Assembly: GCA_019114005.1 (NCBI GenBank)
Contig: DXGH01000072.1
Span: forward strand, 1 to 64,000
Direction: 5' to 3'
DNA: 64,000 nucleotides
DNA from: Candidatus Acetatifactor stercoripullorum
Lineage (GTDB): Bacteria > Bacillota > Clostridia > Lachnospirales > Lachnospiraceae
Below the pieces are notes generated by a model. The model did no database searches, was not told the origin of the DNA, and saw nothing but the letters and a program-made list of their open reading frames with translations. The first letter of the stretch is position 1. Each line of letters begins with the position of its first letter. Of this stretch, positions 1 to 64,000 are shown piece by piece. The position numbers and the translations under genes are program-made.

Positions 1-83
1 ATTGTGATGCTGTTGCTTTCTTCCTTGCATCTGTCATCTTCTTTTGACAAACGGATATAGATTGCAATCTGATACCTTTTCAT
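1..83 (-). CDS. Serine recombinase, N-terminus only (cut by window edge)
   Basis: The reverse strand from 83 opens with ATG and reads MKRYQIAIYIRLSKEDD..., the standard start of a large serine recombinase: a beta strand followed by the Y-x-R-L-S motif whose serine is the catalytic nucleophile (Ser13 here). An AGGAGGG ribosome-binding site lies 8 bases upstream. The ATG is separated by one base from the TAG stop of the preceding recombinase, so the genes are almost certainly co-translated. This makes three consecutive serine recombinases in one operon. Only 27 codons are visible, so nothing can be said about the rest. Confidence 0.8.
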   Translation of the reverse strand, partial: MKRYQIAIYIRLSKEDDRCKEESNSIT

Positions 84-84
84 T

Positions 85-1794
85 CTAAATGCCCTCCTTT
101 CCAAACTGCATATCCTGCCTCCTGAAAGCAAATATTATCTTTACCCTGTGATCTGGATAGACTTCGATCCTGTGTATCAGAGTACGGACTGCTTCTGATG
201 TCAGATCTGTTTTTTCACTCCCCTTTACCAAAGTGCGCAGAAAATGGTTCTTCTGTGCCGTTTCAAAGTCTATTTTCTTTAATCTTTCTGCAATGTCTGC
301 ACTTTTCTTCTGCAGGAGAAGAGTGGTTTTATCGTTGTCTTCCTTTTCCCGCCGGAAGCTTTCCTCGTCCATTTCCCCCATGCGGTACTTCAGGTACTGC
401 TCGCTTCCGAGCTTTTTTACATTTTCAATCCTTTTTTGAATGTGAAGAAGCTGCCTGTTCCATTCCTCCTTTTGGGCCTCTGCCTCCCGCTTATTGCTTT
501 CCACAAGCTCTTTTGGACGCATTGCAGAAAGGGAAAATTCCTGCCGGACCGCTTCCTTTACAATATCGGTAAGTGATGCCAGGGTAATGCTTTTCGTAAC
601 GCATTTTTCCCCGTCAATCCGGTCCTTCTTAGGGCAGTTATAGCTGTATGTCCTCACCCTGTCTTTAGAGCTGAACTGTTTTATGGCAGTGATCCTTGTC
701 ATTTTCGAGCCGCAGTCACCGCAGAAAAGGACATCCGCAAATATGTCTTCCTCTACCGGAACCGCTTTGGAATATCCTTTCTTGTTGCAGTAAACAGATG
801 ATTTTTCAAACCTTGCGGCGGCTTCAAAAAACATATCCTCACTGATGACTGCTTCATGGGTATGCTCCTTTACGGACCAGTCCCCGGAATCAATATCATG
901 CCTGCTGCGCATCATGTAATCTTTTCCGCAGGTCCTCCCTTGCACAAGGCAGCCCATGTAGACCGGATTTGTCAGAATCATTTTTACGGTCCCCTTGGAC
1001 CACTGCACAGGCTGCTCCCCTTCTTTAAAGTATATATTTCCTGTTTTGTGATATTCCGCAGGTCTGGCCACCCTGTTCTCATAGAGCCACTGTACAATCT
1101 CTTTCCTGTTTTTTCCGGAAAGAAACAGCTGAAATATCTTTTTTACAATATCCGATGTGGTTTCCTCAATAAAAAGACACTTTTTATCACCAATCCACTC
1201 TGCACGGTATCCATAAGGAGGCACACCGCCTGTATAGCTGCCCTGCTCCCATTTTTCTTTCCTGCTGGCTTTCACTTTAGCAGCAATGTCCTTTGCATAC
1301 ATTTCATTGACCAGATTTTTCAGGCTGACACCCCATGTCTCATCCCCGCCGGACAGGTTCATGCTGTCAAAATGGTCTGTAACCGCTATGAAGCGGACCC
1401 CCATGAATGGAAAAATCTTTTCGATATAGTTTCCCGTTTCGATGTGGTTTCTCCCAAAACGTGACAAATCCTTTACTATGATGCAGTCAATCCGCCGCAT
1501 CCTTACATCACGCATCATGCGTTCGAAGCCTTCTCTTTTAAAATCCGTTCCGGTCTTTCCTATATCGGTATAGCAGTCAAATACAGTCATGTCATTCTGC
1601 CTGCTGATAAAATCCTCTGCAATTTCAATCTGTGTTTCAATGGATTCATTTTTCCGTGCCCGCAGGCAGGCATCCCTTCCGCCTGCCTTGCTTCCATCTA
1701 CGGAAAGCCTTGCATAAATACCCACAGAATACATTTTTTTCGGCTTATCTGCTGCATCAGAAAATGCCTTCCGCTTTTTAGAGGTTCTTGCCAT
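85..1794 (-). CDS. Large serine recombinase (second of three)
   Basis: Site-specific recombinase of the resolvase/invertase superfamily, predicted to cut and rejoin DNA through a phosphoserine link during integration or excision. The 569-aa product has the N-terminal catalytic domain (IYARLS with Ser31; VKDLSRFGRN around residue 120), a recombinase domain (about 180-290), a zinc-ribbon with a CGDCGSKM motif, and a C-terminal coiled coil rich in K/E. The start was set at 1794 because GGAGCAG precedes that ATG; an upstream in-frame ATG at 1848 has no ribosome-binding site. It overlaps the upstream recombinase by 17 bases and is followed after one base by a third recombinase. Which of the three carries out which reaction cannot be told from sequence. 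Confidence 0.9.
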   Translation of the reverse strand: MARTSKKRKAFSDAADKPKKMYSVGIYARLSVDGSKAGGRDACLRARKNESIETQIEIAEDFISRQNDMTVFDCYTDIGKTGTDFKREGFERMMRDVRMRRIDCIIVKDLSRFGRNHIETGNYIEKIFPFMGVRFIAVTDHFDSMNLSGGDETWGVSLKNLVNEMYAKDIAAKVKASRKEKWEQGSYTGGVPPYGYRAEWIGDKKCLFIEETTSDIVKKIFQLFLSGKNRKEIVQWLYENRVARPAEYHKTGNIYFKEGEQPVQWSKGTVKMILTNPVYMGCLVQGRTCGKDYMMRSRHDIDSGDWSVKEHTHEAVISEDMFFEAAARFEKSSVYCNKKGYSKAVPVEEDIFADVLFCGDCGSKMTRITAIKQFSSKDRVRTYSYNCPKKDRIDGEKCVTKSITLASLTDIVKEAVRQEFSLSAMRPKELVESNKREAEAQKEEWNRQLLHIQKRIENVKKLGSEQYLKYRMGEMDEESFRREKEDNDKTTLLLQKKSADIAERLKKIDFETAQKNHFLRTLVKGSEKTDLTSEAVRTLIHRIEVYPDHRVKIIFAFRRQDMQFGKEGI

Positions 1795-3502
1795 CTGCTC
1801 CAGCCGGCAGAGCCGGCTTTCCCCCCTTTCCATGCTGCTTATCTGCATCTATATAATCTGCCAGCATAATCACCTTTGAAAACAGCTCCTTAAATCTCAT
1901 TTCCAGATACACACGCTTATCTTCATACACAAGAATCCGTTTCACAAAGGTAATCAGTGTAGTACGGTCAAGCTCTGTAACCTGCATTGCCGTTTTCATC
2001 CGCTCCAGATTCATGCCTGCGGATACGCCCGACTGAAAGAGTCTTTTTATCATCTCTTCCTGGCTGCGGACCGCCTGCTGAAGCTCCTGGTAGCGTTTTT
2101 CATAAATTTCCCTGAAATTCTTAAAATCTTCCTCCGTAATGATTCCTTTTTTTAAATCCTCATACAAGCCGGCCCTGAGCGTCAGATATTTATCCTGTTC
2201 GCTGTACAGCCTTTCAATCTCCTTGTCAAAAGCTGCTACTTCTTCAAAATGAATCTCCATCTGCCCGATTGCCTCAAGCACCTTGCTTTTATCTAAGAAC
2301 AATGATACCTGCTGTTTCAGGCCATTCAGTACAAGACGGTTCAAATCTTCCTCTGGGATTTTATGTCCGCTGCATCCCCCGCCCCTGTTCTTTGTGGAGC
2401 AGATAAAAGAAACTGTTTCCGTTCCCTTGTAACGGTTTACTCTGCGTGTCATTGGTTCCATGCAGTCCCCGCAGAATAGCAGTCCCGCATAGATGTGCGA
2501 CTTTTTTTCTCCTCTTCCCGCACGGGTGTCTACCTTTAACAAATCCTGTACGATTTCAAAATCCTCTTTTGAAATAATGGCTTCGTGGGCTTCCTTAACC
2601 TTCGTCCACTCTTCCTCAGGCTTCCTGACAGACTTTTTCACTTTATAATTTACTTTTTCATCCTTGCCTTGCACCAGCGTTCCAATGTAGGCTTCATTTG
2701 TAAGAATCCTCTTGACCGCAACTGCTGACCACTTTGTTTTTACTCCGGTCACAAATCCGGTATGGTATTTCTCCCCATTCATCTTTTTATATTCCATCGG
2801 GGAAAGAATCCCCATTCCATCCAGCAGCTGTGCAATGGCAAAGCTGCTGTAACCGTCAATCTTCCATGCAAAGATTTTCCGTACAATACCAGCAGCATAG
2901 TCATCCGGCACAAGAAGATTTTTGTTTTTATCGCTTTTCCGGTATCCGTAGACAGCAAATGCGCCGATAAAGTCTCCCTTTTCCCTTTTTGCCTGCTGAT
3001 GGCTTCTCACTTTGCCGGATATGTCCCTGGAATAAGAATCATTGACAAAGTTTTTCACGGGAACCACCAGCGACGTCTCATGATAATCCGCTGTGAGTGA
3101 ATCAAAATGGTCTGTAAGGGCGATAAAACGCACAGAAAAAGCCGGGAAGGTCTTTTGAATCAACCGCCCGGCTTCTATATAATCTCGTCCTAATCTGGAT
3201 AAGTCCTTTACTATGACACAGTCAACATTCCCCGCCTCTATATCCTGCATCATCCGCTTGAATTCCGGTCTGTCAAAATTGGCTCCGGAAAAACCATCGT
3301 CTACATAAATATCGTAGATTTCCATGTTATCCTGTGAGCGGATATAAGAACGGATCATGTCCCTTTGTGAACGGATGCTGTTGCTTTCTGCTTTTCTGCT
3401 TCCTGCGTCAATGCTGCCAATATCCCTTCCGCCTGCGGTGGAAAGATCATCACGGCTTAAACGGAGATAAATGGCTACATTATAAAACTCTTTTGCTTTC
3501 AT
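1778..3502 (-). CDS. Large serine recombinase (first of three)
   Basis: 574-aa large serine recombinase. The catalytic serine lies in YLRLS (Ser16), with the second catalytic-domain motif VKDLSRLGRD around residue 100, a recombinase domain, a zinc-ribbon (CGDC ... C...GGGC) and a C-terminal coiled coil. It is upstream of and overlaps the next recombinase; 32 bases on its 5' side is the small DUF6870-like gene. It is diverged from the other two copies rather than being a recent duplicate, which suggests separate roles (for example integrase plus excision partners) in mobilising the element. Start ATG at 3502 follows an AGGAGGAACGC site. Confidence 0.9.
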   Translation of the reverse strand: MKAKEFYNVAIYLRLSRDDLSTAGGRDIGSIDAGSRKAESNSIRSQRDMIRSYIRSQDNMEIYDIYVDDGFSGANFDRPEFKRMMQDIEAGNVDCVIVKDLSRLGRDYIEAGRLIQKTFPAFSVRFIALTDHFDSLTADYHETSLVVPVKNFVNDSYSRDISGKVRSHQQAKREKGDFIGAFAVYGYRKSDKNKNLLVPDDYAAGIVRKIFAWKIDGYSSFAIAQLLDGMGILSPMEYKKMNGEKYHTGFVTGVKTKWSAVAVKRILTNEAYIGTLVQGKDEKVNYKVKKSVRKPEEEWTKVKEAHEAIISKEDFEIVQDLLKVDTRAGRGEKKSHIYAGLLFCGDCMEPMTRRVNRYKGTETVSFICSTKNRGGGCSGHKIPEEDLNRLVLNGLKQQVSLFLDKSKVLEAIGQMEIHFEEVAAFDKEIERLYSEQDKYLTLRAGLYEDLKKGIITEEDFKNFREIYEKRYQELQQAVRSQEEMIKRLFQSGVSAGMNLERMKTAMQVTELDRTTLITFVKRILVYEDKRVYLEMRFKELFSKVIMLADYIDADKQHGKGGKPALPAGADGKNL

Positions 3503-3534
3503 CTGCGTTCCTCCTGATGAAACAGATATTTTTG

Positions 3535-3807
3535 TCAGACCGTAATCTGCGTTTTCCGTTTCGTCAGCAGAATCATACGGTCATCTATCGTATCATTTGT
3601 TCCCTCCATAAAGCCAAGCTGCAAAATATATTCCCCCACATTCTGGGCGAATGGATTGCCTGTCTGTTCCATGTAGGACTGAATACGACTTTCCACACAC
3701 CGCTCGGTATCAATCACGATCTCCTCTGCACTGATAAGCTCCTCCCGCTTTAAGTCCATGATATTCATTGACTGCATACGCTTCAATTCTTCTATTGAAA
3801 AATCCAT
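3535..3807 (-). CDS. Small DUF6870-like protein of mobile elements
   Basis: 90-aa acidic protein with no transmembrane segment. The pattern (short N-terminal helix, a conserved block around VESRIQSYMEQTGNPF, then a C-terminal beta-rich part ending in a short basic tail) resembles the DUF6870 family commonly encoded just upstream of serine recombinases in Firmicutes elements. The role is unknown; position in the same operon suggests a recombination-associated function, but that is inference. The ribosome-binding site AGAGGAAG lies 5 bases before ATG. The family assignment is from memory of the pattern. Confidence 0.6.
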   Translation of the reverse strand: MDFSIEELKRMQSMNIMDLKREELISAEEIVIDTERCVESRIQSYMEQTGNPFAQNVGEYILQLGFMEGTNDTIDDRMILLTKRKTQITV

Positions 3808-3879
3808 ATTTCTTCCTCTTTATGCCTGTTCTTTCCTATTGTATTCGCAAGGCAGATTGTCCCATAACACTAAATGGGC

Positions 3880-3918
3880 AAAAATAAAAACAGGGGCTAT
3901 CTATTTCCCGATAGCCCC
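3880..3918 (-). terminator. Rho-independent terminator of the toxin-antitoxin operon
   Basis: A perfect 9-bp stem, GGGGCTATC / GATAGCCCC (3910-3918 and 3893-3901), is followed on the minus strand by a T-rich tract (TGTTTTTATTTTTG). The stop codon of the small ORF at 3901 sits in the stem. Confidence 0.8.
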
Positions 3919-4074
3919 ATTAGCAGTCGTCCAATGTCCATTTGTGCAATCACAATGTTCATTTTCCTCGTTGCTATAACAAAAAACACCAGACCCGAAG
4001 CAGCCTGATGTTGTTTTCTTTACTGCTATTTTATTTTCATTTCTTGTTGCCCCTTGTACACCGACGCTAATCAT
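3901..4074 (-). CDS. Possible small cysteine-containing peptide downstream of the toxin
   Basis: 57 codons from an ATG that overlaps the last codons of the toxin gene by 8 bases, ending inside the terminator stem. The peptide carries four cysteines in its C-terminal half (GCFGSGVFCYSN ... HCDC) after a Lys/Thr-rich middle. No clear ribosome-binding site other than the GGAG about 18 bases upstream, so it would depend on translational coupling. It matches nothing I recognise. It could be a real small protein, or simply an open frame between the toxin stop and the terminator. Confidence 0.3.
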   Translation of the reverse strand: MISVGVQGATRNENKIAVKKTTSGCFGSGVFCYSNEENEHCDCTNGHWTTANGAIGK

Positions 4075-4414
4075 CCCAATAGTCAAGGGACTCCTGAGAT
4101 ATGGAACGGATACCAAACAGTTTATACATAAAGTCTTCCCTGTCATCGAACATCTCAACGATAATAATCCTGTCCTTCTCTATTCTGTAAAACAAGTAAT
4201 TATGTCCTACATAAAGGTATCTGTAATCACAGTCAATATCATACATCGAAGATACAGCAACTCCTTTTTCTGCAAAATCTTCAAGCCCTCTTGCTGCATC
4301 TGTAATCCGCTTCAATGCTTTTTCTGCCGCTTCTGAACCAAATTCATCTGTCAGCCGCACCCTCAATGCTTTCAGCTTGCGCCTTACAACTTGTGAATAT
4401 TCAAGTTTTTTCAA
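4067..4414 (-). CDS. RelE/ParE-family toxin
   Basis: 115-aa toxin of a type II toxin-antitoxin system. It has an N-terminal helical pair rich in Lys/Arg (YSQVVRRKLKALRVRL) and a beta-sheet core with the usual pattern YRYLYVGHNYLFYRI...IIIVEMFDDREDFMYKLF, where the final helix carries the family's D-R-E-D signature. RelE members cleave mRNA on the ribosome and ParE members poison gyrase; sequence alone does not separate them here. It begins 2 bases after the antitoxin stop codon, as expected for a co-translated pair. Such modules often stabilise mobile elements, which fits the location. Confidence 0.85.
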   Translation of the reverse strand: MKKLEYSQVVRRKLKALRVRLTDEFGSEAAEKALKRITDAARGLEDFAEKGVAVSSMYDIDCDYRYLYVGHNYLFYRIEKDRIIIVEMFDDREDFMYKLFGIRSISQESLDYWDD

Positions 4415-4416
4415 CC

Positions 4417-4671
4417 CTATACCCCCAGTTCTGCTTCCAGCTCGTCAGCAGATACCGTTCCTTCCTCACGGATGGAGATTTCCGCCTCATTTAATTTGCT
4501 CATTAGCTGAAAAAGGGCTTTCTGTTTGTCAAGCTCATCTAATTCTTTCATATCTATGATAGCGCACTGTCCATGTCCGTTACGGGTTAAATAAACTCTG
4601 TTGCCATATGTGACCTCATTTATGACTGCTGTATAATTCCTCAAATCTGAAATAGGTTTAATATTCGGCAT
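4417..4671 (-). CDS. Phd/YefM-family antitoxin
   Basis: 84-aa antitoxin. The N-terminus (MPNIKPISDLRNYTAVINEV) is the classical Phd/YefM DNA-binding fold, followed by VYLTRNGHGQCAIIDMKEL. The acidic C-terminal tail would wrap the toxin. The start at 4671 is chosen because AGAAGGGA lies 5 bases upstream; an in-frame ATG at 4704 has no such site. The protein would neutralise the downstream RelE/ParE toxin and autorepress the operon. Confidence 0.88.
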   Translation of the reverse strand: MPNIKPISDLRNYTAVINEVTYGNRVYLTRNGHGQCAIIDMKELDELDKQKALFQLMSKLNEAEISIREEGTVSADELEAELGV

Positions 4672-4811
4672 ATCGATCCCTTCTTTTTCCATAATCATCT
4701 GCATTACTTTGTGGTAATTATATTATACGCATTTACTGCAAATTATTCAATATATTTCATTGTGAATTTACAGCGCATATTTTCATGGGGTCATTTTCAT
4801 AAGGCAAAACA

Positions 4812-4982
4812 TTACTCCGCAGCTTTATTTTTTACCGCCCGATAAGTCCGTCTGATTTCCCTCATTTTCGCCACATCGGTTTCCGGGTAAAATACCGCCA
4901 GAATTCCTGCCTTTGTCATGCCGAGAGCCATCATTTTGTGAAGCTCCTCTTTCTGCTCTTTGGAATACTGCCACTGTGCCAT
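4812..4982 (-). pseudogene. Orphan fragment of a mobile-element gene
   Basis: A 56-aa reading frame, beginning MAQWQYSKEQKEELHKMMALG and ending AVKNKAAE, looks like the C-terminal piece of a helical protein seen in clostridial conjugative elements. The frame stays open a few codons 5' of the ATG (FARNR) and then hits a stop near the element junction, and no ribosome-binding site precedes the ATG. This suggests a remnant rather than a functional start. It has no partner in the visible part of the element. Between 4672 and 4811 nothing else recognisable was seen. Confidence 0.45.
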
Positions 4983-5046
4983 ACGGTTCCGGGCGAAAAA
5001 AAATAGGACTAAGTCAGCGGGAACCCTTGATTTTGCCGGGTTCTTA

Positions 5047-5415
5047 CTAACTTGACATTATAATAACACGCTCCCCCGTGTCGATAATACAGACTACCAC
5101 GCCCCTTCCCGTGAGGCTTAAGGGAGGCCTTTGAACCTGGGTGATGCCGCTTGCGATCAGGCTCCCCGGGTCGAACCCCTCCGCCACCCGTCCCTGCTGC
5201 ATCAGCCCATAGAGCTTGGGGATGGTCTGATAGTCAAAAAAATATTCCTCGATATCGGGAATTCCGCTTCTGTTTAAATAGACCACATTGTACAATTTTT
5301 CGATGTCTGCATAGCAGAAGTCATACACTCTGTCCGTCTCCACCATGCCGATGGAATAATCCGTGATCACATCATAAAAATTATTGGAAAGAATCTTTTC
5401 CTTACAGTCCGCCAC
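5047..5415 (-). pseudogene. S8 (subtilisin-like) protease gene truncated by the element
   Basis: 122 codons from a GTG start (AAGGAG site 7 bases upstream). The frame encodes the N-terminal prodomain-like region of the clostridial S8 proteases related to Csp/germination proteases, up to the catalytic-aspartate motif GRGVVVCIIDTG. In intact S8 proteases the frame continues with the rest of the catalytic domain (His and Ser motifs); here it diverges immediately into a short unrelated tail (ERVIIMSS) and a stop. The rest of the gene is expected at the far side of the inserted element, outside the window. Excision would restore the gene. Confidence 0.75.
5059..5089. other. Probable attachment-site junction (attR or attL)
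   Basis: Homology to S8 protease coding sequence ends at about 5074, within an imperfect dyad: TATAATAACACG (5059-5070), a CTCCCC centre (5071-5076) and CGTGTCGATAATA (5077-5089). Large serine recombinases act at short imperfect inverted repeats around a 2-bp crossover, so the centre is the best guess for the crossover point. The exact dinucleotide cannot be found without the other junction. Confidence 0.5.
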
Positions 5416-5486
5416 ACTGCTTCTCCTTTTACGGGTCTGAAAACAGGCGATCCCAAAACTCAGATTTGTAAATAATGCTTTTAGTA

Positions 5487-5608
5487 TGCAGCATATTTCA
5501 TAAACAGACCCTTGCTGACCGCCGGTACTTGGGCTGCGTCCTTTGCAGCCTTAGGTACCGCTGCGGTCAGCTCGGAGCGGAAGCGTGTCTGTGTTGAAAC
5601 ATGCTGCA
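5487..5608. repeat. 122-bp palindromic intergenic repeat, copy 1
   Basis: Near-palindromic unit with terminal inverted arms TGCAGCATATTTCA ... TGAAACATGCTGCA, an inner ACAGAC/GTCTGT pair, a CTGACCGC/GCGGTCAG stem, GGTAC/GTACC, and an apical hairpin GGCTGC-GTCCTTT-GCAGCC. Two further copies occur at 43563-43657 and 52526-52647. All three lie between genes, close to a gene end or start. The nested stems suggest a MITE or a structured RNA/cruciform. No reading frame is present. Confidence 0.85.
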
Positions 5609-5682
5609 TCCTCCAAAGCATTTTCTAAATCTTCCTTTTGCAGTCGCCTGGCCTTAAGACCCTGACTTTTCTTTTATAATAT

Positions 5683-5759
5683 GCAGGAACAGGAAAAAAA
5701 CAAACCTTCATTTCCTGCTGCTTTTCGATGTGCAAAATGTCACATACGCCTGTTCCTGC
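5683..5759 (-). terminator. Long inverted repeat downstream of the broken ferredoxin gene
   Basis: An 11-bp perfect inverted repeat, GCAGGAACAGG (5683-5693) and CCTGTTCCTGC (5749-5759), flanks a 55-base loop that has a TTTTTTT run on the minus strand. It may be a weak terminator or a remnant of a small element. Between 5609 and 5682 nothing else is recognisable. Confidence 0.35.
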
Positions 5760-5765
5760 GTCATA

Positions 5766-6189
5766 TCACCGGCTCCGTTCAATGGCCCCTGCGGGACAGA
5801 TTTCAAAGCAATTTCCACAGTGCAGGCAGTGTTCCTGTTGGATGGCAACGGGTTTTTTGGTAATATCAATGCACTTCTGGGGGCATTTGGAATAGCACAG
5901 TTTGCACCCAATGCACTTGTCCGTCAATTTCTTTTGCCCTGCCCTGCACCGACAGGGCCACACAGGAAAGAGTATCTTCTCCCTTCATGGCCGTAAAAGC
6001 AATGTTTTCATTGGCTTTCAGCCGTTCATAAAAATTCTTGCCCTTTGCGGTCAGAAAATAAAGGCCGCTTTCATCATAGTCCATAATGTCGATGGCGCAG
6101 GTAACGGGACGTCCCTCACCGTCCACGGTGGCAAATACGGCAGAGTGAATTTCTTCCACAATATATTTCAAATAATCTCTCCTCTGCAT
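5766..6189 (-). pseudogene. PNPOx-like/ferredoxin fusion gene broken by an internal deletion
   Basis: The 5' part (ATG at 6189, AGGAGG site 6 bases upstream) encodes a flavin-binding PNPOx-like domain of about 90 aa (MQRRDYLKYIVEEIHS..., CAIDIMDYDESGLYFLTAKGK). The 3' part (5766 to about 5925), in a different frame, encodes two [4Fe-4S] motifs, CIGCKLCYSKCP and CLHCGNCFEICP, ending AGAIERSR. In related clostridia I recall these as one protein of roughly 200 aa. Here the two parts join at about 5925 after loss of the middle (about 65-75 aa) and in the wrong frame, so the PNPOx frame runs into 17 unrelated codons. No start or ribosome-binding site precedes the ferredoxin part. Probably non-functional. 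Confidence 0.65.
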
Positions 6190-6304
6190 GATGAACCTCC
6201 TGCTCCCGCCTGCCCTTTCATATCGGGGCAAGCTGTTTATAAAGCAGCATGGTGACAATGCTGATACCGATTCCTTTTCATTTTGCAGACTGCCACTGCC
6301 GTCA

Positions 6305-6962
6305 TTAAAACTTGCCGTTCTGATTCTGCCACGTGGACTCATCAGCGATGGTTTCCATCACATCCCAATGCTCTGCAATCTTGCCATTCTCCACGCGCCA
6401 CAGGTCATAATAGCTGGTAGGCGCGCCGCCGAAGGTGCCCTCACTGACAGCCAGAACAAAGTTGCCCTGTGCCAGTACCTGATGGGTGGTAGTGTAAATC
6501 ATCTGGATTCCCTGCTCGGCAAGAGCGGACAGCGCAGCGCCCAGCCCGGAAAGTCCATCGGCAATGCCCGTGTTGTGCTGAATGTAAATATCCCCCTCAA
6601 AGTAGTCGGCAGTTTTTTCGGGGCGCTTTCCCTGCATAACATCGTAGAGGAAATTCTTCACCAATTCGCGGTTTTCCTCAGTCTTATCCATATCCTTCAG
6701 TTCCTTCGTACCGTCGATCTGCGTCCGGCCAGAAGGATTCGGCTCAGCTTTCGCAGCCATCTTCAAAGGCCCGGATGTTATTAACAGTGGTTTTTACCGG
6801 CACAGAAGCCAGATAGGAAACAGAGCAGGCGAAAGCGTCGCGTCCGGTGCCATAGGCCAGGTTGTGCTGAATGTATCCTTCAGCCAGCAGGCTTTTCGCT
6901 TTTTCAGTGTCGCCATCAGCGAAGGTGTGAATGAGTTCGAGAGCTTTCCGAATATTTGTCAT
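6305..6962 (-). pseudogene. Tandem NTF2/SnoaL-like gene broken by an internal deletion
   Basis: The 5' segment (ATG at 6962, AGGAGG site) encodes the first half of an NTF2-like domain (IRKALELIHTFADGDTEKAK ... IRAFEDG) and then stops at 6744. The 3' segment, in another frame from about 6770 to 6305, encodes the end of that domain (KAEPNPSGRTQIDGTKELKD) and a complete second NTF2-like domain (ENRELVKNFLYDVMQG ... DLWRVENGKIAEHWDVMETI). NTF2-like proteins with two such domains are known in Firmicutes. The simplest reading is a deletion of about 45 codons at about 6770 that shifted the frame. The second segment might still be translated as a short single-domain protein. Confidence 0.6.
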
Positions 6963-7038
6963 TTTGGTTTCCTCCTATTGATTGCATGATTGTTTACAAT
7001 GAGCTTCGGTTCGGCCGCTCTCCTCAGCTCTTGTCTTT

Positions 7039-7067
7039 ATTATAGGCAGAAAAGTTTCTTTCGTAAA
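7039..7067 (-). promoter_or_regulatory. Sigma-A-type promoter for the NTF2-like gene
   Basis: On the minus strand, TTTACG (7062-7067), a 17-base spacer and a perfect TATAAT (7039-7044), about 77 bases before the ATG at 6962. Confidence 0.6.
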
Positions 7068-7104
7068 ATAAGCACTTTTTTGTACTGTAGACACCAAAAT
7101 GATA

Positions 7105-9126
7105 CTATTGCAGCTTCTGCTTTAAAATCACCGTTTCCAGCGGATCCATGCTTCCCTGTTCTCCCTTTGCTTCTCCTGTGCGCAGCATTTCTTCTCCCTC
7201 GGGCATTTCTACTGTGACAGGCTGCCCATTCCAGTTGGTATAAAAAAGATAGCGCTCTTTCTGGCCGCATCTTGTGCACAGAGTCACTCCCTTAGGCAGT
7301 CCGCCGGGAATATAGGCAGCGCCCGCTCTCTCAAGCAGTCTGCCGTACAAAAGAAGCAAAAAGTCATTCTCCGCCCTTGCCGCCAGATACCAGACCTCCC
7401 CCTTTCCTATCCGGTGCCTTGTAAGGGCAGGCATTCCCGCATACCATCCGGAGGTATAGCATGCCTCCACATCCGCCTCTCTGGCGTGAATCACCTCGCA
7501 GTAATCCCTACAGCTCCATCTGCCCTCCCCAGGCAGGCTTTCCCCGGTACAGCAAAAGCCTCCTCTTTCCTGGGGGTATAAGAGATCAAGCTCCTCCGCC
7601 CAGACTCCGGCCAATTCCCCAAGAGGGCCCGGAAAGCCTCCCTGAAAGCATAAATCGTTTTCATCTGTAATGCCGCTGAAATAGGTTAAGAGCAAGACCC
7701 CTCCCGCCTGCACAAACTGCATAAGCCGTTGCGGAAGCTCCTCCTTTACCAGATAAAGCATGGGAGCGGCAATCAGTCTGTAGCCCTCCAGGGACTGTTC
7801 CTCATCTATCACATCCACATTTACCCCATAGCGTCTAAGGGCCCGGTAATGCTCTCGTATGGTTTCTTCATAAAATTTGTCCTGTCTGGGCCCTTTGGCC
7901 CCTTCAATGGCCCATCTGTTATTCCAATCGTATAAAAGAGCGGTCTGGGAAATGGTTTTGGTTCCTTCTATTTCCCCTAAATTCTCCAGTATCTCGCCAA
8001 GTCTGGCCGTCTCTCGGAACACTCTGGTATGCTCATGGCCGTAGTGCCCTACTACGGCTCCGTGGAATTTTTCATAGCCGCCTCTGCTCTTTCTCCACTG
8101 AAAATACTGTACGCTGTCCGAGCCATGGGCGATGGCCTGCAGGCAGCCGGCCACATGAATGCCGGGGCCCTTGGGCTTTCCCACTGCCGGCCAGTTTGTC
8201 AAAGAAGGGGTGGTCTCCAGCAGCCAGAAGGGGCTTTTTTTCAGGGAGCGGGTCACATCGTACTCAAAGCCGGCGTCCATAGCGATTTCATAATCCGGTC
8301 CGCCGCCCCACTGAGGATAACAGTCCAGGGCCGCCACATCCAGCCAGGGCGCCATTTTGGGATAATCCACCTCGATAAAGCTGCCGATCATGTTAGTGGT
8401 CACAGGAACCGAAGGGGCATATGCTCTTACCGTTTCGATTTCCCGGCGCATAAAATCCACGGTCTGTTTTGTCACAAAACGCTTCCAGTCAAGGGTCAGC
8501 CCCTGCAGTGCCATCTCTCCCCTTGAGGATGGGGATTCTATCTGCTCCCAGTCCGTAAAGGTCTTTGACCAAAAGCCGGTCCACCAGGCTTTATTTAACG
8601 CCTCAAGGGTGCCGTATTTTTCTCTCAAAAATTCTCTGAAGGCATTCTGGCACAGAGGGCAGTGGCATTCTCCGTGGTATTCGTTGGAAATATGCCACGC
8701 CTTAAGCGCCGGATGGTTCCCATACCTTTTTGCCAGCCTTTCGTCGATTTCCCGCACCAGCCGTCTGTATGCCGGGGAGGTATAGCAATGATTCATGCGC
8801 ATGCCGTAGAGATTACGTTTCCTGTCCTCCGAAACCCGAAGCACCTCAGGATACGCCTTTGCAAGCCACGCCGGTCTTGCTCCGCTGGGGGTAGCCAGTA
8901 TAACGGATATATGATTTTCATAAAGTGTATCCATCATTTGGTCCAGCCATGTGAAATCCCACACGCCCTCCTGCGGCTCCAGTGCCGACCAGGCAAAGAC
9001 CCCCAGGGTCACCGTGTTGATATGCGCAAGCTTCATAAGCCGGATATCCTCCTTGAGAATATCCGGCCTGGAAAGCCATTGCTCCGGGTAATAGTCCGCT
9101 CCGTGCATCAGCCCTTTTCTTTTCAT
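7105..9126 (-). CDS. GH42 beta-galactosidase
   Basis: 673-aa cytoplasmic glycoside hydrolase family 42 enzyme, predicted to remove terminal beta-galactose from oligosaccharides. The N-terminus MKRKGLMHGADYYPEQW is the family signature. The acid/base is Glu149 (WHISNEYHGE) and the nucleophile is Glu304 (FWLLETTP). Cys113, Cys154, Cys156 and Cys159 match the family's zinc-binding cysteines. The trimerisation and C-terminal beta domains follow, and length is normal. The start at 9126 is chosen for its AGGAGG site and because its ATGA overlaps the preceding oxidoreductase stop by 4 bases. No signal peptide: the substrate must be imported, consistent with the ABC genes upstream in the same operon. 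Confidence 0.93.
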   Translation of the reverse strand: MKRKGLMHGADYYPEQWLSRPDILKEDIRLMKLAHINTVTLGVFAWSALEPQEGVWDFTWLDQMMDTLYENHISVILATPSGARPAWLAKAYPEVLRVSEDRKRNLYGMRMNHCYTSPAYRRLVREIDERLAKRYGNHPALKAWHISNEYHGECHCPLCQNAFREFLREKYGTLEALNKAWWTGFWSKTFTDWEQIESPSSRGEMALQGLTLDWKRFVTKQTVDFMRREIETVRAYAPSVPVTTNMIGSFIEVDYPKMAPWLDVAALDCYPQWGGGPDYEIAMDAGFEYDVTRSLKKSPFWLLETTPSLTNWPAVGKPKGPGIHVAGCLQAIAHGSDSVQYFQWRKSRGGYEKFHGAVVGHYGHEHTRVFRETARLGEILENLGEIEGTKTISQTALLYDWNNRWAIEGAKGPRQDKFYEETIREHYRALRRYGVNVDVIDEEQSLEGYRLIAAPMLYLVKEELPQRLMQFVQAGGVLLLTYFSGITDENDLCFQGGFPGPLGELAGVWAEELDLLYPQERGGFCCTGESLPGEGRWSCRDYCEVIHAREADVEACYTSGWYAGMPALTRHRIGKGEVWYLAARAENDFLLLLYGRLLERAGAAYIPGGLPKGVTLCTRCGQKERYLFYTNWNGQPVTVEMPEGEEMLRTGEAKGEQGSMDPLETVILKQKLQ

Positions 9127-10124
9127 TTTTCCTCCTGTTCCTCTTTTTCCAAAAAATCCTGTACCAAATCTGCACAAGCCACACCAGCCTCAATGGCTTT
9201 CTCATTGGTGTACTCCTCAAGACCTATGGAAAAAAGCCTTCCCCGTCTTTTTTCCGCAAATCTTCTTGTGCCATACCATTCTACCTGGGGCGCTATGTGA
9301 ATAATCGAAGCCTTTTCAAATCCCTGCCTGGTTTTCCGCAAGGTATCCCTAAGCCTGTAAGCGTAACCTCTAAGAGCTATTTCCGCCCGGGACAGCGTAA
9401 AAATGGAGAAATCAGGCAGCGTTATGGGTATGCCTGCCATGATGGTTTCCCCGAAATCAGAGCTGTGAAAGCACCTGAAAGCCTCGGTTCCACAGATTAT
9501 TCCATTCTTTTTCCAGGAAAATTCAGGTTGCAGCATTCCTATGAGAAAGCCCTCCCCGCATATGCTTCCCGGCTCCAGCGCCTCTGCAAGAGCCTGCGTG
9601 GGAATACCGTTCCACTTTATGGCGCCATAGGCCTTACTGCTGCCTGGCTGCCAGGGAATACCCGCCATTGCCAAGACAGCTCCATAGGGCTCTGCGTCCA
9701 CCAGCGCCCTGCTGTGTATCTCCAAAGTTTCTGTCTTGCACTCTGCCAGACACACGATCTCCTCTTCCTCTTGTTTTACCTCAAAAGGAAATATATGGCT
9801 GAGCACGGTGACGCCGGCCGCCTCTAACATCTGGGCCAGTACCAGCTTACAGCGCTGGTCATGGAATAAGGGTCCTTTTGTTCCCTCCGCTCTTCCCGCC
9901 TTTTCCAGCAGTTCTTCCGCATATGCAGCCGCTCTGGGCTCCTTTATCTTTTCACAAAAAAGACTTACCTCAAGCCCGCCTGTGGCCGCTCCGCCCAAAG
10001 AGCCTTCTCTCAGCGTAAGCAGTACCTTTCTCCCCGCCTTTGCCAGGGAAGCTGCCGCAATGCAGCCCTCCAGAGAGCCTCCCACAATCAGCACGTCTGT
10101 CTCTTGTCTTTCTGTCTGTTTCAT
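9123..10124 (-). CDS. FAD-dependent oxidoreductase (PF12831-like), smaller paralogue
   Basis: 333-aa protein with an N-terminal Rossmann dinucleotide-binding motif (DVLIVGGSLEGCIAAASLAKAG) followed by GGAATGG, typical of FAD-dependent oxidoreductases of the PF12831 type. It is shorter than the neighbouring 517-aa paralogue and lacks part of the middle substrate domain. No signal peptide. It is translationally coupled to the GH42 gene and starts 11 bases after the upstream oxidoreductase. The substrate is unknown; the operon suggests an imported glycoside or its sugar. A strong AGGAGGAAGG site supports the start. Confidence 0.8.
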   Translation of the reverse strand: MKQTERQETDVLIVGGSLEGCIAAASLAKAGRKVLLTLREGSLGGAATGGLEVSLFCEKIKEPRAAAYAEELLEKAGRAEGTKGPLFHDQRCKLVLAQMLEAAGVTVLSHIFPFEVKQEEEEIVCLAECKTETLEIHSRALVDAEPYGAVLAMAGIPWQPGSSKAYGAIKWNGIPTQALAEALEPGSICGEGFLIGMLQPEFSWKKNGIICGTEAFRCFHSSDFGETIMAGIPITLPDFSIFTLSRAEIALRGYAYRLRDTLRKTRQGFEKASIIHIAPQVEWYGTRRFAEKRRGRLFSIGLEEYTNEKAIEAGVACADLVQDFLEKEEQEEK

Positions 10125-10135
10125 TTTCCTTCCTC

Positions 10136-11689
10136 CTACACAGGGCTGCCTTCGGCAGGTCCCTTTTTCTTTTCCGCAAGTCCAAGCTCTTTTAGTCTTT
10201 CTTCCGTTCCCAGATATACATTTTGGGAGAGCAGTTCCTCTTGGATTCCTTTCATATCCCTTGCAGCCAGCTCTCTTACGGTGACGCCTTCCTTTGCCGC
10301 AAGCCCCGCGGCAGCACCTGCCGCCTGTCCCAGGGACATACCCGCAGACTGATAGCGCAGCATGGTCTGGGGCACTGCGGATACACTTTTTCCGCTGGCC
10401 ACAAGCAGATTATCCACCCCCTCCGGCAGCATAACGCCAAAGGGAATATCCACGGTAGCATTGCTCACAAACTCACCTGTCAGCTTAAAGTTCATCTGCC
10501 TTGGCCTGCAGGCGATTACATCCTGCTGATAAATGTCCTCTTCCTCAAAATCCTTTGACTTGGCATATTTTTCATCTCCCGTAAGATTACGAAGTATATT
10601 ATACTCTATATCCGTGCCGTTTGCCGTAGGATCGTCCGAATGAATTTTTCCTGTTTTCTTTTGCTCATCCTTGTCAAAGGTCACATCACTCTCAATTCCC
10701 CTGCTCACCCGTATGGCCAGCTCATCCGATACCTGAGCCACATAGGCGTGCTCAAAGCCGGGAATATTTTTTATCATAAAATCCGCCACATAATAAACCG
10801 CCTCATGAGCCCTTTCCTCTGCGTCAGAGAGTACAAAGGGGTCCAGGGAACGAATCCGCCACATCTGGGAGTTGATCACTGCCGTGTCAGATCCCTTCAT
10901 CCCTATGATACAGCAGGAGTCCATGGAAAAAATATCTCCGATCTCCTTTTGAAATCGTCCCTCCTTTATGGCATCCTGAAACAAATCCCAATCCTCTCCT
11001 CCCGAATGGGGAAAATAAAGCACATCTCTGTTGAGCCATTCCTCCTCAAACTCCTTAAAGTCCTTCATGGCGTCAATCCCTATGGGAAAGGTTTCGGGAT
11101 GCTTTTTAAAATGCTCATACAGCTCCTCCAGCCTTACGTTGGCAAACTTAAAGGTAAGGGTCGCCATGCCGCAGGCATACCGGGTAGGCGCACCGGCCTT
11201 CCAGGCCATGTCGCATTCTCCCGTGGTGTCCACCACCTGCTTTGCCCGGATCAGCGCCTTTCCGTCAGGAGTATTTACCCACACTCCTGTTATTTTTCCA
11301 TCCTCAACCAGAGGCTTAAGGGCCATGGTGTGAAATAGAACCTCCACCCCGGCGTCCTCCATCATCTCGTCAAAAACCACCTTCATCTGCTCCGGGTCGT
11401 GCACCAGTCTTCCGTCAGGATAACGCCACTTGGAGGTGGCAGCTCCTCTTTTCTCCATGCGCTCCATCCACTCCAGGGGCGCTCCCTTCATGACCATCCG
11501 CCCGTCCCGGGTAATAAAATGATTGTATAGATTAGAGATCATACTGGAGCTGGCAATGCCTCCCAGAAATCCGTTTCTTTCCAGAAGAATCACCTTTGCT
11601 CCCGTCCTTCCGGCTCCCCAGGCCGCGCCGCATCCCGAGCAGCCTCCGCCGCATACCAGCACATCTGTTTCTATTATTTTTTCGCCCAT
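10136..11689 (-). CDS. FAD-dependent oxidoreductase (PF12831 family)
   Basis: 517-aa FAD-dependent oxidoreductase. It has an N-terminal motif VLVCGGGCSGCGAAWGAG, then GGIASSSMISNLYNHF near the isoalloxazine-binding region, a central substrate domain, and a C-terminal FAD-closing segment (PEGVDNLLVASGKSVSAV...GQAAGAAAGLAAKEG) characteristic of PF12831 proteins. The start at 11689 is selected by GGAGGAGAAG just upstream; the longer open frame to 11860 overlaps the permease gene and lacks a site. Fifth gene in a sugar-import/GH42 operon and paired with a smaller paralogue, which hints at an oxidative step on a carbohydrate or aglycone. The actual substrate cannot be read from sequence. Confidence 0.85.
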   Translation of the reverse strand: MGEKIIETDVLVCGGGCSGCGAAWGAGRTGAKVILLERNGFLGGIASSSMISNLYNHFITRDGRMVMKGAPLEWMERMEKRGAATSKWRYPDGRLVHDPEQMKVVFDEMMEDAGVEVLFHTMALKPLVEDGKITGVWVNTPDGKALIRAKQVVDTTGECDMAWKAGAPTRYACGMATLTFKFANVRLEELYEHFKKHPETFPIGIDAMKDFKEFEEEWLNRDVLYFPHSGGEDWDLFQDAIKEGRFQKEIGDIFSMDSCCIIGMKGSDTAVINSQMWRIRSLDPFVLSDAEERAHEAVYYVADFMIKNIPGFEHAYVAQVSDELAIRVSRGIESDVTFDKDEQKKTGKIHSDDPTANGTDIEYNILRNLTGDEKYAKSKDFEEEDIYQQDVIACRPRQMNFKLTGEFVSNATVDIPFGVMLPEGVDNLLVASGKSVSAVPQTMLRYQSAGMSLGQAAGAAAGLAAKEGVTVRELAARDMKGIQEELLSQNVYLGTEERLKELGLAEKKKGPAEGSPV

Positions 11690-11745
11690 CTTCTCCTCCG
11701 TCCATTTTTTCAGGCTTTTTTCTAAAAAATTTTTTTCCTGCCTTC

Positions 11746-12582
11746 TCAGCTCTTGATTCCCGTGGTAGCGATTCCCTGTACGAAATATTTCTGCAGGCAG
11801 ATAAACAAAACAATCACCGGCAGCATACTTACACAGGACATTGCAATGATACTGTTCCAATTTACCACCGAGTCCGCATCTATGGCCAGTCTCAGTCCCA
11901 GGGATACCGGATATTTGGTAACTCTGTCTATGTACAAAAGCGGGTTAAAGAAGTCATTCCAGGTCCACACGGTCTGAAACAGCGCCGCAGACACAATAGG
12001 AGCCTTGGAAAGCGGCAGAATCACCTTCACCAGAATCTGCCATTTCCCCGCTCCGTCAATATATGCGGCCTCATCCAGGTCCATGGGAATCCCCCGGAAA
12101 AACTGAATCAGCAGATAAGTGAAAAAAGGATTCACTGCAAATGCCGCCATGGCATAAAAGGGAATATAGCTGTTGAGCCAGTTAAAATCGTTAAATAAAA
12201 TATACCTGGGTATCATGACCACTGTGTTTGGCAGCATCATGGTGGACAGCATGGCCATCATCAGTACTTTTCTGCCCTTAAACTCAAATCTGCAAAATCC
12301 ATAGGCCACCAGAATAGCCGACGCCACTGTGAGAAGCACGGTGGGGATCACCAGCTTGCAGGAGTTGATCAAAAAGGTGGAAAAGGGCACTGCCGCCGTG
12401 GATTTCCAGCCGTTGATGAAGCCGTCCAGCGTAAAATTTTCGGGAAACAGCTTCACCGAGGTGAAAATTTCCGCATTTTCCTTGAAGGAAGAAAAAAAGA
12501 GCCACAACAGAGGATACCCCACTATTACCGCCGCTGCCGTTATCACAAGGTACAGCGCCGCCGTCTTCCATTTCCGTTTCAT
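11746..12582 (-). CDS. Carbohydrate ABC transporter permease (MalG type)
   Basis: 278-aa inner-membrane permease with six predicted helices and the cytoplasmic EAA loop (DEAAYIDGAGKWQILVKVILPLSKAP) that docks the ATPase. It ends in the family's C-terminal FVQGIATTGIKS. It pairs with the MalF-type permease upstream and the lipoprotein SBP. The ATG at 12582 is preceded by AGAGG; another in-frame ATG four codons upstream (12594) is possible. No ATPase is encoded in the operon, as is common for Firmicutes CUT1 systems that share an MsmX-type ATPase. Confidence 0.92.
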   Translation of the reverse strand: MKRKWKTAALYLVITAAAVIVGYPLLWLFFSSFKENAEIFTSVKLFPENFTLDGFINGWKSTAAVPFSTFLINSCKLVIPTVLLTVASAILVAYGFCRFEFKGRKVLMMAMLSTMMLPNTVVMIPRYILFNDFNWLNSYIPFYAMAAFAVNPFFTYLLIQFFRGIPMDLDEAAYIDGAGKWQILVKVILPLSKAPIVSAALFQTVWTWNDFFNPLLYIDRVTKYPVSLGLRLAIDADSVVNWNSIIAMSCVSMLPVIVLFICLQKYFVQGIATTGIKS

Positions 12583-12626
12583 TTTTCCTCTCATTCCGCC
12601 GTTTCAACGGCCTTGTATTTTTACCT

Positions 12627-13505
12627 TCATCGCTCGTCACTGTAATACACCCATTTCCCCGACAAGGAAAAAAATACCAGGGTAAAGGTGATAATGATAG
12701 AGAACAAAATCCATGAAAGGGCGCTGGCATATCCCACCTTCATATCCCGGAAGGCAGTGTCATACAGATACAGGGAATACAGATAGGTACTCTTTACCGG
12801 CCCGCCCTTTGTAACCAGATAAGCCGGCGTAAAAATCTGGATGATCTCAATGGTCTGCATGATGGCGTTGAAAAAGATAATGGGCGAGATCATGGGCAGG
12901 GTAATCTTCCAGAAGATACGAAAGGGGCCCGCCCCGTCAATTCTTGCAGCCTCCGTCAGGTCTGTGGGAACATTTTTTAACGCCGCCAGAAAAATCACCA
13001 TAGGCGCCCCCATCTGCCAGAGGGGCAAAAGCATCATAACCGGAAGGGCCAAATCCGGATTTCCCAGCCAGTTCGGCCCCTCTATTCCAATTACGCCCAG
13101 AAGCAGATTCACCAGGCCGTCCTTTTTAAAAACGTATTTCCACAAAATTGCCAATGCAACGCTGGAGCCCAGTATGGAGGGAAGATAAAAGACCGTATAA
13201 AATACGCCTCTTCCCTTTCTGATTTTATTGAGCATAAGCGCCACCGTAAGCGCCATAGCCAGCTTGAGCGGAACCGACACTACCGTGTACAGCAGGGTTC
13301 TCCCCAAAGAATCCATGGCTGTATTGTCCGTGGTAAAAATCTCCATATAATTTTTAAGCCCCACAAAATCCATTTGGAACATATCATAGTCCGTAAAGGA
13401 GTATAAAAGAGAAACCACAAAGGGATACAGGGTCAACACAAAAAATCCTATCAGCCATGGCGCAATATAAAGATATCCCAGATATTTCTGCTTCCTGCTT
13501 TTCAT
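12627..13505 (-). CDS. Carbohydrate ABC transporter permease (MalF type)
   Basis: 292-aa permease of the CUT1 family. It has six predicted transmembrane helices starting with YLYIAPWLIGFFVLTLYPFV and an EAA loop (TEAARIDGAGPFRIFWKITLPM). It lies 25 bases downstream of the solute-binding protein gene and upstream of the MalG-type permease, the standard order. Specificity is not readable, but beta-galactosides are likely given the GH42 enzyme in the operon. Confidence 0.92.
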   Translation of the reverse strand: MKSRKQKYLGYLYIAPWLIGFFVLTLYPFVVSLLYSFTDYDMFQMDFVGLKNYMEIFTTDNTAMDSLGRTLLYTVVSVPLKLAMALTVALMLNKIRKGRGVFYTVFYLPSILGSSVALAILWKYVFKKDGLVNLLLGVIGIEGPNWLGNPDLALPVMMLLPLWQMGAPMVIFLAALKNVPTDLTEAARIDGAGPFRIFWKITLPMISPIIFFNAIMQTIEIIQIFTPAYLVTKGGPVKSTYLYSLYLYDTAFRDMKVGYASALSWILFSIIITFTLVFFSLSGKWVYYSDER

Positions 13506-13530
13506 CTGTCAAACCACCTATCTGCCGTTG

Positions 13531-14943
13531 TCAGCCGGCGCTTAATTCCTGCAATATTGCATTCAGATCAGTAATCATATTGGCAGAGGCTTCTTCCGGC
13601 GTCTCCACTCCGTAGATCACCATTTCCATATAGTCCACAAAGACGGATTTCACTGACGCATTCAGCTCATAGGCGCCATTTTTCAAGGACATTGTGTCAT
13701 TGGAAATCTGAATGGCCTGTGACATGAGCTCACTTAACATATTGTTGCTTTCCAGTGCCTCCAGAGCGCTTGCGCTGGCAGGAACGCCTCTCTGGGTGCC
13801 CAAAATCAGGGACGCTTCCTCACTGTTTAAAAACCACTCCATAAACTCCGCCGCAGCCCTCTGATGGACTTCATCGGAATTTTTATTGATGGCAACCATC
13901 AGGGAAGGACAGCATTCCTGTCCGGAAATCTGGGCGTCCTCAAACATAGGCATTGCCGTTACGCCAAAGTCATAGTCCAGGCCTGCAATTTCCGTATCAA
14001 TATTGGAAAAGAACAGGAAGATGCCTCCGATTTTGCCGTTCAGCCACAAAGGATTGTTCTGCATGGAGTCATACAAAACCGCCTCATCATAGGGCTGGGA
14101 AACCTCTTCATTAAAAATCTCCAAAAAGCTGTTGAAGGCCTGGGTCATCTGCTCCTCATGAAAGCCCAGGGTGAAATCGTCCTGCACATCGATTTCATTG
14201 GTGATCTGCTCCAGCATAGGCTTTAACATATAGCGCAGATAGCCGTCCGTCACCGCTGTTGTCATATAAGCCTCCGGATCCTTTTCATGCAGCTCCTTCC
14301 CTATCTGGATAAAATCGTCCCAGGTGGACATCTGCAGATTGCCGTTCTCATCGCACCAGTCCGCCAGGAGCGTTTTGTTGTAAAGGAATACGGTTCCGTT
14401 GTAACCAAAGGGCAGTACCTGTACCTCTCCGTTAATGGTACAGTAGTCCGTCATCATGGATTCGGAAATCTGCGTCATATCCAAAATATCCGAATACTGG
14501 GACAAATCCGCAAAAGCGTCCCCTCTGGCCGACAGCTCCGCCACCCAGCCCTGATCCACCTGAAAGATGTCCGGGGCGTTGGAGGACGCCAGCTGCGTCA
14601 CCAGCTTTTCATAGTATCCGGAAAAGCTGGAATATTCCGGTTCAATGGTCACGCCGGGATGGGCTGCCTCATATACCTCAATGGCCTCCAGGGTGGCTTC
14701 ATGCCTGGAATCTCCTCCCCACCAGGAAAACCGAAGCACAATTTCTTCACCGTCTCCGGCTCCGGCAGTCTCCTGTGATGCCGAATCCGTTTCCGTACTG
14801 TCCGCAGATGCAGTTTCCGTTCCAGCAGTTTCCGTCCCAGAAGCCTCCGAAGAGGGCGCCGGCTCTTGCGCCGTCTGGCCACAGGCTGCCAGGCTTGCGG
14901 TCATAGCCGCTGCTGTCAGCAATGCAAATAACCTTTTTTTCAT
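13531..14943 (-). CDS. Extracellular sugar-binding lipoprotein of the ABC importer
   Basis: 470-aa family 1 solute-binding protein. The signal peptide MKKRLFALLTAAAMTASLAAC carries a lipobox, with the modified cysteine at residue 21. A Ser/Thr/Glu/Ala-rich linker follows (about 25-65), then the binding domain (IVLRFSWWGGDSRHEATLEA, EPEYSSFSGYYEKLVTQLAS, DIFQVDQGW). It would capture oligosaccharide at the membrane surface and hand it to the two permeases downstream. First gene of a six-gene operon (SBP, two permeases, two FAD oxidoreductases, GH42). AAAGGAGG precedes the ATG. A divergent two-component pair across 170 bases is the likely regulator. Confidence 0.93.
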   Translation of the reverse strand: MKKRLFALLTAAAMTASLAACGQTAQEPAPSSEASGTETAGTETASADSTETDSASQETAGAGDGEEIVLRFSWWGGDSRHEATLEAIEVYEAAHPGVTIEPEYSSFSGYYEKLVTQLASSNAPDIFQVDQGWVAELSARGDAFADLSQYSDILDMTQISESMMTDYCTINGEVQVLPFGYNGTVFLYNKTLLADWCDENGNLQMSTWDDFIQIGKELHEKDPEAYMTTAVTDGYLRYMLKPMLEQITNEIDVQDDFTLGFHEEQMTQAFNSFLEIFNEEVSQPYDEAVLYDSMQNNPLWLNGKIGGIFLFFSNIDTEIAGLDYDFGVTAMPMFEDAQISGQECCPSLMVAINKNSDEVHQRAAAEFMEWFLNSEEASLILGTQRGVPASASALEALESNNMLSELMSQAIQISNDTMSLKNGAYELNASVKSVFVDYMEMVIYGVETPEEASANMITDLNAILQELSAG

Positions 14944-14986
14944 ACCTTTCCTCCTTTATTTTGTACTTTGTTTGATTGGTGGTTTG

Positions 14987-15015
14987 AGTATAGCATCTTA
15001 AGGCCAAATCCCATA
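14987..15015 (-). promoter_or_regulatory. Candidate promoter of the sugar-import operon
   Basis: A TATACT -10 box on the minus strand (14987-14992), about 45 bases before the SBP ATG. The region at the expected -35 (TATGGG) is poor, which would fit dependence on an activator such as the divergent AraC-type response regulator. Confidence 0.4.
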
Positions 15016-15111
15016 CCTACAGAGATTGACAAAAGCTCTCATCATATGCTAACCTTTTCTCATAGGTATCATTATATGACATATCGTTTCATAAGGAGGC
15101 CCAAGAAGAAG

Positions 15112-15867
15112 ATGTATTCCTTGATTATCGTGGAAGATGATGATAGTATACGAAGTGGATTGGTACATTTATTCCCTTGGGAGGACTGCGGCTTTACCAT
15201 TACCGGAGATTTTTCCAATGGGAGAAGCGCCTGGAAATTTTTAAAGGAGCATTCTTCTGTAAACGCTGTTTTGACAGATATCAGAATGCCCCTGATGGAC
15301 GGTCTGGAGCTGACACGCAGGGTGTATGAGGAAATGCCTCAAACTTCTGTTTTTCTCATATCGGGATTTCAGGATTTTTCCTATGCCCAGCAGGCGATTC
15401 ATTACAATGTGAAGGATTTCTTTATTAAGCCTGTGCGCCATCAGAATCTGATGCTCTCCTTTTTAAAGCTGAAGGAGGAGCTTGACCGGCTGAATCTTCC
15501 GGATGCCGATCCGGGCCCGGTAAATCAATACTATGATCAGATTCTCCGCATGGTAAAAACCTATGTGACGGATCATTTAAAAACCGCCACTCTGGAGGAA
15601 GCCGCCGTTTTGTCCCACTTAAGCGCCGGTTACCTCTCCCGGCTTTTCAAAAGCCAGTGTTCCATGTCCTTTTCAGATTATGTGCTGAAAAAGCGGATGG
15701 AGAGAGCCTGCGTGCTGTTAAGTGATCCCAGAAACAAGGTCTATGAAGTTTCCGACGCCGTGGGATATGATAATCCCAAAAATTTTTCCCGGGCATTTCG
15801 CAGCTATTTTCATATGTCACCCAAGGAATTTCGAGAAAAGGGCAGTCAAGCTTATGATGAAACATAA
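15112..15867 (+). CDS. YesN-type response regulator with AraC DNA-binding domain
   Basis: 251-aa transcription regulator. The receiver domain has the acidic pocket VEDDDS (Asp9/Asp10), phospho-acceptor Asp56 (LTDIRMPLMDG) and the KP motif (FFIKPVRHQN). The C-terminal AraC/XylS domain carries two helix-turn-helices (LSAGYLSRLFKSQ and VGYDNPKNFSRAFRSYF). It lacks the long middle segment of many YesN proteins. The start at 15112 matches the receiver fold; AAGGAGG lies 12 bases upstream, a somewhat long spacing. It overlaps the histidine kinase gene by 14 bases and diverges from the sugar-import operon, which it probably activates when the kinase senses extracellular sugar. Confidence 0.92.
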   Translation: MYSLIIVEDDDSIRSGLVHLFPWEDCGFTITGDFSNGRSAWKFLKEHSSVNAVLTDIRMPLMDGLELTRRVYEEMPQTSVFLISGFQDFSYAQQAIHYNVKDFFIKPVRHQNLMLSFLKLKEELDRLNLPDADPGPVNQYYDQILRMVKTYVTDHLKTATLEEAAVLSHLSAGYLSRLFKSQCSMSFSDYVLKKRMERACVLLSDPRNKVYEVSDAVGYDNPKNFSRAFRSYFHMSPKEFREKGSQAYDET

Positions 15868-17641
15868 CCGAATGCAGCAAAAATACTTCTTCCGCCAGTT
15901 GATCCGCCACCTTCTGCTGATCACCCTTCCTATTCTCATGCTGGGAATCCTTCTGACCAATCATTTTCGAAACCAGCTGCAAGAGGAGCTCACCGCCTAT
16001 GCGGAGCGCTCCAAAAACTATATGCTTACCAGCGTTACGGATATTCTCAACACTTTTTCTGAGCAGATGGCCATTTTTTCCACTTCCCCTTCCATGGCCG
16101 TTTCCATTTCACGGCTTCTCAACGAACAGTCTCTGGATTACAAAAATAATGTGATGAAATCCATTATTCCCACCATCATCGGAACAACTGTAAATCTCAG
16201 TGATTATGTGGATTCTATCTATATTTATTATGATAATCCTCACGGTAATTTCTTCAGCAGCACCGCAGGCTATACCAACATTACCTCCGCAGCCTGTCAG
16301 GACAGCGGATGGCTTTCCTCCTATGAGCAGGCTGAGGCTTCGCATCAACAGTGGGTGGAAATCAGAAGCATAAGGAATTATTCCTTTGAGCAGGAACTGG
16401 AAACTCTTTCCGTTTTCCGCAGATTTGATTATCTGGACGGGGTTATGGTAATGAATCTGAATCTTTCCGAGATTTCCAAGACCCTGGATGTGAATCAGAT
16501 TTATCCGGGATCCTACACTCTGGTAGCTCTTTCGGATGGAAACGTTCTTTTTGGAAGCTCTGATTACAAAATTCTTGAGGCCGATTACAGGGACATTTCT
16601 GAAATCATCCAAATCCCCTCTTCCGGGAACAAAGCCTATGACCACATAGAAATCGACAAGGTCTCCTATGTGTACTATTCCTCCACCATCCCGGAGTACG
16701 GGCTGACCATGATTTCCCTTTTGCCTGAGTCCGAGGTATTCCGCACAGTAAACAGCATGGTCATGGCTTTTGCCATAATTATTGTCTTTAGCATCCTGTT
16801 GAGCATCACCCTAAGCCTGCGGGGCACCATTCACAATTTCAGGCAGCTTCACCAGCTTCTGGAGCTGTTTTCCTGCGCAGAAGCCGGAAAGGCGCTGCCA
16901 TCCTCCTTCCGCTCCCAGACCCGCAACGAATACGACCTGATTTTCAACAATATTATATCTACCTTTATATCAAACAACCGGCTCCGGCTTGACCTGGCAG
17001 AGGCAAAGGTCCACCAAAAGGACGCACAGCTTGCAGTTTTGCAGCTCCAGTTAAACCCGCATTTTATTTTCAATACCCTGCAGACCGTGGATCTGGAAAT
17101 TCTCAAATCCCAGCCCCCGGGCAATGCCTCCAGCTTTTTAATTCACAACCTGTCGGATATTCTGAAATACTCCCTGGAAAACACCTCCAGGCTTGTACCG
17201 TTGAAGGAGGAAATCGCCGTCTGCAAAAAATATGCGGAAATTCAAAAGCTCCGATATACCAATCCCTTTCTTTTATACTGGGAGTATGAGGAGGAGGTTT
17301 TGGAAATTCCCATTATCCATCTGGTTCTGCAGCCTCTTTTGGAGAACAGTCTGCACCATGCCATAAAGGAGCTGCCAAGGCAGGGACTTATCAAGATAAA
17401 GCTTTTCATCCAGAACAAAAGGCTTCACTTTTATGTGGTGGACAATGGTCTTGGCATCTCGAAAGATCGGCTGGTGGAGATAAACAGCCGCCTGAAACGC
17501 CAGAACCTCACACAGAATTCCCACATCGGCCTGTATAATACCAATATGCGGCTGGTGCTCACCTACGGTCCAGAGGCGGCCGTCTGCGTAAACAGTAAGG
17601 ATGGACAGGGAACGGTGGTTCATTTCAGCATTCCCGTTTAA
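15854..17641 (+). CDS. YesM-type sensor histidine kinase
   Basis: 595-aa membrane kinase. Transmembrane helix 1 lies near residues 14-35 (LLLITLPILMLGILL), followed by an extracellular sensor domain of about 260 residues and helix 2 (VMAFAIIIVFSILLSI). A HAMP-like linker leads to the His_kinase domain with phospho-acceptor His403 (LNPHFIFNTLQ). The HATPase has N-box ENSLHHAI and G-box DNGLGI. It overlaps the response-regulator gene, so the pair is co-translated. By analogy with YesM/LytS-type kinases it would sense an extracellular sugar or the SBP-bound ligand; the ligand itself is inference. Confidence 0.92.
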   Translation: MMKHNRMQQKYFFRQLIRHLLLITLPILMLGILLTNHFRNQLQEELTAYAERSKNYMLTSVTDILNTFSEQMAIFSTSPSMAVSISRLLNEQSLDYKNNVMKSIIPTIIGTTVNLSDYVDSIYIYYDNPHGNFFSSTAGYTNITSAACQDSGWLSSYEQAEASHQQWVEIRSIRNYSFEQELETLSVFRRFDYLDGVMVMNLNLSEISKTLDVNQIYPGSYTLVALSDGNVLFGSSDYKILEADYRDISEIIQIPSSGNKAYDHIEIDKVSYVYYSSTIPEYGLTMISLLPESEVFRTVNSMVMAFAIIIVFSILLSITLSLRGTIHNFRQLHQLLELFSCAEAGKALPSSFRSQTRNEYDLIFNNIISTFISNNRLRLDLAEAKVHQKDAQLAVLQLQLNPHFIFNTLQTVDLEILKSQPPGNASSFLIHNLSDILKYSLENTSRLVPLKEEIAVCKKYAEIQKLRYTNPFLLYWEYEEEVLEIPIIHLVLQPLLENSLHHAIKELPRQGLIKIKLFIQNKRLHFYVVDNGLGISKDRLVEINSRLKRQNLTQNSHIGLYNTNMRLVLTYGPEAAVCVNSKDGQGTVVHFSIPV

Positions 17642-17673
17642 AAAAGAAAAGGCGTTTTCACGCCTTTTCTTTT
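17642..17673. terminator. Bidirectional terminator between convergent genes
   Basis: A perfect 13-bp stem, AAAAGAAAAGGCG / CGCCTTTTCTTTT, with a 6-base loop between the plus-strand kinase gene and the minus-strand ATPase gene. A-rich on one side and T-rich on the other, so it can serve both. The ATPase stop codon lies in the loop. Confidence 0.9.
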
Positions 17674-19559
17674 ACTCTTAAGCATCTGATGGCATTGAGC
17701 ACAGCCAGCACCATAACGCCTACATCCGCAAAGATTGCCATCCACATGTTTGCAATACCCACAGCTCCAAGCAGCAGGCACACAGCCTTCACCGCCAGGG
17801 CAAATATAATGTTTTCATAGACAATGCGCAGACATTTTCTGGAAATTTGAATTGCCAGTGCAATTTTCTGGGGATTGTCATCCATCAGCACAATATCCGC
17901 CGCCTCTATGGCTGCATCTGAGCCCAGGGCTCCCATGGCAATTCCTATATCCGCCCGGGACAGCACCGGAGCATCGTTGATGCCATCTCCCACAAAGGCA
18001 AGCTTTTCCTTGGGACGTTTTTCCAAAAGAAGCTTCTCCACCTCTTCCACCTTATCCCCAGGCAGAAGCTCGCTCTTGACCCGGTCAATGCCAAGCTCTG
18101 CCGCCACATGCTCCGCCACCGCCCTGCTGTCTCCGGTGAGCATCACCGTGGTTTTCACTCCGGCCCGTTTCAGCGCCCTGACGGCTTCCTTTGACTGCTC
18201 CTTTATCACATCCGCAATCAGAATGTATCCCCCGTAGCTGCCCTCCACAGCCACATGGACCACTGTGCCGATTCCGGTGCCTTCTGTATAGGACAGACCC
18301 AATGTTTTCATCAGCTTTCCGTTGCCTGCAGCCACCTGTCTTTCGTCAACCATTGCAGTAACGCCCTGTCCGCCGATCTCCTCTGCGCCGCTTACCCTGC
18401 CCGCGTCGATCTCCTTTCCCCAGGCCTCTTTCAGGCTCTTGCTGATGGGATGATTGGAATAGCTCTCCACATAAGCTGCAAGCTCCAAAAGACCTGCCTG
18501 GGCATCCTCATAGGAGCTGTATTTTTCTGCAAAGTCTGCTGCCGGGAAGATTCCCGTCACGGCAAACACACCCTTGGTCAGCGTGCCTGTCTTGTCAAAC
18601 ACCACATATTTTGTCTGGGAAAGAGCCTCCAGATAATTGGAGCCCTTTACTAAAATACCGCAGGCAGACGCCCCTCCGATACCGCCAAAAAAGCTTAAGG
18701 GGATGGAAATCACCAATGCGCAGGGACAGCTGATTACCAAAAAGGTCAAGGCTCTGATCACCCACGTGTCAAAGGCCGCCGGATTTCCCGCAAGCAGATT
18801 GAAAGCGGGCGGAAGCAATGCCAGAACCAGCGCAGCCCCACAGACTGCCGGCGTGTAATATCTGGCAAATTTTGTGATAAAATTTTCCGAGCGGGATTTT
18901 TTCATACTGGAATTTTCCACCAGATCCAATATCTTGGACACAGTAGATTCTCCAAATTCCTTTGTGGTCTTTATCCTTAAAAGTCCCGACACATTGATAC
19001 AGCCGCTGATCACAGCATCCCCCTCCTTCACTTCTCTCGGGATGCTCTCTCCCGTAAGGGCGCTGGTGTTCAGCGTCGACGTTCCCTGAAGCACTACCCC
19101 GTCAATGGGCACCTTTTCCCCCGGCTGTACCAAAATAACGGTTCCCGGCTCCACCTCATCAGGGTCTACCCGGGAAAGCTTACCGTTCTCCCCCTCTATA
19201 TTGGCATAATCGGGACGGATATCCATCAGTGCGCTGATATTTCTGCGGCTTTTTCCCACAGCCACCGCCTGAAACAATTCCCCGATCTGATAAAACAGCA
19301 TAACGGCCGCGCCTTCCACATATTCGCCCAAAAGCATGGCTCCCACAGTGGCTGCCGCCATCAGGAAATTTTCATCAAATACCTCTCCGTGGACAATGCC
19401 CAGTACGGCCTTCCTCAAAATGTCATAGCCGATAATCAGATAGGGAATCAGATACAAAGCTGCTCTCAAGGGGCCCTCCACGGGGACAAAGGAAAGCACT
19501 GCCAGCAAAAAGGCGGACAGAATAATACGATATAAAACTTTTTTCTGTTTCTTTGTCAT
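17658..19559 (-). CDS. Heavy-metal P1B-type ATPase (CadA/ZntA-like)
   Basis: 633-aa metal-exporting P-type ATPase. Visible motifs: TGES (169-172) in the actuator domain, transmembrane metal site CPC (278-280), phosphorylated Asp322 in DKTGTLTKG, and hinge GDGINDAPVL. Eight transmembrane helices are expected. The CPC motif and the residues around it resemble Cd/Zn/Pb exporters more than copper pumps. Unlike most CadA proteins it has no N-terminal HMA domain; instead a 72-aa HMA protein is encoded directly upstream, with the two genes abutting (TAA then ATG with no gap). Metal specificity is a family-level prediction. Confidence 0.9.
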   Translation of the reverse strand: MTKKQKKVLYRIILSAFLLAVLSFVPVEGPLRAALYLIPYLIIGYDILRKAVLGIVHGEVFDENFLMAAATVGAMLLGEYVEGAAVMLFYQIGELFQAVAVGKSRRNISALMDIRPDYANIEGENGKLSRVDPDEVEPGTVILVQPGEKVPIDGVVLQGTSTLNTSALTGESIPREVKEGDAVISGCINVSGLLRIKTTKEFGESTVSKILDLVENSSMKKSRSENFITKFARYYTPAVCGAALVLALLPPAFNLLAGNPAAFDTWVIRALTFLVISCPCALVISIPLSFFGGIGGASACGILVKGSNYLEALSQTKYVVFDKTGTLTKGVFAVTGIFPAADFAEKYSSYEDAQAGLLELAAYVESYSNHPISKSLKEAWGKEIDAGRVSGAEEIGGQGVTAMVDERQVAAGNGKLMKTLGLSYTEGTGIGTVVHVAVEGSYGGYILIADVIKEQSKEAVRALKRAGVKTTVMLTGDSRAVAEHVAAELGIDRVKSELLPGDKVEEVEKLLLEKRPKEKLAFVGDGINDAPVLSRADIGIAMGALGSDAAIEAADIVLMDDNPQKIALAIQISRKCLRIVYENIIFALAVKAVCLLLGAVGIANMWMAIFADVGVMVLAVLNAIRCLRVKEKA

Positions 19560-19778
19560 TTACACATAAACCTCACAGTCTGATTCCACTCTCTTACAAG
19601 CCTTTACCACCTGCTTCATAACGGCTGACTCCTCCGTTCCCTCCTCAAATTCCACCTTCATCTTCTGCGTCATAAAGCTTACAGCCGCATCCTTAACGCC
19701 CTCCACTTTTTTTGCCGCATCCTCCATCTTCAGAGCGCAGGCTGCACAATCCACTTCGATTTTGTAAGTCTTTTTCAT
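19560..19778 (-). CDS. Free-standing heavy-metal-associated (HMA) domain protein
   Basis: 72-aa ferredoxin-like HMA domain, MKKTYKIEVDCAACALKMED, with the metal-binding C-A-A-C motif. It probably delivers or senses metal for the ATPase encoded immediately downstream, replacing the usual fused N-terminal domain. The start at 19778 is chosen because GGAGGAG lies 8 bases before it; the in-frame ATG 10 codons upstream lacks a site. Confidence 0.88.
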   Translation of the reverse strand: MKKTYKIEVDCAACALKMEDAAKKVEGVKDAAVSFMTQKMKVEFEEGTEESAVMKQVVKACKRVESDCEVYV

Positions 19779-19836
19779 GCCATTCTCCTCCATATTTTGT
19801 AGTTGCAAATGAATCGCATTTGCATGTTTCTCTAAT

Positions 19837-19889
19837 CATATGTTCATTTATTCATATGTATATAATACCATACGCCCTGAAATTGTCAA
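19837..19889 (-). promoter_or_regulatory. Promoter with overlapping palindromic operator for the metal-export genes
   Basis: Minus-strand -35 TTGACA (19884-19889, perfect), a 16-base spacer and -10 TATTAT (19862-19867). Just downstream, around the expected start of transcription, is the symmetric element CATATG-N10-CATATG (19837-19858) with TTCAT/TATTCAT half-sites like those bound by ArsR/SmtB metal sensors. No repressor gene is adjacent, so an unlinked sensor is implied. Confidence 0.6.
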
Positions 19890-19926
19890 TAGAAAATTTA
19901 AGTTTTTCCTTATCAGTAATAAAAAG

Positions 19927-19973
19927 AGAAGGCACTGTAGTACATCCTCTCAGATGCTTTTGCTGTGCCTTCT
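19927..19973 (-). terminator. Terminator downstream of clpX
   Basis: Minus-strand 9-bp stem AGAAGGCAC ... GTGCCTTCT with a 29-base loop, followed by CTTTTTATT. Confidence 0.65.
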
Positions 19974-20021
19974 TTCTTCTTTTTCTCAGACAGTTGTCTT
20001 ATGGATGCCGTTTTGTCTTCT

Positions 20022-21545
20022 CTACTCAGCGGCAATCTCCCGCAGACCGCTCACATTTTCCACAAGCTGGTTGCTGCGGATATCTATGACAGGCCCTCCG
20101 GTGCCTTCTATATACTCTCTGGTAATGGTCACGCGCCCGATATTATCGTCCTTTGGAATCTCATACATAATATCCAGCATAAATTCCTCGATGATGGAAC
20201 GCAGGGCTCTGGCTCCGGTATCCCGCTTCATGGCCTTTTCCGCAATGGCCTCCAGCGCCTCGTCCGTAAACTCCAGCTTTACCTCGTCCAGCTCAAGCAG
20301 CTTCTGGTACTGCTTGAGAATGGCGTTTTTGGGCTCCTTTAAAACCTTCACCATCATTTCTTTGGACAGGCCCTCCAGGGTAAAAATAATAGGCAGACGT
20401 CCGATAAATTCCGGAATCATTCCAAATTTTCGAATGTCCTCCACCGTAACCTTGGAAAGAATGTTCTTATCCTTATCATATTTATCCTTCAGCTCTGCGT
20501 TAAAGCCGATAGACGCCGTTTTCGTCAGACGCTCCTTGATAATGTCCTCCAGATCTGGGAAGGCTCCCCCGCAGATAAACAAAATATTTCTGGTGTTTAC
20601 CGTGGCAAGGGGCACCATGGCATTTTTGCTGTTGGCCCCCACAGGCACCTCCACCTCGGCGCCCTCCAGAAGCTTCAGCATCCCCTGCTGTACGCTCTCT
20701 CCGCTTACATCCCTGGAGGTAGTGTTTTTCTTTTTGGCAATCTTATCAATCTCGTCAATAAAAATAATGCCTCTCTCCGCCTTTTCCACGTCGTTGTCCG
20801 CAGCCGCAAGGAGCTTTGACACCACGCTCTCGATATCATCACCGATATAGCCCGCTTCCGTTAGTGAGGTTGCGTCTGCTATGGCCAGGGGGACGTCAAG
20901 AAGCCTTGCCAGGGTTTTCACCAGATAGGTCTTGCCGCAGCCGGTGGGGCCGATCATCAGCATATTGGACTTCTCAATTTCGATATCATCCATGGTTCCC
21001 GTGGCAACCCGCTTATAATGGTTGTACACCGCCACGGAGATCACCTTCTTGGCATGCTCCTGTCCCACCACATACTCGTCCAGGCTGGCCTTGATCTTAT
21101 GAGGCGGCGGAATATTCTTGATATTCAACACCGGCTCCTCATTTTCCTTCTTCTTTTTCTTTTTCAGCTTCTGTTTATTGGGAATCCCTCCGTCTCCCTG
21201 AAGATCTGCCAGATTCACAAAGCTGATATTGGGGAAGCTTCCCTGCTTATTCAGCCGGTCCAGCTCGCTTTGCAGCTGGGTATTATTCAGCATTCCCTGA
21301 TAATCAAACTGGCTCACCGTCTCCATGGTTTTGTGCATACAGTCATTGCACACACAGATATTGTTTGGCAGCTTGAACATTTTTCCCGTCTTGCTCTCGG
21401 GTCTGCGGCAGATAAAGCATACATCCTCATACTCGCTGTTATCGCTTTTTCCCGCTCTTGAGGTGTTGGAGGCGTCGGCATGCTTGGAAAGCTGTGCGCT
21501 CTCCTCCTTCTCTTTCTCATCGTTTCTATTCAAATCATCTGACAT
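20022..21545 (-). CDS. clpX: ATP-dependent protease ATPase subunit ClpX (long-linker form)
   Basis: 507-aa AAA+ unfoldase that feeds substrates to ClpP. The N-terminal zinc-binding domain CFIC...CVCNDC is near residues 43-70. Walker A GPTGCGKT and Walker B IIFIDEID follow, along with the ClpP-docking IGF loop (SIGFNAELKDKY) and sensor region FIGRLPIIF. Canonical ClpX is about 410-425 aa. This one has an extra acidic/Ser-rich N-terminal stretch of about 40 residues and a long linker between zinc domain and AAA+ domain containing a run of lysines (KLKKKKKKENEE). It is not next to tig or clpP, which is unusual. It may be a divergent or second ClpX; the rest of the genome would decide. Confidence 0.88.
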   Translation of the reverse strand: MSDDLNRNDEKEKEESAQLSKHADASNTSRAGKSDNSEYEDVCFICRRPESKTGKMFKLPNNICVCNDCMHKTMETVSQFDYQGMLNNTQLQSELDRLNKQGSFPNISFVNLADLQGDGGIPNKQKLKKKKKKENEEPVLNIKNIPPPHKIKASLDEYVVGQEHAKKVISVAVYNHYKRVATGTMDDIEIEKSNMLMIGPTGCGKTYLVKTLARLLDVPLAIADATSLTEAGYIGDDIESVVSKLLAAADNDVEKAERGIIFIDEIDKIAKKKNTTSRDVSGESVQQGMLKLLEGAEVEVPVGANSKNAMVPLATVNTRNILFICGGAFPDLEDIIKERLTKTASIGFNAELKDKYDKDKNILSKVTVEDIRKFGMIPEFIGRLPIIFTLEGLSKEMMVKVLKEPKNAILKQYQKLLELDEVKLEFTDEALEAIAEKAMKRDTGARALRSIIEEFMLDIMYEIPKDDNIGRVTITREYIEGTGGPVIDIRSNQLVENVSGLREIAAE

Positions 21546-21592
21546 TTCAGTATCCGTATCCTTCCTTTTATTCTGTTAACTGATACATCCCC

Positions 21593-21621
21593 ATTATAAC
21601 CAATGTTTCTTTGGTGTACAA
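21593..21621 (-). promoter_or_regulatory. clpX promoter with an internal dyad
   Basis: Minus strand: TTGTAC (21616-21621), 17-base spacer, TATAAT (21593-21598), 48 bases before the ATG. The spacer itself is the dyad ACCAA-N7-TTGGT (21599-21615), positioned where a repressor would block polymerase. Confidence 0.55.
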
Positions 21622-21642
21622 GTGAAGTTTTTCTAAAAGAAA

Positions 21643-21674
21643 TCCCGGGAAGGCGGAAAGCCGCCTGCCCGGGA
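21643..21674 (-). terminator. Terminator of the htrA-like gene
   Basis: Strong GC-rich hairpin, TCCCGGGC-AGGCGG / CCGCCT-TCCCGGGA with a CTTT loop, followed on the minus strand by TTTCTTTT. Confidence 0.85.
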
Positions 21675-21698
21675 AAGGCATCTGCTATTACTTTGAAG

Positions 21699-23123
21699 TT
21701 ACTGGCTGTCCGCCGGTCTGGTCCCCAGCGTGATTTCCAGATCATACTGTACATACTGACCGTTTTCCGGTCTCATAACTGTCACCGTTGCGGTGTCGCC
21801 TGAAGCATAGTACTGGAGTACATCCTGCAGATCAGAATAGCTGCTGATTCTCTCTCCGTCAAATTCGGTAATGATATCTCCACTCATAATACCTGCACTC
21901 TCTGCAGCGGAGCCGTCCTCGGTTTCCACTACATAAACGCCCTGAGGCATATTATACATGGCAGAAATCTGAGAGGTTACCTCCTGAAGACTGATGCCCA
22001 GATAACCCACCTCGCTTTCCTCCACCCTGCTTCTGGTCTGACGCTCCATCAGGTCTGCAATAATCGGGCTTGCGGAGCTGATAGGGATGGCATAACCCAT
22101 GCCTTCCACTGAACTTCCACTGATCTTGTTGGAGTTGATGCCAATGACCTCGCCCTTAATATTTAACAGTGCGCCGCCGGAATTACCGTGGTTGATAGCC
22201 GTATCTGTCTGAATAAAGGTGCCGGTGGAGCCGTCCTCCAGGGTAATCTCACGATTCAAGGCGCTGACAATACCGCTGGTCACAGACTGTCCATATCCCA
22301 GAGCGTTGCCGATGGCAATTACAGGCTCGCCCAGCTTCAGAGAATCGCTGTCACCCAATGTTGCAATGGCAATGCTGTTCTTGGTTTCCTCAGAAAGCGA
22401 ATCCAGAGGAATCGCAATCACCGCCAGATCCATATCGGAATCCGTTCCCTTAATGCTGGCCTGGGCTTCCGTCTCATCAATGAAGGTCACCGTCAGGGCA
22501 TCTGCATCCTCTACCACATGATAGTTTGTCACAATCAGCAGTTCTTCCTCGCTCTCCGCCACAATAATGCCGCTGCCGCCTGAGGTCAAGGGCTGGCTGT
22601 AGGTCTGTCCGAAAATATTGGTTCCCGTCTCCGTGTAATTATTCACAATGGACACCATTGCCGGCATGACCTCCTCCACCACGGAGGAAATATCGGAATC
22701 CACTACAGTGACACTGTTGGTGCTGGTAAGCTGGATTCCTGAGCCAGAGGTATTGTCCTCTGCCACGGCATCTCCTGTCTGGGACCCCACTGTCACATTG
22801 CTGTTGGAGGAAAGCTGTGCGGTTCCCTCGTGGACGGCATAAAAGCCTACCCCTGCGAACAGGCCAAAGAGCAGCCCCATGCTCACACTCATCATCACCT
22901 TGCGGAAAACCCCTTTTCCTTTGCGCTTGGGCTCTTTCCCTTTTGTACCAGGATTCGGATTCTGTCCCTGGAAGGTATTTCCCGGGCCCGTATGGTATGC
23001 GTTATAGCCCTGATACTGAGTGCTGTTGTAAATTTGGTCTCTATCTGCGGCATTTCCTCCGCTGTAAACACCGGAGGTATTACTGCCGGCGCCGCTGCCG
23101 GAATAAATTTCATTGTCGTACAT
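21699..23123 (-). CDS. HtrA/DegP-type membrane-anchored serine protease
   Basis: 474-aa S1C protease acting at the cell surface in protein quality control. A cytoplasmic Asn/Gly/Tyr-rich N-terminus of about 65 residues precedes one transmembrane helix (MMSVSMGLLFGLFAGVGFYA). The trypsin-like domain has His in VTNYHVVEDA, Asp in DSDMDLAVIA and Ser in AINHGNSGGALLN. One C-terminal PDZ domain (YLGISLQEV ... ITEFDGERISSYSDL) follows. It is a single-gene unit with its own terminator; upstream are tandem 11-bp repeats consistent with stress control. AAAGAGG precedes the ATG. Confidence 0.92.
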   Translation of the reverse strand: MYDNEIYSGSGAGSNTSGVYSGGNAADRDQIYNSTQYQGYNAYHTGPGNTFQGQNPNPGTKGKEPKRKGKGVFRKVMMSVSMGLLFGLFAGVGFYAVHEGTAQLSSNSNVTVGSQTGDAVAEDNTSGSGIQLTSTNSVTVVDSDISSVVEEVMPAMVSIVNNYTETGTNIFGQTYSQPLTSGGSGIIVAESEEELLIVTNYHVVEDADALTVTFIDETEAQASIKGTDSDMDLAVIAIPLDSLSEETKNSIAIATLGDSDSLKLGEPVIAIGNALGYGQSVTSGIVSALNREITLEDGSTGTFIQTDTAINHGNSGGALLNIKGEVIGINSNKISGSSVEGMGYAIPISSASPIIADLMERQTRSRVEESEVGYLGISLQEVTSQISAMYNMPQGVYVVETEDGSAAESAGIMSGDIITEFDGERISSYSDLQDVLQYYASGDTATVTVMRPENGQYVQYDLEITLGTRPADSQ

Positions 23124-23171
23124 AAATACTACCTCTTTTCTGGATGTTTTGTTTTCTTTGTTTATGCACTC

Positions 23172-23205
23172 AGTATAGCCATGATTTGTGACGAAATTGT
23201 GATGA
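23172..23205 (-). promoter_or_regulatory. htrA-like gene -10 box and tandem 11-bp activator repeats
   Basis: TATACT -10 (23172-23177) has no recognisable -35. In its place lie two direct repeats, TCATCACAATT and TCGTCACAAAT (23195-23205 and 23184-23194; 9 of 11 identical), exactly one helical turn apart. That geometry fits an OmpR-type response regulator such as a CssR-like stress activator. Confidence 0.45.
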
Positions 23206-23233
23206 AACTATTAAACGCCTGTGAAATCGTTTT

Positions 23234-25060
23234 TTATTCCACTGTGACAGATTTTGCCAGATTTCTTGGCTTATCCACATCGCAGCCTCTGCCCACAGCC
23301 ACATAATAGGCAAACAGCTGTAATGGAATAATGGCCAGAGAATTGGTAAAGTAAGGATTGGTCTCCGGAATATAAATCACATAATCCGATGCTTTTTCAA
23401 TCTCCTTGTTTCCTTCGTTGGTCACTGCCATCACAAAGGCTCCCCTTGCCTTTACCTCTACCATATTGCTGATTGTCTTTTGAAACAGCGCTGGCTGGGT
23501 GGCAAGGGCCACCACCAGAGTGCCGTCCTCAATTAAGGAGATGGTTCCATGCTTCAGCTCCCCGGCGGCATATGCCTCGGAATGAATATAGGAAATCTCC
23601 TTCAGCTTCAGGGAGCCCTCCAGGGAAATGGCATAATCAATTCCCCTTCCGATAAAGAAAATTTCCCTGGCTCCTACATAGCGGTTTGCAAAGTGCTGTA
23701 TCTTTTCCTTTTGACCCAAGAGCAGCTCTATCTGATCCGGCAGGCATCTTAAGTCATAAAGCATGTCGTCAAATTGTTTCTTACCAATAACGCCTCTGAT
23801 TCTTGCAAATTTTATGGCCAGCAGGTACAGCGTCACCAGCTGGGCGCTGTAGGCCTTGGTTGTGGCCACTGCAATTTCCGGTCCTGCCCAGGTATACATC
23901 ACACTGTCCGCCTCTCTGGCGATGGAGCTTCCCACCACATTCACAATGCCAAGCACCTGAAAGCCTCTTTCCTTGGCCTCCCGTAATGCAGCCAGGCTGT
24001 CCGCTGTCTCACCGGACTGGCTGATGACAATCACCATACTGTTTCCCTCCAGAATGGGATTTCTGTACCGGAATTCACTGGCTACGTCTACCTCCACCGG
24101 AATCCGGGCCAGCCCCTCCAGCACATATTTTGCCGTTACGCCAGCATGGTATGCAGAGCCGCAGGCCACAATATAAATCTTTTTCAGAGCCTTGATTTCC
24201 TCATCCGTCATCTTCAGCTCTTCAATGACAATATCTTTATCCCGGATGCGGGGCGAGATGGTATCCGACACAGTCTTTGGCTGTTCGTACATCTCCTTTA
24301 GCATAAAGTGCTCATATCCCGCTTTCTCCGCTGCGTCCGCGTCCCAGTCAATAGAAACCGGCTCCTTGACCAGCTCCTCCTCGTCCACGGAAAAGAACCT
24401 GAGACCATCCTTTCTAAGGGCCGCTACCTCCTGGTTGTTCATATAATAAACATTCCGGGTGTATTTTAAGATGGCAGGCACGTCCGAGGCGATAAAGCAG
24501 CCATCCCCATTCTGTCCCACAATCAGGGGACTGTCCTTCCTGGCCGCATAAATCTCATCCGGATAGTCCGCAAACAAAATTCCCAGGGCGTAAGAGCCCT
24601 CCACCCGGTGGAGCACCTTAGTAATAGCCTCCAGAGGGTTTCCTTTATAATAGTAGTCCAGCAGATGAGCCAGCACCTCCGTGTCCGTCTCAGACACGAA
24701 TTCATATCCCTTATCCATCATTTTTTTCTTCAGGGGAATATAATTTTCTATGATTCCATTGTGCACCACCGCAATGGTTCCACCGTTATTGATGTGGGGA
24801 TGGGCGTTGATGTCGTTTGGCGCTCCGTGGGTAGCCCACCTGGTATGCCCGATGCCGCTAAAGCCCTTCATGGTAGAGCCTCCCTTGGTCAGGTTCTCCA
24901 GCACCTTGAGGCGCCCCTTGGCCTTTTTCGTTTCAATCCGTTCCCCGTCAAATACAGCCATTCCCGCAGAGTCGTAACCCCGGTATTCCAGCCGTGCCAA
25001 TCCGTCCAAAATAATGGGGGCCGCCTGTTTCTCTCCAATATAACCTACAATGCCGCACAT
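23234..25060 (-). CDS. glmS: Glutamine--fructose-6-phosphate aminotransferase
   Basis: 608-aa enzyme that makes glucosamine-6-phosphate from fructose-6-phosphate and glutamine, the first step to UDP-GlcNAc for peptidoglycan and surface glycans. The N-terminal nucleophile Cys2 (MCGIVGYIG) starts the glutaminase domain. Two SIS isomerase domains follow (IVACGSAYHAG, VVISQSGETADSLAAL, FIGRGIDYAISLEGSLKLKEISYIHSE). The C-terminal DKPRNLAKSVTVE is the family's conserved end. Full length. The 74-base leader is too short for a glmS ribozyme. AGGAGAGGT precedes the ATG. It borders the polysaccharide locus and may be read through from the small GT2 gene upstream. Confidence 0.96.
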   Translation of the reverse strand: MCGIVGYIGEKQAAPIILDGLARLEYRGYDSAGMAVFDGERIETKKAKGRLKVLENLTKGGSTMKGFSGIGHTRWATHGAPNDINAHPHINNGGTIAVVHNGIIENYIPLKKKMMDKGYEFVSETDTEVLAHLLDYYYKGNPLEAITKVLHRVEGSYALGILFADYPDEIYAARKDSPLIVGQNGDGCFIASDVPAILKYTRNVYYMNNQEVAALRKDGLRFFSVDEEELVKEPVSIDWDADAAEKAGYEHFMLKEMYEQPKTVSDTISPRIRDKDIVIEELKMTDEEIKALKKIYIVACGSAYHAGVTAKYVLEGLARIPVEVDVASEFRYRNPILEGNSMVIVISQSGETADSLAALREAKERGFQVLGIVNVVGSSIAREADSVMYTWAGPEIAVATTKAYSAQLVTLYLLAIKFARIRGVIGKKQFDDMLYDLRCLPDQIELLLGQKEKIQHFANRYVGAREIFFIGRGIDYAISLEGSLKLKEISYIHSEAYAAGELKHGTISLIEDGTLVVALATQPALFQKTISNMVEVKARGAFVMAVTNEGNKEIEKASDYVIYIPETNPYFTNSLAIIPLQLFAYYVAVGRGCDVDKPRNLAKSVTVE

Positions 25061-25134
25061 ACCTCTCCTCTTTTCTGCGCCGCCCTTTGTATTCCAGGCT
25101 TACGGCGGCAGCGCAGCCATAAGCCCTTTATCTG

Positions 25135-26058
25135 TTATCTTTCCCAATATTCTTTGTTTGAAGTCAGGGCAAGCACCCATCTGCGGGGCAGATTCTCATA
25201 ATGCTTTCCCAGCAGATAACCTGCATACTTGCAGACACATTGAACCAAAAATCCCGGCATCTGCCAAAACAGGCCCTTTTTTTTCAGCTGCCTGAGCGTC
25301 TCAAGCACCAGCTTCTTTCCCTCCGACTCAGAGACAACTTCTGCAAAAACCTCCGGGTGCTGGGCCTGGGATACCCCCAGATCAAAATTTCTCTTAAGCA
25401 CCCCTAGCTTCGTATCATTGTGAGAATGAATCACTCTCGCCCCGGCCTCATATGCGATGCCATAGCCGGCCTTCACTGCACATGCCGCGTAAATCATATC
25501 CTCATTAAAAATGGTATGCTTTACAAATCCGCCCAATTCCTCATATATGTCACGTCTGTAAGCGGCACACACATTGGAACAGAAATAGGTTTTAATGCCA
25601 AGCTCCGGCAGGTCCGCCGCCGTTTTGATGCGGGACTTTGGCGGGTAGTTAAACAGCCTGGATATTCTTTCCGTTTCCCGGCAGTCCAAAGCCGGAAGCT
25701 GCCTGGCATAGGCTGCGGCCACCTGTCCCTTTAAATGGGCTGTCAGCTCCTCAATCAGCCGCTCATCCGCCGGGAGCGCGTCCTGGGTCATCATCACAAA
25801 AATATCCCCATCAGACCTGCGCACCCCTCTCCTTCTGGTTCCACCATGGTCGAATTCCTTCTTGGAAAGGTGATAAACCTTCACGTTTGGAAACAGCTCA
25901 AAAAATCTTTTCCCATAAATCAGCTGCTCGAAATACTTCTGCTCCGTATTCATCAAAATGATATTCCGCACGGGCACCGTCTGCCCCTTAAGCCCCTCCA
26001 GCAGATGAAAAAGCGCTTCTGTAGGCTTATACACAGGAATAATCACGTCAATATTCAT
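25135..26058 (-). CDS. GT2 glycosyltransferase (rhamnosyltransferase-like)
   Basis: 307-aa cytosolic or membrane-associated GT-A enzyme. It has the family start MNIDVIIPVYKP, a region KEFDHGGTRRRGV typical of RgpB/rhamnosyltransferase-like GT2 proteins, a D-x-D-like position at TQDALPADERLI, and the acceptor-side motif FNEDMIYAACAVKAGY. No transmembrane helix is clear. It probably adds a dTDP-rhamnose unit to the surface polymer, consistent with rml genes in the locus. The start is uncertain: ATG 26058 fits the fold with GGGGAG 12 bases upstream, but a GTG at 26085 or ATG at 26076 is possible. It is separated from the lcp gene by a terminator. Confidence 0.8.
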   Translation of the reverse strand: MNIDVIIPVYKPTEALFHLLEGLKGQTVPVRNIILMNTEQKYFEQLIYGKRFFELFPNVKVYHLSKKEFDHGGTRRRGVRRSDGDIFVMMTQDALPADERLIEELTAHLKGQVAAAYARQLPALDCRETERISRLFNYPPKSRIKTAADLPELGIKTYFCSNVCAAYRRDIYEELGGFVKHTIFNEDMIYAACAVKAGYGIAYEAGARVIHSHNDTKLGVLKRNFDLGVSQAQHPEVFAEVVSESEGKKLVLETLRQLKKKGLFWQMPGFLVQCVCKYAGYLLGKHYENLPRRWVLALTSNKEYWER

Positions 26059-26150
26059 AGCTGCAATACTCCCCATTCCTCTCACGCCAGTTCCTGTAAG
26101 AGTGTAATCTCTCTGCCATTATACTGGAATCCGAAAATAAATACAAGAAA

Positions 26151-26204
26151 AACCGCATTGGGCCAAAAAGACCGCCTTCACCGGCTTCATTGCCCAATAC
26201 GGTT
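26151..26204 (-). terminator. Terminator after the LCP gene
   Basis: Minus-strand stem AACCGTATTGGGC / GCCCAATGCGGTT (one mismatch) with a 28-base loop that contains its own CCGG pairing, followed by TTTTTCTTG. It ends the transcript from the first half of the polysaccharide locus. Confidence 0.85.
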
Positions 26205-26215
26205 TCTTATCTGCT

Positions 26216-27334
26216 TTACTGCTTATTGATATAGGGGGAGGTCTCCTCCTCTATCATTCTGCTGTACTCCCGCACACTGTCTGTCACGGTATAGGATTCA
26301 TCTTCAAATAAAAACTGATGCAGCCAGACCACATTGGCCTCCAAATCCATAGGGATGACGCTGCTTCCCTTGGCTCCGATATTTGCGGTGGTGCGCATGC
26401 TCTCCTCAGGGAAGCCTCCCTGATCCACAATGCGGTAGTTTGCAATATTTCCTAAGAGATCCAGAATATCTCCAGAATCCAGGCTGGTGTAAATATCGTC
26501 AATGGCATCGTTAAACACCTTTGTGAGAGTAGCCAGATCAGTCTTTTTCGCCTGCTCCTCAATGGCCATAATCACCTCACGCTGGCGGGCCGCACGCTTA
26601 AAGTCATTTCCTGCGGTATAACGAATACGGCAGTAGGCGGTGGCCTGCAGGCCGTCTAAAAGCTGATAGCCCGTTTCCGTCACAGGCGTGTAGTCGCACT
26701 GAAGAACCTCTGAAATTCCGATCTGATAGTTATTGATATGCTTCAGCTCCTCGGAATCCACCTCAATATATACGCCTCCCAATCCGTCGATCACCTCCCG
26801 CAGGCCCTTGTAGCCCACCGTAACAAAGTTGGTGATATCCAGATCCAGGTTCATGTTCAGCATTTTTACCGCCTGCTCCGCGCCGCCCGCGGCATAAGCA
26901 TAATTACACTTGCGGTAGTAATCCGTTCCCACATTCAGGAAGGTATCCCGGTAAACGCTGACCAGCTTGATGTCTCCGGTATCCATATTGATGCTGGCTA
27001 TCATGATACTGTCGCTGTTGCTGCCCTTATACAGCTCGCTGTCGGTCTGGGCGTCCACACCGAAAAGAGCGACGTTCATATAGCCCTTCATGGTCTCGTT
27101 TGTTTCGACCTCCTCGGGAATCTCCAGCTGCTCCGGCTCAAGCACCGTCACCTTGGGTCCCTCGCTGGCCTGGGTCATCACCACATAAAGGATGGCCACC
27201 ATAGCCAGAATTACAATAAGCTCCACTGCAAAGATAATGTATTTCTTTCTTTTTCTGGCCCGATACTCCTTCGCCGTCATCTTTCTTCTGGTTCCGGCTC
27301 CTGAGGTTCTCTTTTGATTGGAATTTGCTGCCAT
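26216..27334 (-). CDS. LytR-CpsA-Psr (LCP) family wall-glycopolymer ligase
   Basis: 372-aa protein with a basic cytoplasmic N-terminus, one transmembrane helix (YIIFAVELIVILAMVAILYVV) and an extracellular LCP domain. Conserved elements: GVDAQTDSELYKGSNSDSIMI, VSVYRDTFLNV with the catalytic-region arginine, KCNYAYAAGG, and the C-terminal RIRYTAGNDFKRAARQREV. LCP enzymes transfer lipid-linked polymers to peptidoglycan. Being the last gene before the terminator and next to the initiating phosphotransferase, it is the likely anchor step for the polymer made here. The start at 27334 is set by AAGGAG; an ATG 8 codons upstream is less likely. Confidence 0.93.
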   Translation of the reverse strand: MAANSNQKRTSGAGTRRKMTAKEYRARKRKKYIIFAVELIVILAMVAILYVVMTQASEGPKVTVLEPEQLEIPEEVETNETMKGYMNVALFGVDAQTDSELYKGSNSDSIMIASINMDTGDIKLVSVYRDTFLNVGTDYYRKCNYAYAAGGAEQAVKMLNMNLDLDITNFVTVGYKGLREVIDGLGGVYIEVDSEELKHINNYQIGISEVLQCDYTPVTETGYQLLDGLQATAYCRIRYTAGNDFKRAARQREVIMAIEEQAKKTDLATLTKVFNDAIDDIYTSLDSGDILDLLGNIANYRIVDQGGFPEESMRTTANIGAKGSSVIPMDLEANVVWLHQFLFEDESYTVTDSVREYSRMIEEETSPYINKQ

Positions 27335-27361
27335 AATGCTTTTCTCCTTACTTCGCATGGT

Positions 27362-28768
27362 TTAATATGCGTTTTTGTTGATAAAACCCGTAAAAAAGGT
27401 CATAAAAATAATTTTTATATCAAATCCTATGGTCCAGTTTTCTATATAGTAAATATCATACTCAATACGCTTGCGTATGGAGGTGTCGCCGCGCAGTCCG
27501 TTTACCTGCGCCCAGCCCGTCAGCCCGGGCCTCACCTGATGCTTTACCATATAGCGGGGAATTTCCTCTCTGAATTTTTCCACAAACAGAGGCCTCTCCG
27601 GTCTTGGTCCCACAAGACTCATATCACCTTTTAAAATGTTGAACAGCTGGGGCAGCTCATCTAAACTGGTGCGTCTTAAGAATCTGCCGATTCCTGTCAC
27701 CCTTGGATCGTTCTTTACGGTCCATGCCTTTTTCTCCTCCCCGGGAGGCTGCTGCTCCATGCTTCGGAATTTATACATATAGAAGGATTTGTTGTGAAGT
27801 CCCACCCTCTCCTGCTTAAAGATAACCGGTCCCGGACTGCCAAGCTTCACTAAAACAGCTGCCGCCAGCATGACAGGGGATGTTAAAATGATCCCCACAA
27901 GGGAACCCACAATATCCATAATCCGCTTTGTGACAATATTTCCCGTATTGGTCAACGGCACATACCGGATATTGATCACAGGAAGCCCCATCAAATCCTC
28001 AGTGTAGGGTCTGGTGGGTATCAATTTGTTGTAGTCAGGAATAAATTTTGTGTGCACTCCTGATTTTTCACAGATGCCCACAATGCTCTCTAACAGATCA
28101 TAATCCTTTAAGGACAGGGTAATCGCAATTTCATCCAGCTTATTCTCCGGAAGAATAATCTCCAGATTTCCCGTACTTCCCAAAACCTTGACCCCCTTAT
28201 AGAGGGTGCCGCTTGGAATATGGTCATCCAGAATGCCGCAGACAACATACCCCCACTGGGGATTGTCCAAAATTCTGTCAATATATTCCTCCGCTGCCCG
28301 GGAATACCCCACTAACAGAATATGCTTCAGATTGTAGCCCTTGCTGCGTATGGTTTGAAGGGATTTTCGCAGCACAATCCGGGCCGAAGCCGTCAGAAAA
28401 ACATTCAGTACATAAAAAAAAGCCATTACGGAACGAGAAAAGTTGATTTCCCGGATAATCATATAAAGTATGATAATCAGAGCGGCTAACCCGATGGTAT
28501 TTGCCTTTACAATCCCGTAAATCTCGTAGCGTCTTCTGACAGTTCTCTTTGGCGCATAGACGCCGCACCGATAATAAAGAAAAATATATCCCGGCACGAT
28601 AAAAACCAAAAGCATAATATAATCGCCGATGGGAAGCACGCCCACACCGGGACCATCGTTTAAAATATAAAATTTAATGATGTAGGCGAGTATCAGCGAA
28701 ACCGCCGTGAGAGCCGCATCCATTATGGTCAGCAGACGATTAAATACCTTCTGGTTATCTTTTATCAT
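27362..28768 (-). CDS. Polyprenyl glycosylphosphotransferase (initiating sugar transferase)
   Basis: 468-aa membrane enzyme that transfers a sugar-1-phosphate from a UDP-sugar to undecaprenyl phosphate, starting polymer synthesis. Four or five N-terminal helices are followed by a CoA-binding-like domain (HILLVGYSRAAEEYIDRIL). The C-terminal bacterial sugar transferase domain has KRIMDIVGSLVGI, KLGSPGPVIFKQERVGL, RTSLDELPQLFNILKGDMSLVGPRPERP and the end WTIGFDIKIIFMTF. Sugar could be glucose or galactose (WbaP/CpsE-like) but is not determined. It stands 27 bases before the LCP gene; an AT-rich hairpin precedes it. Confidence 0.92.
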   Translation of the reverse strand: MIKDNQKVFNRLLTIMDAALTAVSLILAYIIKFYILNDGPGVGVLPIGDYIMLLVFIVPGYIFLYYRCGVYAPKRTVRRRYEIYGIVKANTIGLAALIIILYMIIREINFSRSVMAFFYVLNVFLTASARIVLRKSLQTIRSKGYNLKHILLVGYSRAAEEYIDRILDNPQWGYVVCGILDDHIPSGTLYKGVKVLGSTGNLEIILPENKLDEIAITLSLKDYDLLESIVGICEKSGVHTKFIPDYNKLIPTRPYTEDLMGLPVINIRYVPLTNTGNIVTKRIMDIVGSLVGIILTSPVMLAAAVLVKLGSPGPVIFKQERVGLHNKSFYMYKFRSMEQQPPGEEKKAWTVKNDPRVTGIGRFLRRTSLDELPQLFNILKGDMSLVGPRPERPLFVEKFREEIPRYMVKHQVRPGLTGWAQVNGLRGDTSIRKRIEYDIYYIENWTIGFDIKIIFMTFFTGFINKNAY

Positions 28769-28815
28769 AGTTTATGCACCTGAAACTCATTTTACATGAA
28801 ACTTACAAAAATCTC

Positions 28816-28848
28816 AACTTAAGAATTTATGAAGCCAATTCTTAAGTT
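28816..28848 (-). terminator. AT-rich hairpin at the end of a GT2 gene
   Basis: A perfect 12-bp inverted repeat, AACTTAAGAATT / AATTCTTAAGTT, spans the stop codon of the GT2 gene, with GAGATTTTTG following on the minus strand. It could be a partial terminator that tunes expression of the downstream phosphotransferase and LCP genes. Confidence 0.5.
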
Positions 28849-29819
28849 TTCATAATAATTCGAATGAGATTGGCATATAATTGCCATTGTATGGCAAAAT
28901 AGCTGCCCAGGTTTTCCCTGCGGAAGGGTATTTTTTTTGCTCTGCCTTCCTCTGAAAAAGAAAGCTTTATGCCCCGGCACAGTCCCTTCACATATAGTAT
29001 GCCCATTCTTTTTTTACAAAAAAAGAGTGTTTTTACCAAAAATCCCAGCAAAAAAAATGGCAGATTCACCATCTGCTGCAGCAAGGGCATATTCTTGGCG
29101 ATCAAATATACGCTGTTTGCGGAGGCAAGGGTTGTCTTTTTGGCATTATACCTGGAACCTGTGGAGGCGCTGCCATAATGAAGCACCTTTGCCTTTGGCT
29201 CATAATAGCTTCTGTAGCCAAAAATCCGGGCCCGGTATCCAATGTCAATATCCTCCAGATAAGCAAAATGATTTTCATCAAACATGCCAATTTTTTCAAG
29301 CACCGGCCGGCTGTAGATAGCGGCTCCCCCGCAGGCCGCAAAAATTTCCACCGGCTTTGAGAATTTCTCCGCAGGCTTTCCCTTTCCTCTGCCAAAAGCC
29401 CACCCCAAGGCGCAGTATCTGTCTCCCGCGTCGTCCACCAGGTTCGGTTTATCCCACATAAGCATTTGGGCGCTCACAGAAAAGCAGCGTTTTCTTTTGG
29501 AAACAGCCTCATAAAGAGACTTCACAAAATCAGGCGCTGCCTTTGTGTCATTGTTTAAAAGAATCACATAAGGGCTGCTGCAGCTTGAGATTCCCACGTT
29601 CACCGCATGGCAGAAGCCCGTGTTCTCCTTCAGACGAATAAGCTTCGTCTGGGGAAACCTCCTTTCTATCATTTCAGGACTTTCGTCCGTGGAGCCGTTA
29701 TCCACCACCAGCACCTCAAAGGGAGGCGTGTCCGCATTCTGCTCATACAGAGCCTGCAGGCAGGCTTCCATATATTGAATGCCGTTGTAATTTGGAATCA
29801 CAACCGTTATTTTTTTCAT
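28842..29819 (-). CDS. GT2 glycosyltransferase (WbbL-like)
   Basis: 325-aa GT-A glycosyltransferase with start ITVVIPNYNG, nucleotide-sugar motif VVDNGSTDESPE, catalytic-site segment ILLNNDTKAAPDF, acceptor motif FAYLEDIDIGYRARIFGYR, and a C-terminal hydrophobic segment (LPFFLLGFLVKTLFF) that would attach it to the membrane. The layout matches WbbL-type rhamnosyltransferases; the donor sugar is an inference from the rml genes nearby. Overlaps the upstream GT2 gene by 4 bases (ATGA). Confidence 0.88.
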   Translation of the reverse strand: MKKITVVIPNYNGIQYMEACLQALYEQNADTPPFEVLVVDNGSTDESPEMIERRFPQTKLIRLKENTGFCHAVNVGISSCSSPYVILLNNDTKAAPDFVKSLYEAVSKRKRCFSVSAQMLMWDKPNLVDDAGDRYCALGWAFGRGKGKPAEKFSKPVEIFAACGGAAIYSRPVLEKIGMFDENHFAYLEDIDIGYRARIFGYRSYYEPKAKVLHYGSASTGSRYNAKKTTLASANSVYLIAKNMPLLQQMVNLPFFLLGFLVKTLFFCKKRMGILYVKGLCRGIKLSFSEEGRAKKIPFRRENLGSYFAIQWQLYANLIRIIMKT

Positions 29820-31174
29820 TCCTTACCGGCCTCTCTTATTTTTCTACAAAAAGACGGCTGCCACAGGATGCGGAACCCCGCTTCCTTCATAGCCCTTCCA
29901 AAGGCCAGGCTGGCCCTTGGGATATCTATATCTCCGGGAAGGGTGGACGCGTCAAAGGTTTCCTCTCCCGGCAGAGAAACATAGGGAACCCCCACTGCCT
30001 GCTCAAACAGCTCTCTGCACTCCTTCCTCACCTGAATCAGCCGGATATCCACTCCATAGGCATCCTGCTGCAGACAGGCTCCATTCAGCCTTCCGCTGTA
30101 CGCTGCGGGCAGCCCCTCGTAAAGCAGCCGCCCGTCCTCCAAAAGACGGCCCCCGGCGATTCTTCCACGGCTGATGAGCTTCCCCCCCACTGCGCCCACA
30201 TCCTTTCTCACCTGAAAAATGGGAGCCTGGTATTCCAGATCATAAAAGCCCAAATGCTTTAAATGCACGGCCCGGGCCTGCCAGCCCTGACAATCCACAA
30301 AATCCTGTACCGCTCTTTGGCCCGCCTCATAAGCATACTGCTTGCTCCTGGGATTCTGCGCTGTAGAAGCCTCATGGCACCGCCAATGGTAAAGCACCTT
30401 GGGGATATGGGCAATCTGGCTCTCGTCTCCAAGCAGCCTTCCCACCGCCCGCAGCACCAGGTCAAAGTCCTGTGCTCCATCATATTCTTTCCGGAATCCC
30501 AGCTCTTTTATCAGACAGCTTTCCATTACCAAAAAATGACAGATGTAATTATTGCTCAAAAGCAAATCCAGATTAAAATCTTCCTTTTGGTTTGGCTCAA
30601 AATAGCGGGTCTGTTCTCCGTCGCATTTATCCTCGTCGGAGTAAAGAAGCTTAACCTTTCTTCCTCTATTTTCTTCCTCTACAATTTTCTGCGCCATTTC
30701 AAACAAAGCGTCGGGAGACAGCACATCGTCATGGTCTAAAAGGGCCGTATAGGGAAAACGCACCAGCCCAAGCGCCTGATTGGTGTTTTCGGAAATCCCC
30801 CGATTCTGCAAAAGACGCACATAGCGCACCCGTTCATCCCTGTAGTCCTTCACAACCCGGGCCACGCTGTCATCCTCCGTGGCGTCCGCCAAAATCAGCT
30901 CCCATTTGGGGTAGCTTTGGTTTTGCACAGAATCCAGCATTGCCCTCAGGTAGGGTTCTCTGGTGCGGTAGGCGGGAACTACAATGCTGAAACGGGCGGA
31001 ATATTCCTCCGCCCGTTCCCGCTGCCGCCTGAGGGTTTCGCTGTCCACAGAAGAATACACATAGCTTTCCCGCTCCCCCAAGCGCTCGCAGATTGCATAA
31101 CAAGTGTTTTTAAAACCATTTCTCCTGAGATACCAGAATGCTTTTTTCAGATTGGAGCCATTTATCCTTCCCAT
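29816..31174 (-). CDS. GT2 glycosyltransferase with degenerate second domain
   Basis: 452-aa protein. An N-terminal helical segment (about 1-55) precedes a complete GT2 domain (FSIVVPAYRTREPYLRAMLD, ALLDHDDVLSPDALFEM, SDEDKCDG, DGAQDFDLVLRAVG) and a C-terminal portion (about 320-440: VGAVGGKLISRGRIAGG...) that resembles the second half of a GT2 fold without an obvious D-x-D. It looks like a shortened relative of the two-domain GT2 proteins encoded upstream. The start at 31174 is chosen for GGAGG just before it. It follows the phosphoglucomutase gene closely. Confidence 0.85.
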   Translation of the reverse strand: MGRINGSNLKKAFWYLRRNGFKNTCYAICERLGERESYVYSSVDSETLRRQRERAEEYSARFSIVVPAYRTREPYLRAMLDSVQNQSYPKWELILADATEDDSVARVVKDYRDERVRYVRLLQNRGISENTNQALGLVRFPYTALLDHDDVLSPDALFEMAQKIVEEENRGRKVKLLYSDEDKCDGEQTRYFEPNQKEDFNLDLLLSNNYICHFLVMESCLIKELGFRKEYDGAQDFDLVLRAVGRLLGDESQIAHIPKVLYHWRCHEASTAQNPRSKQYAYEAGQRAVQDFVDCQGWQARAVHLKHLGFYDLEYQAPIFQVRKDVGAVGGKLISRGRIAGGRLLEDGRLLYEGLPAAYSGRLNGACLQQDAYGVDIRLIQVRKECRELFEQAVGVPYVSLPGEETFDASTLPGDIDIPRASLAFGRAMKEAGFRILWQPSFCRKIREAGKE

Positions 31175-31205
31175 CGATCCTCCGCGCACAACAAGCAGCC
31201 TCAAA

Positions 31206-32927
31206 TTAAAGCAATGCCTTCAGATCCTCCGTGAGCTTTGCCACCTTTTTGTCCGCATCCTCCAGGCTTGTGCCCTTTACGCCCATATAGAATTTAATCT
31301 TGGGCTCAGTGCCCGACGGGCGCGCACAGCACCATGCGTCGTCGGGAAGCTCAAAGTACAAAACATTGGACTTTGGCAGCCCTGTTGTGGTCTCTGCGCC
31401 CGTTTCCATATCCACAATGCGATCCGTCTCATAATCCCTGAATTTTAACACCTTCAAGTCCCCAAAGGCCTTGGGCGGATTCTCACGCAGCTTATCCATG
31501 ATCTGGGCAATCTGTCTGGAGCCGTCAATGCCTTTTAAGGTGATGGTGTACTGGGTCTCCTTGAAATAGCCGTACTTCTCATACAGATCCAGCATCATAT
31601 CCCACAGGGTCTTTCCTTGCTTCTTGCAGTATGCAGCCACCTCACACAGACACATTACCGCAACCACCGCATCCTTGTCCCTTGCGTGGGTGCCGGCCAG
31701 ACAGCCGTAGCTTTCCTCTAAGCCAAACACATAATTGTTGCTGCCTGTCTGCTCAAAGAGCTTGATCTGTTCGCCGATGAATTTAAAGCCCGTGAGCACC
31801 TCGATCAGCTTCACATGATAAGCTTCTGTAATAGGCTTTGTCATGTTGGTGGTCACAATCGTGGTAACCAGAGCCGGATTTTCCGGCATAGTTTTCGCAG
31901 CGGTTTTCTCACGCAGAATATACTCTGCAATCAGCATGCCGGACATATTGCCGGTAAAGGCCACGTATTCGCCAGTCTCCTTGTTCTTTGCATATACGCC
32001 CAGACGGTCTGCATCCGGATCGGTAGCCAGCACAATATCCGCATCCTTTTCCTTTGCCAGACGCAGCGCATATGTAAAGGCTTTGGGGTCTTCCGGGTTT
32101 GGATAATCCAAAGTGGTAAAGTCGGGGTCCGGCTTTTCCTGCTCAGGCACCACAAACACATGACGGAAGCCAAGTTCGGACAAAATTCTTCTGACAGGCA
32201 CATTTCCGGTTCCGCACAAAGGAGTATACACAATCCGGATGTGGTCTGCCATCTCCTGAATCACTTCGGGATGAATAATCTGCTTTTTCAGCTCCTCCAT
32301 GTACTTGTCGTCGATTTCGCTGCCGATCACCTGATACAGCCCGGCCTTCAGCGCAGCTTCCTTGTCCATTGTCTTTACCGTATGGTAATCCTTGATGGCC
32401 TGCACCTCTTCAATAATCTCCCGGTCCCTCGGAGCGGTAACCTGGGCGCCGTCCTCCCAGTATACCTTGTATCCGTTATATTCGGGAGGATTATGGCTTG
32501 CAGTCACCACAATGCCCGCGGTGCACCCAAGAGTGCGCAGCGCGAAGGAAAGCTCCGGCGTAGGTCTTAAGGACTCGAAAACATAAGCCTTGATGCCGTT
32601 TGCCCCAAGGCAGAGTGCCGCCGCATCTGCAAACTCAGGAGACATCCGGCGGGAATCATAAGCGATGGCAACGCCCTTTTTGCCGGTTCCTTGTTTTAAG
32701 ATATAGTTTGCCAGGCCCTGGGTCGCCTTTCTCACCGTGTACAGGTTCATGCGGTTGGTTCCTGCGCCGATGATGCCCCGCAGCCCTCCGGTGCCAAATT
32801 CAAGCTCCTTATAAAACCTTTCCTCGATTTCCTTCTCGTTATCCCGGATCGCCAAAAGCTCGTTTTTGGTGTCCTGATCAAAGTAGTCGTCCTCCAGCCA
32901 GAAGTTGAATTCATCCATATAACTCAT
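31206..32927 (-). CDS. Phospho-sugar mutase (phosphoglucomutase/phosphomannomutase)
   Basis: 573-aa alpha-D-phosphohexomutase. The phosphoserine loop is TASHNPPEYNGYK, the metal loop DPDADRLGVYA, the sugar-binding loop GLEESYGC and the phosphate-binding end CARPSGTEPKIKFY. It most likely interconverts glucose-6-phosphate and glucose-1-phosphate, supplying RmlA (dTDP-glucose) and UDP-glucose for the polymer; mannose activity is possible. Four-domain full length. AGGAGG precedes the ATG. Its position within the glycosyltransferase run suggests it is dedicated to this locus. Confidence 0.93.
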   Translation of the reverse strand: MSYMDEFNFWLEDDYFDQDTKNELLAIRDNEKEIEERFYKELEFGTGGLRGIIGAGTNRMNLYTVRKATQGLANYILKQGTGKKGVAIAYDSRRMSPEFADAAALCLGANGIKAYVFESLRPTPELSFALRTLGCTAGIVVTASHNPPEYNGYKVYWEDGAQVTAPRDREIIEEVQAIKDYHTVKTMDKEAALKAGLYQVIGSEIDDKYMEELKKQIIHPEVIQEMADHIRIVYTPLCGTGNVPVRRILSELGFRHVFVVPEQEKPDPDFTTLDYPNPEDPKAFTYALRLAKEKDADIVLATDPDADRLGVYAKNKETGEYVAFTGNMSGMLIAEYILREKTAAKTMPENPALVTTIVTTNMTKPITEAYHVKLIEVLTGFKFIGEQIKLFEQTGSNNYVFGLEESYGCLAGTHARDKDAVVAVMCLCEVAAYCKKQGKTLWDMMLDLYEKYGYFKETQYTITLKGIDGSRQIAQIMDKLRENPPKAFGDLKVLKFRDYETDRIVDMETGAETTTGLPKSNVLYFELPDDAWCCARPSGTEPKIKFYMGVKGTSLEDADKKVAKLTEDLKALL

Positions 32928-32993
32928 TTGCGTATCCTCCTCTTCTTTCTACAGAATATTTTATCACATCCATCCCTATTTATCCACAGGATT

Positions 32994-35114
32994 TTACGCA
33001 TCCTTCACTTTCAGGGAAAAATCACTGCGGTCCAGAGAAAAGTTGGGATTGTAGTAAGGGTCTCCCTTTGCCAGAACCTCCTTCCATTTCTGCCGGAATC
33101 TTTCAGACTCTCTGTCATAGCGCGCAGCCTTCTCCCCGCTGTCGTCCAGTCCTCTGGAGACAGACTCACAGTGAAACAGCTCTGCAAAGGGCGTAAAGAC
33201 GTTCAAAAGCCCCTTCTGCCGCAGCTTCAGACAAAAGTCCACATCGTTTAAGGATACGGCAAAGCCCTCATCCAGGCCTCCAGCCTCCTGATACAGGCTC
33301 TTCTTTACCAGCAGGCAGGCTCCCGTCACCGCAGACACATCCTGGGCATAGCAGAGCCGTCCCATATACCCCAGATTCTGCCGATGCTGCTTATAATGGG
33401 TATGTCCCGCAGTCCTGTGGGCTCCCAGACCGATGACCACTCCCGCATGCTGTATGGTCTTGTCGCCATAATAAAGCTTTGCTCCTACAGCCCCCACATC
33501 CTGGCGCTGGGCATACATGAGCAGCTCCTCCATCCAGTTGACAGTAATGACCTCCGTATCATTATTCAACAAGAGAATATAATCCCCCTCCGCATAAGAG
33601 ACACCCAGATTATTCACTGCAGAATAGTTGAATTCTCCGCTGTAGGCCACCACACTGATCTGGGGTGTGTCTGCAGTCTGCCCATTCTTTTCCCTATGCA
33701 GTATGCCGCCGTCCCGGCCGCACACCGTCATCTTTTTTGCAGTCTCCAGATAAGGATACCCCAAGAGCTCACTGTAGTACTCCCAGGTCTCATTCTCCTT
33801 GCTGTTGTTTTCCACAATGATAATCTCATAATTATCATAGGTAGACTTTTCCAAAATGGAGCTTACGCATCTCCTTAAATCTGCCACATGATCTTTGTTG
33901 GCGATTATGATGGATATCCTGGGACTGCCAATAATCTGATAGCGTATGCGGAAGATAGTTTCAAAGGCCCTGGTGCTGATGATCTGAAAATGGGAAAAAC
34001 CATGCTTTCTCAGGTGCTCCGCCACAGCCCCCTTTGCCGCCTCTATAGCGTAGGGCTTTGCCTCAATCCCAGAGGCCACGCTGCCAGAATGGCTCCTCCA
34101 ATAATACATCAGCCTGGGCACATGGACGATTTTTTTGGCATTGTCGGTAAGCCTTAAAATCATATCGTGATCCTGGCTGCCGTCAAACTTGGAGCGGAAC
34201 AATTCATTTCCATCCAAAAGCTTTCTGGCAAAGACACTGAAATGGCAGATATAATTGTTGGCTCTCAGATTGTCCGGCGCATAATCCGGCTTAAAGTGCA
34301 TGGTGAGCATCTTATTAATGTCGCCGCTCTTAAAGGTGGTCTCATCGCAATACAGATAGTCGGCCCCCTGTTCGTTCACCGCCTTTGCATATTCATAGAG
34401 CACGGAAGGATGGAGAATGTCGTCGTGGTCAAACAGGCCGATATATTCTCCGGTGGCCAGCTTCAGACAGGCGTTGGTATTTCCGGCAATTCCTTCGTTC
34501 TTTGGCAGCTTGCTGTACACAATGGTTCCAAGCTTCTTTTCCTGGGCCTGTTTTTTGTATTCCAGGCAGACCTCCCCCACATAGGAATGGTCCCCGTCGG
34601 AGCCGTCCGCCAGGCACAGCTCCCAGTTTGTGTAGGTCTGGTTCATCACAGAATCCAGCATCTGGGTCAGAAATTCTCTGGGGGTATTGTACAACGGCAC
34701 CAGAATGCTGAATTTTATCATTCTGGGAAAAACCGTTTCCCTCTCTTTTGCCGCCTGGGCCTGATCCGGAAAGCTCTCCGTACCAAATTGGCGCATAGCC
34801 TTTTTTTCTCTTTTCTTATAATCCAGCTTGTGAAGCACTCCTTTAGGGCCTCCACAGTTGGACAGTCTGTCCTTTTGCCGGATGACCCAGTGCACTGCCT
34901 TCCTTGCAGGCTTGCTGGCCTTCCACAGGGGATTCTTCTGAATGCGGTCTATCTTCCAGTTAAGCTCCTCGCATCTGGCCTCCAGATCGGCAATCCGGGC
35001 AGCCAAGTCCGCGCATTTTAAATGCTCTCTCTCATAGGCCTCTCTGTAAGAATCCTCCCCCTGGTTTGCTTCCCCTGACATTTTGTTTTCTGCATCTGAC
35101 ATATTCCGTTCCAT
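32994..35114 (-). CDS. Two-domain GT2 glycosyltransferase
   Basis: 706-aa cytosolic enzyme with an N-terminal coiled coil (about 10-60), a first GT2 domain (FSILVPLYNTPREFLTQMLD; LFDHDDILHPSVLYEY; DGSQDHDMILRLTDNA) and a second GT2 domain (ISIIIANKDHVADLRRCVSS; LLLNNDTEVITVNW; VSLNDVDFCLKLRQKG). Both domains keep acidic metal-site residues. Such dual GT2 proteins often build alternating linkages in rhamnan-type chains. Donor and linkage are unknown. The downstream neighbour is phosphoglucomutase and the upstream one is a second dual GT2, 8 bases away. Confidence 0.88.
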   Translation of the reverse strand: MERNMSDAENKMSGEANQGEDSYREAYEREHLKCADLAARIADLEARCEELNWKIDRIQKNPLWKASKPARKAVHWVIRQKDRLSNCGGPKGVLHKLDYKKREKKAMRQFGTESFPDQAQAAKERETVFPRMIKFSILVPLYNTPREFLTQMLDSVMNQTYTNWELCLADGSDGDHSYVGEVCLEYKKQAQEKKLGTIVYSKLPKNEGIAGNTNACLKLATGEYIGLFDHDDILHPSVLYEYAKAVNEQGADYLYCDETTFKSGDINKMLTMHFKPDYAPDNLRANNYICHFSVFARKLLDGNELFRSKFDGSQDHDMILRLTDNAKKIVHVPRLMYYWRSHSGSVASGIEAKPYAIEAAKGAVAEHLRKHGFSHFQIISTRAFETIFRIRYQIIGSPRISIIIANKDHVADLRRCVSSILEKSTYDNYEIIIVENNSKENETWEYYSELLGYPYLETAKKMTVCGRDGGILHREKNGQTADTPQISVVAYSGEFNYSAVNNLGVSYAEGDYILLLNNDTEVITVNWMEELLMYAQRQDVGAVGAKLYYGDKTIQHAGVVIGLGAHRTAGHTHYKQHRQNLGYMGRLCYAQDVSAVTGACLLVKKSLYQEAGGLDEGFAVSLNDVDFCLKLRQKGLLNVFTPFAELFHCESVSRGLDDSGEKAARYDRESERFRQKWKEVLAKGDPYYNPNFSLDRSDFSLKVKDA

Positions 35115-35122
35115 GCCTTCCT

Positions 35123-36982
35123 TTATCTATTTTCTCCGCCTTCCCCTATCTCTATCGTGCGAAGACTCCACCAAAGCAATTTGGTTTTTGTGACTGTATT
35201 TTTTGCCGCCATTCCAACCCGGTAGATTCCCCGGGGCAGGTTTTCTTCGGAAACCTTAAGCCAGAAGCCGCACAGACCTACCCGGTTCTGATCCGGCATA
35301 TTTTCCACAAGATCCGGTCTGTACTGTCCCTTCGTCTTTTGGAAAAACAAGGCTCCCTTCTGATCCTCAAACAAAAGATATCTCTCATAGCAGGAATTGT
35401 CATCCCCCAGCACCACGCCGTAGCCCTGAAGAATCCCCTGTTCGCAGGATTCTACCCGAAAAAGCAGGCAGGAATCCTCACGAAAGCCCCCAAGCCTTGC
35501 CCTTTTCGCCGTTCCCCTTTCCTCCTGCAGCTTGTTTCCTGCAGTCTCAAAGGCCGGGCGGATGCGGGTATCTAATCCCTGGCGGCTTAAATGGACGGAA
35601 TAAAAGGGGTCCTCCCCCAAAAGCGCCGGGTGCATTTCATACAAAAGCGCCCGCTCCTTAAGGAGCCGGTTCAGCTTTTCCTTTGTCTCATCGTCCCCCC
35701 GGCTTAAGGATTCGTGATGATAAGCATATAAATCGTTTCGGCACACATTAAAATACCCCAGCTCCCAGAGCTTAAAGCCAAGCTCCACATCGTTGAAGGC
35801 CACCTTAAGCCGGGGAGAAAATCCTCCCGCCAGACAGAATTTTTCCCGTTCCACCATCAGGCAGGCCGCCGTCACCGCCAGCACGTTCACAGTTCTTTTG
35901 TTCCAGCCAAAATAATAGTCCTGCGTATCCTCAAGAAACTGCAGCTTGTGCACCGGGCCCATGGGAAGGTTGACGATGCCCGCATGCTGGATGCGCACCG
36001 AATCAGGGTAATACAGCTTGATTCCAACCGCGCCAACATAAGGCTTTCCTGCGCTGAGAGCCATTTGCCCAAGGCAGTCCTCCCCGCACAGCTCCACATC
36101 GTCATTTAAAAAAAGCAGGAATTTTCCCCTTGCCCTTTCTGCACCCAGGTTGCACATGCTGGAAAAATCAAATTCCATGGGCTGATACAGGTAGGTATGC
36201 TCTGAAAGCATCTGCTCCAGATACCGCCTGTTCTCAGGGCTGCTGCCGTTGTCCACCACAATCACTTCCAGCTTAGTCCCCGTCCCCGCCCTTTCCAGGG
36301 CCTTCAGGCAGCGCCCAAGGAGCTGGGGATGATCCTTGGAGCAGATCACCGCGGAAACAAAGGGCTTTTCGTCTGTTATGCCTGCTGTGTCTGCCCCGTG
36401 GAGCGCGTCTTCCTTTCCGGCAGTATCAGGCTCCTTTTGACACTCCAGCATAGCCTCCCTGCTCTCCCAGTGAAACAGCACCTGGGGAATATGTGCTATG
36501 GACCTGCAGCCTCTTTCATAGCCTCCCGCCAGCTCCACGCAGGTTTTGACAAGCGTCCTCTCATCCACCGGCTCCCCGCAAAGGGCTGCCGCCTGCTCAT
36601 AAAGCCTTCTCCGCACGGCAGTCAGACCTCCGAAATAAAAAAGACTGTCAAACAAATCTGGAGACCAGTCCGGCTTGAACCAGGGACTGTGTCTGGGACC
36701 CCCGGGGGGCGTCTCCCACACATCCTCATCGCCGTAAAGCACCTGCACCTCTGGATGACCTTTAAAATACGCCCCAAGAAGAGCATCAGCACCTTTATCC
36801 GGCGTCCCCCCTTCAGAACAAACAAGCACAAAGGGAGACTCTTCCCCTGAGGTCTCCGGAGAAAAAAATGTCTGCCCTTCACACCACTGCTCATAGGTCA
36901 TACGCCTTTTTGCCAGGAGACGCTCATATTTTTTATTTTCCCGTTTTGTCAGCATATTCTTTGCCAGACTCTTTATGCTCAA
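35123..36982 (-). CDS. Two-domain GT2 glycosyltransferase, first domain degenerate
   Basis: 619-aa protein. The N-terminal third (FVLVCSEGGTPDKGADALLG ... LYGDEDVWETP ... SPWFKPDWSPDLFDSL) looks like a GT2 relic that keeps the D-E-D position but not the usual start. The middle third is a good GT2 domain (VSAVICSKDHPQLLGRCLKA; VVDNGSSPENRRYL; LLFLNDDVELCGED; VAFNDVELGFKLWELGY). The last ~120 residues form a separate beta-rich tail, possibly an acceptor-binding domain. Translation seems to begin at a TTG (36982) with GGAG upstream, as in the next gene. Donor unknown. Confidence 0.82.
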   Translation of the reverse strand: MSIKSLAKNMLTKRENKKYERLLAKRRMTYEQWCEGQTFFSPETSGEESPFVLVCSEGGTPDKGADALLGAYFKGHPEVQVLYGDEDVWETPPGGPRHSPWFKPDWSPDLFDSLFYFGGLTAVRRRLYEQAAALCGEPVDERTLVKTCVELAGGYERGCRSIAHIPQVLFHWESREAMLECQKEPDTAGKEDALHGADTAGITDEKPFVSAVICSKDHPQLLGRCLKALERAGTGTKLEVIVVDNGSSPENRRYLEQMLSEHTYLYQPMEFDFSSMCNLGAERARGKFLLFLNDDVELCGEDCLGQMALSAGKPYVGAVGIKLYYPDSVRIQHAGIVNLPMGPVHKLQFLEDTQDYYFGWNKRTVNVLAVTAACLMVEREKFCLAGGFSPRLKVAFNDVELGFKLWELGYFNVCRNDLYAYHHESLSRGDDETKEKLNRLLKERALLYEMHPALLGEDPFYSVHLSRQGLDTRIRPAFETAGNKLQEERGTAKRARLGGFREDSCLLFRVESCEQGILQGYGVVLGDDNSCYERYLLFEDQKGALFFQKTKGQYRPDLVENMPDQNRVGLCGFWLKVSEENLPRGIYRVGMAAKNTVTKTKLLWWSLRTIEIGEGGENR

Positions 36983-37004
36983 ATCCTTGCTCCTTTGCCC
37001 CGGA

Positions 37005-39095
37005 CTATAGCAGCCGCTTTACTGCCCCCGCCAGATCAGAGGCCATCTGCCCCGAAAGCCGCACAATCTCCATACGCACGGAAAGCAGATTCTCCTCCCC
37101 GGCCTCCAAAGCGCTTACTCGAATGTTGATATTGGGATCGGTGGTGGGAAATACAATGCAAGGACCCTGATCCTTATCCTCCCTGTCTGCCGGCTTTGCA
37201 ATCCGTCCGTTGACAACAAGCACCCCCCTGCGCTCTAAGGGCACCCGCTGCCCGTTAAAGGTCATGCCCATAATCTTAACCATACAGTAATCCATAGCCG
37301 GATCGATGCGCAGCATCTTCACATCTTTGCTTACCGGGATGGAAAACTCAATCAGGTTTTCTCCCTGATAGGCCTCTCTCACAAAGTAGGAATCCTCCTC
37401 GCGATAGCCTGTTCCCTTATCTTCATAAATCTGTACCCGGTTCACCGCCTCAGAATCCTGATACCGGTCTATCCACTTCTGGGGCACCATGATGCGCCGT
37501 CCCATCAGCTCCCGCAGCTTGGCCATAGAAGCGCGCTTTCCTGTGACAAAGCTCTGGAAATCCATTTCCTGACGCTTTAAGTCCTCCGCCTCCTCCTCTG
37601 TGATGTGAAGCAGCTGCAGGACTCTGGATATATCCAGCTTTTCCCTCCTTTTATCCTCTAAAAGATAGCAGTACACAGCCCGGAAGGCCAGCTCTCTGGC
37701 AGGAATTGGCTTCCCAAAGGTCCACTCATAGTCGATCAGCGTCCACGTATCCCCATTTACCAATATATTGGAAAATACCAGATCAAAATCCGACACCGGA
37801 TATTCACTGTGGTAGCCGATCCGATCCAGATATTCCAAAAAGCATTCATAAAATCCCTCCAGATCGTCCCGCTCCAGATATTTGTCCATATGCTCTGAGA
37901 GCGGCACCCCGTCCACAAAGGCAAATTCCGCGCAAAGCTCCCCATCCTCCTTCAGAGTACATTCATTGATGGAAAGTTTTCCGCCCTCATAGCGCTTCGT
38001 CAGGCTTTCACAGGCCGCCGCCATTCCCCGCACATGCTCCGCCGCCCTTTGGCTTAAGGGATACTTCCGCACTGCCTTCTCTCCCCTGCTGTTTCGGCTG
38101 ATCTGGGTTTTTACAGCATACTCCGGCGCCCGGTCATTGGAATATTTTACATATTTCACAGAGATCTCCGGGCCGATCACTACCTCATAGGAATTGGAAA
38201 ACACGGAAAACAGTCCGTCCTCCACAATACCGTCAAAGGCGTCCTTCTCCTGAAACAGCAGCATCCTGTCTCTGTCAAAATTACGCAGATTATTGCACAG
38301 CTCTCCCTTGCCCGGCAGATATGCGTCACTGTAGAGAGCGGTCATGAATTTATAGTCGGGATAGGGATAGTAAAAATGAGCCTCCTTTACGCCGCAGCGT
38401 CTAAAAATCCGCTCCAGCCCCCGTCTGCTGAAGGTGCGCACCCCGCCGCCCTGGGAATAATTTTCAATGCCGGAAAAATAGGTTCCCAGATGGTCCTCCC
38501 TGCAGCCCGCAAAATATTTAAGCCCATATTTATTCTCTATGGCAATGACAATTCTGCCCCCTTTGGCCAGATGAGGCATGAGAATCCGCAGAAAATCCTC
38601 GTAGGGCGTTTCCGTTCCCATATAGCTTTGTCCGTATTCAAACACTCCGATCAGGAAGATATAATCATAATCCCCCGGCAGGTCTGGCTCTATATCCTTA
38701 AAATTCCCCACATGGATGGTGACGTTTTCGCATTCCTTATGCCGGTATGCGTTGATCAGACTTCGCTTTTTAGACAAATCCACACAGGTCACATGGCCGC
38801 ATTTGCGGGCAAGGGCTCCGGTAACGGCGCCGCAGCCGCTTCCCACCTCCAGCACCTTTGCATTCTCATCCATTGGGAGCCAGTCCACAATATTCTCCCG
38901 CAGAGGAGAAAGGTGGTAGAGAATCGGCCAGCTCTTTTTCTCCTCAATCTTCGCCCCGTATTCCTCGGGCGGGAAATTCTGCACAATGGAGAGCAGCTCA
39001 TCCTCCACCGCGCCGTCGCAGTACAGGTCCTCCCCTGTATATCTGCTGTAATCCAATGTAATCCTTCCGATCTGTTCTGTCTTTTCCAAACTCAA
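37005..39095 (-). CDS. Methyltransferase-kinase fusion, WbdD-like candidate chain terminator
   Basis: 696-aa cytosolic protein in three parts. Residues 1-250: class I SAM methyltransferase with motif I VLEVGSGCGAVTG (81-93) and VTCVDLS. Residues about 300-480: kinase-like fold with D438-x4-N443 (FDLVFSN) and D455 (LIDYEW), the catalytic and metal-binding pattern of aminoglycoside-phosphotransferase/eukaryotic-like kinases. Residues about 560-690: beta-rich tail (NLIEFSIPVSKDVKMLRIDP). A methyltransferase joined to a kinase is the architecture of WbdD, which caps polymannose chains with phosphate and methyl and sets their length before ABC export. Here the gene is 9 bases from a Wzt-like ATPase with a carbohydrate-binding type C-terminus. 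The role is inference. TTG start (39095). Confidence 0.75.
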   Translation of the reverse strand: MSLEKTEQIGRITLDYSRYTGEDLYCDGAVEDELLSIVQNFPPEEYGAKIEEKKSWPILYHLSPLRENIVDWLPMDENAKVLEVGSGCGAVTGALARKCGHVTCVDLSKKRSLINAYRHKECENVTIHVGNFKDIEPDLPGDYDYIFLIGVFEYGQSYMGTETPYEDFLRILMPHLAKGGRIVIAIENKYGLKYFAGCREDHLGTYFSGIENYSQGGGVRTFSRRGLERIFRRCGVKEAHFYYPYPDYKFMTALYSDAYLPGKGELCNNLRNFDRDRMLLFQEKDAFDGIVEDGLFSVFSNSYEVVIGPEISVKYVKYSNDRAPEYAVKTQISRNSRGEKAVRKYPLSQRAAEHVRGMAAACESLTKRYEGGKLSINECTLKEDGELCAEFAFVDGVPLSEHMDKYLERDDLEGFYECFLEYLDRIGYHSEYPVSDFDLVFSNILVNGDTWTLIDYEWTFGKPIPARELAFRAVYCYLLEDKRREKLDISRVLQLLHITEEEAEDLKRQEMDFQSFVTGKRASMAKLRELMGRRIMVPQKWIDRYQDSEAVNRVQIYEDKGTGYREEDSYFVREAYQGENLIEFSIPVSKDVKMLRIDPAMDYCMVKIMGMTFNGQRVPLERRGVLVVNGRIAKPADREDKDQGPCIVFPTTDPNINIRVSALEAGEENLLSVRMEIVRLSGQMASDLAGAVKRLL

Positions 39096-39104
39096 ATCCT
39101 CTTC

Positions 39105-40382
39105 CTACTCCTCACTGTCCGTTACCGCAACCTTAGAATCCATATCATAAAAGCCCACCGTGTTCTTATCGGATACCACTGTCACATTCAGGGCGTCATA
39201 CAGTCTGTGATACACTTCAAAGACATCCTTATTGTACCCGGTCACTCCCAGGGACAAGAGATACTCCCCTCCCTGCAGGCTCATTTTCTGGGTAAAGGAG
39301 ACCTCCTTCACCGCTCCCGCCTCCACACTGTCTAAAAAGGACTTCTCGATCATGGAATTGGTGCCGGTGATCTCCGTGCCCGTAACATTCTTAAAAGAAA
39401 AAGCAAAAATGGGCGCCGGGATCGCATCCCTGAATTTTACCTTCATGTGCAGCGTAAACGTCGTTCCCTTGATCACAGCCGTTGTCCGCACACCCTGGTC
39501 GTCTGTAATATAGTATTCCACAATTTCGGCCTGCTTTGTGCCATATTCCAGCAGATGGGGATTTTCTCCCCTGGAAGCAGCCTGGGCCGCCCTCCTTACG
39601 TCGTCATCCTCCAAAAGCTCCTGATTTTTCTCCACCGCCTCATACTGGCCCACAAGCACCCGTTTGTAAGCGTCGATCATCTCCTTGGGCGACCCCTCTC
39701 CCAAGAGGCTTCCCCTGTTTAAGAGAAATACTCTGTCACAGTACTTGCTGATACTGCTTAAATCATGGCTCACAAACACGATGGTCTTGCCCATCTCCTT
39801 AAATTCTTCAAACTTGTGGTAGCACTTGGCCTGGAAAAATACATCCCCAACGGAAAGAGCCTCGTCCACGATCAGTATCTCCGGATCAATGTTGATAGCC
39901 ACCGCAAAGGCCAGCCGCACAAACATTCCGCTGGAATAGGTTTTCACCGGCTGATAGACATAATCCCCGATATCTGCAAATTCCAGTATTCCCGGAAGCT
40001 TCTCATCAATTTCCTTCTCGGAAAAGCCCATCATGGTGCCGTTTAAGTACACATTTTCAATGCCGTTATACTCCATGTTAAACCCGGCCCCCAGCTCCAG
40101 AAGGGCCGATATCCGCCCGTTTACCTGAACCTGTCCCTGGGTAGGGTTCAACACCCCGGTAATGATTTTCAGGATGGTAGATTTTCCGGAGCCGTTGGTG
40201 CCGATAATCCCCACGGTCTCCCCTCTGTAGATGTTAAGGCTCACACCGTTTAGGGCATAGTGCAGCTTGTGAATCTTCTTTTTTCCAAAGCCAAAGGCTT
40301 CCTTCATCCGGTCCTGGGGCTTGTCGTAAAGCTTATATATCTTTTTGACATCCCTGACCTCTATGGCAACATTCTGTTCCAT
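39105..40382 (-). CDS. Polysaccharide ABC exporter ATPase with Wzt-type C-terminal domain
   Basis: 425-aa ATPase partner of the Wzm-like permease. The NBD has Walker A GTNGSGKST (61-69), signature VKTYSSGMFVRLAFA, Walker B ILIVDEAL, and H-loop VFVSHDL. Residues about 280-410 form a beta-sandwich (IVEYYITDDQGVRTTAVIKG, FAFSFKNVTGTEITGTNS, GGEYLLSLGVTGYNKD) matching the Wzt C-terminal domain, which in O9a-type systems recognises the chain-end modification. Next to the methyltransferase-kinase gene, this suggests export gated by a capped chain end. It overlaps the DUF6056-like gene by 22 bases. AAGGAG precedes the ATG. Confidence 0.92.
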   Translation of the reverse strand: MEQNVAIEVRDVKKIYKLYDKPQDRMKEAFGFGKKKIHKLHYALNGVSLNIYRGETVGIIGTNGSGKSTILKIITGVLNPTQGQVQVNGRISALLELGAGFNMEYNGIENVYLNGTMMGFSEKEIDEKLPGILEFADIGDYVYQPVKTYSSGMFVRLAFAVAINIDPEILIVDEALSVGDVFFQAKCYHKFEEFKEMGKTIVFVSHDLSSISKYCDRVFLLNRGSLLGEGSPKEMIDAYKRVLVGQYEAVEKNQELLEDDDVRRAAQAASRGENPHLLEYGTKQAEIVEYYITDDQGVRTTAVIKGTTFTLHMKVKFRDAIPAPIFAFSFKNVTGTEITGTNSMIEKSFLDSVEAGAVKEVSFTQKMSLQGGEYLLSLGVTGYNKDVFEVYHRLYDALNVTVVSDKNTVGFYDMDSKVAVTDSEE

Positions 40383-41905
40383 GCGCTCGCTCCTTTTGTA
40401 TCCTTCACCACAACGGAGGATTTTCCATACCAGTTCGCCACGGCCCGGTTCGCCTCATTGTCCGGATCGTCGGACAAATCCCCCATGCACAGCAGCCACG
40501 GCCTGTAATGATAGGGAGAAAGCACCACATCCGGTTCACTGCTTTTTAGAATTTCCACCCGCTTTAGATATTCCTGATAAAAATTATAGGCCTCTCCCGT
40601 ATGCACGTAATAATAGGCCCCGAAAGAAGAATAATTTCCCGCCTGATTCGGTGAAACGGAAAAAATTGCCAGCATAACCGCCCCTAAGATGGGATAAAAC
40701 CACCAACAGGGAAGACTGCCAAATCCCTTCTTTCTTTTTTCCAGACAGCCCGAAAGCCACCCAAGAATATATACCTCGTTTAAAATCAAAAGAAGCTGCC
40801 AGGTGATCTTCACCGCATTTAACGTTCTGGAAAGCCCCGCATGGCCCAGCGAATACAGACTGGACGTAAATCCGGTGGCATACAGGCAAAGGGACCAGAC
40901 TGCCACCAGCCCCGGCAGATGAAAGGAAATCCTGCATTTTTTTACCATCTGCCAGATCACCGGCAGGAGCAGAACCATAACCGCAAGGGTGATAAAGCCT
41001 GTAAACTCCCACATATGGCCAAAGGCCTCCAGAAAGGAATGCCACACAGCGGACAAAGGGGAAAGCCCCCAGCCCACATAGCTGCGGGCCCTGACTTGAT
41101 TGCCCGGAGCGGCTGCATTTTTGTAAAATCCCACCGCATATACGCAGACAGCCGGCAGTAAAAGAAGAGTCCGCTTAGGCTTTTTATACCAAAAAATGCC
41201 TGCGGCGCCAACACTTAACAGCAAAAGGCCTCCCTGCAAGGCTGTCACATAGTTGCTGCCTGCCACAAGAAGGGCCAAAAGCATGCTTAAGATCACAAGG
41301 GCAATCCGCTTAAGCCTTCCCGAAACCAGAAGAAGCTTGATCACGCAGGCGGTAAACAGCAAGCAAAAGGCGTGCATCCCTACATAATGAATTCCCGCAT
41401 TATACCAGAAAAACCCGGCCTGGGAGGAATAGATCAGCACAATCACCACCGCTGCGGTCACCGACTGCAGAACCACACAGGAGGCCCCGTCTCCTCTTGC
41501 CACATCCATCACCAGAACCTTTACCAAAACAAAGATTCCGGTAAGCAGCAGGGCAAAGAGAAATAAGGGCCCGAGAAAATACTTGTCCTCTCCCCATATG
41601 CCCGGCATCAGCGTCATAAAAAAAATGGAGGAATAGGTTCCCTGCCAGGCATACCACTGGGTTTTCACACAGGAAAGGGCGCCCTTTAGGGCCCCCCAGG
41701 GGGAATCCGTCATTTCCATCCACGCTTTGGCAAAGCTTCCATAATTGTAATCATCATACCAAGGCACCGCATAAAAGGAAATGCGCACTAAGGGCACCAG
41801 CAAAAGCGCCAGTGCAAGCAAAGCGAAAACAGCAGTCAGCCTCACAGAGGGCTTCCAGAAAAAAATTTTTTTCAGCTTTTTAGAAAAATTTCCCATATCC
41901 GTCAT
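40361..41905 (-). CDS. Polytopic membrane protein, DUF6056-like (possible GT-C glycosyltransferase)
   Basis: 514-aa protein with about 10-12 transmembrane helices. The first extracellular loop after helix 1 reads ISFYAVPWYDDYNYGSFAKAWME, with an acidic D-D pair where GT-C enzymes keep their catalytic Asp. The C-terminus is a small extracellular domain (EAYNFYQEYLKRVEILKSSEPDVV). This fits the DUF6056 family in surface-glycan loci, which probably use polyprenyl-phosphate sugars outside the membrane. It lies between the wzm- and wzt-like genes, an odd place. ATG at 41905 is chosen for AAGAGG upstream. Confidence 0.7.
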   Translation of the reverse strand: MTDMGNFSKKLKKIFFWKPSVRLTAVFALLALALLLVPLVRISFYAVPWYDDYNYGSFAKAWMEMTDSPWGALKGALSCVKTQWYAWQGTYSSIFFMTLMPGIWGEDKYFLGPLFLFALLLTGIFVLVKVLVMDVARGDGASCVVLQSVTAAVVIVLIYSSQAGFFWYNAGIHYVGMHAFCLLFTACVIKLLLVSGRLKRIALVILSMLLALLVAGSNYVTALQGGLLLLSVGAAGIFWYKKPKRTLLLLPAVCVYAVGFYKNAAAPGNQVRARSYVGWGLSPLSAVWHSFLEAFGHMWEFTGFITLAVMVLLLPVIWQMVKKCRISFHLPGLVAVWSLCLYATGFTSSLYSLGHAGLSRTLNAVKITWQLLLILNEVYILGWLSGCLEKRKKGFGSLPCWWFYPILGAVMLAIFSVSPNQAGNYSSFGAYYYVHTGEAYNFYQEYLKRVEILKSSEPDVVLSPYHYRPWLLCMGDLSDDPDNEANRAVANWYGKSSVVVKDTKGASAWNRMLP

Positions 41906-41928
41906 CAAGCCTCTTCCAAACCACAAAG

Positions 41929-42915
41929 CTACAGCACATCTGCAAAGTGTACCTTGAGCCGCTTAAACACCAGGGCTCCTATTCCAAACAGTACCACCGT
42001 CACAATCCAAAAATACATGGTGGAGAAGAAATCCTGGAAAAACCATTCTTTTTCATAGATGGCGCTGCGGTAGCCATTTACAATGTACACAAGAGGATTC
42101 AGCTTCAAAACCTGCACCCAGTCCTGATGAATAGAGTTGATATCCCATAAAATCGGGGTGGCCCACATGCCGATCTGCAATGCAATGTTGATAATCTGGG
42201 ACAAATCCTTGAAAAAGACCACAACTGCACAGGTTGTATAGCTTAAAGCCAGAACAAAAATAAACAGACAAGCACTGTAGTAGAACAGCTGCAGCGTGTA
42301 CACGCTTGGATAATAGCCATAGGCGATTGCCACAATCAAAAGAATTCCCACAAAGAACACATGGATGAAGGTTGCCGCAATCACCTTGATGATGGGAAGA
42401 ATGCTGATCTTAAACACCACCTTCTTCACCAGATAATTGTATTCCAAAAGCGCATTAGTGCCATTGTTCAATGCCTCGCTGAAATAAAACCAGGGCACCA
42501 GACCCGCTGTCAGAAACAGCACAAAGGGAACCTCCACGCCGCTTCGAAGCACAGGGCCGCTGCTGCCAAATATTTTATCAAACACCACATAATACATCAG
42601 CACCGTCACCACAGGCTGGGCCATGGCCCACACCGCTCCCAGATAGGAGCCTGCGTAACGCTTTTTAAAGTCATTTTTTGCAAGCTTCCAGATCAGATGC
42701 CTGTTTTGAAACAGCTCCACCGGCAAGGAGGTGAATTTGTCATACCATTTAGAAAAAATAATGCAGGAGGCCAAAATGACAACACAGGATATGATCTTTT
42801 TCAGAAGCTCCTCCTGCCTGTCCGCTCCCGGATTATAATGAATCACAATCATCATTGCCATGGCAAACCCCGCCAGGTTAAAAATAGTGATTCCGGCTTT
42901 TTTGCTTATCTTCAT
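41929..42915 (-). CDS. Polysaccharide ABC exporter permease (Wzm/TagG-like)
   Basis: 328-aa ABC-2 type permease with six helices after an N-terminal amphipathic stretch. It carries the family signature LIWKLAKNDFKKRYAGSYLGAVWAMAQPVVTVLMYYVVF and later SYTTCAVVVFFKDLSQIINIALQIGMWATPILW and NPLVYIVNGYRSAIY. It forms the transmembrane channel with the Wzt-like ATPase for polymer export. There is one extra N-terminal helix pair (ITIFNLAGFAMAMMIVIHY) ahead of the usual start. The ATG at 42915 is downstream of rmlC; the longer open frame overlaps rmlC and lacks support. Confidence 0.9.
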   Translation of the reverse strand: MKISKKAGITIFNLAGFAMAMMIVIHYNPGADRQEELLKKIISCVVILASCIIFSKWYDKFTSLPVELFQNRHLIWKLAKNDFKKRYAGSYLGAVWAMAQPVVTVLMYYVVFDKIFGSSGPVLRSGVEVPFVLFLTAGLVPWFYFSEALNNGTNALLEYNYLVKKVVFKISILPIIKVIAATFIHVFFVGILLIVAIAYGYYPSVYTLQLFYYSACLFIFVLALSYTTCAVVVFFKDLSQIINIALQIGMWATPILWDINSIHQDWVQVLKLNPLVYIVNGYRSAIYEKEWFFQDFFSTMYFWIVTVVLFGIGALVFKRLKVHFADVL

Positions 42916-42941
42916 GTTGCACTGCCCATCCTCTTTCAAAT

Positions 42942-43493
42942 TTACCGGCGAAGCTGTGAAATACCTCCCCATTTTGTGTCCTTCTGGGAGAGAATCAGCT
43001 CCATCCCCTCCGGGATGGGCCATTCCACGCCGATGTCAGGATCATTATAAAGAATTCCTCCCTCATCGTCAGGATGATAAAAATCCGTGCATTTATAACA
43101 AAATTCCGCATAGTCAGACAGCACCAAAAAGCCGTGGGCGAAATTTTCAGGAATAAAAAACTGCTTTTTATTCTCCTCGGAAAGCAAAACGCCATGCCAC
43201 CTTCCATAGGTGGCAGAACCTGGCCTGATATCCACAGCCACATCGAAAACCTGGCCTTTTATGACCCGCACCAGCTTGGCCTGTGGAAACTGCTTCTGAA
43301 AATGCAGTCCCCGTAATACCCCTTTCCTGGAGGCTGACTGGTTGTCCTGCACAAACACCCGGTCAATGCCAGCCGCCTTGTAATCCTCATAATGATAGGT
43401 TTCCATAAAATACCCTCTCTCGTCGCCGAACACTGTAGGGGTAATAATTTTCAGCCCTTCAATCTCACAGGCCTCCACTGTAATTTTTCCCAT
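42942..43493 (-). CDS. rmlC: dTDP-4-dehydrorhamnose 3,5-epimerase
   Basis: 183-aa cupin epimerase of the dTDP-L-rhamnose pathway, acting on the product of RmlB. Conserved segments: GDERGYFMETYH, the catalytic-histidine region VLRGLHFQKQFPQAKLV, VDIRPGSATYG, and IPENFAHGFLVLSD. Full family length. Together with rmlA and rmlB close by, three of four rhamnose genes are present; rmlD is not in the window. AGGAGGC directly precedes the ATG. A copy of the palindromic repeat sits 70 bases upstream. Confidence 0.95.
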   Translation of the reverse strand: MGKITVEACEIEGLKIITPTVFGDERGYFMETYHYEDYKAAGIDRVFVQDNQSASRKGVLRGLHFQKQFPQAKLVRVIKGQVFDVAVDIRPGSATYGRWHGVLLSEENKKQFFIPENFAHGFLVLSDYAEFCYKCTDFYHPDDEGGILYNDPDIGVEWPIPEGMELILSQKDTKWGGISQLRR

Positions 43494-43562
43494 TCCATGC
43501 CTCCTATTTCCACTCGTATATCTGCATTTGCAAAATTTATTTTAAGACCAAATTGCGGCCGC

Positions 43563-43657
43563 CATATCTTTCATAAGCAGACCCTGTCTGGCCGACGGCA
43601 CTTAGGCTGCGTCCTTTGCAGCCTTATGTACCGCTGCGGTCAGACCGGAGCGAAAGC
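43563..43657. repeat. Palindromic intergenic repeat, copy 2 (one arm lost)
   Basis: Matches the 122-bp unit through ATTTCATAAACAGAC-like left arm, the CTTAGGCTGC-GTCCTTT-GCAGCCTTA apical hairpin and the GCGGTCAG...GAGCGAAAGC right part, then stops 2 bases before the stop codon of the GH25 gene. The outer right arm is missing or replaced by coding sequence. More diverged than the other two copies in the left stem. Confidence 0.8.
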
Positions 43658-43659
43658 AA

Positions 43660-44967
43660 TTATTCATCAATTCCCAGATAGCTTACATTCATATCCACAT
43701 TTCCCTGGATACCGTCGATACGGCCCTTGGAAGTGTACTGCCACATTTGATAATAGCCCTGATAAATGGGGATGCTTCTGTACTCCGCAAGCCAGATGCA
43801 GTAATTTTCCAGGCGCGCCGTCTCCAGATAGCTGTTATACCAGTTGCGGCTGCCGTATACGCCCGCCCGGTATCCGGCATTTTCTATGGTGCGGCAGAAA
43901 GCCTCGCAGACCAAGGTTCTGGTTTCCACATCCAGCCCGTCCGCTCTTCCGTTTCCTCCCGCACTCTCTGTATCAATAAAAATAGGGTAATCAATTTTGT
44001 ATTCCCGGACAAGATTGAGCACAGCGGACGCTTCCTCAACAGCCTCCACCTCATTTACAGCCTGGGTAAAGAAATACACGCCCACCGGAATCCCGCTTGC
44101 AGCCGCACCCTTCATATTCGTTTCAAAATAGGGGTCCTCCACAAGGCTTCCCGTCACAGAGCCGCGATAGCCTGCCCGCACGATGGCAAACTCCACCCCT
44201 GCGTTTTTCACCTTGTCCCAGTCAATATCGCCGTTCCATTTTGACACATCAATCCCCACTTTTGAATTTCCGGTGGCTGTCTGCAGCTTCCTGATCTCGG
44301 TGCTGTCCGCATCCTCTATGGCATCCTGAACACCGGAGTCCTCCGCCTGTGCATCAATTTCATCCTCGGTCTTGATCAAAAGGGAGATGTCCTCAATGGC
44401 CAGATATTCCACCTTATCCTTCACCCGGACTCTGGTCTCGTTTGTGGGAACCTTATAGCCCTCTATGGGGAGCAGCTCTACATAGTATTCCCCCGCAGAG
44501 AGTCCTCCTATGTAAATCACGCCGTCCTGATCCAGATCCTTATACTCCTCTGAATCGTCCAGCCGCACGTAAAAGCTCTCTCCTGAAACCAGCTCTCCCG
44601 ACATGTCCACAATCTGTATCCTAAGGTCCTTCTCCACGGAGGTCACCATCAGAGACAATCGGTTTTCCTGATTTCTGGCCGCCTCCAGCACAGGATTGAT
44701 TTCCCTGTCAAAAAAGGTTTCATCCTCCAGAAATGCGGACAGGTCGTCCCCGATCTGTCCGCCGGGAGCGCTTTGCGCCTGGGGAGCGTCCTGGCCCCCC
44801 TGGATGCTCTGCACTGTCTGGCTGTCCTGCACTGTCTGGCCATCCTGCAAAGTTTCCTGGCCTCCGGCAGAAAAGCTTTCCCTGTTGGCGTACAATACCA
44901 GCACAGATATCAGCAGAATCGCTCCCATCGATATTAAAATAGCCATCCGCCGCAGCTTAGAGTCCAT
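43660..44967 (-). CDS. Membrane-anchored GH25 (lysozyme-like) protein
   Basis: 435-aa protein. An N-terminal transmembrane anchor ([20 protein letters not shown]) is followed by a Gln/Ser-rich linker, a prealbumin/SpaA-like beta domain (about 110-200: [23 protein letters not shown]) and a C-terminal GH25 domain. GH25 residues are visible: [11 protein letters not shown], the D-x-E pair in [11 protein letters not shown], and [15 protein letters not shown]25 enzymes cut the MurNAc-GlcNAc bond of peptidoglycan. It sits between rmlC and rmlA and overlaps rmlA by 11 bases, so it is made with the polymer genes. Likely wall remodelling for polymer attachment. Start chosen at 44967 for GAGGTGG. Confidence 0.88.
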
Positions 44968-45826
44968 TTGCCACCTCAACTAAATATTGGCCATAATTGG
45001 TCTTCATCAAAGGCTCCGCCAGCAAAAGAAGCTGTTCCTTGTCAATAAAGCCTCTTTTATAAGCAATCTCCTCTATGCAGGAGATATACAATCCCTGACG
45101 CTTCTGGAAAGCCGCCACGAAATCCGCCGCATCCAAAAGGGCGTCATGATTTCCCGTATCCAGCCATGCAAAGCCTCTCCCCAGCGTCTCCACATAGAGG
45201 CTTCCCCGCTCCAGATACGTATTGTTGATGCTGGTGATCTCAATTTCTCCTCTGGCGGAGGGCTTTACATTTTTGGCGATCTCCACCACATCGTTGTCAT
45301 AAAAATACAGCCCCGGCACTGCGTAATTGCTCTTTGGATGCTCTGGCTTTTCCTCGATAGAAATTGCCTTCCCCTTTTCGTCAAACTCCACCACGCCGTA
45401 TTCCTTAGGGTCTCTCACATAATAGCCGAAGATTGTGGCTCCCTTCTCTCTGGCGGCCACTTCCCGCAGAACCTTGGTAAAGCTTTGTCCATAAAAAATA
45501 TTGTCCCCCAAAACCAGGGCGACTCTGTCGTTTCCGATAAAATCTGCGCCAATAATAAATGCGTCCGCAAGCCCTCTTGGCTGTTCCTGCACTGCGTAAG
45601 AAAATTCCATGCCCAGCTGGCTCCCGTCCTTTAACAGCTCCTGGAACACAGGCAGATCCCTGGGAGTAGAGATAATCAAAATTTCTCTGATGCCTGCCAG
45701 CATCAGGGTTGACAGGGGATAATAAATCATCGGCTTATCATATACGGGCATAATCTGCTTGGATATTGCCTTTGTGAGCGGATAAAGTCTGGTTCCCGAA
45801 CCTCCCGCCAAAATAATTCCTTTCAT
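44957..45826 (-). CDS. rmlA: Glucose-1-phosphate thymidylyltransferase
   Basis: 289-aa nucleotidyltransferase that makes dTDP-glucose, the first step to dTDP-rhamnose and dTDP-amino sugars. It has the N-terminal signature [42 protein letters not shown], the sugar-binding E-E-K-P ([18 protein letters not shown]), and [13 protein letters not shown]. Normal length. AAGGAGG site. Its stop overlaps the GH25 start. Confidence 0.96.
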
Positions 45827-45887
45827 GGGTTTTCCTCCTTCTTGTTTACGGAAATCGCGCTGTTCTCACAGGCTTTGTAAACGCGCC

Positions 45888-45916
45888 AAATGGGAACGAG
45901 AAGCTCGTCCCCATTT
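45888..45916. terminator. Hairpin between rmlB and rmlA
   Basis: 13-bp stem AAATGGGAACGAG / CTCGTCCCCATTT with one mismatch. The T-run is better on the plus strand, so for the minus-strand operon it may be an RNA-stability or attenuation element rather than a terminator. Confidence 0.4.
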
Positions 45917-45929
45917 TTTGATCTCCTGT

Positions 45930-47012
45930 TTACTTTCCGTACATCTCCGTGTAATATTTCTGGTAGTCGCCGCTTGTTACATTCTTCATCCAATCCTCAT
46001 GCTCAAAAAACCACTGTATGGTCTTTTTTATGCCCTCCTTAAACATGGTTTCCGGTTCCCAGCCGATCTCTTTTCTGATCTTGTCCGGCGCAATGGCATA
46101 TCTGCGGTCATGTCCCTTTCTGTCCTCCACATAGGTGATCAGGTCTCTGCTCACCAGCGCCTTTCTGGGGTCCTCATCAGACAGCATTTCCTGCAAGGTG
46201 TCAATAATGATATGGATAATCTCAATGTTCTGCTTCTCGTTGTGTCCCCCGATATTGTAGGTCTCAAAAAGCCTTCCCTTCTCCTGCACCATATCAATGG
46301 CCTTTGCATGATCCTCCACATACAGCCAGTCACGCACATTTTTGCCATCCCCGTACACAGGGAGCTTTTTCCCCTGCAGCGCATTGTTGATGATCAGGGG
46401 AATCAGCTTTTCCGGAAACTGATAGGGGCCGTAATTGTTGGAGCAGTTTGTGATATTGGCCGGGAAGCGGTAGGTATCCATATATGCCTTTACCAGCAGA
46501 TCCGACCCGGCCTTGCTGGCCGAGTAGGGGCTGTGGGGATCATAGGGCGTTGTCTCATAGAAAAAGGCGTTGTCGTCATCCGGCAGGGAACCGTACACCT
46601 CATCCGTAGACACATGCAGAAACTTTTTGTCCTCCTTAAAGCTTCCGTCAGGCAGCTCCCATGCCGCCTTTGCACAGTTGAGCATAACAGCGGTTCCCAG
46701 CACATTTGTGCGCACAAACACCTCCGGGTCCCGGATGCTCCTGTCCACATGGCTCTCTGCGGCAAAATGCACCACTCTGTCGATCTCATTCTCCGCAAAG
46801 ATTCTGCCGATAGCCTCCTTGTCACAGATGTCGGCTTTCACAAAGGTATAGTTTGGCCGTCCCTCCACGTCTCTTAAATTTTCCAGATTTCCCGCATAAG
46901 TCAGGGCGTCCACATTGATAATCCGGATAGCTTCCCCGTATTTGCGGAACATATAATGGATATAATTGGAGCCGATAAAGCCTGCTCCTCCGGTCACAAG
47001 ATAAGTCCTCAT
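45930..47012 (-). CDS. rmlB: dTDP-glucose 4,6-dehydratase
   Basis: 360-aa short-chain dehydrogenase/reductase-type enzyme that makes dTDP-4-keto-6-deoxyglucose. NAD-binding TGGAGFIGSNYIHYM, catalytic STDEVYG (Asp-Glu), YSASKAGSD (Tyr-x3-Lys), and SNNYGPYQFPEKLIPL. Slightly longer than the usual ~340 aa. Its product feeds both RmlC and, in the second half of the locus, the RffA-like aminotransferase. AAGGAG precedes the ATG; a small hairpin separates it from rmlA. Confidence 0.95.
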   Translation of the reverse strand: MRTYLVTGGAGFIGSNYIHYMFRKYGEAIRIINVDALTYAGNLENLRDVEGRPNYTFVKADICDKEAIGRIFAENEIDRVVHFAAESHVDRSIRDPEVFVRTNVLGTAVMLNCAKAAWELPDGSFKEDKKFLHVSTDEVYGSLPDDDNAFFYETTPYDPHSPYSASKAGSDLLVKAYMDTYRFPANITNCSNNYGPYQFPEKLIPLIINNALQGKKLPVYGDGKNVRDWLYVEDHAKAIDMVQEKGRLFETYNIGGHNEKQNIEIIHIIIDTLQEMLSDEDPRKALVSRDLITYVEDRKGHDRRYAIAPDKIRKEIGWEPETMFKEGIKKTIQWFFEHEDWMKNVTSGDYQKYYTEMYGK

Positions 47013-47092
47013 ATTGTTCTCCTTGTCCCTCTTTTTGTCTTTTCCTTATTTTACCACAGCCCTTGCTGCCGTGGCTACTAAAATCTCACTTC

Positions 47093-50000
47093 TTAGTATC
47101 CCAGATAACTGAGATTTAAATCCACATTTCCACTGATTCCGCTGACCCTTCCTGTGGATTTATACTGCCATAGGTCATACCTGCCCTCATAGGTGGGCTT
47201 TGCGGCATACTGGGCCAGCCAGATTTTATATGCGCTCAAGGCAGAAGTATCTATCTTGCTTGTCAGCCAGGTTTTGTTTGCATAAATCCCCGCCGTGTAT
47301 CCCGCGTTTTGTATGGTCTGGCAGAAGGCCTTGCACACCTCGGTTCTGGTCTGCTTGTCAATGCCGTCGGCCCGGCCTCCGCTGCTCTCCACATCCAGAA
47401 AAATAGGATAGGAAATCTTATAATTTTTTACAAGCTCCAGCACCATGGAGGCTTCCTCCACTGCTTCCACAGCATCCACCGCCTGGGTAAAGAAGTAAAC
47501 TCCCACCTTCAGCCCTGCCGCCGTGGCGCCCTTAATATTGGCAGCGTATTTGGGGTCCTCTATCAGACTGCCCTGGGAAGAGCCTCTGTATCCGCAGCGG
47601 ATAATTACGTAGGATACCCCTGAATTCTTTACTGCCTCCCAATCTATGGTGCCGTTCCATTTTGATACATCAATTCCCATAGTGCCTGAACCCGTCACAA
47701 GAGAACCATCGCTGGCAAAATTGTATTTTGCCCCCTGGATCACCTGCTCTCCCGTCACCTTATTGCCGGAGGCGTCAAAGAAATATACCTTCCCGTCCAA
47801 CGTCTGCCAGCCGGTATACTTCGCCTCGCCCTTCACAAAAAATTTATCTGCCGTATAATAATCCGCAAAAACCGCTTCTCTGTAGGCATTATTTTCCAAA
47901 ACATAAAGCTGCTGTCCGCTGGAATCCTTCAGCTTGCTTGTCTTATCCTCTCTGGGATGGGCCTTTACGGTCACCGCACAGGCAGCTTTTACCTCTTCGC
48001 CATTTTCCGAATACTTCACCGTTATAACAGCGCTTCCTGCGCTCACACCAGTGATGGTCACCGCCCTGCCGCTTACCGATACAGTGGCGACTCCCGTATC
48101 CGAGGACTCCGCCGTCACAGCATTCTGGGTGGTTGCGTTGGTGATAGAAGCGTTGATGGTCACCGGCGCAGTAAGGTAAACTGTGGCAGAGGTTTTGTCC
48201 AGAGTAATCGTCTTATTCCCCGTGACTTTTACATTGAGCGCAGCGCTGGCAGCCGTGGCCGCAGCTCCGCCAGTATAGTTTACAGTCAGGGTAATCACAG
48301 CATCTCCCGCCGCAACGCCCTTTATGGTAAGATTGCCGGAAGCATCCACCGACGCCGTGGCAATATCCGTTCTGTTCGAGGAAACGCTGTAAGTGAGCTG
48401 CTTGCCCGCAGTAAATCCTGCGGCCTGTGCCTTTGCGGTTCCCTGAGCCCCAATGGCCAGGGTCATGGAGGACTGATCCAGACTCACGCTGCCCGCCGCG
48501 TCACTTACCGTCACACTGCAGGTTCCCGTCAGTCCCGTCACCGCGTTATTGCCGCTTACCGTGCTTCCGCTTGCGCTAAAGGAGATCAAAACCGCGCCGT
48601 TTGTGGCGCCAAGGGCCGTTACGGTGGCGCTTGCACCGCTTCCCTCCACCTTCACGGTGCCGGGATTGCTGCTGGTCCAGGTCACATTGGTCAGATTTAC
48701 CTCCGGGCACTGGGCCGTAACTGTAAAGCTCTCTCCCACCTTCAGCGTCTTGCTGGAGGGAGACACACTGGCCTTGTATGCCATTCTTAAAAAGCTGCCG
48801 CTCATGGCGTAGGTAGCCGGGTCAGGTATGGTGCTCTTTGCCACCTCAGTATAAGTATTTACCGTGGATGTGCTCTCCACCCATTCCACCGTATCCTGCA
48901 GCGAGGATTCCACCACCGTTTCATTCTTTCTGGTATCCTCCTTGGCCGCATCTACTTCGGATTCCTTCTTAATCTCGTTTTTTACATCTATTTTCTGATA
49001 AGTGATATCCTTTTTCACCACCACCGACTGTGCTCCCTGGGGGATGGTGTAATCCGCATATTTGGCATCTGTCAGCGCATTGATGGAAACCTTATAGGTG
49101 CCGGGCGTAATATCCTTTTGATAGATAATGCCATCCATATCGTCGTCCGTCCAGGTCTCGCTGTCCCCCTCCGGGTCTGTAACCGTCACAGAAAAGGGCA
49201 CGTTGGCAATCAGCTTGCCGGTTTCCTCATTGGTAAATTTCACCTTTAAATCCTTTTGCACGGAGGTCAGCTCCAGCTTCACCGTCACCTGTCTGCTGTA
49301 TTCCGTCTCATCATACTCCGTATTCTGCTCCTGCTCCACAACGCCTGCTGCCGCAAGCCTGGCCAGCTCCGCATCCGCCACTGCCATAAGACCGGTCTCT
49401 CCTATGGTGGTAATACCGTCCAGCTGGGCTCCCACGGTGACAAATTCATCCACCTGGCCGTCTGCAATCCGGGCGCTGGCATATATGCTCCCTGTCACCA
49501 GGGCAAGCACCAAGACTGCCACTCCTGTAGAGGTAATGATCTTGTCCATGGTTCCCATCTCCAGAAACCGATTCCATAATCCGGCCAAAAGCACGCCCGG
49601 GCCGGCCTTTTTCCCGGTACGCCTCTGTCTTTTAGGGGCAGCCGTGGAATGATAAGCGCTTCTTTCTTCCTCTTCGATGTAATATCCGGCTTCTGCGTCG
49701 TCCTCCGGGTAATACTCCTCTGCCTCATAAGGCTCTGTATCATCCTCCGGGTAATATTCAGCTTCTTCCGGGTATTCTTCCTCTATGTAATATGCAGCAT
49801 CCTCTGCCTCGTCATCCTGGGCATAATATTCAGCTTCTCCGGATTCCTCCTCTGCATAGTACCCGGACGCCTCTATATCATCCTCTGTATCATCCTCTGC
49901 GTAATATTCGCTCTCTTCTGCTTCCTCGTATTCGTAATCTTCCTCGTATTCCTCGTCAGCGTAATACGTCCCTTCTTCGTCCTCTAATTCCTCCTGGGCA

Positions 50001-50104
50001 TCGTACTCCTCTTCCTCCTGGGCGTCCCAGTCAGCATCCCAGTCGGAACGATCCTCTTCAAATTTTTCATATGGCTTTTTCGTATGGCCGAACAACCTTT
50101 TCAT
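47093..50104 (-). CDS. Large GH25 protein with acidic cytoplasmic tail and Ig-like domains
   Basis: 1003-aa membrane-anchored wall protein. Residues about 1-160 are an extremely acidic, Tyr-rich cytoplasmic tail with a repeated YY-x-E/D-E/D unit. A Lys/Arg patch and one transmembrane helix (ITSTGVAVLVLALVTGSIYAS) follow. The outside part has a SpaA/prealbumin-like domain shared with the smaller GH25 protein (LTSVQKDLKVKFTNEETGKL), then three Big_2-like Ig domains (about 475-745, e.g. VTWTSSNPGTVKVEG), a choline-binding-like repeat (GWQTLDGKVYFFDASGNKV) and a C-terminal GH25 domain (DVSKWNGTIDW; FLDVESSGG; DLWQYKSTGRV). Likely peptidoglycan-cutting. It has its own promoter. Confidence 0.9.
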   Translation of the reverse strand: MKRLFGHTKKPYEKFEEDRSDWDADWDAQEEEEYDAQEELEDEEGTYYADEEYEEDYEYEEAEESEYYAEDDTEDDIEASGYYAEEESGEAEYYAQDDEAEDAAYYIEEEYPEEAEYYPEDDTEPYEAEEYYPEDDAEAGYYIEEEERSAYHSTAAPKRQRRTGKKAGPGVLLAGLWNRFLEMGTMDKIITSTGVAVLVLALVTGSIYASARIADGQVDEFVTVGAQLDGITTIGETGLMAVADAELARLAAAGVVEQEQNTEYDETEYSRQVTVKLELTSVQKDLKVKFTNEETGKLIANVPFSVTVTDPEGDSETWTDDDMDGIIYQKDITPGTYKVSINALTDAKYADYTIPQGAQSVVVKKDITYQKIDVKNEIKKESEVDAAKEDTRKNETVVESSLQDTVEWVESTSTVNTYTEVAKSTIPDPATYAMSGSFLRMAYKASVSPSSKTLKVGESFTVTAQCPEVNLTNVTWTSSNPGTVKVEGSGASATVTALGATNGAVLISFSASGSTVSGNNAVTGLTGTCSVTVSDAAGSVSLDQSSMTLAIGAQGTAKAQAAGFTAGKQLTYSVSSNRTDIATASVDASGNLTIKGVAAGDAVITLTVNYTGGAAATAASAALNVKVTGNKTITLDKTSATVYLTAPVTINASITNATTQNAVTAESSDTGVATVSVSGRAVTITGVSAGSAVITVKYSENGEEVKAACAVTVKAHPREDKTSKLKDSSGQQLYVLENNAYREAVFADYYTADKFFVKGEAKYTGWQTLDGKVYFFDASGNKVTGEQVIQGAKYNFASDGSLVTGSGTMGIDVSKWNGTIDWEAVKNSGVSYVIIRCGYRGSSQGSLIEDPKYAANIKGATAAGLKVGVYFFTQAVDAVEAVEEASMVLELVKNYKISYPIFLDVESSGGRADGIDKQTRTEVCKAFCQTIQNAGYTAGIYANKTWLTSKIDTSALSAYKIWLAQYAAKPTYEGRYDLWQYKSTGRVSGISGNVDLNLSYLGY

Positions 50105-50153
50105 TTACACTACCCTTTCTAACATTTAAGACACCCGTTGACAATTCCGTAAT

Positions 50154-50182
50154 ATTATAGCATTCCCCGCCCACAGCTTCAA
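50154..50182 (-). promoter_or_regulatory. Promoter of the large GH25 gene
   Basis: Minus-strand TTGAAG (50177-50182), 17-base spacer and perfect TATAAT (50154-50159), about 50 bases before the ATG at 50104. It probably drives the downstream rml and export genes as well. Confidence 0.7.
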
Positions 50183-50294
50183 GCAAGAAAGCCATTTCTT
50201 CATAATTTCTTAAATTTTCACAGAAACGGAATGTTCCATTTTCTCTCACCGCCCCATTCAAAAACTTAAACATTTCTAAAATTTTCTAATAATC

Positions 50295-50323
50295 TGGACT
50301 TTCCTCCCACATAATAGTAAAAT
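50295..50323 (+). promoter_or_regulatory. Candidate promoter of the plus-strand SGNH-like gene
   Basis: TGGACT (50295-50300), 17-base spacer and TAAAAT (50318-50323), giving a leader of about 185 bases that holds the multi-hairpin element. With the divergent GH25 promoter it accounts for the 410-base gap between genes. Confidence 0.5.
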
Positions 50324-50369
50324 AAAAAACAACTTTTTTACCCTGGAAATGGAAGCAGCATCGCAGAAT

Positions 50370-50520
50370 GTGAGGTAATGTGAAAAATCACACTGATGTG
50401 CTGATTTTTCACACGGCTATTTGTTTCTGGACGAAAACAAATAGCCATGATGGCAGACGCAAATTTGACATTTGCGTCGCCTCCTCGCGACAAGTCGCTT
50501 AGAAATGAGGTAATATGAAA
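50370..50520 (+). repeat. Multi-hairpin element bounded by direct copies of a ribosome-binding site/start
   Basis: A 16-base sequence, GTGAGGTAATGTGAAA (50370-50385), recurs as ATGAGGTAATATGAAA (50505-50520), where it supplies the ribosome-binding site and ATG of the downstream gene. Between the copies lie four hairpins: GTGAAAAATCA-CAC/GTG-TGATTTTTCAC (50380-50412), a perfect 12-bp GGCTATTTGTTT/AAACAAATAGCC (50415-50446), GACGCAAAT/ATTTGCGTC (50456-50478) and GCGAC/GTCGC (50487-50498). The arrangement looks like an inserted structured element that recreated the start region, or a regulatory leader. Confidence 0.7.
50380..50502 (+). CDS. Possible 40-aa leader peptide inside the hairpin element
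   Basis: From the GTG in the first copy of the repeated start, 40 codons run to TAG at 50500-50502, 12 bases before the SGNH-like gene's ATG. GAGG lies 5 bases before the GTG, mirroring the real gene's start. Composition (Cys, Trp, Thr, Arg rich) looks like a repeat-derived frame. It might be a translated upstream ORF coupling translation to the downstream gene, or be meaningless. Confidence 0.25.
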   Translation: MKNHTDVLIFHTAICFWTKTNSHDGRRKFDICVASSRQVA

Positions 50521-51672
50521 CAAAATAAAGAAAACCGGGAGCAGGTTCACACTGCTTCTATCTCTGATAATGACATCCCTGATATTGAAATTATTGATCT
50601 GGAAAAAGAGGATTCTTCAGAGGAACCATACGATTCGGAGCCCTCTGAAGAGCTGGAAGAGGCATACGACGATGATGAGTTTTTTGAGGAACCATTAAAA
50701 AAGAAACGGTTTCCCATCAATATGCACCTGATCCTGATTTTCACAGTGATCGTCTTTTTCGGCGGCATCCTGTTCAAGTTTTTCAACTGGGGTGTGGAAG
50801 TAGACCTGGAAGAAATTTTTAAGGATGGACCAGGCACCTACGAGGACACCCTGGATGAGATTCTTCCGCTGGTGGGCGGAACCGAGGAGGGGCCTGTGGA
50901 TGACGGCGTCACCACTATTGTAGCCTTTGGAAATGCACCCTTTGCCGATGACAGGGATTCTCAGGACAGTCTGGCCGCTATGATTGAAGAGCTCACCGGA
51001 GCGGTTGTCTATAACTGTTCTGTAAGCGGCAGCTATCTGGCGGCCCTTTCACCCCAGATCGATTCCCAGAATTATCCCATGGACGCCTTTAATTTTTACT
51101 GGCTCTGCACTCTTGCCACGGGAGGGCCCATCGACTATTTTTATGAGGAGGCCAAGGAGGTGATGGGGGAGGATTATCCCCCTGAGGGCGATGAGGTATA
51201 CAACACCTTAAAGACACTTGACTTTAACACGGTGGACGTGGTAGTGATTATGTATGATGCCAGCGATTATCTTGCGGGGCATGAAATGTACAGCGACCAG
51301 AATTCCACAGATATTCAGCAGTTTACAGGAAATATGGAGGCTGGAATCGAGCTTTTGCAGTCCACCTATCCCAATATCCGCATTATTGTCATGTCGCCCA
51401 CCTACGCTTTTGCCATAAATGAAGAGGGTGAATATGTGAGCAGTGATATTCAGCGCTACGGACAGGATGTTTTGTCCACCTATGTGATCAGACAGTATGC
51501 CTCCTGTGCTACCCGAAGCGTCTCCTTTGTGGACAACCTATACGGAACCATCACCGAGGACAACGCAGAGGAATACCTCATTGACAATCTCCATTTGAAT
51601 GTGGAGGGCAGACGAAGGGTTGCGGAACGCTTCGAATATGCTTTGAATTACTATAATAGGGAAGGCAGCTGA
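50515..51672 (+). CDS. Membrane-anchored SGNH-like protein lacking the usual nucleophile
   Basis: 385-aa protein. An acidic cytoplasmic tail (about 1-65, Glu/Asp rich) precedes one transmembrane helix (MHLILIFTVIVFFGGILFKFF) and an extracellular domain of about 280 residues. That domain aligns by eye with the SGNH hydrolase encoded at 62412-63281: block II NCSVSGSY, the IRIIVMSPTYAF strand and terminal DNLHLNVEG with Asp-x-x-His. The block I Gly-Asp-Ser is replaced by F-G-N-A-P-F, so the serine nucleophile seems absent. It may be a non-catalytic relative or use another residue. The only plus-strand gene in the polysaccharide locus. GAGG 4 bases before ATG. Confidence 0.75.
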   Translation: MKQNKENREQVHTASISDNDIPDIEIIDLEKEDSSEEPYDSEPSEELEEAYDDDEFFEEPLKKKRFPINMHLILIFTVIVFFGGILFKFFNWGVEVDLEEIFKDGPGTYEDTLDEILPLVGGTEEGPVDDGVTTIVAFGNAPFADDRDSQDSLAAMIEELTGAVVYNCSVSGSYLAALSPQIDSQNYPMDAFNFYWLCTLATGGPIDYFYEEAKEVMGEDYPPEGDEVYNTLKTLDFNTVDVVVIMYDASDYLAGHEMYSDQNSTDIQQFTGNMEAGIELLQSTYPNIRIIVMSPTYAFAINEEGEYVSSDIQRYGQDVLSTYVIRQYASCATRSVSFVDNLYGTITEDNAEEYLIDNLHLNVEGRRRVAERFEYALNYYNREGS

Positions 51673-51688
51673 GCCTTCCCTGTTTTTT
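51658..51688 (+). terminator. Terminator of the SGNH-like gene
   Basis: Perfect 9-bp stem AGGGAAGGC / GCCTTCCCT around the TGA stop, then GTTTTTT. Confidence 0.9.
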
Positions 51689-51717
51689 CCCTTATTTTCT
51701 ATTCTTCTTCTTTTTTG

Positions 51718-52488
51718 TCAGCTCTGGAAGTTCCACCACTCCGGAGTGGTGTCCCGGTAAATCACATACCCTTGTGTGCTTCCAAAAACCACATATCCGT
51801 ATTCCTCCAGATTTCCGTTGATTTCCTTATCCTGTGGCAAAATCACATAATGGCACATTTCCGCCTTTGCCTGCTGGGAAAGCGCCCGGGCGTCTATTAC
51901 CTCTGCCTCCATCACATCGTAGAGATCACTTAAGTGACTCCACCTTTCCACTGTAATCTCTCTGCCGTAGGGCATACATACCACGGGAGAATACTGCCTC
52001 ACATACTGCAGAAGCTCCGCCGGGAAAACAGCCATCACCTCCCGTCCCTCCACCTCTATGGCATCACAGATGTCCACAACACTCTGAGGCACATGGTAAA
52101 GATTTTCTGCCCTGCTGAAAAAAGGGTTGCTGTACACAAAGCTGCCAGATACCCCAATTATCCCCGCAAGACATGCTGCCAGCACATACCTGCCCTTCCC
52201 CTTAAGCTGCCCGTAAAGCCGCGCGGCCGCAAAGCCATTCACCAGTGTAATGGGCAGAAGCCAAAGAATCCGGTAATAAATCTCACTGTCCGCAACGCTG
52301 TATACCAGACGCGCAAACAAAGGATTGAAAAAAAACAGCAATAGAATGGCAGGCACATACAAAAAAAGGATTCTGATATGCTTTCTCTTTTCCACCACAA
52401 ACAGATATACAGCCGAAACAAAAAACCAGATCACAATCAGACCGGTTCCCATATAATCCCGAAACAATGTGGTTATCTCACTCCACAT
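51718..52488 (-). CDS. Membrane protein of unknown function with extracytoplasmic tail
   Basis: 256-aa protein with four predicted helices (LIVIWFFVSAVYLFVV; ILFLYVPAILLLFFF; YRILWLLPITLVNGF; YVLAACLAGIIGVSGSFVY) and a soluble C-terminal domain of about 115 residues (VVDICDAIEVEGREVMAVFP ... GYVIYRDT). I do not recognise the family by name. The shape (few helices plus a terminal domain) looks like the C-terminal half of a larger GT-C-like protein, and the upstream gene (52677-53741) lacks such a tail. A copy of the 122-bp repeat lies between the two. AGGAGG precedes the ATG, so it is probably expressed. Confidence 0.7.
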   Translation of the reverse strand: MWSEITTLFRDYMGTGLIVIWFFVSAVYLFVVEKRKHIRILFLYVPAILLLFFFNPLFARLVYSVADSEIYYRILWLLPITLVNGFAAARLYGQLKGKGRYVLAACLAGIIGVSGSFVYSNPFFSRAENLYHVPQSVVDICDAIEVEGREVMAVFPAELLQYVRQYSPVVCMPYGREITVERWSHLSDLYDVMEAEVIDARALSQQAKAEMCHYVILPQDKEINGNLEEYGYVVFGSTQGYVIYRDTTPEWWNFQS

Positions 52489-52525
52489 AAGGCTTTCCTC
52501 CTATACGAACTCGATGAGGTGGGGG

Positions 52526-52647
52526 TGCTGCATGTTTCATAAACAGACCCTTGCTAACCGCCGGTACTTAGGCTGCGTCCTCTGCAGCCTTATGTACCGC
52601 TGCGGTTAGCTCGGAGCGAAAGCGTGTCTGTGTTGAAATATGCAGCA
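52526..52647. repeat. 122-bp palindromic intergenic repeat, copy 3
   Basis: Same length and structure as copy 1, ending in TGCTGCATGTTTCA ... TGAAATATGCAGCA. Compensatory changes keep the stems: CTAACCGC pairs with GCGGTTAG here, where copy 1 has CTGACCGC with GCGGTCAG. That covariation supports selection on, or recent folding of, the structure. Lies between two minus-strand membrane-protein genes. Confidence 0.85.
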
Positions 52648-52676
52648 CCTCTTACACTATTTCCCCACTCATTTCT

Positions 52677-53741
52677 TTACAAAAGCAGGTACAGCACTGC
52701 AAAGCCCACGCAGGGAATGCAGCAGCAGCCCATAGGAAGCAGCACGCTCCATTTTCGAAAGCAGACCGCCGCGCATATCCCTGTGATTCCCATGAGCATA
52801 CAGACCAGCAATGCTCCCATGGTGCTGCAAAGACAGGCCGCCGTCATGGCCGCTCCCAAGAGAACCCAAAACCCCGGAGGAATTTTCTCTTTCTCCTGAA
52901 TCTTTTCCAGCAAAAGCAAAAGAAGCAGAAACAGGGCCGGTATGATGATACTGCCAAGAGCAGCCTTCCCCTGGCGGCTTCTGGCAATCATAAAGTTTTC
53001 CACAGTGTAAAAGGAGGTATCTCCAAACAGCACCAAAAGCTGCGTAAAAATCAAAAATACAGGGACACACTCACGTCTTTTGGCAAAAAGCTTTTCTCCA
53101 ATCAGATAAAAGATTCCATAGGTCATGGCAATCAAAGCCACGGGAACCGCCACATGAGCCACGCTGACGGTACGGATTCCCGACATACTGGCCAGAAAGG
53201 CAATCCAGATGGGGAAAGGCGCCAGCCCGTGCCTTGCATCAAGCTCTGTGGTGCCTCCCGTATAGGGAAGCTTGCGGTACATGGTTCCTGCATTCTCCGT
53301 TATGGAAGAGACGGCCACATAATAAGCGTCGTCTCCGTCCGCATAGGTCATCACAACCGCCTGCACCAGCTGAAAAAGCAGCAAAACCCAAAACAAAATC
53401 CAGGCTGCTGTTTCCACCTTTCTCTCCTTAAAGCTGTGCTCCCGCACCACATAAAGAGCAGGCCGTTTTCTTCTTCTCAGGAAAAGGACTGTAGCCCCAA
53501 GCAAAAGAACCACCGTATAGGCCAAAAACAGCCTGACTAAAAATCGGTAATCCTTTTGAGCCAGCACCAGGGGAACGCATAAAAGCTGAAACCCGCCCCA
53601 CAGGCAAAGCTGCCCGTTTATCAGACGGAAGGGAAGTCTCCCTGCCAGCCTGTCTGCGCCCACGAAAAGCTCTCCCACCCAAATGGGAATCACAAAAAGC
53701 CATATACATAAAATCAAAATTCCTATCACCGTCATTAACAT
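52677..53741 (-). CDS. Polytopic membrane protein, DUF6077-like
   Basis: 354-aa protein with about nine transmembrane helices and no large soluble domain. The region YADGDDAYYVAVSSITENAGTMY has the D-G-D-D pattern placed after a helix, as in DUF6077 proteins and other GT-C-like enzymes, followed by HGLAPFPIWIAFLASMSGI. The protein ends abruptly after a final helix (GFAVLYLLL) with no C-terminal tail; 30 bases later is the 122-bp repeat. It may be truncated. Start at 53741 is chosen for GGAGAAG upstream; ATG 53753 is the alternative. Family name from memory. Confidence 0.65.
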   Translation of the reverse strand: MLMTVIGILILCIWLFVIPIWVGELFVGADRLAGRLPFRLINGQLCLWGGFQLLCVPLVLAQKDYRFLVRLFLAYTVVLLLGATVLFLRRRKRPALYVVREHSFKERKVETAAWILFWVLLLFQLVQAVVMTYADGDDAYYVAVSSITENAGTMYRKLPYTGGTTELDARHGLAPFPIWIAFLASMSGIRTVSVAHVAVPVALIAMTYGIFYLIGEKLFAKRRECVPVFLIFTQLLVLFGDTSFYTVENFMIARSRQGKAALGSIIIPALFLLLLLLLEKIQEKEKIPPGFWVLLGAAMTAACLCSTMGALLVCMLMGITGICAAVCFRKWSVLLPMGCCCIPCVGFAVLYLLL

Positions 53742-53775
53742 TTTCTTCTCCATGCCCTGGGCATCAAAGCAGCCC

Positions 53776-55509
53776 TTACTTTCCAAGCAAAAAGATTCGA
53801 TCTTGATGCACACTGTCCGCAAGAAGCTCCTGCTTGAGAGACAGACCGTAGACCTCCTCCATCACAGTCAAAACCTCTTCCCAATCCGCCTCAGATTTTA
53901 CCAGAACCACTGCCTGCTCCAAAGAGGCCACAGATTCCCTGTCCCTTCTCTCAATCAGCTCGCTCAGACGCACAAGAAGGGTTTTTTCATAATGAGTAAA
54001 TTCCAGCAGATTCTCATAATAACCCACTCCTTCATAGACGCAGATACAGGGAAGGGAGGCATATTCCTGGGAAAGCTCTTCCTGTTTTTCGTAACCCCGA
54101 TAAAGATAGCTGCCGTCATAGTCAAAAAGCCCAAGAACCTGCCAAAGCAGGCAGATGCCGCAGACTGTCCCCGCAAAAATGCCCTTCTTATTGCCAAAAT
54201 AGCCCTCCAGCTTTCCCAGCCACAAAACCAGCGCAAGGGCACCCCAAAGACACACAAAGGGAAACAGCGGCATGATATACCGGTCCACCAGATAAGGGGA
54301 CATTCTGGCCGCCAAAAAGAAATAGCCCACAGGAGGTACGAAAAGCAGGCAGATTTCGGCCAGAGGCTTTTTTTTCTTTTGCAGGCACACAAGCCCCCAC
54401 ACTGCGCAGCACAGCCCCATGGCGCATAAAATCCACATCAGATTCCCAAAGGTTCTGGAGACCAGGATTTCCAAGAAGGCAGACAGCCTCTGTCCATAGC
54501 CGGAAACACCGGCGGCTAGATTCTCAAGGGCCTCCACCCCACGGGAGCTGGAAAACACATCCGAAAGAGCAAAGGGAAACAGTAAAATGCCTGCTGCAGC
54601 CGCAATCACCATAGATCGCACCAGGCAAAGGCATTCTCTGAAACGCCGTTTCCAAAGAAGCCCTGCAGCCAGGGTAAGAAACAAAAAAATACAGTAAAAC
54701 AGGAAAAAATACTGGGTCAAAAAGCCAAGCACCGTAACTGCAATCAGCCTGAAATTTTTCTTTTCAAACCCACTGTGCTGCCATTTCTGCATACAAATGT
54801 AAAAAAACGCCACACAGAAAAAGGTCAATACCCCATACATCCGTATGAGAAGCACACAGGCCATGGCCCCGGTGGAAAGTCCGTAGAAAAGAGCCGCTAA
54901 AATTCCCGAAAGCCGCGCCTTGTCCGGTATTCCAAAAAGGCAGGCAAACTGCCGTCCCAGCCTCATCAATAGAAGCATCGTGCCAACAGCTGCTGTCAGA
55001 TTGATCACGCAGCCCATGAAGGGCTTGATCTGTCCCCGAAACAAGGAACACACTGTGTGCAGCAGCATAAAATGCAGCGGAGGATGATTGTCATCCTTCA
55101 CATTGAAATACACGGAGACGTAGTTAAAGGCGTCCTTATCATCCACAGTAATGTAATCCGAAAATTCCTCCGCGCCAATCCACACCGGTTCCTCATAGAC
55201 ATCCGCCTGATAGGACAAAAGCTTGCTGTTTCCCCTGTTTTGTACCACATCCTTACATGTGCTCCAGAGGTTTCCCATGGTTTCGGAAAAACTTTCCCCA
55301 CGAATCTCATTTTCCACAAACTTAGCCAGTCTCCCCTGGGGCTGGGTGGGCACAATCCAGGGATTAAACTCCCCATTGGCAAGCTCGAAGCTCAAAAGCT
55401 CATCCATGTGATAGCCTTCCTTTTGGGATATGCCAAAGGAAAGCACGATCACACAAAGCAGTATGGCTGCAATTTCCCAGCTTTTTTCTTTTAACCTTCC
55501 TTTTTTCAT
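53776..55509 (-). CDS. GT39-like polytopic membrane glycosyltransferase
   Basis: 577-aa GT-C-type protein with about 11-12 helices. The first long outside loop starts GYHMDELLSFELANGEF, where the Asp-Glu pair is the expected catalytic/metal position, and ends DDNHPPLHFMLLHTVCS, the conserved motif of dolichyl-phosphate-mannose-type transferases (GT39/PMT-like). The C-terminus is a small extracellular domain. It would use a polyprenyl-phosphate sugar, perhaps made by the GtrB-like enzyme of the same run, to decorate the polymer outside the membrane. Substrate unknown. Confidence 0.8.
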   Translation of the reverse strand: MKKGRLKEKSWEIAAILLCVIVLSFGISQKEGYHMDELLSFELANGEFNPWIVPTQPQGRLAKFVENEIRGESFSETMGNLWSTCKDVVQNRGNSKLLSYQADVYEEPVWIGAEEFSDYITVDDKDAFNYVSVYFNVKDDNHPPLHFMLLHTVCSLFRGQIKPFMGCVINLTAAVGTMLLLMRLGRQFACLFGIPDKARLSGILAALFYGLSTGAMACVLLIRMYGVLTFFCVAFFYICMQKWQHSGFEKKNFRLIAVTVLGFLTQYFFLFYCIFLFLTLAAGLLWKRRFRECLCLVRSMVIAAAAGILLFPFALSDVFSSSRGVEALENLAAGVSGYGQRLSAFLEILVSRTFGNLMWILCAMGLCCAVWGLVCLQKKKKPLAEICLLFVPPVGYFFLAARMSPYLVDRYIMPLFPFVCLWGALALVLWLGKLEGYFGNKKGIFAGTVCGICLLWQVLGLFDYDGSYLYRGYEKQEELSQEYASLPCICVYEGVGYYENLLEFTHYEKTLLVRLSELIERRDRESVASLEQAVVLVKSEADWEEVLTVMEEVYGLSLKQELLADSVHQDRIFLLGK

Positions 55510-55524
55510 GGGCGCCTCACAAGT

Positions 55525-57297
55525 TTATAAAATTTCATATAGGAAAATACGGTAATAGCTGTCCTGGGTCTCAAAGGGCTCCTCTCTCACCAGCCTAAGC
55601 CCCGTCTCCTCCCCATTTTCAATCCAGGCGGCGGAAAGCAGATATTTTCCTCCCAGCTCCTTAAGGGCGGACACATCCAGGGCGTAATCCTGAAAATAAA
55701 ATCCATTTTTCTCTATGGTATAATAGCCAGGGCATTCCGCAGAAAACAAGTAACAGCGGTTTCCCCAATCATCAAAATATTCCTGTAAATACTGGCTCTT
55801 TTCCAGCTCAGGAGCAATAATCTCACGAAAGCTGTGCTTGTATTCCAGGGAATAATTGTTGGAATACCCGTCCAGACAGTAAAATCCCTGATAAAGCGCG
55901 GCGGCAGGGTCAATGCCAAGGCTCACCACCCGATAATCCTCCGGCTTTTCTCCTGTCTGCTCCAAAAGATATGCTTCCACCTGCTCCATCACGCCTATGG
56001 CGTAATAATCCCGAAAGGACAAAAGACCATAATCAGGGTTGCGCAGCTTCTGCACATTGGGCTTTAGATTGCTGTTTCTTAAAACCTCCACCCCCGTTAG
56101 AATCGTCACGGCTGCAAAACAAAAAAGTCCTGCCCCCGCAAGAAACCGTCCCGCCACAAGGCTGCCTGAAAGGGCTCTCTTTTCCCCTCTCACAAAGTGA
56201 AGCAGGCAAAGCCCAAGCTCCAGCTCACAGGCCAGCAAAAGATACCACAGGCAGGGAGCCAGCCACAAAAGCCGGTCCGCCTGGAAAGCTCCCAGGACCG
56301 AAAGCCTTGTGCGAAGCAAAATTCCCAGGCCGCTGTCCCAGAGGGCAGATACCAGAGCAAGCGCAAAAACCACCCCGAGAGAAATCCCCATGGCCCCCAG
56401 AATCTTCCGTTCCTTTTCCCGCCGGAAAGCCCCGGTGAGGAGAGAAAACACCCCGGCAAGAACGGCTCCTCCCAAAATCCACTGGTGGTAGTCTCCACTA
56501 TGCTGCCCTCCCTGCAGAAAGCCCGTAAGGAGACTATTCCAAAAGGGCTCCGCCGTCAAAACATATTCCTCCTTGTGGGAAACCGCGCTTGGTATCCACC
56601 CAAGCAGCTGTCCCAAAAGGCGGAAATTTTCCACTACATAGATTCCCGTCATCATCCCAAGGCAAAAAAGGGGCAGGCGGCGGCGCCCCCTCTGACTGGG
56701 CAGAAGCGTCCACAAAAGTCCCATACCGATCACCCCAAAGCCGATGAGCACCAGGGAAGAGCATAAGGCGTACATTGCACTATACCCAAAGGCAAAGGCT
56801 CTGTACTTTTTATTCCTCAGCTGAAGGAAGCTCCAGAAAAGCAGGGGCAGCCCATACTGTGACAGCCCGTATACCGGCAGAAAGGGCAGGTATGCGTATA
56901 GAATTCCCACAGCCATGGCAGCCGCCGGATGCGCTCTTGGAATTTCCCTTGTCAGAAGGTACATTCCTACATAGCCGCACAGACTTCCCAGAAGCTGCAT
57001 GGACACCAGTGCCCAAAAAGGACGCATGACCAAAAAAAGAAGCACAAATCCGGGCGCAGGCAGCGTCAGTGCAGTTTTGTCGGCTCCGTTCATAAATTCC
57101 GGCAGGAGATTCCCGTCAAAGAGATGCTTCGCCTGCAGCATATAGCCGATCAGTTCTCCGTCCAGCTGATCATGATAGGTTACAATGGCGTCCTGCCCTA
57201 AGATCAGATAAGGCACAAGCATTGCCAGGACGGCGCCAAAGCCCAGAAAAAAACAGATATTATGCAGTTTTATTTCCTTCTGTGCAGGCATACGCAC
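55525..57297 (-). CDS. Polytopic membrane protein, DUF6044-like
   Basis: 590-aa protein with about 12 helices and a C-terminal extracellular domain of about 170 residues (DYRVVSLGIDPAAALYQGFY ... DSYYRIFLYEIL). The first loop YHDQLDGELIGYMLQAKHLF has the Asp pair characteristic of DUF6044 (YkoS-like) proteins, which are GT-C-shaped. Overlaps the upstream gene by about 38 bases; the start is a GTG (57297) with AAGGG upstream, or ATG 57291. Probably another outside-acting glycosyltransferase of the locus. Confidence 0.75.
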   Translation of the reverse strand: MRMPAQKEIKLHNICFFLGFGAVLAMLVPYLILGQDAIVTYHDQLDGELIGYMLQAKHLFDGNLLPEFMNGADKTALTLPAPGFVLLFLVMRPFWALVSMQLLGSLCGYVGMYLLTREIPRAHPAAAMAVGILYAYLPFLPVYGLSQYGLPLLFWSFLQLRNKKYRAFAFGYSAMYALCSSLVLIGFGVIGMGLLWTLLPSQRGRRRLPLFCLGMMTGIYVVENFRLLGQLLGWIPSAVSHKEEYVLTAEPFWNSLLTGFLQGGQHSGDYHQWILGGAVLAGVFSLLTGAFRREKERKILGAMGISLGVVFALALVSALWDSGLGILLRTRLSVLGAFQADRLLWLAPCLWYLLLACELELGLCLLHFVRGEKRALSGSLVAGRFLAGAGLFCFAAVTILTGVEVLRNSNLKPNVQKLRNPDYGLLSFRDYYAIGVMEQVEAYLLEQTGEKPEDYRVVSLGIDPAAALYQGFYCLDGYSNNYSLEYKHSFREIIAPELEKSQYLQEYFDDWGNRCYLFSAECPGYYTIEKNGFYFQDYALDVSALKELGGKYLLSAAWIENGEETGLRLVREEPFETQDSYYRIFLYEIL

Positions 57298-58696
57298 CCA
57301 TCCCTTTCTCCATCAGCAAAAGGCTAAAGACCATCCACACACAGGTCACCCCTATGGTATTTTTATAGTCCATCATTCCTGCTCCCTGCATGGTATACCA
57401 AAAGATAAGTCCCAAACAGGACACCCCCAGAATAAGAACCGAAAAGAAATTTCTGCCTGAAATAAGGCTCCTGTCCAGAAAAATACAAAATACCCCAAGA
57501 ATCGCCCCAAGGCAGAGCGCTGCCGCAAACCACCAGCAGCTGTAATCCATATAAATCCGGGACAGCACCGGCGTGTAATGGCGCATGATCTCATAATTTC
57601 TCCCGGAATAGGAATCATATCCTCTGCCTGTAAGCTGCATCTGCAGCGCAATGGGAGAGACTGTGTACGCCGCCGCATCCCAGGCAATCTCATGGAGAAT
57701 ATGTGCCCGGTTCTGCTCCCAGGCCTGTTTGGAGAGGGCAAGGAAAAATTCCCGGGCTTCCTCCGTTCCCAGGGCCTCCTCCACTGCCGGGCCAAACACC
57801 ATAGCCATGTTGTCTGCATAATAAGCGCTGGCTTGGACATCTCCCCAGTCTAAGATCTCCCGAAGCTGTTCCGGAAAGCCTTCATAATAGGACATAAGAC
57901 TGGTCCACGCCGTACGGCTTACCAGACATGCCTCCAGGCTTTTTTCGTTTTTTCCATAATATCCCTTTACCTGCGTCAGACTGTTCATTCCTATGATTGT
58001 TGCCCCAAAGGCCAAGAAAATCACAAATTGTCTGGCAAACCGCCAAATGTCCTGACGTCTTGTTTCCTGGCAGTTCCCTCTCCGAACCAGTCCAAAAATC
58101 CGGACCAGCCCCCAAAGAAGCACAAGCACCGGGGGAATGGCCCCCAGAAGCAGATATTCTGGCAAAAGCAGAGCGCACAAAAGCCAGAAGGACGCAAGTT
58201 TCACCATCTGCCTTACCCGCAGCATACCCTTTCGCACCGTCTCCAGAGAAATAGAAAGCTCCAGCAGAAAAAAGGACGAGACAAGAGAATAGGGAAGCAC
58301 CGCCAGATGGCACTGCATGGCCATGGGCAACGTCAGGACGGCCAGACTCCCCCAGAGATTCAGGGCTCTCTTTGTTTTTTTCAGCCCCATCAAAAGCCGG
58401 TGGGCCGCATAGCAGGCTACCAGCAGCTGCACCACATACATCACGCAATAATAGGGAAGTCCCGCAAGCCCCTCAATCCCTCTTGCCAAAAGCAAAAACA
58501 CGGGATAAAGGATTCCCGTATACTCATCGCATATAAAGTTTTTGCTGATTTCCACGTAAAAAAGGCTCTCCCCAAACTGCGGAAGCTTGGAAAAATTCAG
58601 ACACATCCAGGTCATGCCAAAGACGATCTGGATGGAAAAATCTATGAAAATCACTCTGCCCAGAATGGCAGATATATGCCTGACTGCCCTCTGCAT
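57260..58696 (-). CDS. Polytopic membrane protein of unknown family
   Basis: 478-aa hydrophobic protein with about 10-11 helices. The first loop LPQFGESLFYVEISKNFICDEYTGILYP contains an acidic D-E pair like those in GT-C glycosyltransferases, and the central soluble segment (DVQASAYYADNMAMVFG...) lies outside. I recognise no specific family. Position between the RffA-like aminotransferase and a DUF6044-like gene suggests a role in adding or flipping a modified sugar. ATG at 58696 is chosen because GGAG is 6 bases upstream. Confidence 0.7.
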   Translation of the reverse strand: MQRAVRHISAILGRVIFIDFSIQIVFGMTWMCLNFSKLPQFGESLFYVEISKNFICDEYTGILYPVFLLLARGIEGLAGLPYYCVMYVVQLLVACYAAHRLLMGLKKTKRALNLWGSLAVLTLPMAMQCHLAVLPYSLVSSFFLLELSISLETVRKGMLRVRQMVKLASFWLLCALLLPEYLLLGAIPPVLVLLWGLVRIFGLVRRGNCQETRRQDIWRFARQFVIFLAFGATIIGMNSLTQVKGYYGKNEKSLEACLVSRTAWTSLMSYYEGFPEQLREILDWGDVQASAYYADNMAMVFGPAVEEALGTEEAREFFLALSKQAWEQNRAHILHEIAWDAAAYTVSPIALQMQLTGRGYDSYSGRNYEIMRHYTPVLSRIYMDYSCWWFAAALCLGAILGVFCIFLDRSLISGRNFFSVLILGVSCLGLIFWYTMQGAGMMDYKNTIGVTCVWMVFSLLLMEKGMGAYACTEGNKTA

Positions 58697-58707
58697 ACTC
58701 ATCTCCG

Positions 58708-59835
58708 TTAGCGATAAAACTTTTTGATGGTGTCACTGATATAGTCCACCTGATCAAGGGTCAAACCATAATACATAGGAAGCCTTGCCAGTCTTTCGCT
58801 CTCCCTTGTAGTATATCTGTCCTCCCCGTGGAAGCGGCCGAATTTCCGCCCGGCGGGAGCCGTGTGCAGCGGGATGTAATGGAATACGGACAAAATGCCA
58901 TTCTCTTTCAGATACTGGATCAGAGCAGTCCGTTCCTCCAAATCCGCCGCCTTGATATAAAACATATGGGCATTGTGGACACAGCCTTGCGGCACCACAG
59001 GAAGTTTCACCTTTCCTGCTTCCTCCAAAGGCTTAAGATTCTCGTAATAACGGTTCCAGCAGGAAAGTCTTGCCTCATTGATCTCATCGGCCTTTTCCAG
59101 CTGGGCGTAGAGGTAAGCGGCATTCATATCGCTGGGGAGATAAGAGGAGCCAAAATTCACCCAGGTATATTTATCGATCTGCCCTCTGTAAAATTTACTG
59201 CGGTTGGTTCCCTTTTCCCGTATGATCTCCGCATCCTCCACATTCTTCTCATCCCGGATCAAAAGTGCGCCGCCTTCGCCCATGCTGTAATTTTTCGTCT
59301 CATGGAAGCTGAAGCACCCGTAGTCCCCAAAGGTTCCCAGCGCCTTTCCCTGATAAGAGGCCATGATGCCCTGGGCTGCATCCTCAATGACCATCAAACC
59401 GTATTTGTCTGCAAGCTCCATAATTTTATTCATCTCACAGGCTACCCCTGCATAATGCACCGGCACAATAGCTTTGGTCTTGTCTGTAATCGCTGCCTCT
59501 ATGAGATTTTCGTCCATATTCATGGTATCCGGCCGGATATCCACAAACACAGGCACAGCCCCTCTTAACACAAATGCGTCCGCTGTGGACACAAAGGTAT
59601 AGGAGGGCATAATAATCTCGTCCCCCGGCCCCACGCCTGCAAGCAGCGCAGCCATCTCCGTGGCGTGGGTACAGGAGGTGGTCAGCAGGCATTTTGCCGT
59701 TTTCGTCCGCCTCTCTATCCATTCATTGCATTTGTGGGTATAGGGCCCGTCCCCACATATTTTCTGGTTCTCCACGCACTCCCTGATATAATCTACAGCC
59801 TTCTCTTCGTAAGGCGGCACATTAAAATTGATCAT
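58708..59835 (-). CDS. dTDP-4-amino-4,6-dideoxy-sugar transaminase (RffA/WecE-like)
   Basis: 375-aa PLP enzyme of the DegT/DnrJ/EryC1 family. It has the start INFNVPPYEEKAVDYI, GPGDEIIMPSYTFVSTADAF, the PLP pocket VIEDAAQGI and the lysine Schiff-base motif SFHETKNYSMGEGG. The His-Glu-Thr-Lys-Asn version is typical of RffA/WecE, which aminates dTDP-4-keto-6-deoxyglucose to dTDP-Fuc4N. RmlB in the same locus makes that substrate. AGGAGG site. Nearby GT2 and membrane genes would transfer the amino sugar. Exact product (galacto or gluco) is a family-level prediction. Confidence 0.9.
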   Translation of the reverse strand: MINFNVPPYEEKAVDYIRECVENQKICGDGPYTHKCNEWIERRTKTAKCLLTTSCTHATEMAALLAGVGPGDEIIMPSYTFVSTADAFVLRGAVPVFVDIRPDTMNMDENLIEAAITDKTKAIVPVHYAGVACEMNKIMELADKYGLMVIEDAAQGIMASYQGKALGTFGDYGCFSFHETKNYSMGEGGALLIRDEKNVEDAEIIREKGTNRSKFYRGQIDKYTWVNFGSSYLPSDMNAAYLYAQLEKADEINEARLSCWNRYYENLKPLEEAGKVKLPVVPQGCVHNAHMFYIKAADLEERTALIQYLKENGILSVFHYIPLHTAPAGRKFGRFHGEDRYTTRESERLARLPMYYGLTLDQVDYISDTIKKFYR

Positions 59836-59844
59836 AAGCTCCTC

Positions 59845-60798
59845 CTATCTCTTCCATGCCCCAAGCACACTGCCCTGAACATTGTCCGTCACCTTGCTGA
59901 TAATATATTTGGGTCTCCCCTTGACCTCCTCGTAGATTCTTGCAATGTAATGCCCGATGATGCCCAGACTCAGCATCAGAAACCCTCCGATAATCAAGAT
60001 TAAAAGAATCACTGTGGTAAAGCCCTCTACAGCAGTTCCCATAAGATACTTCACAAGAGTCTGTACCGCAAGTATAATGCTGAATAAAATGGAAATCATT
60101 CCCATCACCGTCACCAGCTGCAGCGGCAGTGTGCTGAAGGAGGTTGCGTTTGCCACCGCATATTTCATCAGACTGAAAAAAGACCATTTGCTTTCTCCAT
60201 ACTGGCGCTCCTGCACTTCATAGGAAACCGTCTCCGTGCGAAAGCCTGACCAGAAGGTCAGCGCCCTGAAAAAGGTATTCCGTTCAGGCAGCCCTAACAG
60301 CACATCCACCACCTTGCGGTCTAACAGCTTAAAATCCGAGGAGGCGTTCATGTCCATCTTAATCAGACGGCTCATTATCTTATAAAACAGCCCGGCTGAC
60401 AGCTTGTGTCCCAGGCTTTCCTTCCCCCTGCTCTTTTTGATCCCTTCTACGATCTCTGCCCCTTCCTTCCATTTTTTCCACATTTCAGGAATCGCCCCCG
60501 GAGGGTGCTGCAGATCGCAGTCCATGACAATCACGGCATCCCCCGATGCCATGGCAAGTCCCGCAAAAATCCCTGCTTCCTTGCCAAAATTACGGCTGAA
60601 TTCCGCTCCCTTGATTCGAGGGTCTCTCTCTGCTTCCTTTCGGATTTCCTCAAAGGTGCCGTCTCTGGAGCCATCACTGATAAAAACCAGTTCGTATTCG
60701 ATCTGATTTTCCGTGAGCATGCCGGAAAGCACACGAGCCGTATTGGAAATATTCTGCTCCTCATTATAAGCGGGCAGTACAATGGATAGCAAGGCCAT
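59845..60798 (-). CDS. GtrB/DPM1-like polyprenyl-phosphate glycosyltransferase
   Basis: 317-aa GT2 enzyme that loads a sugar onto undecaprenyl phosphate on the inner face of the membrane. LLSIVLPAYNEEQNI, VFISDGSRDGTFEEI, the metal motif VIVMDCDLQHPPGAIPEMW, and acceptor region SDFKLLDRKVVDVLLGLPE. Two C-terminal helices (LQLVTVMGMISILFSIILAV; TVILLILIIGGFLMLSLGIIG) anchor it, as in GtrB. The gene directly downstream of a GtrII-type gene; together they form the classic two-part system for side-branch addition. GGAGG precedes the ATG. Confidence 0.93.
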   Translation of the reverse strand: MALLSIVLPAYNEEQNISNTARVLSGMLTENQIEYELVFISDGSRDGTFEEIRKEAERDPRIKGAEFSRNFGKEAGIFAGLAMASGDAVIVMDCDLQHPPGAIPEMWKKWKEGAEIVEGIKKSRGKESLGHKLSAGLFYKIMSRLIKMDMNASSDFKLLDRKVVDVLLGLPERNTFFRALTFWSGFRTETVSYEVQERQYGESKWSFFSLMKYAVANATSFSTLPLQLVTVMGMISILFSIILAVQTLVKYLMGTAVEGFTTVILLILIIGGFLMLSLGIIGHYIARIYEEVKGRPKYIISKVTDNVQGSVLGAWKR

Positions 60799-60811
60799 TT
60801 TTTATCCTCCG

Positions 60812-62365
60812 TCAGTGATTCACATTTTCCGTCTTTACATATAAAATTCCATCCACTACCTTTGTGGACGTCTTGCCCGGAAAGCTTTCCATTTCCACAT
60901 ATTCCGGGGATTCATAAATATCCTCCATAGCCTGGGCTGGCAGAAAATTCAAAGTAGCTCCCAGATAGTTTTTCATAAATGCCTCATAATTATCGCTGGT
61001 GTATAACAGGCTGTCCCCATTTAAACCGATCATGTTGGAAGTCACATCCCCCGTGATATCCGTAAGGGGAAACTGATGATCCCCCACCACGCCCACAATG
61101 GCAATGGGGATGCCCTGATAGTATCCTTCCGTCTGCTCTATCCGGTCCAGCAGCCTGACACAGTAGGCATAGGTTTTCTCATAACGCTTTTCCAGATTGG
61201 AGTATCCGATATTGTCCGTGACGCCGTAGTGAAACACCAAAGCTCCTGCCCCCAAAAGGGCACACCACTGCATAGCTCCGTTCCCGGGCAAAGCTTTTGC
61301 GTATCTGCTTACAAAGGCTGTCATGACGATCAGATAGATCACCCACTGATACCGCATCAGCAGATGATAAGTCAAATCCGGGGAAATAAACAGGATGGCG
61401 TTTGTCACAAGGGGCAGCACAGCTGCCAATAATGCCATTATAACGAAAAATGCCGGATTCTTCCACCATTTTTTCCGAAGGCACAGCGCTGTAAGGGTCC
61501 AGGCTGCCGAAATTCCCAGAATTATAATTGCCGCCGCTGAAATCCATCCGTTAAACAACACATTTCCCTTCAGGCTGAAGGCCCCAAAGTCCCTGTACGA
61601 AACGGCAAGCATCTCCATCAGTCCTTCCCCCGAAGCCCCGGCGCTCTCCAGGGTGTTTATCCCCTGGTAGGTATCCAGCTCCTTGCCCTGAATCCGCAGG
61701 AGCACCTGCAAAATAACGTAATACATGCCCGCCCCCAACAAGCCCATATACAAATAGCGCAGACTTTTTTGCAGCTTTTCCCTAAGGGTCAGCGTGTCCA
61801 TAAGCGTCATAAGAATACAGTAAATGCTAAGCAGCATGGCAACAGACACATACGCCTGATAGGTTCCCATGCTGAATGCCAGGCAGATGCCTCCGCCCAG
61901 AAAGCCCAGACGCTTTTTTTTCGTAAAAAGCACCGCCAGTATAGCCAGAAAAAGAGCCAGCATATAGCCGTCCAGGGTAAATACATAGGCAAAGGTGGAT
62001 GCCAGCGCCGGAAAGGAAACCAAAAGCCCGCTGATAAGCACTATGGCCACAGAGTCCCTCACCTCCAAAAGCTCTGTCAGCGCCGCTGCCGAAAGGGCCA
62101 AAAACAAAAGGCCCAGCACTCCGATGAGCCAGGGAAGTGTGTAATAAGAGGAAAATCCGCAGGCAATCATCAAAAACCACCTGCCTGAGGTAATCATATT
62201 CTGATCAAAATACATGCTGTCTAAGCCGTCATGATTGGGAATATCCGACAGCATGACAGGCATATGAATCAAAAGCCCCAGAATAAACGCCGATAAAAAG
62301 GCGATTTTCCATTCCCTTTTGATTCTCCTGTTCAATGACTGCAATGCCTCAGTGGGAGTCAACAT
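60812..62365 (-). CDS. GtrII-like membrane glucosyltransferase
   Basis: 517-aa protein with about 10-12 helices matching the Glucos_trans_II (GtrII) family. The first outside loop DIPNHDGLDSMYFDQNMITSGRWF holds the conserved acidic residues and SGRW motif. AYVFTLDGYMLALFLAILAV and FSMGTYQAYVSVAMLL are further family segments. The C-terminal part (after about 440) is an extracellular tail. It would transfer glucose or a similar sugar from polyprenyl phosphate to the polymer. The start at 62365 is chosen for AAGGAAGG; an ATG 7 codons upstream is possible. Confidence 0.88.
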   Translation of the reverse strand: MLTPTEALQSLNRRIKREWKIAFLSAFILGLLIHMPVMLSDIPNHDGLDSMYFDQNMITSGRWFLMIACGFSSYYTLPWLIGVLGLLFLALSAAALTELLEVRDSVAIVLISGLLVSFPALASTFAYVFTLDGYMLALFLAILAVLFTKKKRLGFLGGGICLAFSMGTYQAYVSVAMLLSIYCILMTLMDTLTLREKLQKSLRYLYMGLLGAGMYYVILQVLLRIQGKELDTYQGINTLESAGASGEGLMEMLAVSYRDFGAFSLKGNVLFNGWISAAAIIILGISAAWTLTALCLRKKWWKNPAFFVIMALLAAVLPLVTNAILFISPDLTYHLLMRYQWVIYLIVMTAFVSRYAKALPGNGAMQWCALLGAGALVFHYGVTDNIGYSNLEKRYEKTYAYCVRLLDRIEQTEGYYQGIPIAIVGVVGDHQFPLTDITGDVTSNMIGLNGDSLLYTSDNYEAFMKNYLGATLNFLPAQAMEDIYESPEYVEMESFPGKTSTKVVDGILYVKTENVNH

Positions 62366-62411
62366 TTTTATCCTTCCTTTCCTCAATTTGTAACAGCTCC
62401 TGGCTTATGCT

Positions 62412-63281
62412 TTAATCTGTCCTTAAATATTCCGCCAGGGTTCTTGCGATCATTTCCCGTCCCGCCTCATTGGGATGCAGCCCGTCCACTGTGTACAGCT
62501 CCATATCAGACCAGCTCTCGTGGGGATAAAAATCGTGATACAGATCAATGACCTCCACTCCCAGCTCTGCCGCCACCTGCTTTTCCGCCTCCACAAAATC
62601 CTCCAGAATGCCATAACCCGCATCCAGCTCTTCACAGGTAAGCTGCTGCACCGTATACCAGCTGTAGGTGGGCGTCACAAGGATGATCCGCAGATCGGGG
62701 TACGCCTTCCTGATGGATGTGATACTGCTTCGCAAAGCCCCAGTAAAGGTGTATTCATCATAGGGGTCCTCCTCATTATACATCACCGCACCGCCGTGGT
62801 AATCATTGAGCCCGTGTCCGATAATGAGAATTTCCACAGCGGAAAAATCAATGTTTTCCAGCTCGTCTATGGTATCTCCAAAATATTCCGTAGCGCTCTC
62901 TCTGATCCGCACTGTCTGCTGTACGCCGAAGTCACCGGCCTCTATGGCCTTTGCCAGTCCGGCCATGGACAAGGCATCCTTGGAATATCCCATGCGTTTT
63001 TCCGTGTCCATGCGGCTTAAGCAGGTGCCCCCCAGGGCCCCGTTAAACACAGGCTCTCCCAGATAAGCGGCCAGCTTTTCCGTGACGGAGGTCTCATCCC
63101 GGACGATTCCCATGATACTGTCCCCCAAAACCACGATCCTCACCTGGGTTTTCTCCTGTCTGTTCTCCCGGCTGGAATAAGTGAGCGCAAAAAGAAGCAC
63201 AAAAAACGCCGCTGCCAAGACTCCGTATAAAATTTTGCCAGAAAGTCCGTGTCCCTTCATTCCCGCTTTCTCTCCAGTCAT
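62412..63281 (-). CDS. Membrane-anchored SGNH/GDSL hydrolase
   Basis: 289-aa protein. One N-terminal transmembrane helix (ILYGVLAAAFFVLLFALTY) precedes an extracellular SGNH domain with all four blocks: Ser in VLGDSIMG, Gly in FNGALGGTCLS, Asn in GHGLNDYHGG, and Asp/His in VDGLHPNEAG. Likely an esterase or acetyltransferase partner that trims or adds acyl groups on the surface polymer. Paralogous to the plus-strand protein at 50515-51672, which lacks the serine. Start is ambiguous: 63281 (GAGG upstream) or an ATG at 63260. Confidence 0.85.
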   Translation of the reverse strand: MTGEKAGMKGHGLSGKILYGVLAAAFFVLLFALTYSSRENRQEKTQVRIVVLGDSIMGIVRDETSVTEKLAAYLGEPVFNGALGGTCLSRMDTEKRMGYSKDALSMAGLAKAIEAGDFGVQQTVRIRESATEYFGDTIDELENIDFSAVEILIIGHGLNDYHGGAVMYNEEDPYDEYTFTGALRSSITSIRKAYPDLRIILVTPTYSWYTVQQLTCEELDAGYGILEDFVEAEKQVAAELGVEVIDLYHDFYPHESWSDMELYTVDGLHPNEAGREMIARTLAEYLRTD

Positions 63282-63294
63282 TTCCTGAAATCCT

Positions 63295-64000
63295 CTATTG
63301 TGCCAGTATCCAGGCCAGTCTGTCCGCACCTTGGCCGTCCGCAACAGCTCGTATCCTCTCTCTTAAGCTTGCTCTGGCCTGTACATCATCACACAAATGC
63401 CCAAACTCCTCTCCCAGCCGTTCCAAAACACCCAGGGCATCCCGATGGAAGGCTCCTGCATTTACGGCAATCCCATGATTCCCCAGGTACGCTGCCAGCT
63501 CCTCTTGATTTTCCGCATAGGAAAAGCACAAAAAAGGAACGCCCACAGCGCAAAGCTCATAAACCGTGGTTCCCGCTGCTGTCACCGCAAGATCACATTG
63601 CTCCATAAGTCCTGCCATATCCTGCACATTATGGTGTATGATCACACCCTCCCTTTTTTCTTCCAGCTTCTTTAATGCACTGAAATTTGGGGAGAAGCTT
63701 CCCGCCGTTATGTGAAAGTGTATCCCTTTTCTATAAATACAGTCAAGCACTTTACCAGCAATATTCTCCCTGTCTCCTCCACCGGTGGTGATCAGTACAC
63801 TGCGCACTTTTGCAGATACCCGGCAATTTCTATTACGAAACTGGGGTCTTAAGGGCACATAGCAGCTTCCCAGGTACAGCTTTGTATTGCGTCCTTCATA
63901 CAGCCTTTCATAGCTCCTTTGGTCTGCAAAGATGTTATAGTTGATCACAGCATCCACAGGAAAGGGGCGGCTGTGCATATCGTCCAGCAAGAATACCTCT
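63295..64000 (-). CDS. PseG/SpsG-like nucleotide-sugar hydrolase, partial
   Basis: The last 234 codons of a protein whose start lies beyond the window (the frame stays open through 64000: EVFLLDDMHSRPFPVDAVIN). Segments VLITTGGGDRENIAGKVLD, HHNVQDMAGLMEQCDLAVTAAGTTVYELCAVGVPFLCFSYAENQ match the UDP-binding C-terminal half of PseG/SpsG-type proteins (GT-B fold), which remove UDP from a 2,4-diamino-trideoxy sugar in the pseudaminic or legionaminic acid route. Its partners would be upstream, outside the window. The gene lies 13 bases before the SGNH start. Confidence 0.85.
   Translation of the reverse strand, partial: EVFLLDDMHSRPFPVDAVINYNIFADQRSYERLYEGRNTKLYLGSCYVPLRPQFRNRNCRVSAKVRSVLITTGGGDRENIAGKVLDCIYRKGIHFHITAGSFSPNFSALKKLEEKREGVIIHHNVQDMAGLMEQCDLAVTAAGTTVYELCAVGVPFLCFSYAENQEELAAYLGNHGIAVNAGAFHRDALGVLERLGEEFGHLCDDVQARASLRERIRAVADGQGADRLAWILAQ

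Follow-up and report, generated by a model that had tools for sequence, protein, structure and literature searches.

Cap-then-inspect export of polysaccharides has been described mainly for O antigens of Gram-negative bacteria. The locus analyzed here raises the question of whether a Gram-positive gut bacterium exports a cell-wall polysaccharide in a similar way, with a phosphate-type cap. The window, a 64,000-nucleotide stretch of Candidatus Acetatifactor stercoripullorum DNA (positions 1 to 64,000 of contig DXGH01000072.1, assembly GCA_019114005.1), contains a 425-amino-acid Wzt ATPase ORF (39105 to 40382), followed after a 9-base gap by a 696-amino-acid ORF with a TTG start, referred to as the terminator (37005 to 39095). 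All features described here lie on the minus strand. A preliminary description of this DNA had reported this spacing to a Wzt-type ATPase gene; the ORF coordinates agree, and the observation of a terminator-Wzt pair was confirmed.

The window was compared with 80 related loci, which are all close kin because they were chosen as the best 80 of 395. The main protein alignment held 67 rows: the window terminator plus 66 others that were left from the 80 related loci once some near-duplicates and odd lengths had been dropped. Nineteen distant Bacillota variants, chosen for odd layout or weak match, were also compared; a twentieth stretch was a 100-base placeholder and was excluded.

Domain structure of the terminator

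The methyltransferase domain (residues 1 to 292; 38220 to 39095) matched Pfam families Methyltransf_12, Methyltransf_25, Methyltransf_23, and Methyltransf_11 above cut-offs (Methyltransf_12, E 3.1e-9), is represented in an AlphaFold2 model, and has a mean all-against-all identity of 75% in the related loci. Its SAM motif, VLEVGSGCGAVTG, carries E83, G85, G87, and G89 and is the motif I that the preliminary description had recognized (E83-V-G-S-G-C-G89; 38829 to 38849). The three glycines were found in 67 of 67 rows, with Glu at residue 83 in 66 rows and Asp in 1. Y25, Y60, and Y154 were also invariant in all 67 rows, as were G85 and G87, and position 106 was Asp in 45 rows and Glu in 22. An NCBIfam search of the terminator returned no family above cut-off, and a PHROGs search returned methyltransferases only. 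The SAM motif was lost or altered in 10 of the 19 distant variants that kept the kinase residues, a fraction that is not a rate since the variants were picked. Because some relatives with degenerate SAM motifs retain intact kinases, these sequences suggest that caps may consist of phosphate only in those bacteria.

A kinase had been proposed from a D-x4-N ... D pattern at residues 438, 443, and 455, with a kinase fold and an ATP-binding lysine named as features to look for. The middle domain (residues 293 to 530; 37506 to 38219) contains the catalytic motif D438-x4-N443 ... I-D455-Y-E-W (37731 to 37784), and D438, N443, and D455 were invariant in all 67 close rows and all 19 distant variants; the D455 position is Glu in one of three Gram-negative relatives. 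The candidate ATP-binding lysine, K344 (38064 to 38066), lies in the AlphaFold2 model on the strand immediately preceding the first long helix of the domain. All 67 close rows and all 19 distant variants keep this lysine; none of the three Gram-negative relatives in the same alignment as those variants has it.

Structure models resemble kinases, with modest scores for the middle domain alone. The AlphaFold2 model of the full terminator had a mean pLDDT of 86.2, and its first PDB match was WbdD (4azs; E 2.5e-9; 571 alignment columns with gaps). When the middle domain was modeled alone (pLDDT 85.5), the titles of the 50 PDB matches listed were mostly kinases or phosphotransferases, the exceptions by title being 6zxe_z, 6g18_v, 5yjz, 5yk1, 5yk2, 7cy2, and 7cz2, and WbdD was absent among these 50. 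The best of these Foldseek matches had an E value of 3.8e-5, with TM scores mostly 0.3 to 0.5. Pfam assigned no kinase family to the middle domain of the window terminator and gave weak matches among the 67 family members scanned, 3 to APH and 2 to Pkinase. Sequence and profile searches of the PDB with the terminator placed methyltransferases first, with weak matches to protein kinases (best, GCN2, E 0.01).

The beta-rich tail seen earlier corresponds to a C-terminal domain (residues 531 to 696; 37008 to 37505) with a series of strands between residues 554 and 679, as assigned by DSSP from the model. This domain occupies the position of the immunoglobulin-like domain that follows the kinase in Klebsiella pneumoniae O7 ORF6 (PMC11231755). 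No known domain could be assigned to the tail. Its profile did not match the Gram-negative tails (probability 0.1%), and a two-sequence search gave an E value of 4e-4. No long coil was visible in the AlphaFold2 model of the terminator.

Placement with O7-ORF6-type terminators

Judged by profile comparisons, the terminator belongs with terminators of the Klebsiella O7 ORF6 type, a link made through relatives and not the ORF6-O7 sequence itself. Compared with three Gram-negative O7-ORF6-type proteins, it aligned with a probability of 100% and an E value of 3.9e-51 over 465 columns, spanning columns 22 to 521 and covering both methyltransferase and kinase. The kinase domain alone aligned to O7-type kinases with an E value of 6.7e-12. 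Against two enterobacterial WbdD-type proteins (one annotated as WbdD, the other adjoining O9-family wzt and wbdA), only 85 columns of the methyltransferase aligned (probability 77%), and for the kinase domain alone the hhalign probability was 0.3%. A WbdD family label was rejected on these values, with only the methyltransferase core aligning. The term "WbdD-like" in the preliminary description gives way to the O7-ORF6 type for sequence lineage, although at the level of fold the full model still retrieves WbdD first. When E. coli genomes were searched at the DNA level with the Citrobacter terminator, no match was obtained.

The P. asturiensis O7-type protein P0002 has all six published methyltransferase residues of ORF6-O7 (Y28, Y66, G91, G93, E112, and Y158) with identical numbering, and the terminator carries equivalents near those positions (Y25, Y60, G85, G87, D106, and Y154), with D438 corresponding to D441. 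In vitro, ORF6-O7 transfers methyl phosphate onto O3 of rhamnose, and the D441A variant gives no product (PMC11231755). Both proteins have the order methyltransferase, kinase (about 220 amino acids), and beta domain, and the orthologs named for ORF6 are from alpha- and gammaproteobacteria and cyanobacteria (PMC11231755). The likeness extends to a rhamnose-containing polymer, which is predicted for the window, and to a fused layout found in two related loci (see below). Unlike the O7 system, the window polymer would be a Gram-positive wall polysaccharide with predicted LytR-CpsA-Psr attachment, not an O antigen, and its likely polymerase and candidate coiled coil are on a separate protein, GtB.

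E. coli O9a WbdD also has a methyltransferase followed by a kinase with the D-x4-N ... D motif (D351, N356, and D369), but a coiled-coil domain follows the kinase and the polymer is a mannan, not a rhamnose polymer (PMC3482155). Its partner Wzt has a carbohydrate-binding domain with the same R-x-YD motif as the window Wzt.

Pairing of terminator and exporter

In 79 of the 80 related loci a wzt gene lies upstream of the terminator in the same orientation; in the remaining locus the terminator starts at a contig edge. Because of this conserved arrangement, and because the terminator starts less than 300 bp past the Wzt_C domain in 97 of the 130 genomes whose terminator matches were strongest, a chance neighbor pair was rejected. 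A co-occurrence survey, which the preliminary description had called for, covered 299 genomes of the same family. Counted without regard to kinship, 150 of 180 genomes with any Wzt_C carried the terminator, compared with 7 of the 119 that lack Wzt_C; for genomes with the strongest Wzt_C matches (E ≤ 3.8e-35) the figures were 148 of 148, versus 9 of 151 others. Wzt_C occurred without a terminator in 30 of the 180 genomes, and three of these (G067, G257, and G291) fell just under the strong cut-off. The order wzm-wzt-terminator was also found in Citrobacter and Pseudomonas, two Gammaproteobacteria. In loci L079 and L098, the terminator, tail, and gtB are fused as one ORF, which is the O7 layout.

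An exporter residue that goes with terminator type

The nucleotide-binding domain of Wzt (residues 1 to 245; 39648 to 40382; ABC_tran, E 9.6e-23) has as its closest solved chains the ABC transporters 8dku and 7k2t, which we take to be the Aquifex WzmWzt transporter. The C-terminal carbohydrate-binding domain (residues 275 to 415; 39138 to 39560), which the preliminary description had called Wzt-type, bears out that assignment with a Wzt_C match (PF14524; residues 279 to 414; E 6.1e-41). Its sole significant match among PDB sequences was 2r5o (E 1.8e-7), presumably the E. coli O9a Wzt C-terminal domain. Mean all-against-all identity was 73%, and 57 of 141 positions were at least 97% conserved.

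By alignment mapping, Asn342, Ser377, Gly379, Thr381, and Arg393 occupy equivalents of the cap site. The A. aeolicus WzmWzt domain is of the same kind; there, Asn313 contacts the sugar ring and Trp362 packs on a 3-O-methyl cap (PMC9445017). The equivalent of Asn313 is kept in the window Wzt as Asn342 (39357 to 39359), which is in the 97% conserved set, whereas Trp362 corresponds to Arg393 (39204 to 39206), the proposed reader of a cap phosphate. All 79 rows had Arg393, and an equivalent Arg was present in each of 14 distant Bacillota Wzts. The same Arg was seen in 2r5o and in the Wzts of five Gram-negative loci, two of the WbdD type and three of the O7 type. Trp was found at this position in A. 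aeolicus, the only member of the Arg/Trp comparison for which a methyl cap is known, and in three loci with Methyltransf_24 terminators (L115, L116, and L119). These three terminators have no Pfam kinase, which does not prove the absence of one because Pfam misses the window-type kinase. As a control, 16 of the 30 same-family genomes with Wzt_C but no terminator were chosen and all 20 of their Wzt_C matches were used; none of these 20 domains had the R-x-YD motif. In the sequences compared, residue 393 of the exporter goes with terminator type.

A predicted route from chain start to cell wall

Other genes of the locus fit an ABC-transporter route. The exporter permease Wzm (41929 to 43023; ABC2_membrane, E 2.3e-16) is near wzt in related loci. 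A WcaJ-like undecaprenyl-phosphate hexose-1-P transferase (27362 to 28768; TIGR03023, 502.5 bits against a cut-off of 410.75) and a LytR-CpsA-Psr ligase (26216 to 27358; PF03816, E 3.2e-30; TIGR00350 above cut-off) are encoded nearby. WcaJ enzymes start chains on undecaprenyl phosphate, and LytR-CpsA-Psr enzymes fix chains to peptidoglycan. The Pfam-identified genes rmlB, rmlA, one for a GH25-type protein, and rmlC (42942 to 47012) point to a dTDP-rhamnose supply, with rmlD on another contig. GtB (32994 to 35114) has two GT2 modules by Pfam and is a likely polymerase, fused to the terminator in L079 and L098. It has 36.5% identity over 572 columns to residues 924 to 1449 of P0002 and is related to the C-terminal glycosyltransferases of O7-type fusions. 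A candidate coiled coil at its N terminus (residues about 22 to 58; 34941 to 35051), found by eye and with a simple heptad script, could act as a length ruler. GtA (35123 to 36982) is a GT2 glycosyltransferase by Pfam and is variable between species (45% mean all-against-all identity). DUF6056 and other variable enzymes are also present.

Taken with the known systems, the locus probably encodes phospho-methyl capping by the terminator, cap reading by Wzt, export, and wall attachment, and the cap, read, and export functions are well supported by comparison. The capped-chain export mechanism inferred in the preliminary description is thus the reading with the best support. The product would be a rhamnose-containing cell-wall polysaccharide begun by WcaJ on undecaprenyl phosphate and elongated in the cytoplasm by GtA, GtB, and other GT2 enzymes. 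The terminator kinase would phosphorylate the non-reducing terminal sugar (by analogy with Klebsiella O7, at position 3 of rhamnose), which would end growth and so control chain length, and its methyltransferase would then methylate that phosphate. The Wzt C-terminal domain is predicted to bind the capped end with Arg393 touching the phosphate, so that only finished chains would pass through Wzm/Wzt, after which the LytR-CpsA-Psr enzyme would attach them to peptidoglycan.

An unlikely alternative is that the terminator decorates internal residues with phosphate or methyl phosphate and that the Wzt domain recognizes the repeat unit or has no specific target. No computed result places the acceptor at the chain end, and DUF6056 and the other variable enzymes of the locus suggest side decoration. 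Against this, mean all-against-all identities in the related loci are higher for the Wzt C-terminal domain (73%) and the methyltransferase (75%) than for GtA (45%) and GtC (51%), which is unexpected for a repeat-unit reader, although GtB (66%) is not much lower. Recurrent fusion to polymerase-type glycosyltransferases also speaks against it, as does the fact that O7 ORF6, the nearest type of relative to have been tested, acts as a terminator (PMC11231755).

A scaffold role for the middle domain, as an inactive relative of kinases, with the terminal sugar methylated in the fashion of WsaE, is very improbable. In its favor, the cap already described in a Gram-positive bacterium is a methyl group (PMC2943079) and Pfam does not recognize the window kinase, but D438, N443, D455, and K344 are invariant in both close and distant relatives. 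Among the odd-layout picks, moreover, the 10 of 19 with a lost or altered SAM motif keep the kinase residues, the opposite of what a methyl-only cap predicts, and the window Wzt has Arg, not Trp, where the A. aeolicus domain packs on the methyl group (PMC9445017). Scarcely any more credible, and if anything less so, is the idea of a common sugar or lipid kinase joined to a precursor-acting methyltransferase, next to wzt by mere operon membership. Small-molecule phosphotransferases such as APH(2'') are indeed among the fold matches. The tight tie to a carbohydrate-binding Wzt (150 of 180 versus 7 of 119 genomes), its association with one residue of the Wzt domain, and the wzm-wzt-terminator order kept in two Gammaproteobacteria speak against this reading.

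Capped-chain export in Gram-positive bacteria

The preliminary description knew of no Gram-positive example of capped-chain export, and on this point it is superseded by the model published for Geobacillus stearothermophilus. There, WsaE caps a rhamnan by 2-O-methylation and Wzt is predicted to bind the cap (PMC2943079). Like the window, this system combines a Gram-positive host, a rhamnose polymer, a capping enzyme adjoining wzm-wzt, and a predicted cap-reading Wzt; it differs in that the cap lacks phosphate, the chain goes to an S-layer protein, and the available portion of the report mentions no kinase (PMC2943079). With its invariant kinase motif, the window terminator falls outside the methyltransferase-without-kinase type of WsaE, which was compared by description only. 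A Gram-positive capped chain is thus already known through the WsaE methyl cap, and the window would represent a phosphate-type variant. A literature search found no biochemistry or polymer structure for this organism and no report of a phosphate-type cap in a Gram-positive bacterium; the 2019 census by Mann, Kimber, and Whitfield, outside that search, may list such loci.

More tentatively, with the balance tipping slightly against it, a phosphate-based cap may be needed for export of a wall polysaccharide in about half of the genera sampled from this Lachnospiraceae-type family, with the cap read through Arg393 and reduced to bare phosphate where the methyltransferase has decayed. The signal required for export would then be phosphate, not methyl, and a single Wzt residue would predict cap chemistry across phyla. 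The Arg/Trp difference could serve as an inexpensive way to predict the type of cap, and relatives with decayed methyltransferases would be a natural setting in which to test whether its phosphate or its methyl part is the important one. If phospho-methyl capping is correct, a phosphate-cap stop with exporter inspection would govern a wall glycopolymer in a large gut Gram-positive family and would offer a way into the question of how surface-polysaccharide length is set in these bacteria.

Fold and residues of the terminator

The preliminary description placed a methyltransferase-kinase beside a Wzt ATPase, and both reading frames were recovered, with the 696-aa terminator (37005-39095, minus strand) 9 bases from wzt (39105-40382, minus strand). 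The methyltransferase claimed for this protein matched Pfam above cut-offs, and a beta-rich tail does follow the middle domain. In the Pfam scan of the window terminator, the middle domain received no family name; the kinase-type residues proposed for it (D438, N443, and D455) lie within it and, with G85, G87, G89, and K344, are invariant in A1, an alignment of 67 terminators including this one.

A model of the whole terminator (pLDDT 86.2) had WbdD as its first PDB match (4azs, E 2.5e-9), yet the global TM score of 0.20 and large rmsd over 571 columns indicate that the match concerns parts rather than the whole arrangement. Modeled by itself (pLDDT 85.5), the middle domain matched mostly kinases and phosphotransferases (Rio2, CDK1, GCN2, APH(2''), PRPK, and others, with E-values from 3.8e-5 upward), and K344 fell in the strand immediately ahead of its first long helix. 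The modeled kinase fold is sound, while its subfamily is not assignable. The original proposal would have been refuted by the absence of a kinase fold or of an ATP-binding lysine; this fold and a candidate lysine, K344, are present in the Bacillota proteins examined.

The gene locus

Along the minus strand, the locus encodes a GH25-domain protein, rmlB, rmlA, a second GH25-domain protein, rmlC, the permease gene wzm, a DUF6056 membrane protein, wzt, the terminator, glycosyltransferases gtA and gtB, a phosphohexomutase, gtC, gtD, a WcaJ-type initiating transferase, and a LytR-CpsA-Psr ligase; another contig carries rmlD. The rml genes and the ligase point to a polymer that probably includes rhamnose and is probably attached to peptidoglycan. 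The two GH25 (lysozyme-type) proteins (43660-44979 and 47093-50104, minus strand) lie on either side of rmlB and rmlA, one of them with Big_2 and choline-binding-type repeats, and a GH25-type relative occurs in 68 of 80 related loci, often in two copies. The DUF6056 protein (40361-41926, minus strand), between wzm and wzt, has a relative in 36 fetched loci and is perhaps a side-chain glycosyltransferase. Membrane proteins DUF6077, DUF6044, and GtrII-type (PF14264), together with a GT2 and a DegT aminotransferase (52677-62386, minus strand), look like a side-chain decoration module, and two adjoining large serine recombinases at the window edge (85-3502, minus strand) are likely a mobile element.

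Family membership

A translated search returned two plasmid-borne Gram-negative relatives. P0001 (Citrobacter braakii) has rml genes, wzm, wzt, the terminator, and glycosyltransferases, and P0002 (Pseudomonas asturiensis) has wzm, wzt, and a 1,457-aa protein comprising a methyltransferase, the kinase motif, a further region, and two GT2 modules. This layout resembles that of Klebsiella O7 ORF6 as described in PMC11231755, where the N-terminal part of ORF6 added methyl phosphate to rhamnose O3 in vitro. Methyltransferase residues Y28, Y66, G91, G93, E112, and Y158 given there for ORF6-O7 have identical numbers in P0002, and the catalytic Asp is residue 443 in P0002 versus 441 in ORF6-O7. L083 comes from a conjugative C. 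braakii plasmid: it is a rhamnose O-antigen-type locus whose terminator is O7-type, with an IS630 transposase and a group II intron close by.

A1 matched P0002 in a single stretch (model positions 22 to 682, 198.6 bits), and its alignment to P0001 reached position 346 only; with the database size set to one million, the kinase profile by itself reached significance against neither. Using hhalign against a profile of P0001, P0002, and the E. coli protein L117, A1 matched with 100% probability (E 3.9e-51, 465 columns) and the kinase alone with 97.5% (E 6.7e-12), while the beta tail gave no match (0.1%). Against two enterobacterial WbdD-type proteins, L114 (annotated WbdD) and L113 (beside O9-family wzt and wbdA), the alignment was limited to 85 methyltransferase columns, and the kinase scored 0.3%. 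The 465-column match versus the 85-column match groups the terminator with O7 ORF6. The earlier label of WbdD-like thus stands for how the protein is predicted to work and gives way, for its family, to O7 ORF6, as judged by sequence profiles.

Pairing with Wzt_C

With each species represented by a single genome, a scan found 395 relatives. Record titles of the best 80 were mostly Lachnospiraceae or Acetatifactor, and 79 of these 80 loci have wzt upstream on the same strand, the gene in the other starting at the contig edge; wzt and terminator overlapped or were at most 230 bp apart in 77 of the 79. Loci titled Muribaculum (L006) and Gastranaerophilales (L023) are also of this Lachnospiraceae type (70% and 66% identity, respectively), and these MAG labels are probably wrong.

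A family survey of 299 genomes (298 genera) scored the enzyme as an A1 match at E ≤ 1e-12, a cut-off inside a gap (3.3e-13 to 4.0e-9) dividing the enzyme family from generic methyltransferases, and 157 genomes were positive. Counts of both, Wzt_C only, enzyme only, and neither were 148, 0, 9, and 142 at Wzt_C E ≤ 3.8e-35; 148, 3, 9, and 139 at 1e-33; 149, 15, 8, and 127 at 1e-20; and 150, 30, 7, and 112 for any Wzt_C (E ≤ 1e-3), all co-occurrence, distance, and phylum counts being raw, with shared ancestry included. The suggested survey therefore ties the enzyme to Wzt_C (150/180 genomes versus 7/119 without Wzt_C), and the 30 of 180 lacking the enzyme indicate that Wzt_C also occurs alone, mostly as weaker matches. 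In the 130 genomes whose enzyme matches were strongest, the enzyme was <300 bp after Wzt_C in 97 and ≤5 kb downstream in 116; of the remaining 14, 7 had no Wzt_C among the matches listed, Wzt_C lay on a different contig or strand in 4, and the order differed in 3. In three examined from the weaker 27 (L096, L097, and L111), each terminator adjoins wzt. A phylum sample gave enzyme matches in 12 of 348 genomes, 8 of them outside the family.

Predicted cap reading by the Wzt C-terminal domain

The proposed carbohydrate-recognition domain was confirmed as Wzt_C (PF14524, E 6.1e-41); among PDB sequences it matched 2r5o alone at a significant level. In the A. aeolicus Wzt domain, which binds a 3-O-methyl cap, Asn313 contacts the ring and Trp362 stacks against the methyl (PMC9445017). 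In an alignment to the solved chain, with chain numbering taken as +1 relative to that source, Asn313 corresponds to Asn342 of the window Wzt, and Trp362 corresponds to Arg393.

All 79 Wzt rows (window plus 78 relatives) have an Arg at position 393. Distant Bacillota Wzts have the Arg in 14/14 and R-x-YD in 13/14, with R-L-Y-E in L099. R-x-YD is common to the Wzts of C. braakii, P. asturiensis, and 2r5o and occurs in both WbdD-partnered Wzts and L117. Trp occupies the position in L115, L116, and L119, whose terminators have Methyltransf_24 and no Pfam kinase; these are softer controls than A. aeolicus, since Pfam equally misses the window kinase and, of these four, a known methyl cap belongs to A. 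aeolicus only. L118 also has Trp, its next gene being without a Pfam match, and L120, paired with a GT99 terminator, shows neither residue. For comparison, 20 Wzt_C domains were taken from 16 genomes of the family that lack the enzyme; none had R-x-YD at this site, and one (L135) had Trp. Mean all-against-all identity was 75% for the methyltransferase and 73% for the Wzt C-terminal domain, versus 45% for gtA, 51% for gtC, and 48% for DUF6056; gtB (66%), wzm (72%), pgm, and the rml genes separate less cleanly, so conservation by itself is weak evidence.

Decayed methyltransferases and modular terminators

The SAM motif E/D-x-G-x-G-x-G was found in 80 of 80 terminator reading frames >600 aa of the first locus set, window included. 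Domains were also mapped in 19 stretches from other genera chosen for odd layouts. Decayed METHYLTRANSFERASES was seen in five (L093, L094, L095, L110, and L111), where the core is shortened or unrecognizable and the SAM motif absent, and five more (L096, L097, L103, L106, and L107) have a longer core with an altered motif. All ten keep K344, D438, N443, and D455, and R-x-YD is kept in 7 of 7 aligned Wzts (L093, L094, L095, L097, L106, L107, and L111). The simplest reading of this pattern is that these relatives possibly make a phosphate-only cap; alternatively, the altered motif may bind SAM even so, or a separate methyltransferase may be encoded elsewhere in those genomes.

The 19 stretches included one-piece terminators, pairs of neighboring reading frames that encode methyltransferase and kinase separately (L099, L100, L101, L104, and L105), a whole terminator fused to gtB (L098), and fusions to a shorter glycosyltransferase part (L096, L097, L106, and L107). 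L079 encodes a 1,366-aa fusion in which residues 5 to 690 match the terminator and 685 to 1365 match gtB, and gtB shares 36.5% identity over 572 columns with the glycosyltransferase part of P0002. These fusions and this likeness support the prediction of a complex of terminator and polymerase, which the window encodes in separate parts. The N-terminal end of gtB has a short candidate coiled coil, noted by eye and with a simple script, that may be a ruler. In L140, where a Wzt_C exporter occurs without the enzyme, the neighboring 467-aa reading frame (54-1457, minus strand) matches the terminator beta tail (33 bits) but neither the methyltransferase nor the kinase; the tail may therefore exist by itself.

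Relation to described systems

The orthologs of O7 ORF6 named in PMC11231755 are from alpha- and gammaproteobacteria and cyanobacteria. A methyl-capped rhamnan, its cap predicted to be read by Wzt, is described for Gram-positive G. stearothermophilus (PMC2943079). A literature search, with most subscription papers outside its scope, found no phosphate-type terminator in a Gram-positive. A capped-chain export model for a Gram-positive is therefore already in print; the terminator predicted here from sequence would differ from it in making a phosphate-type cap.
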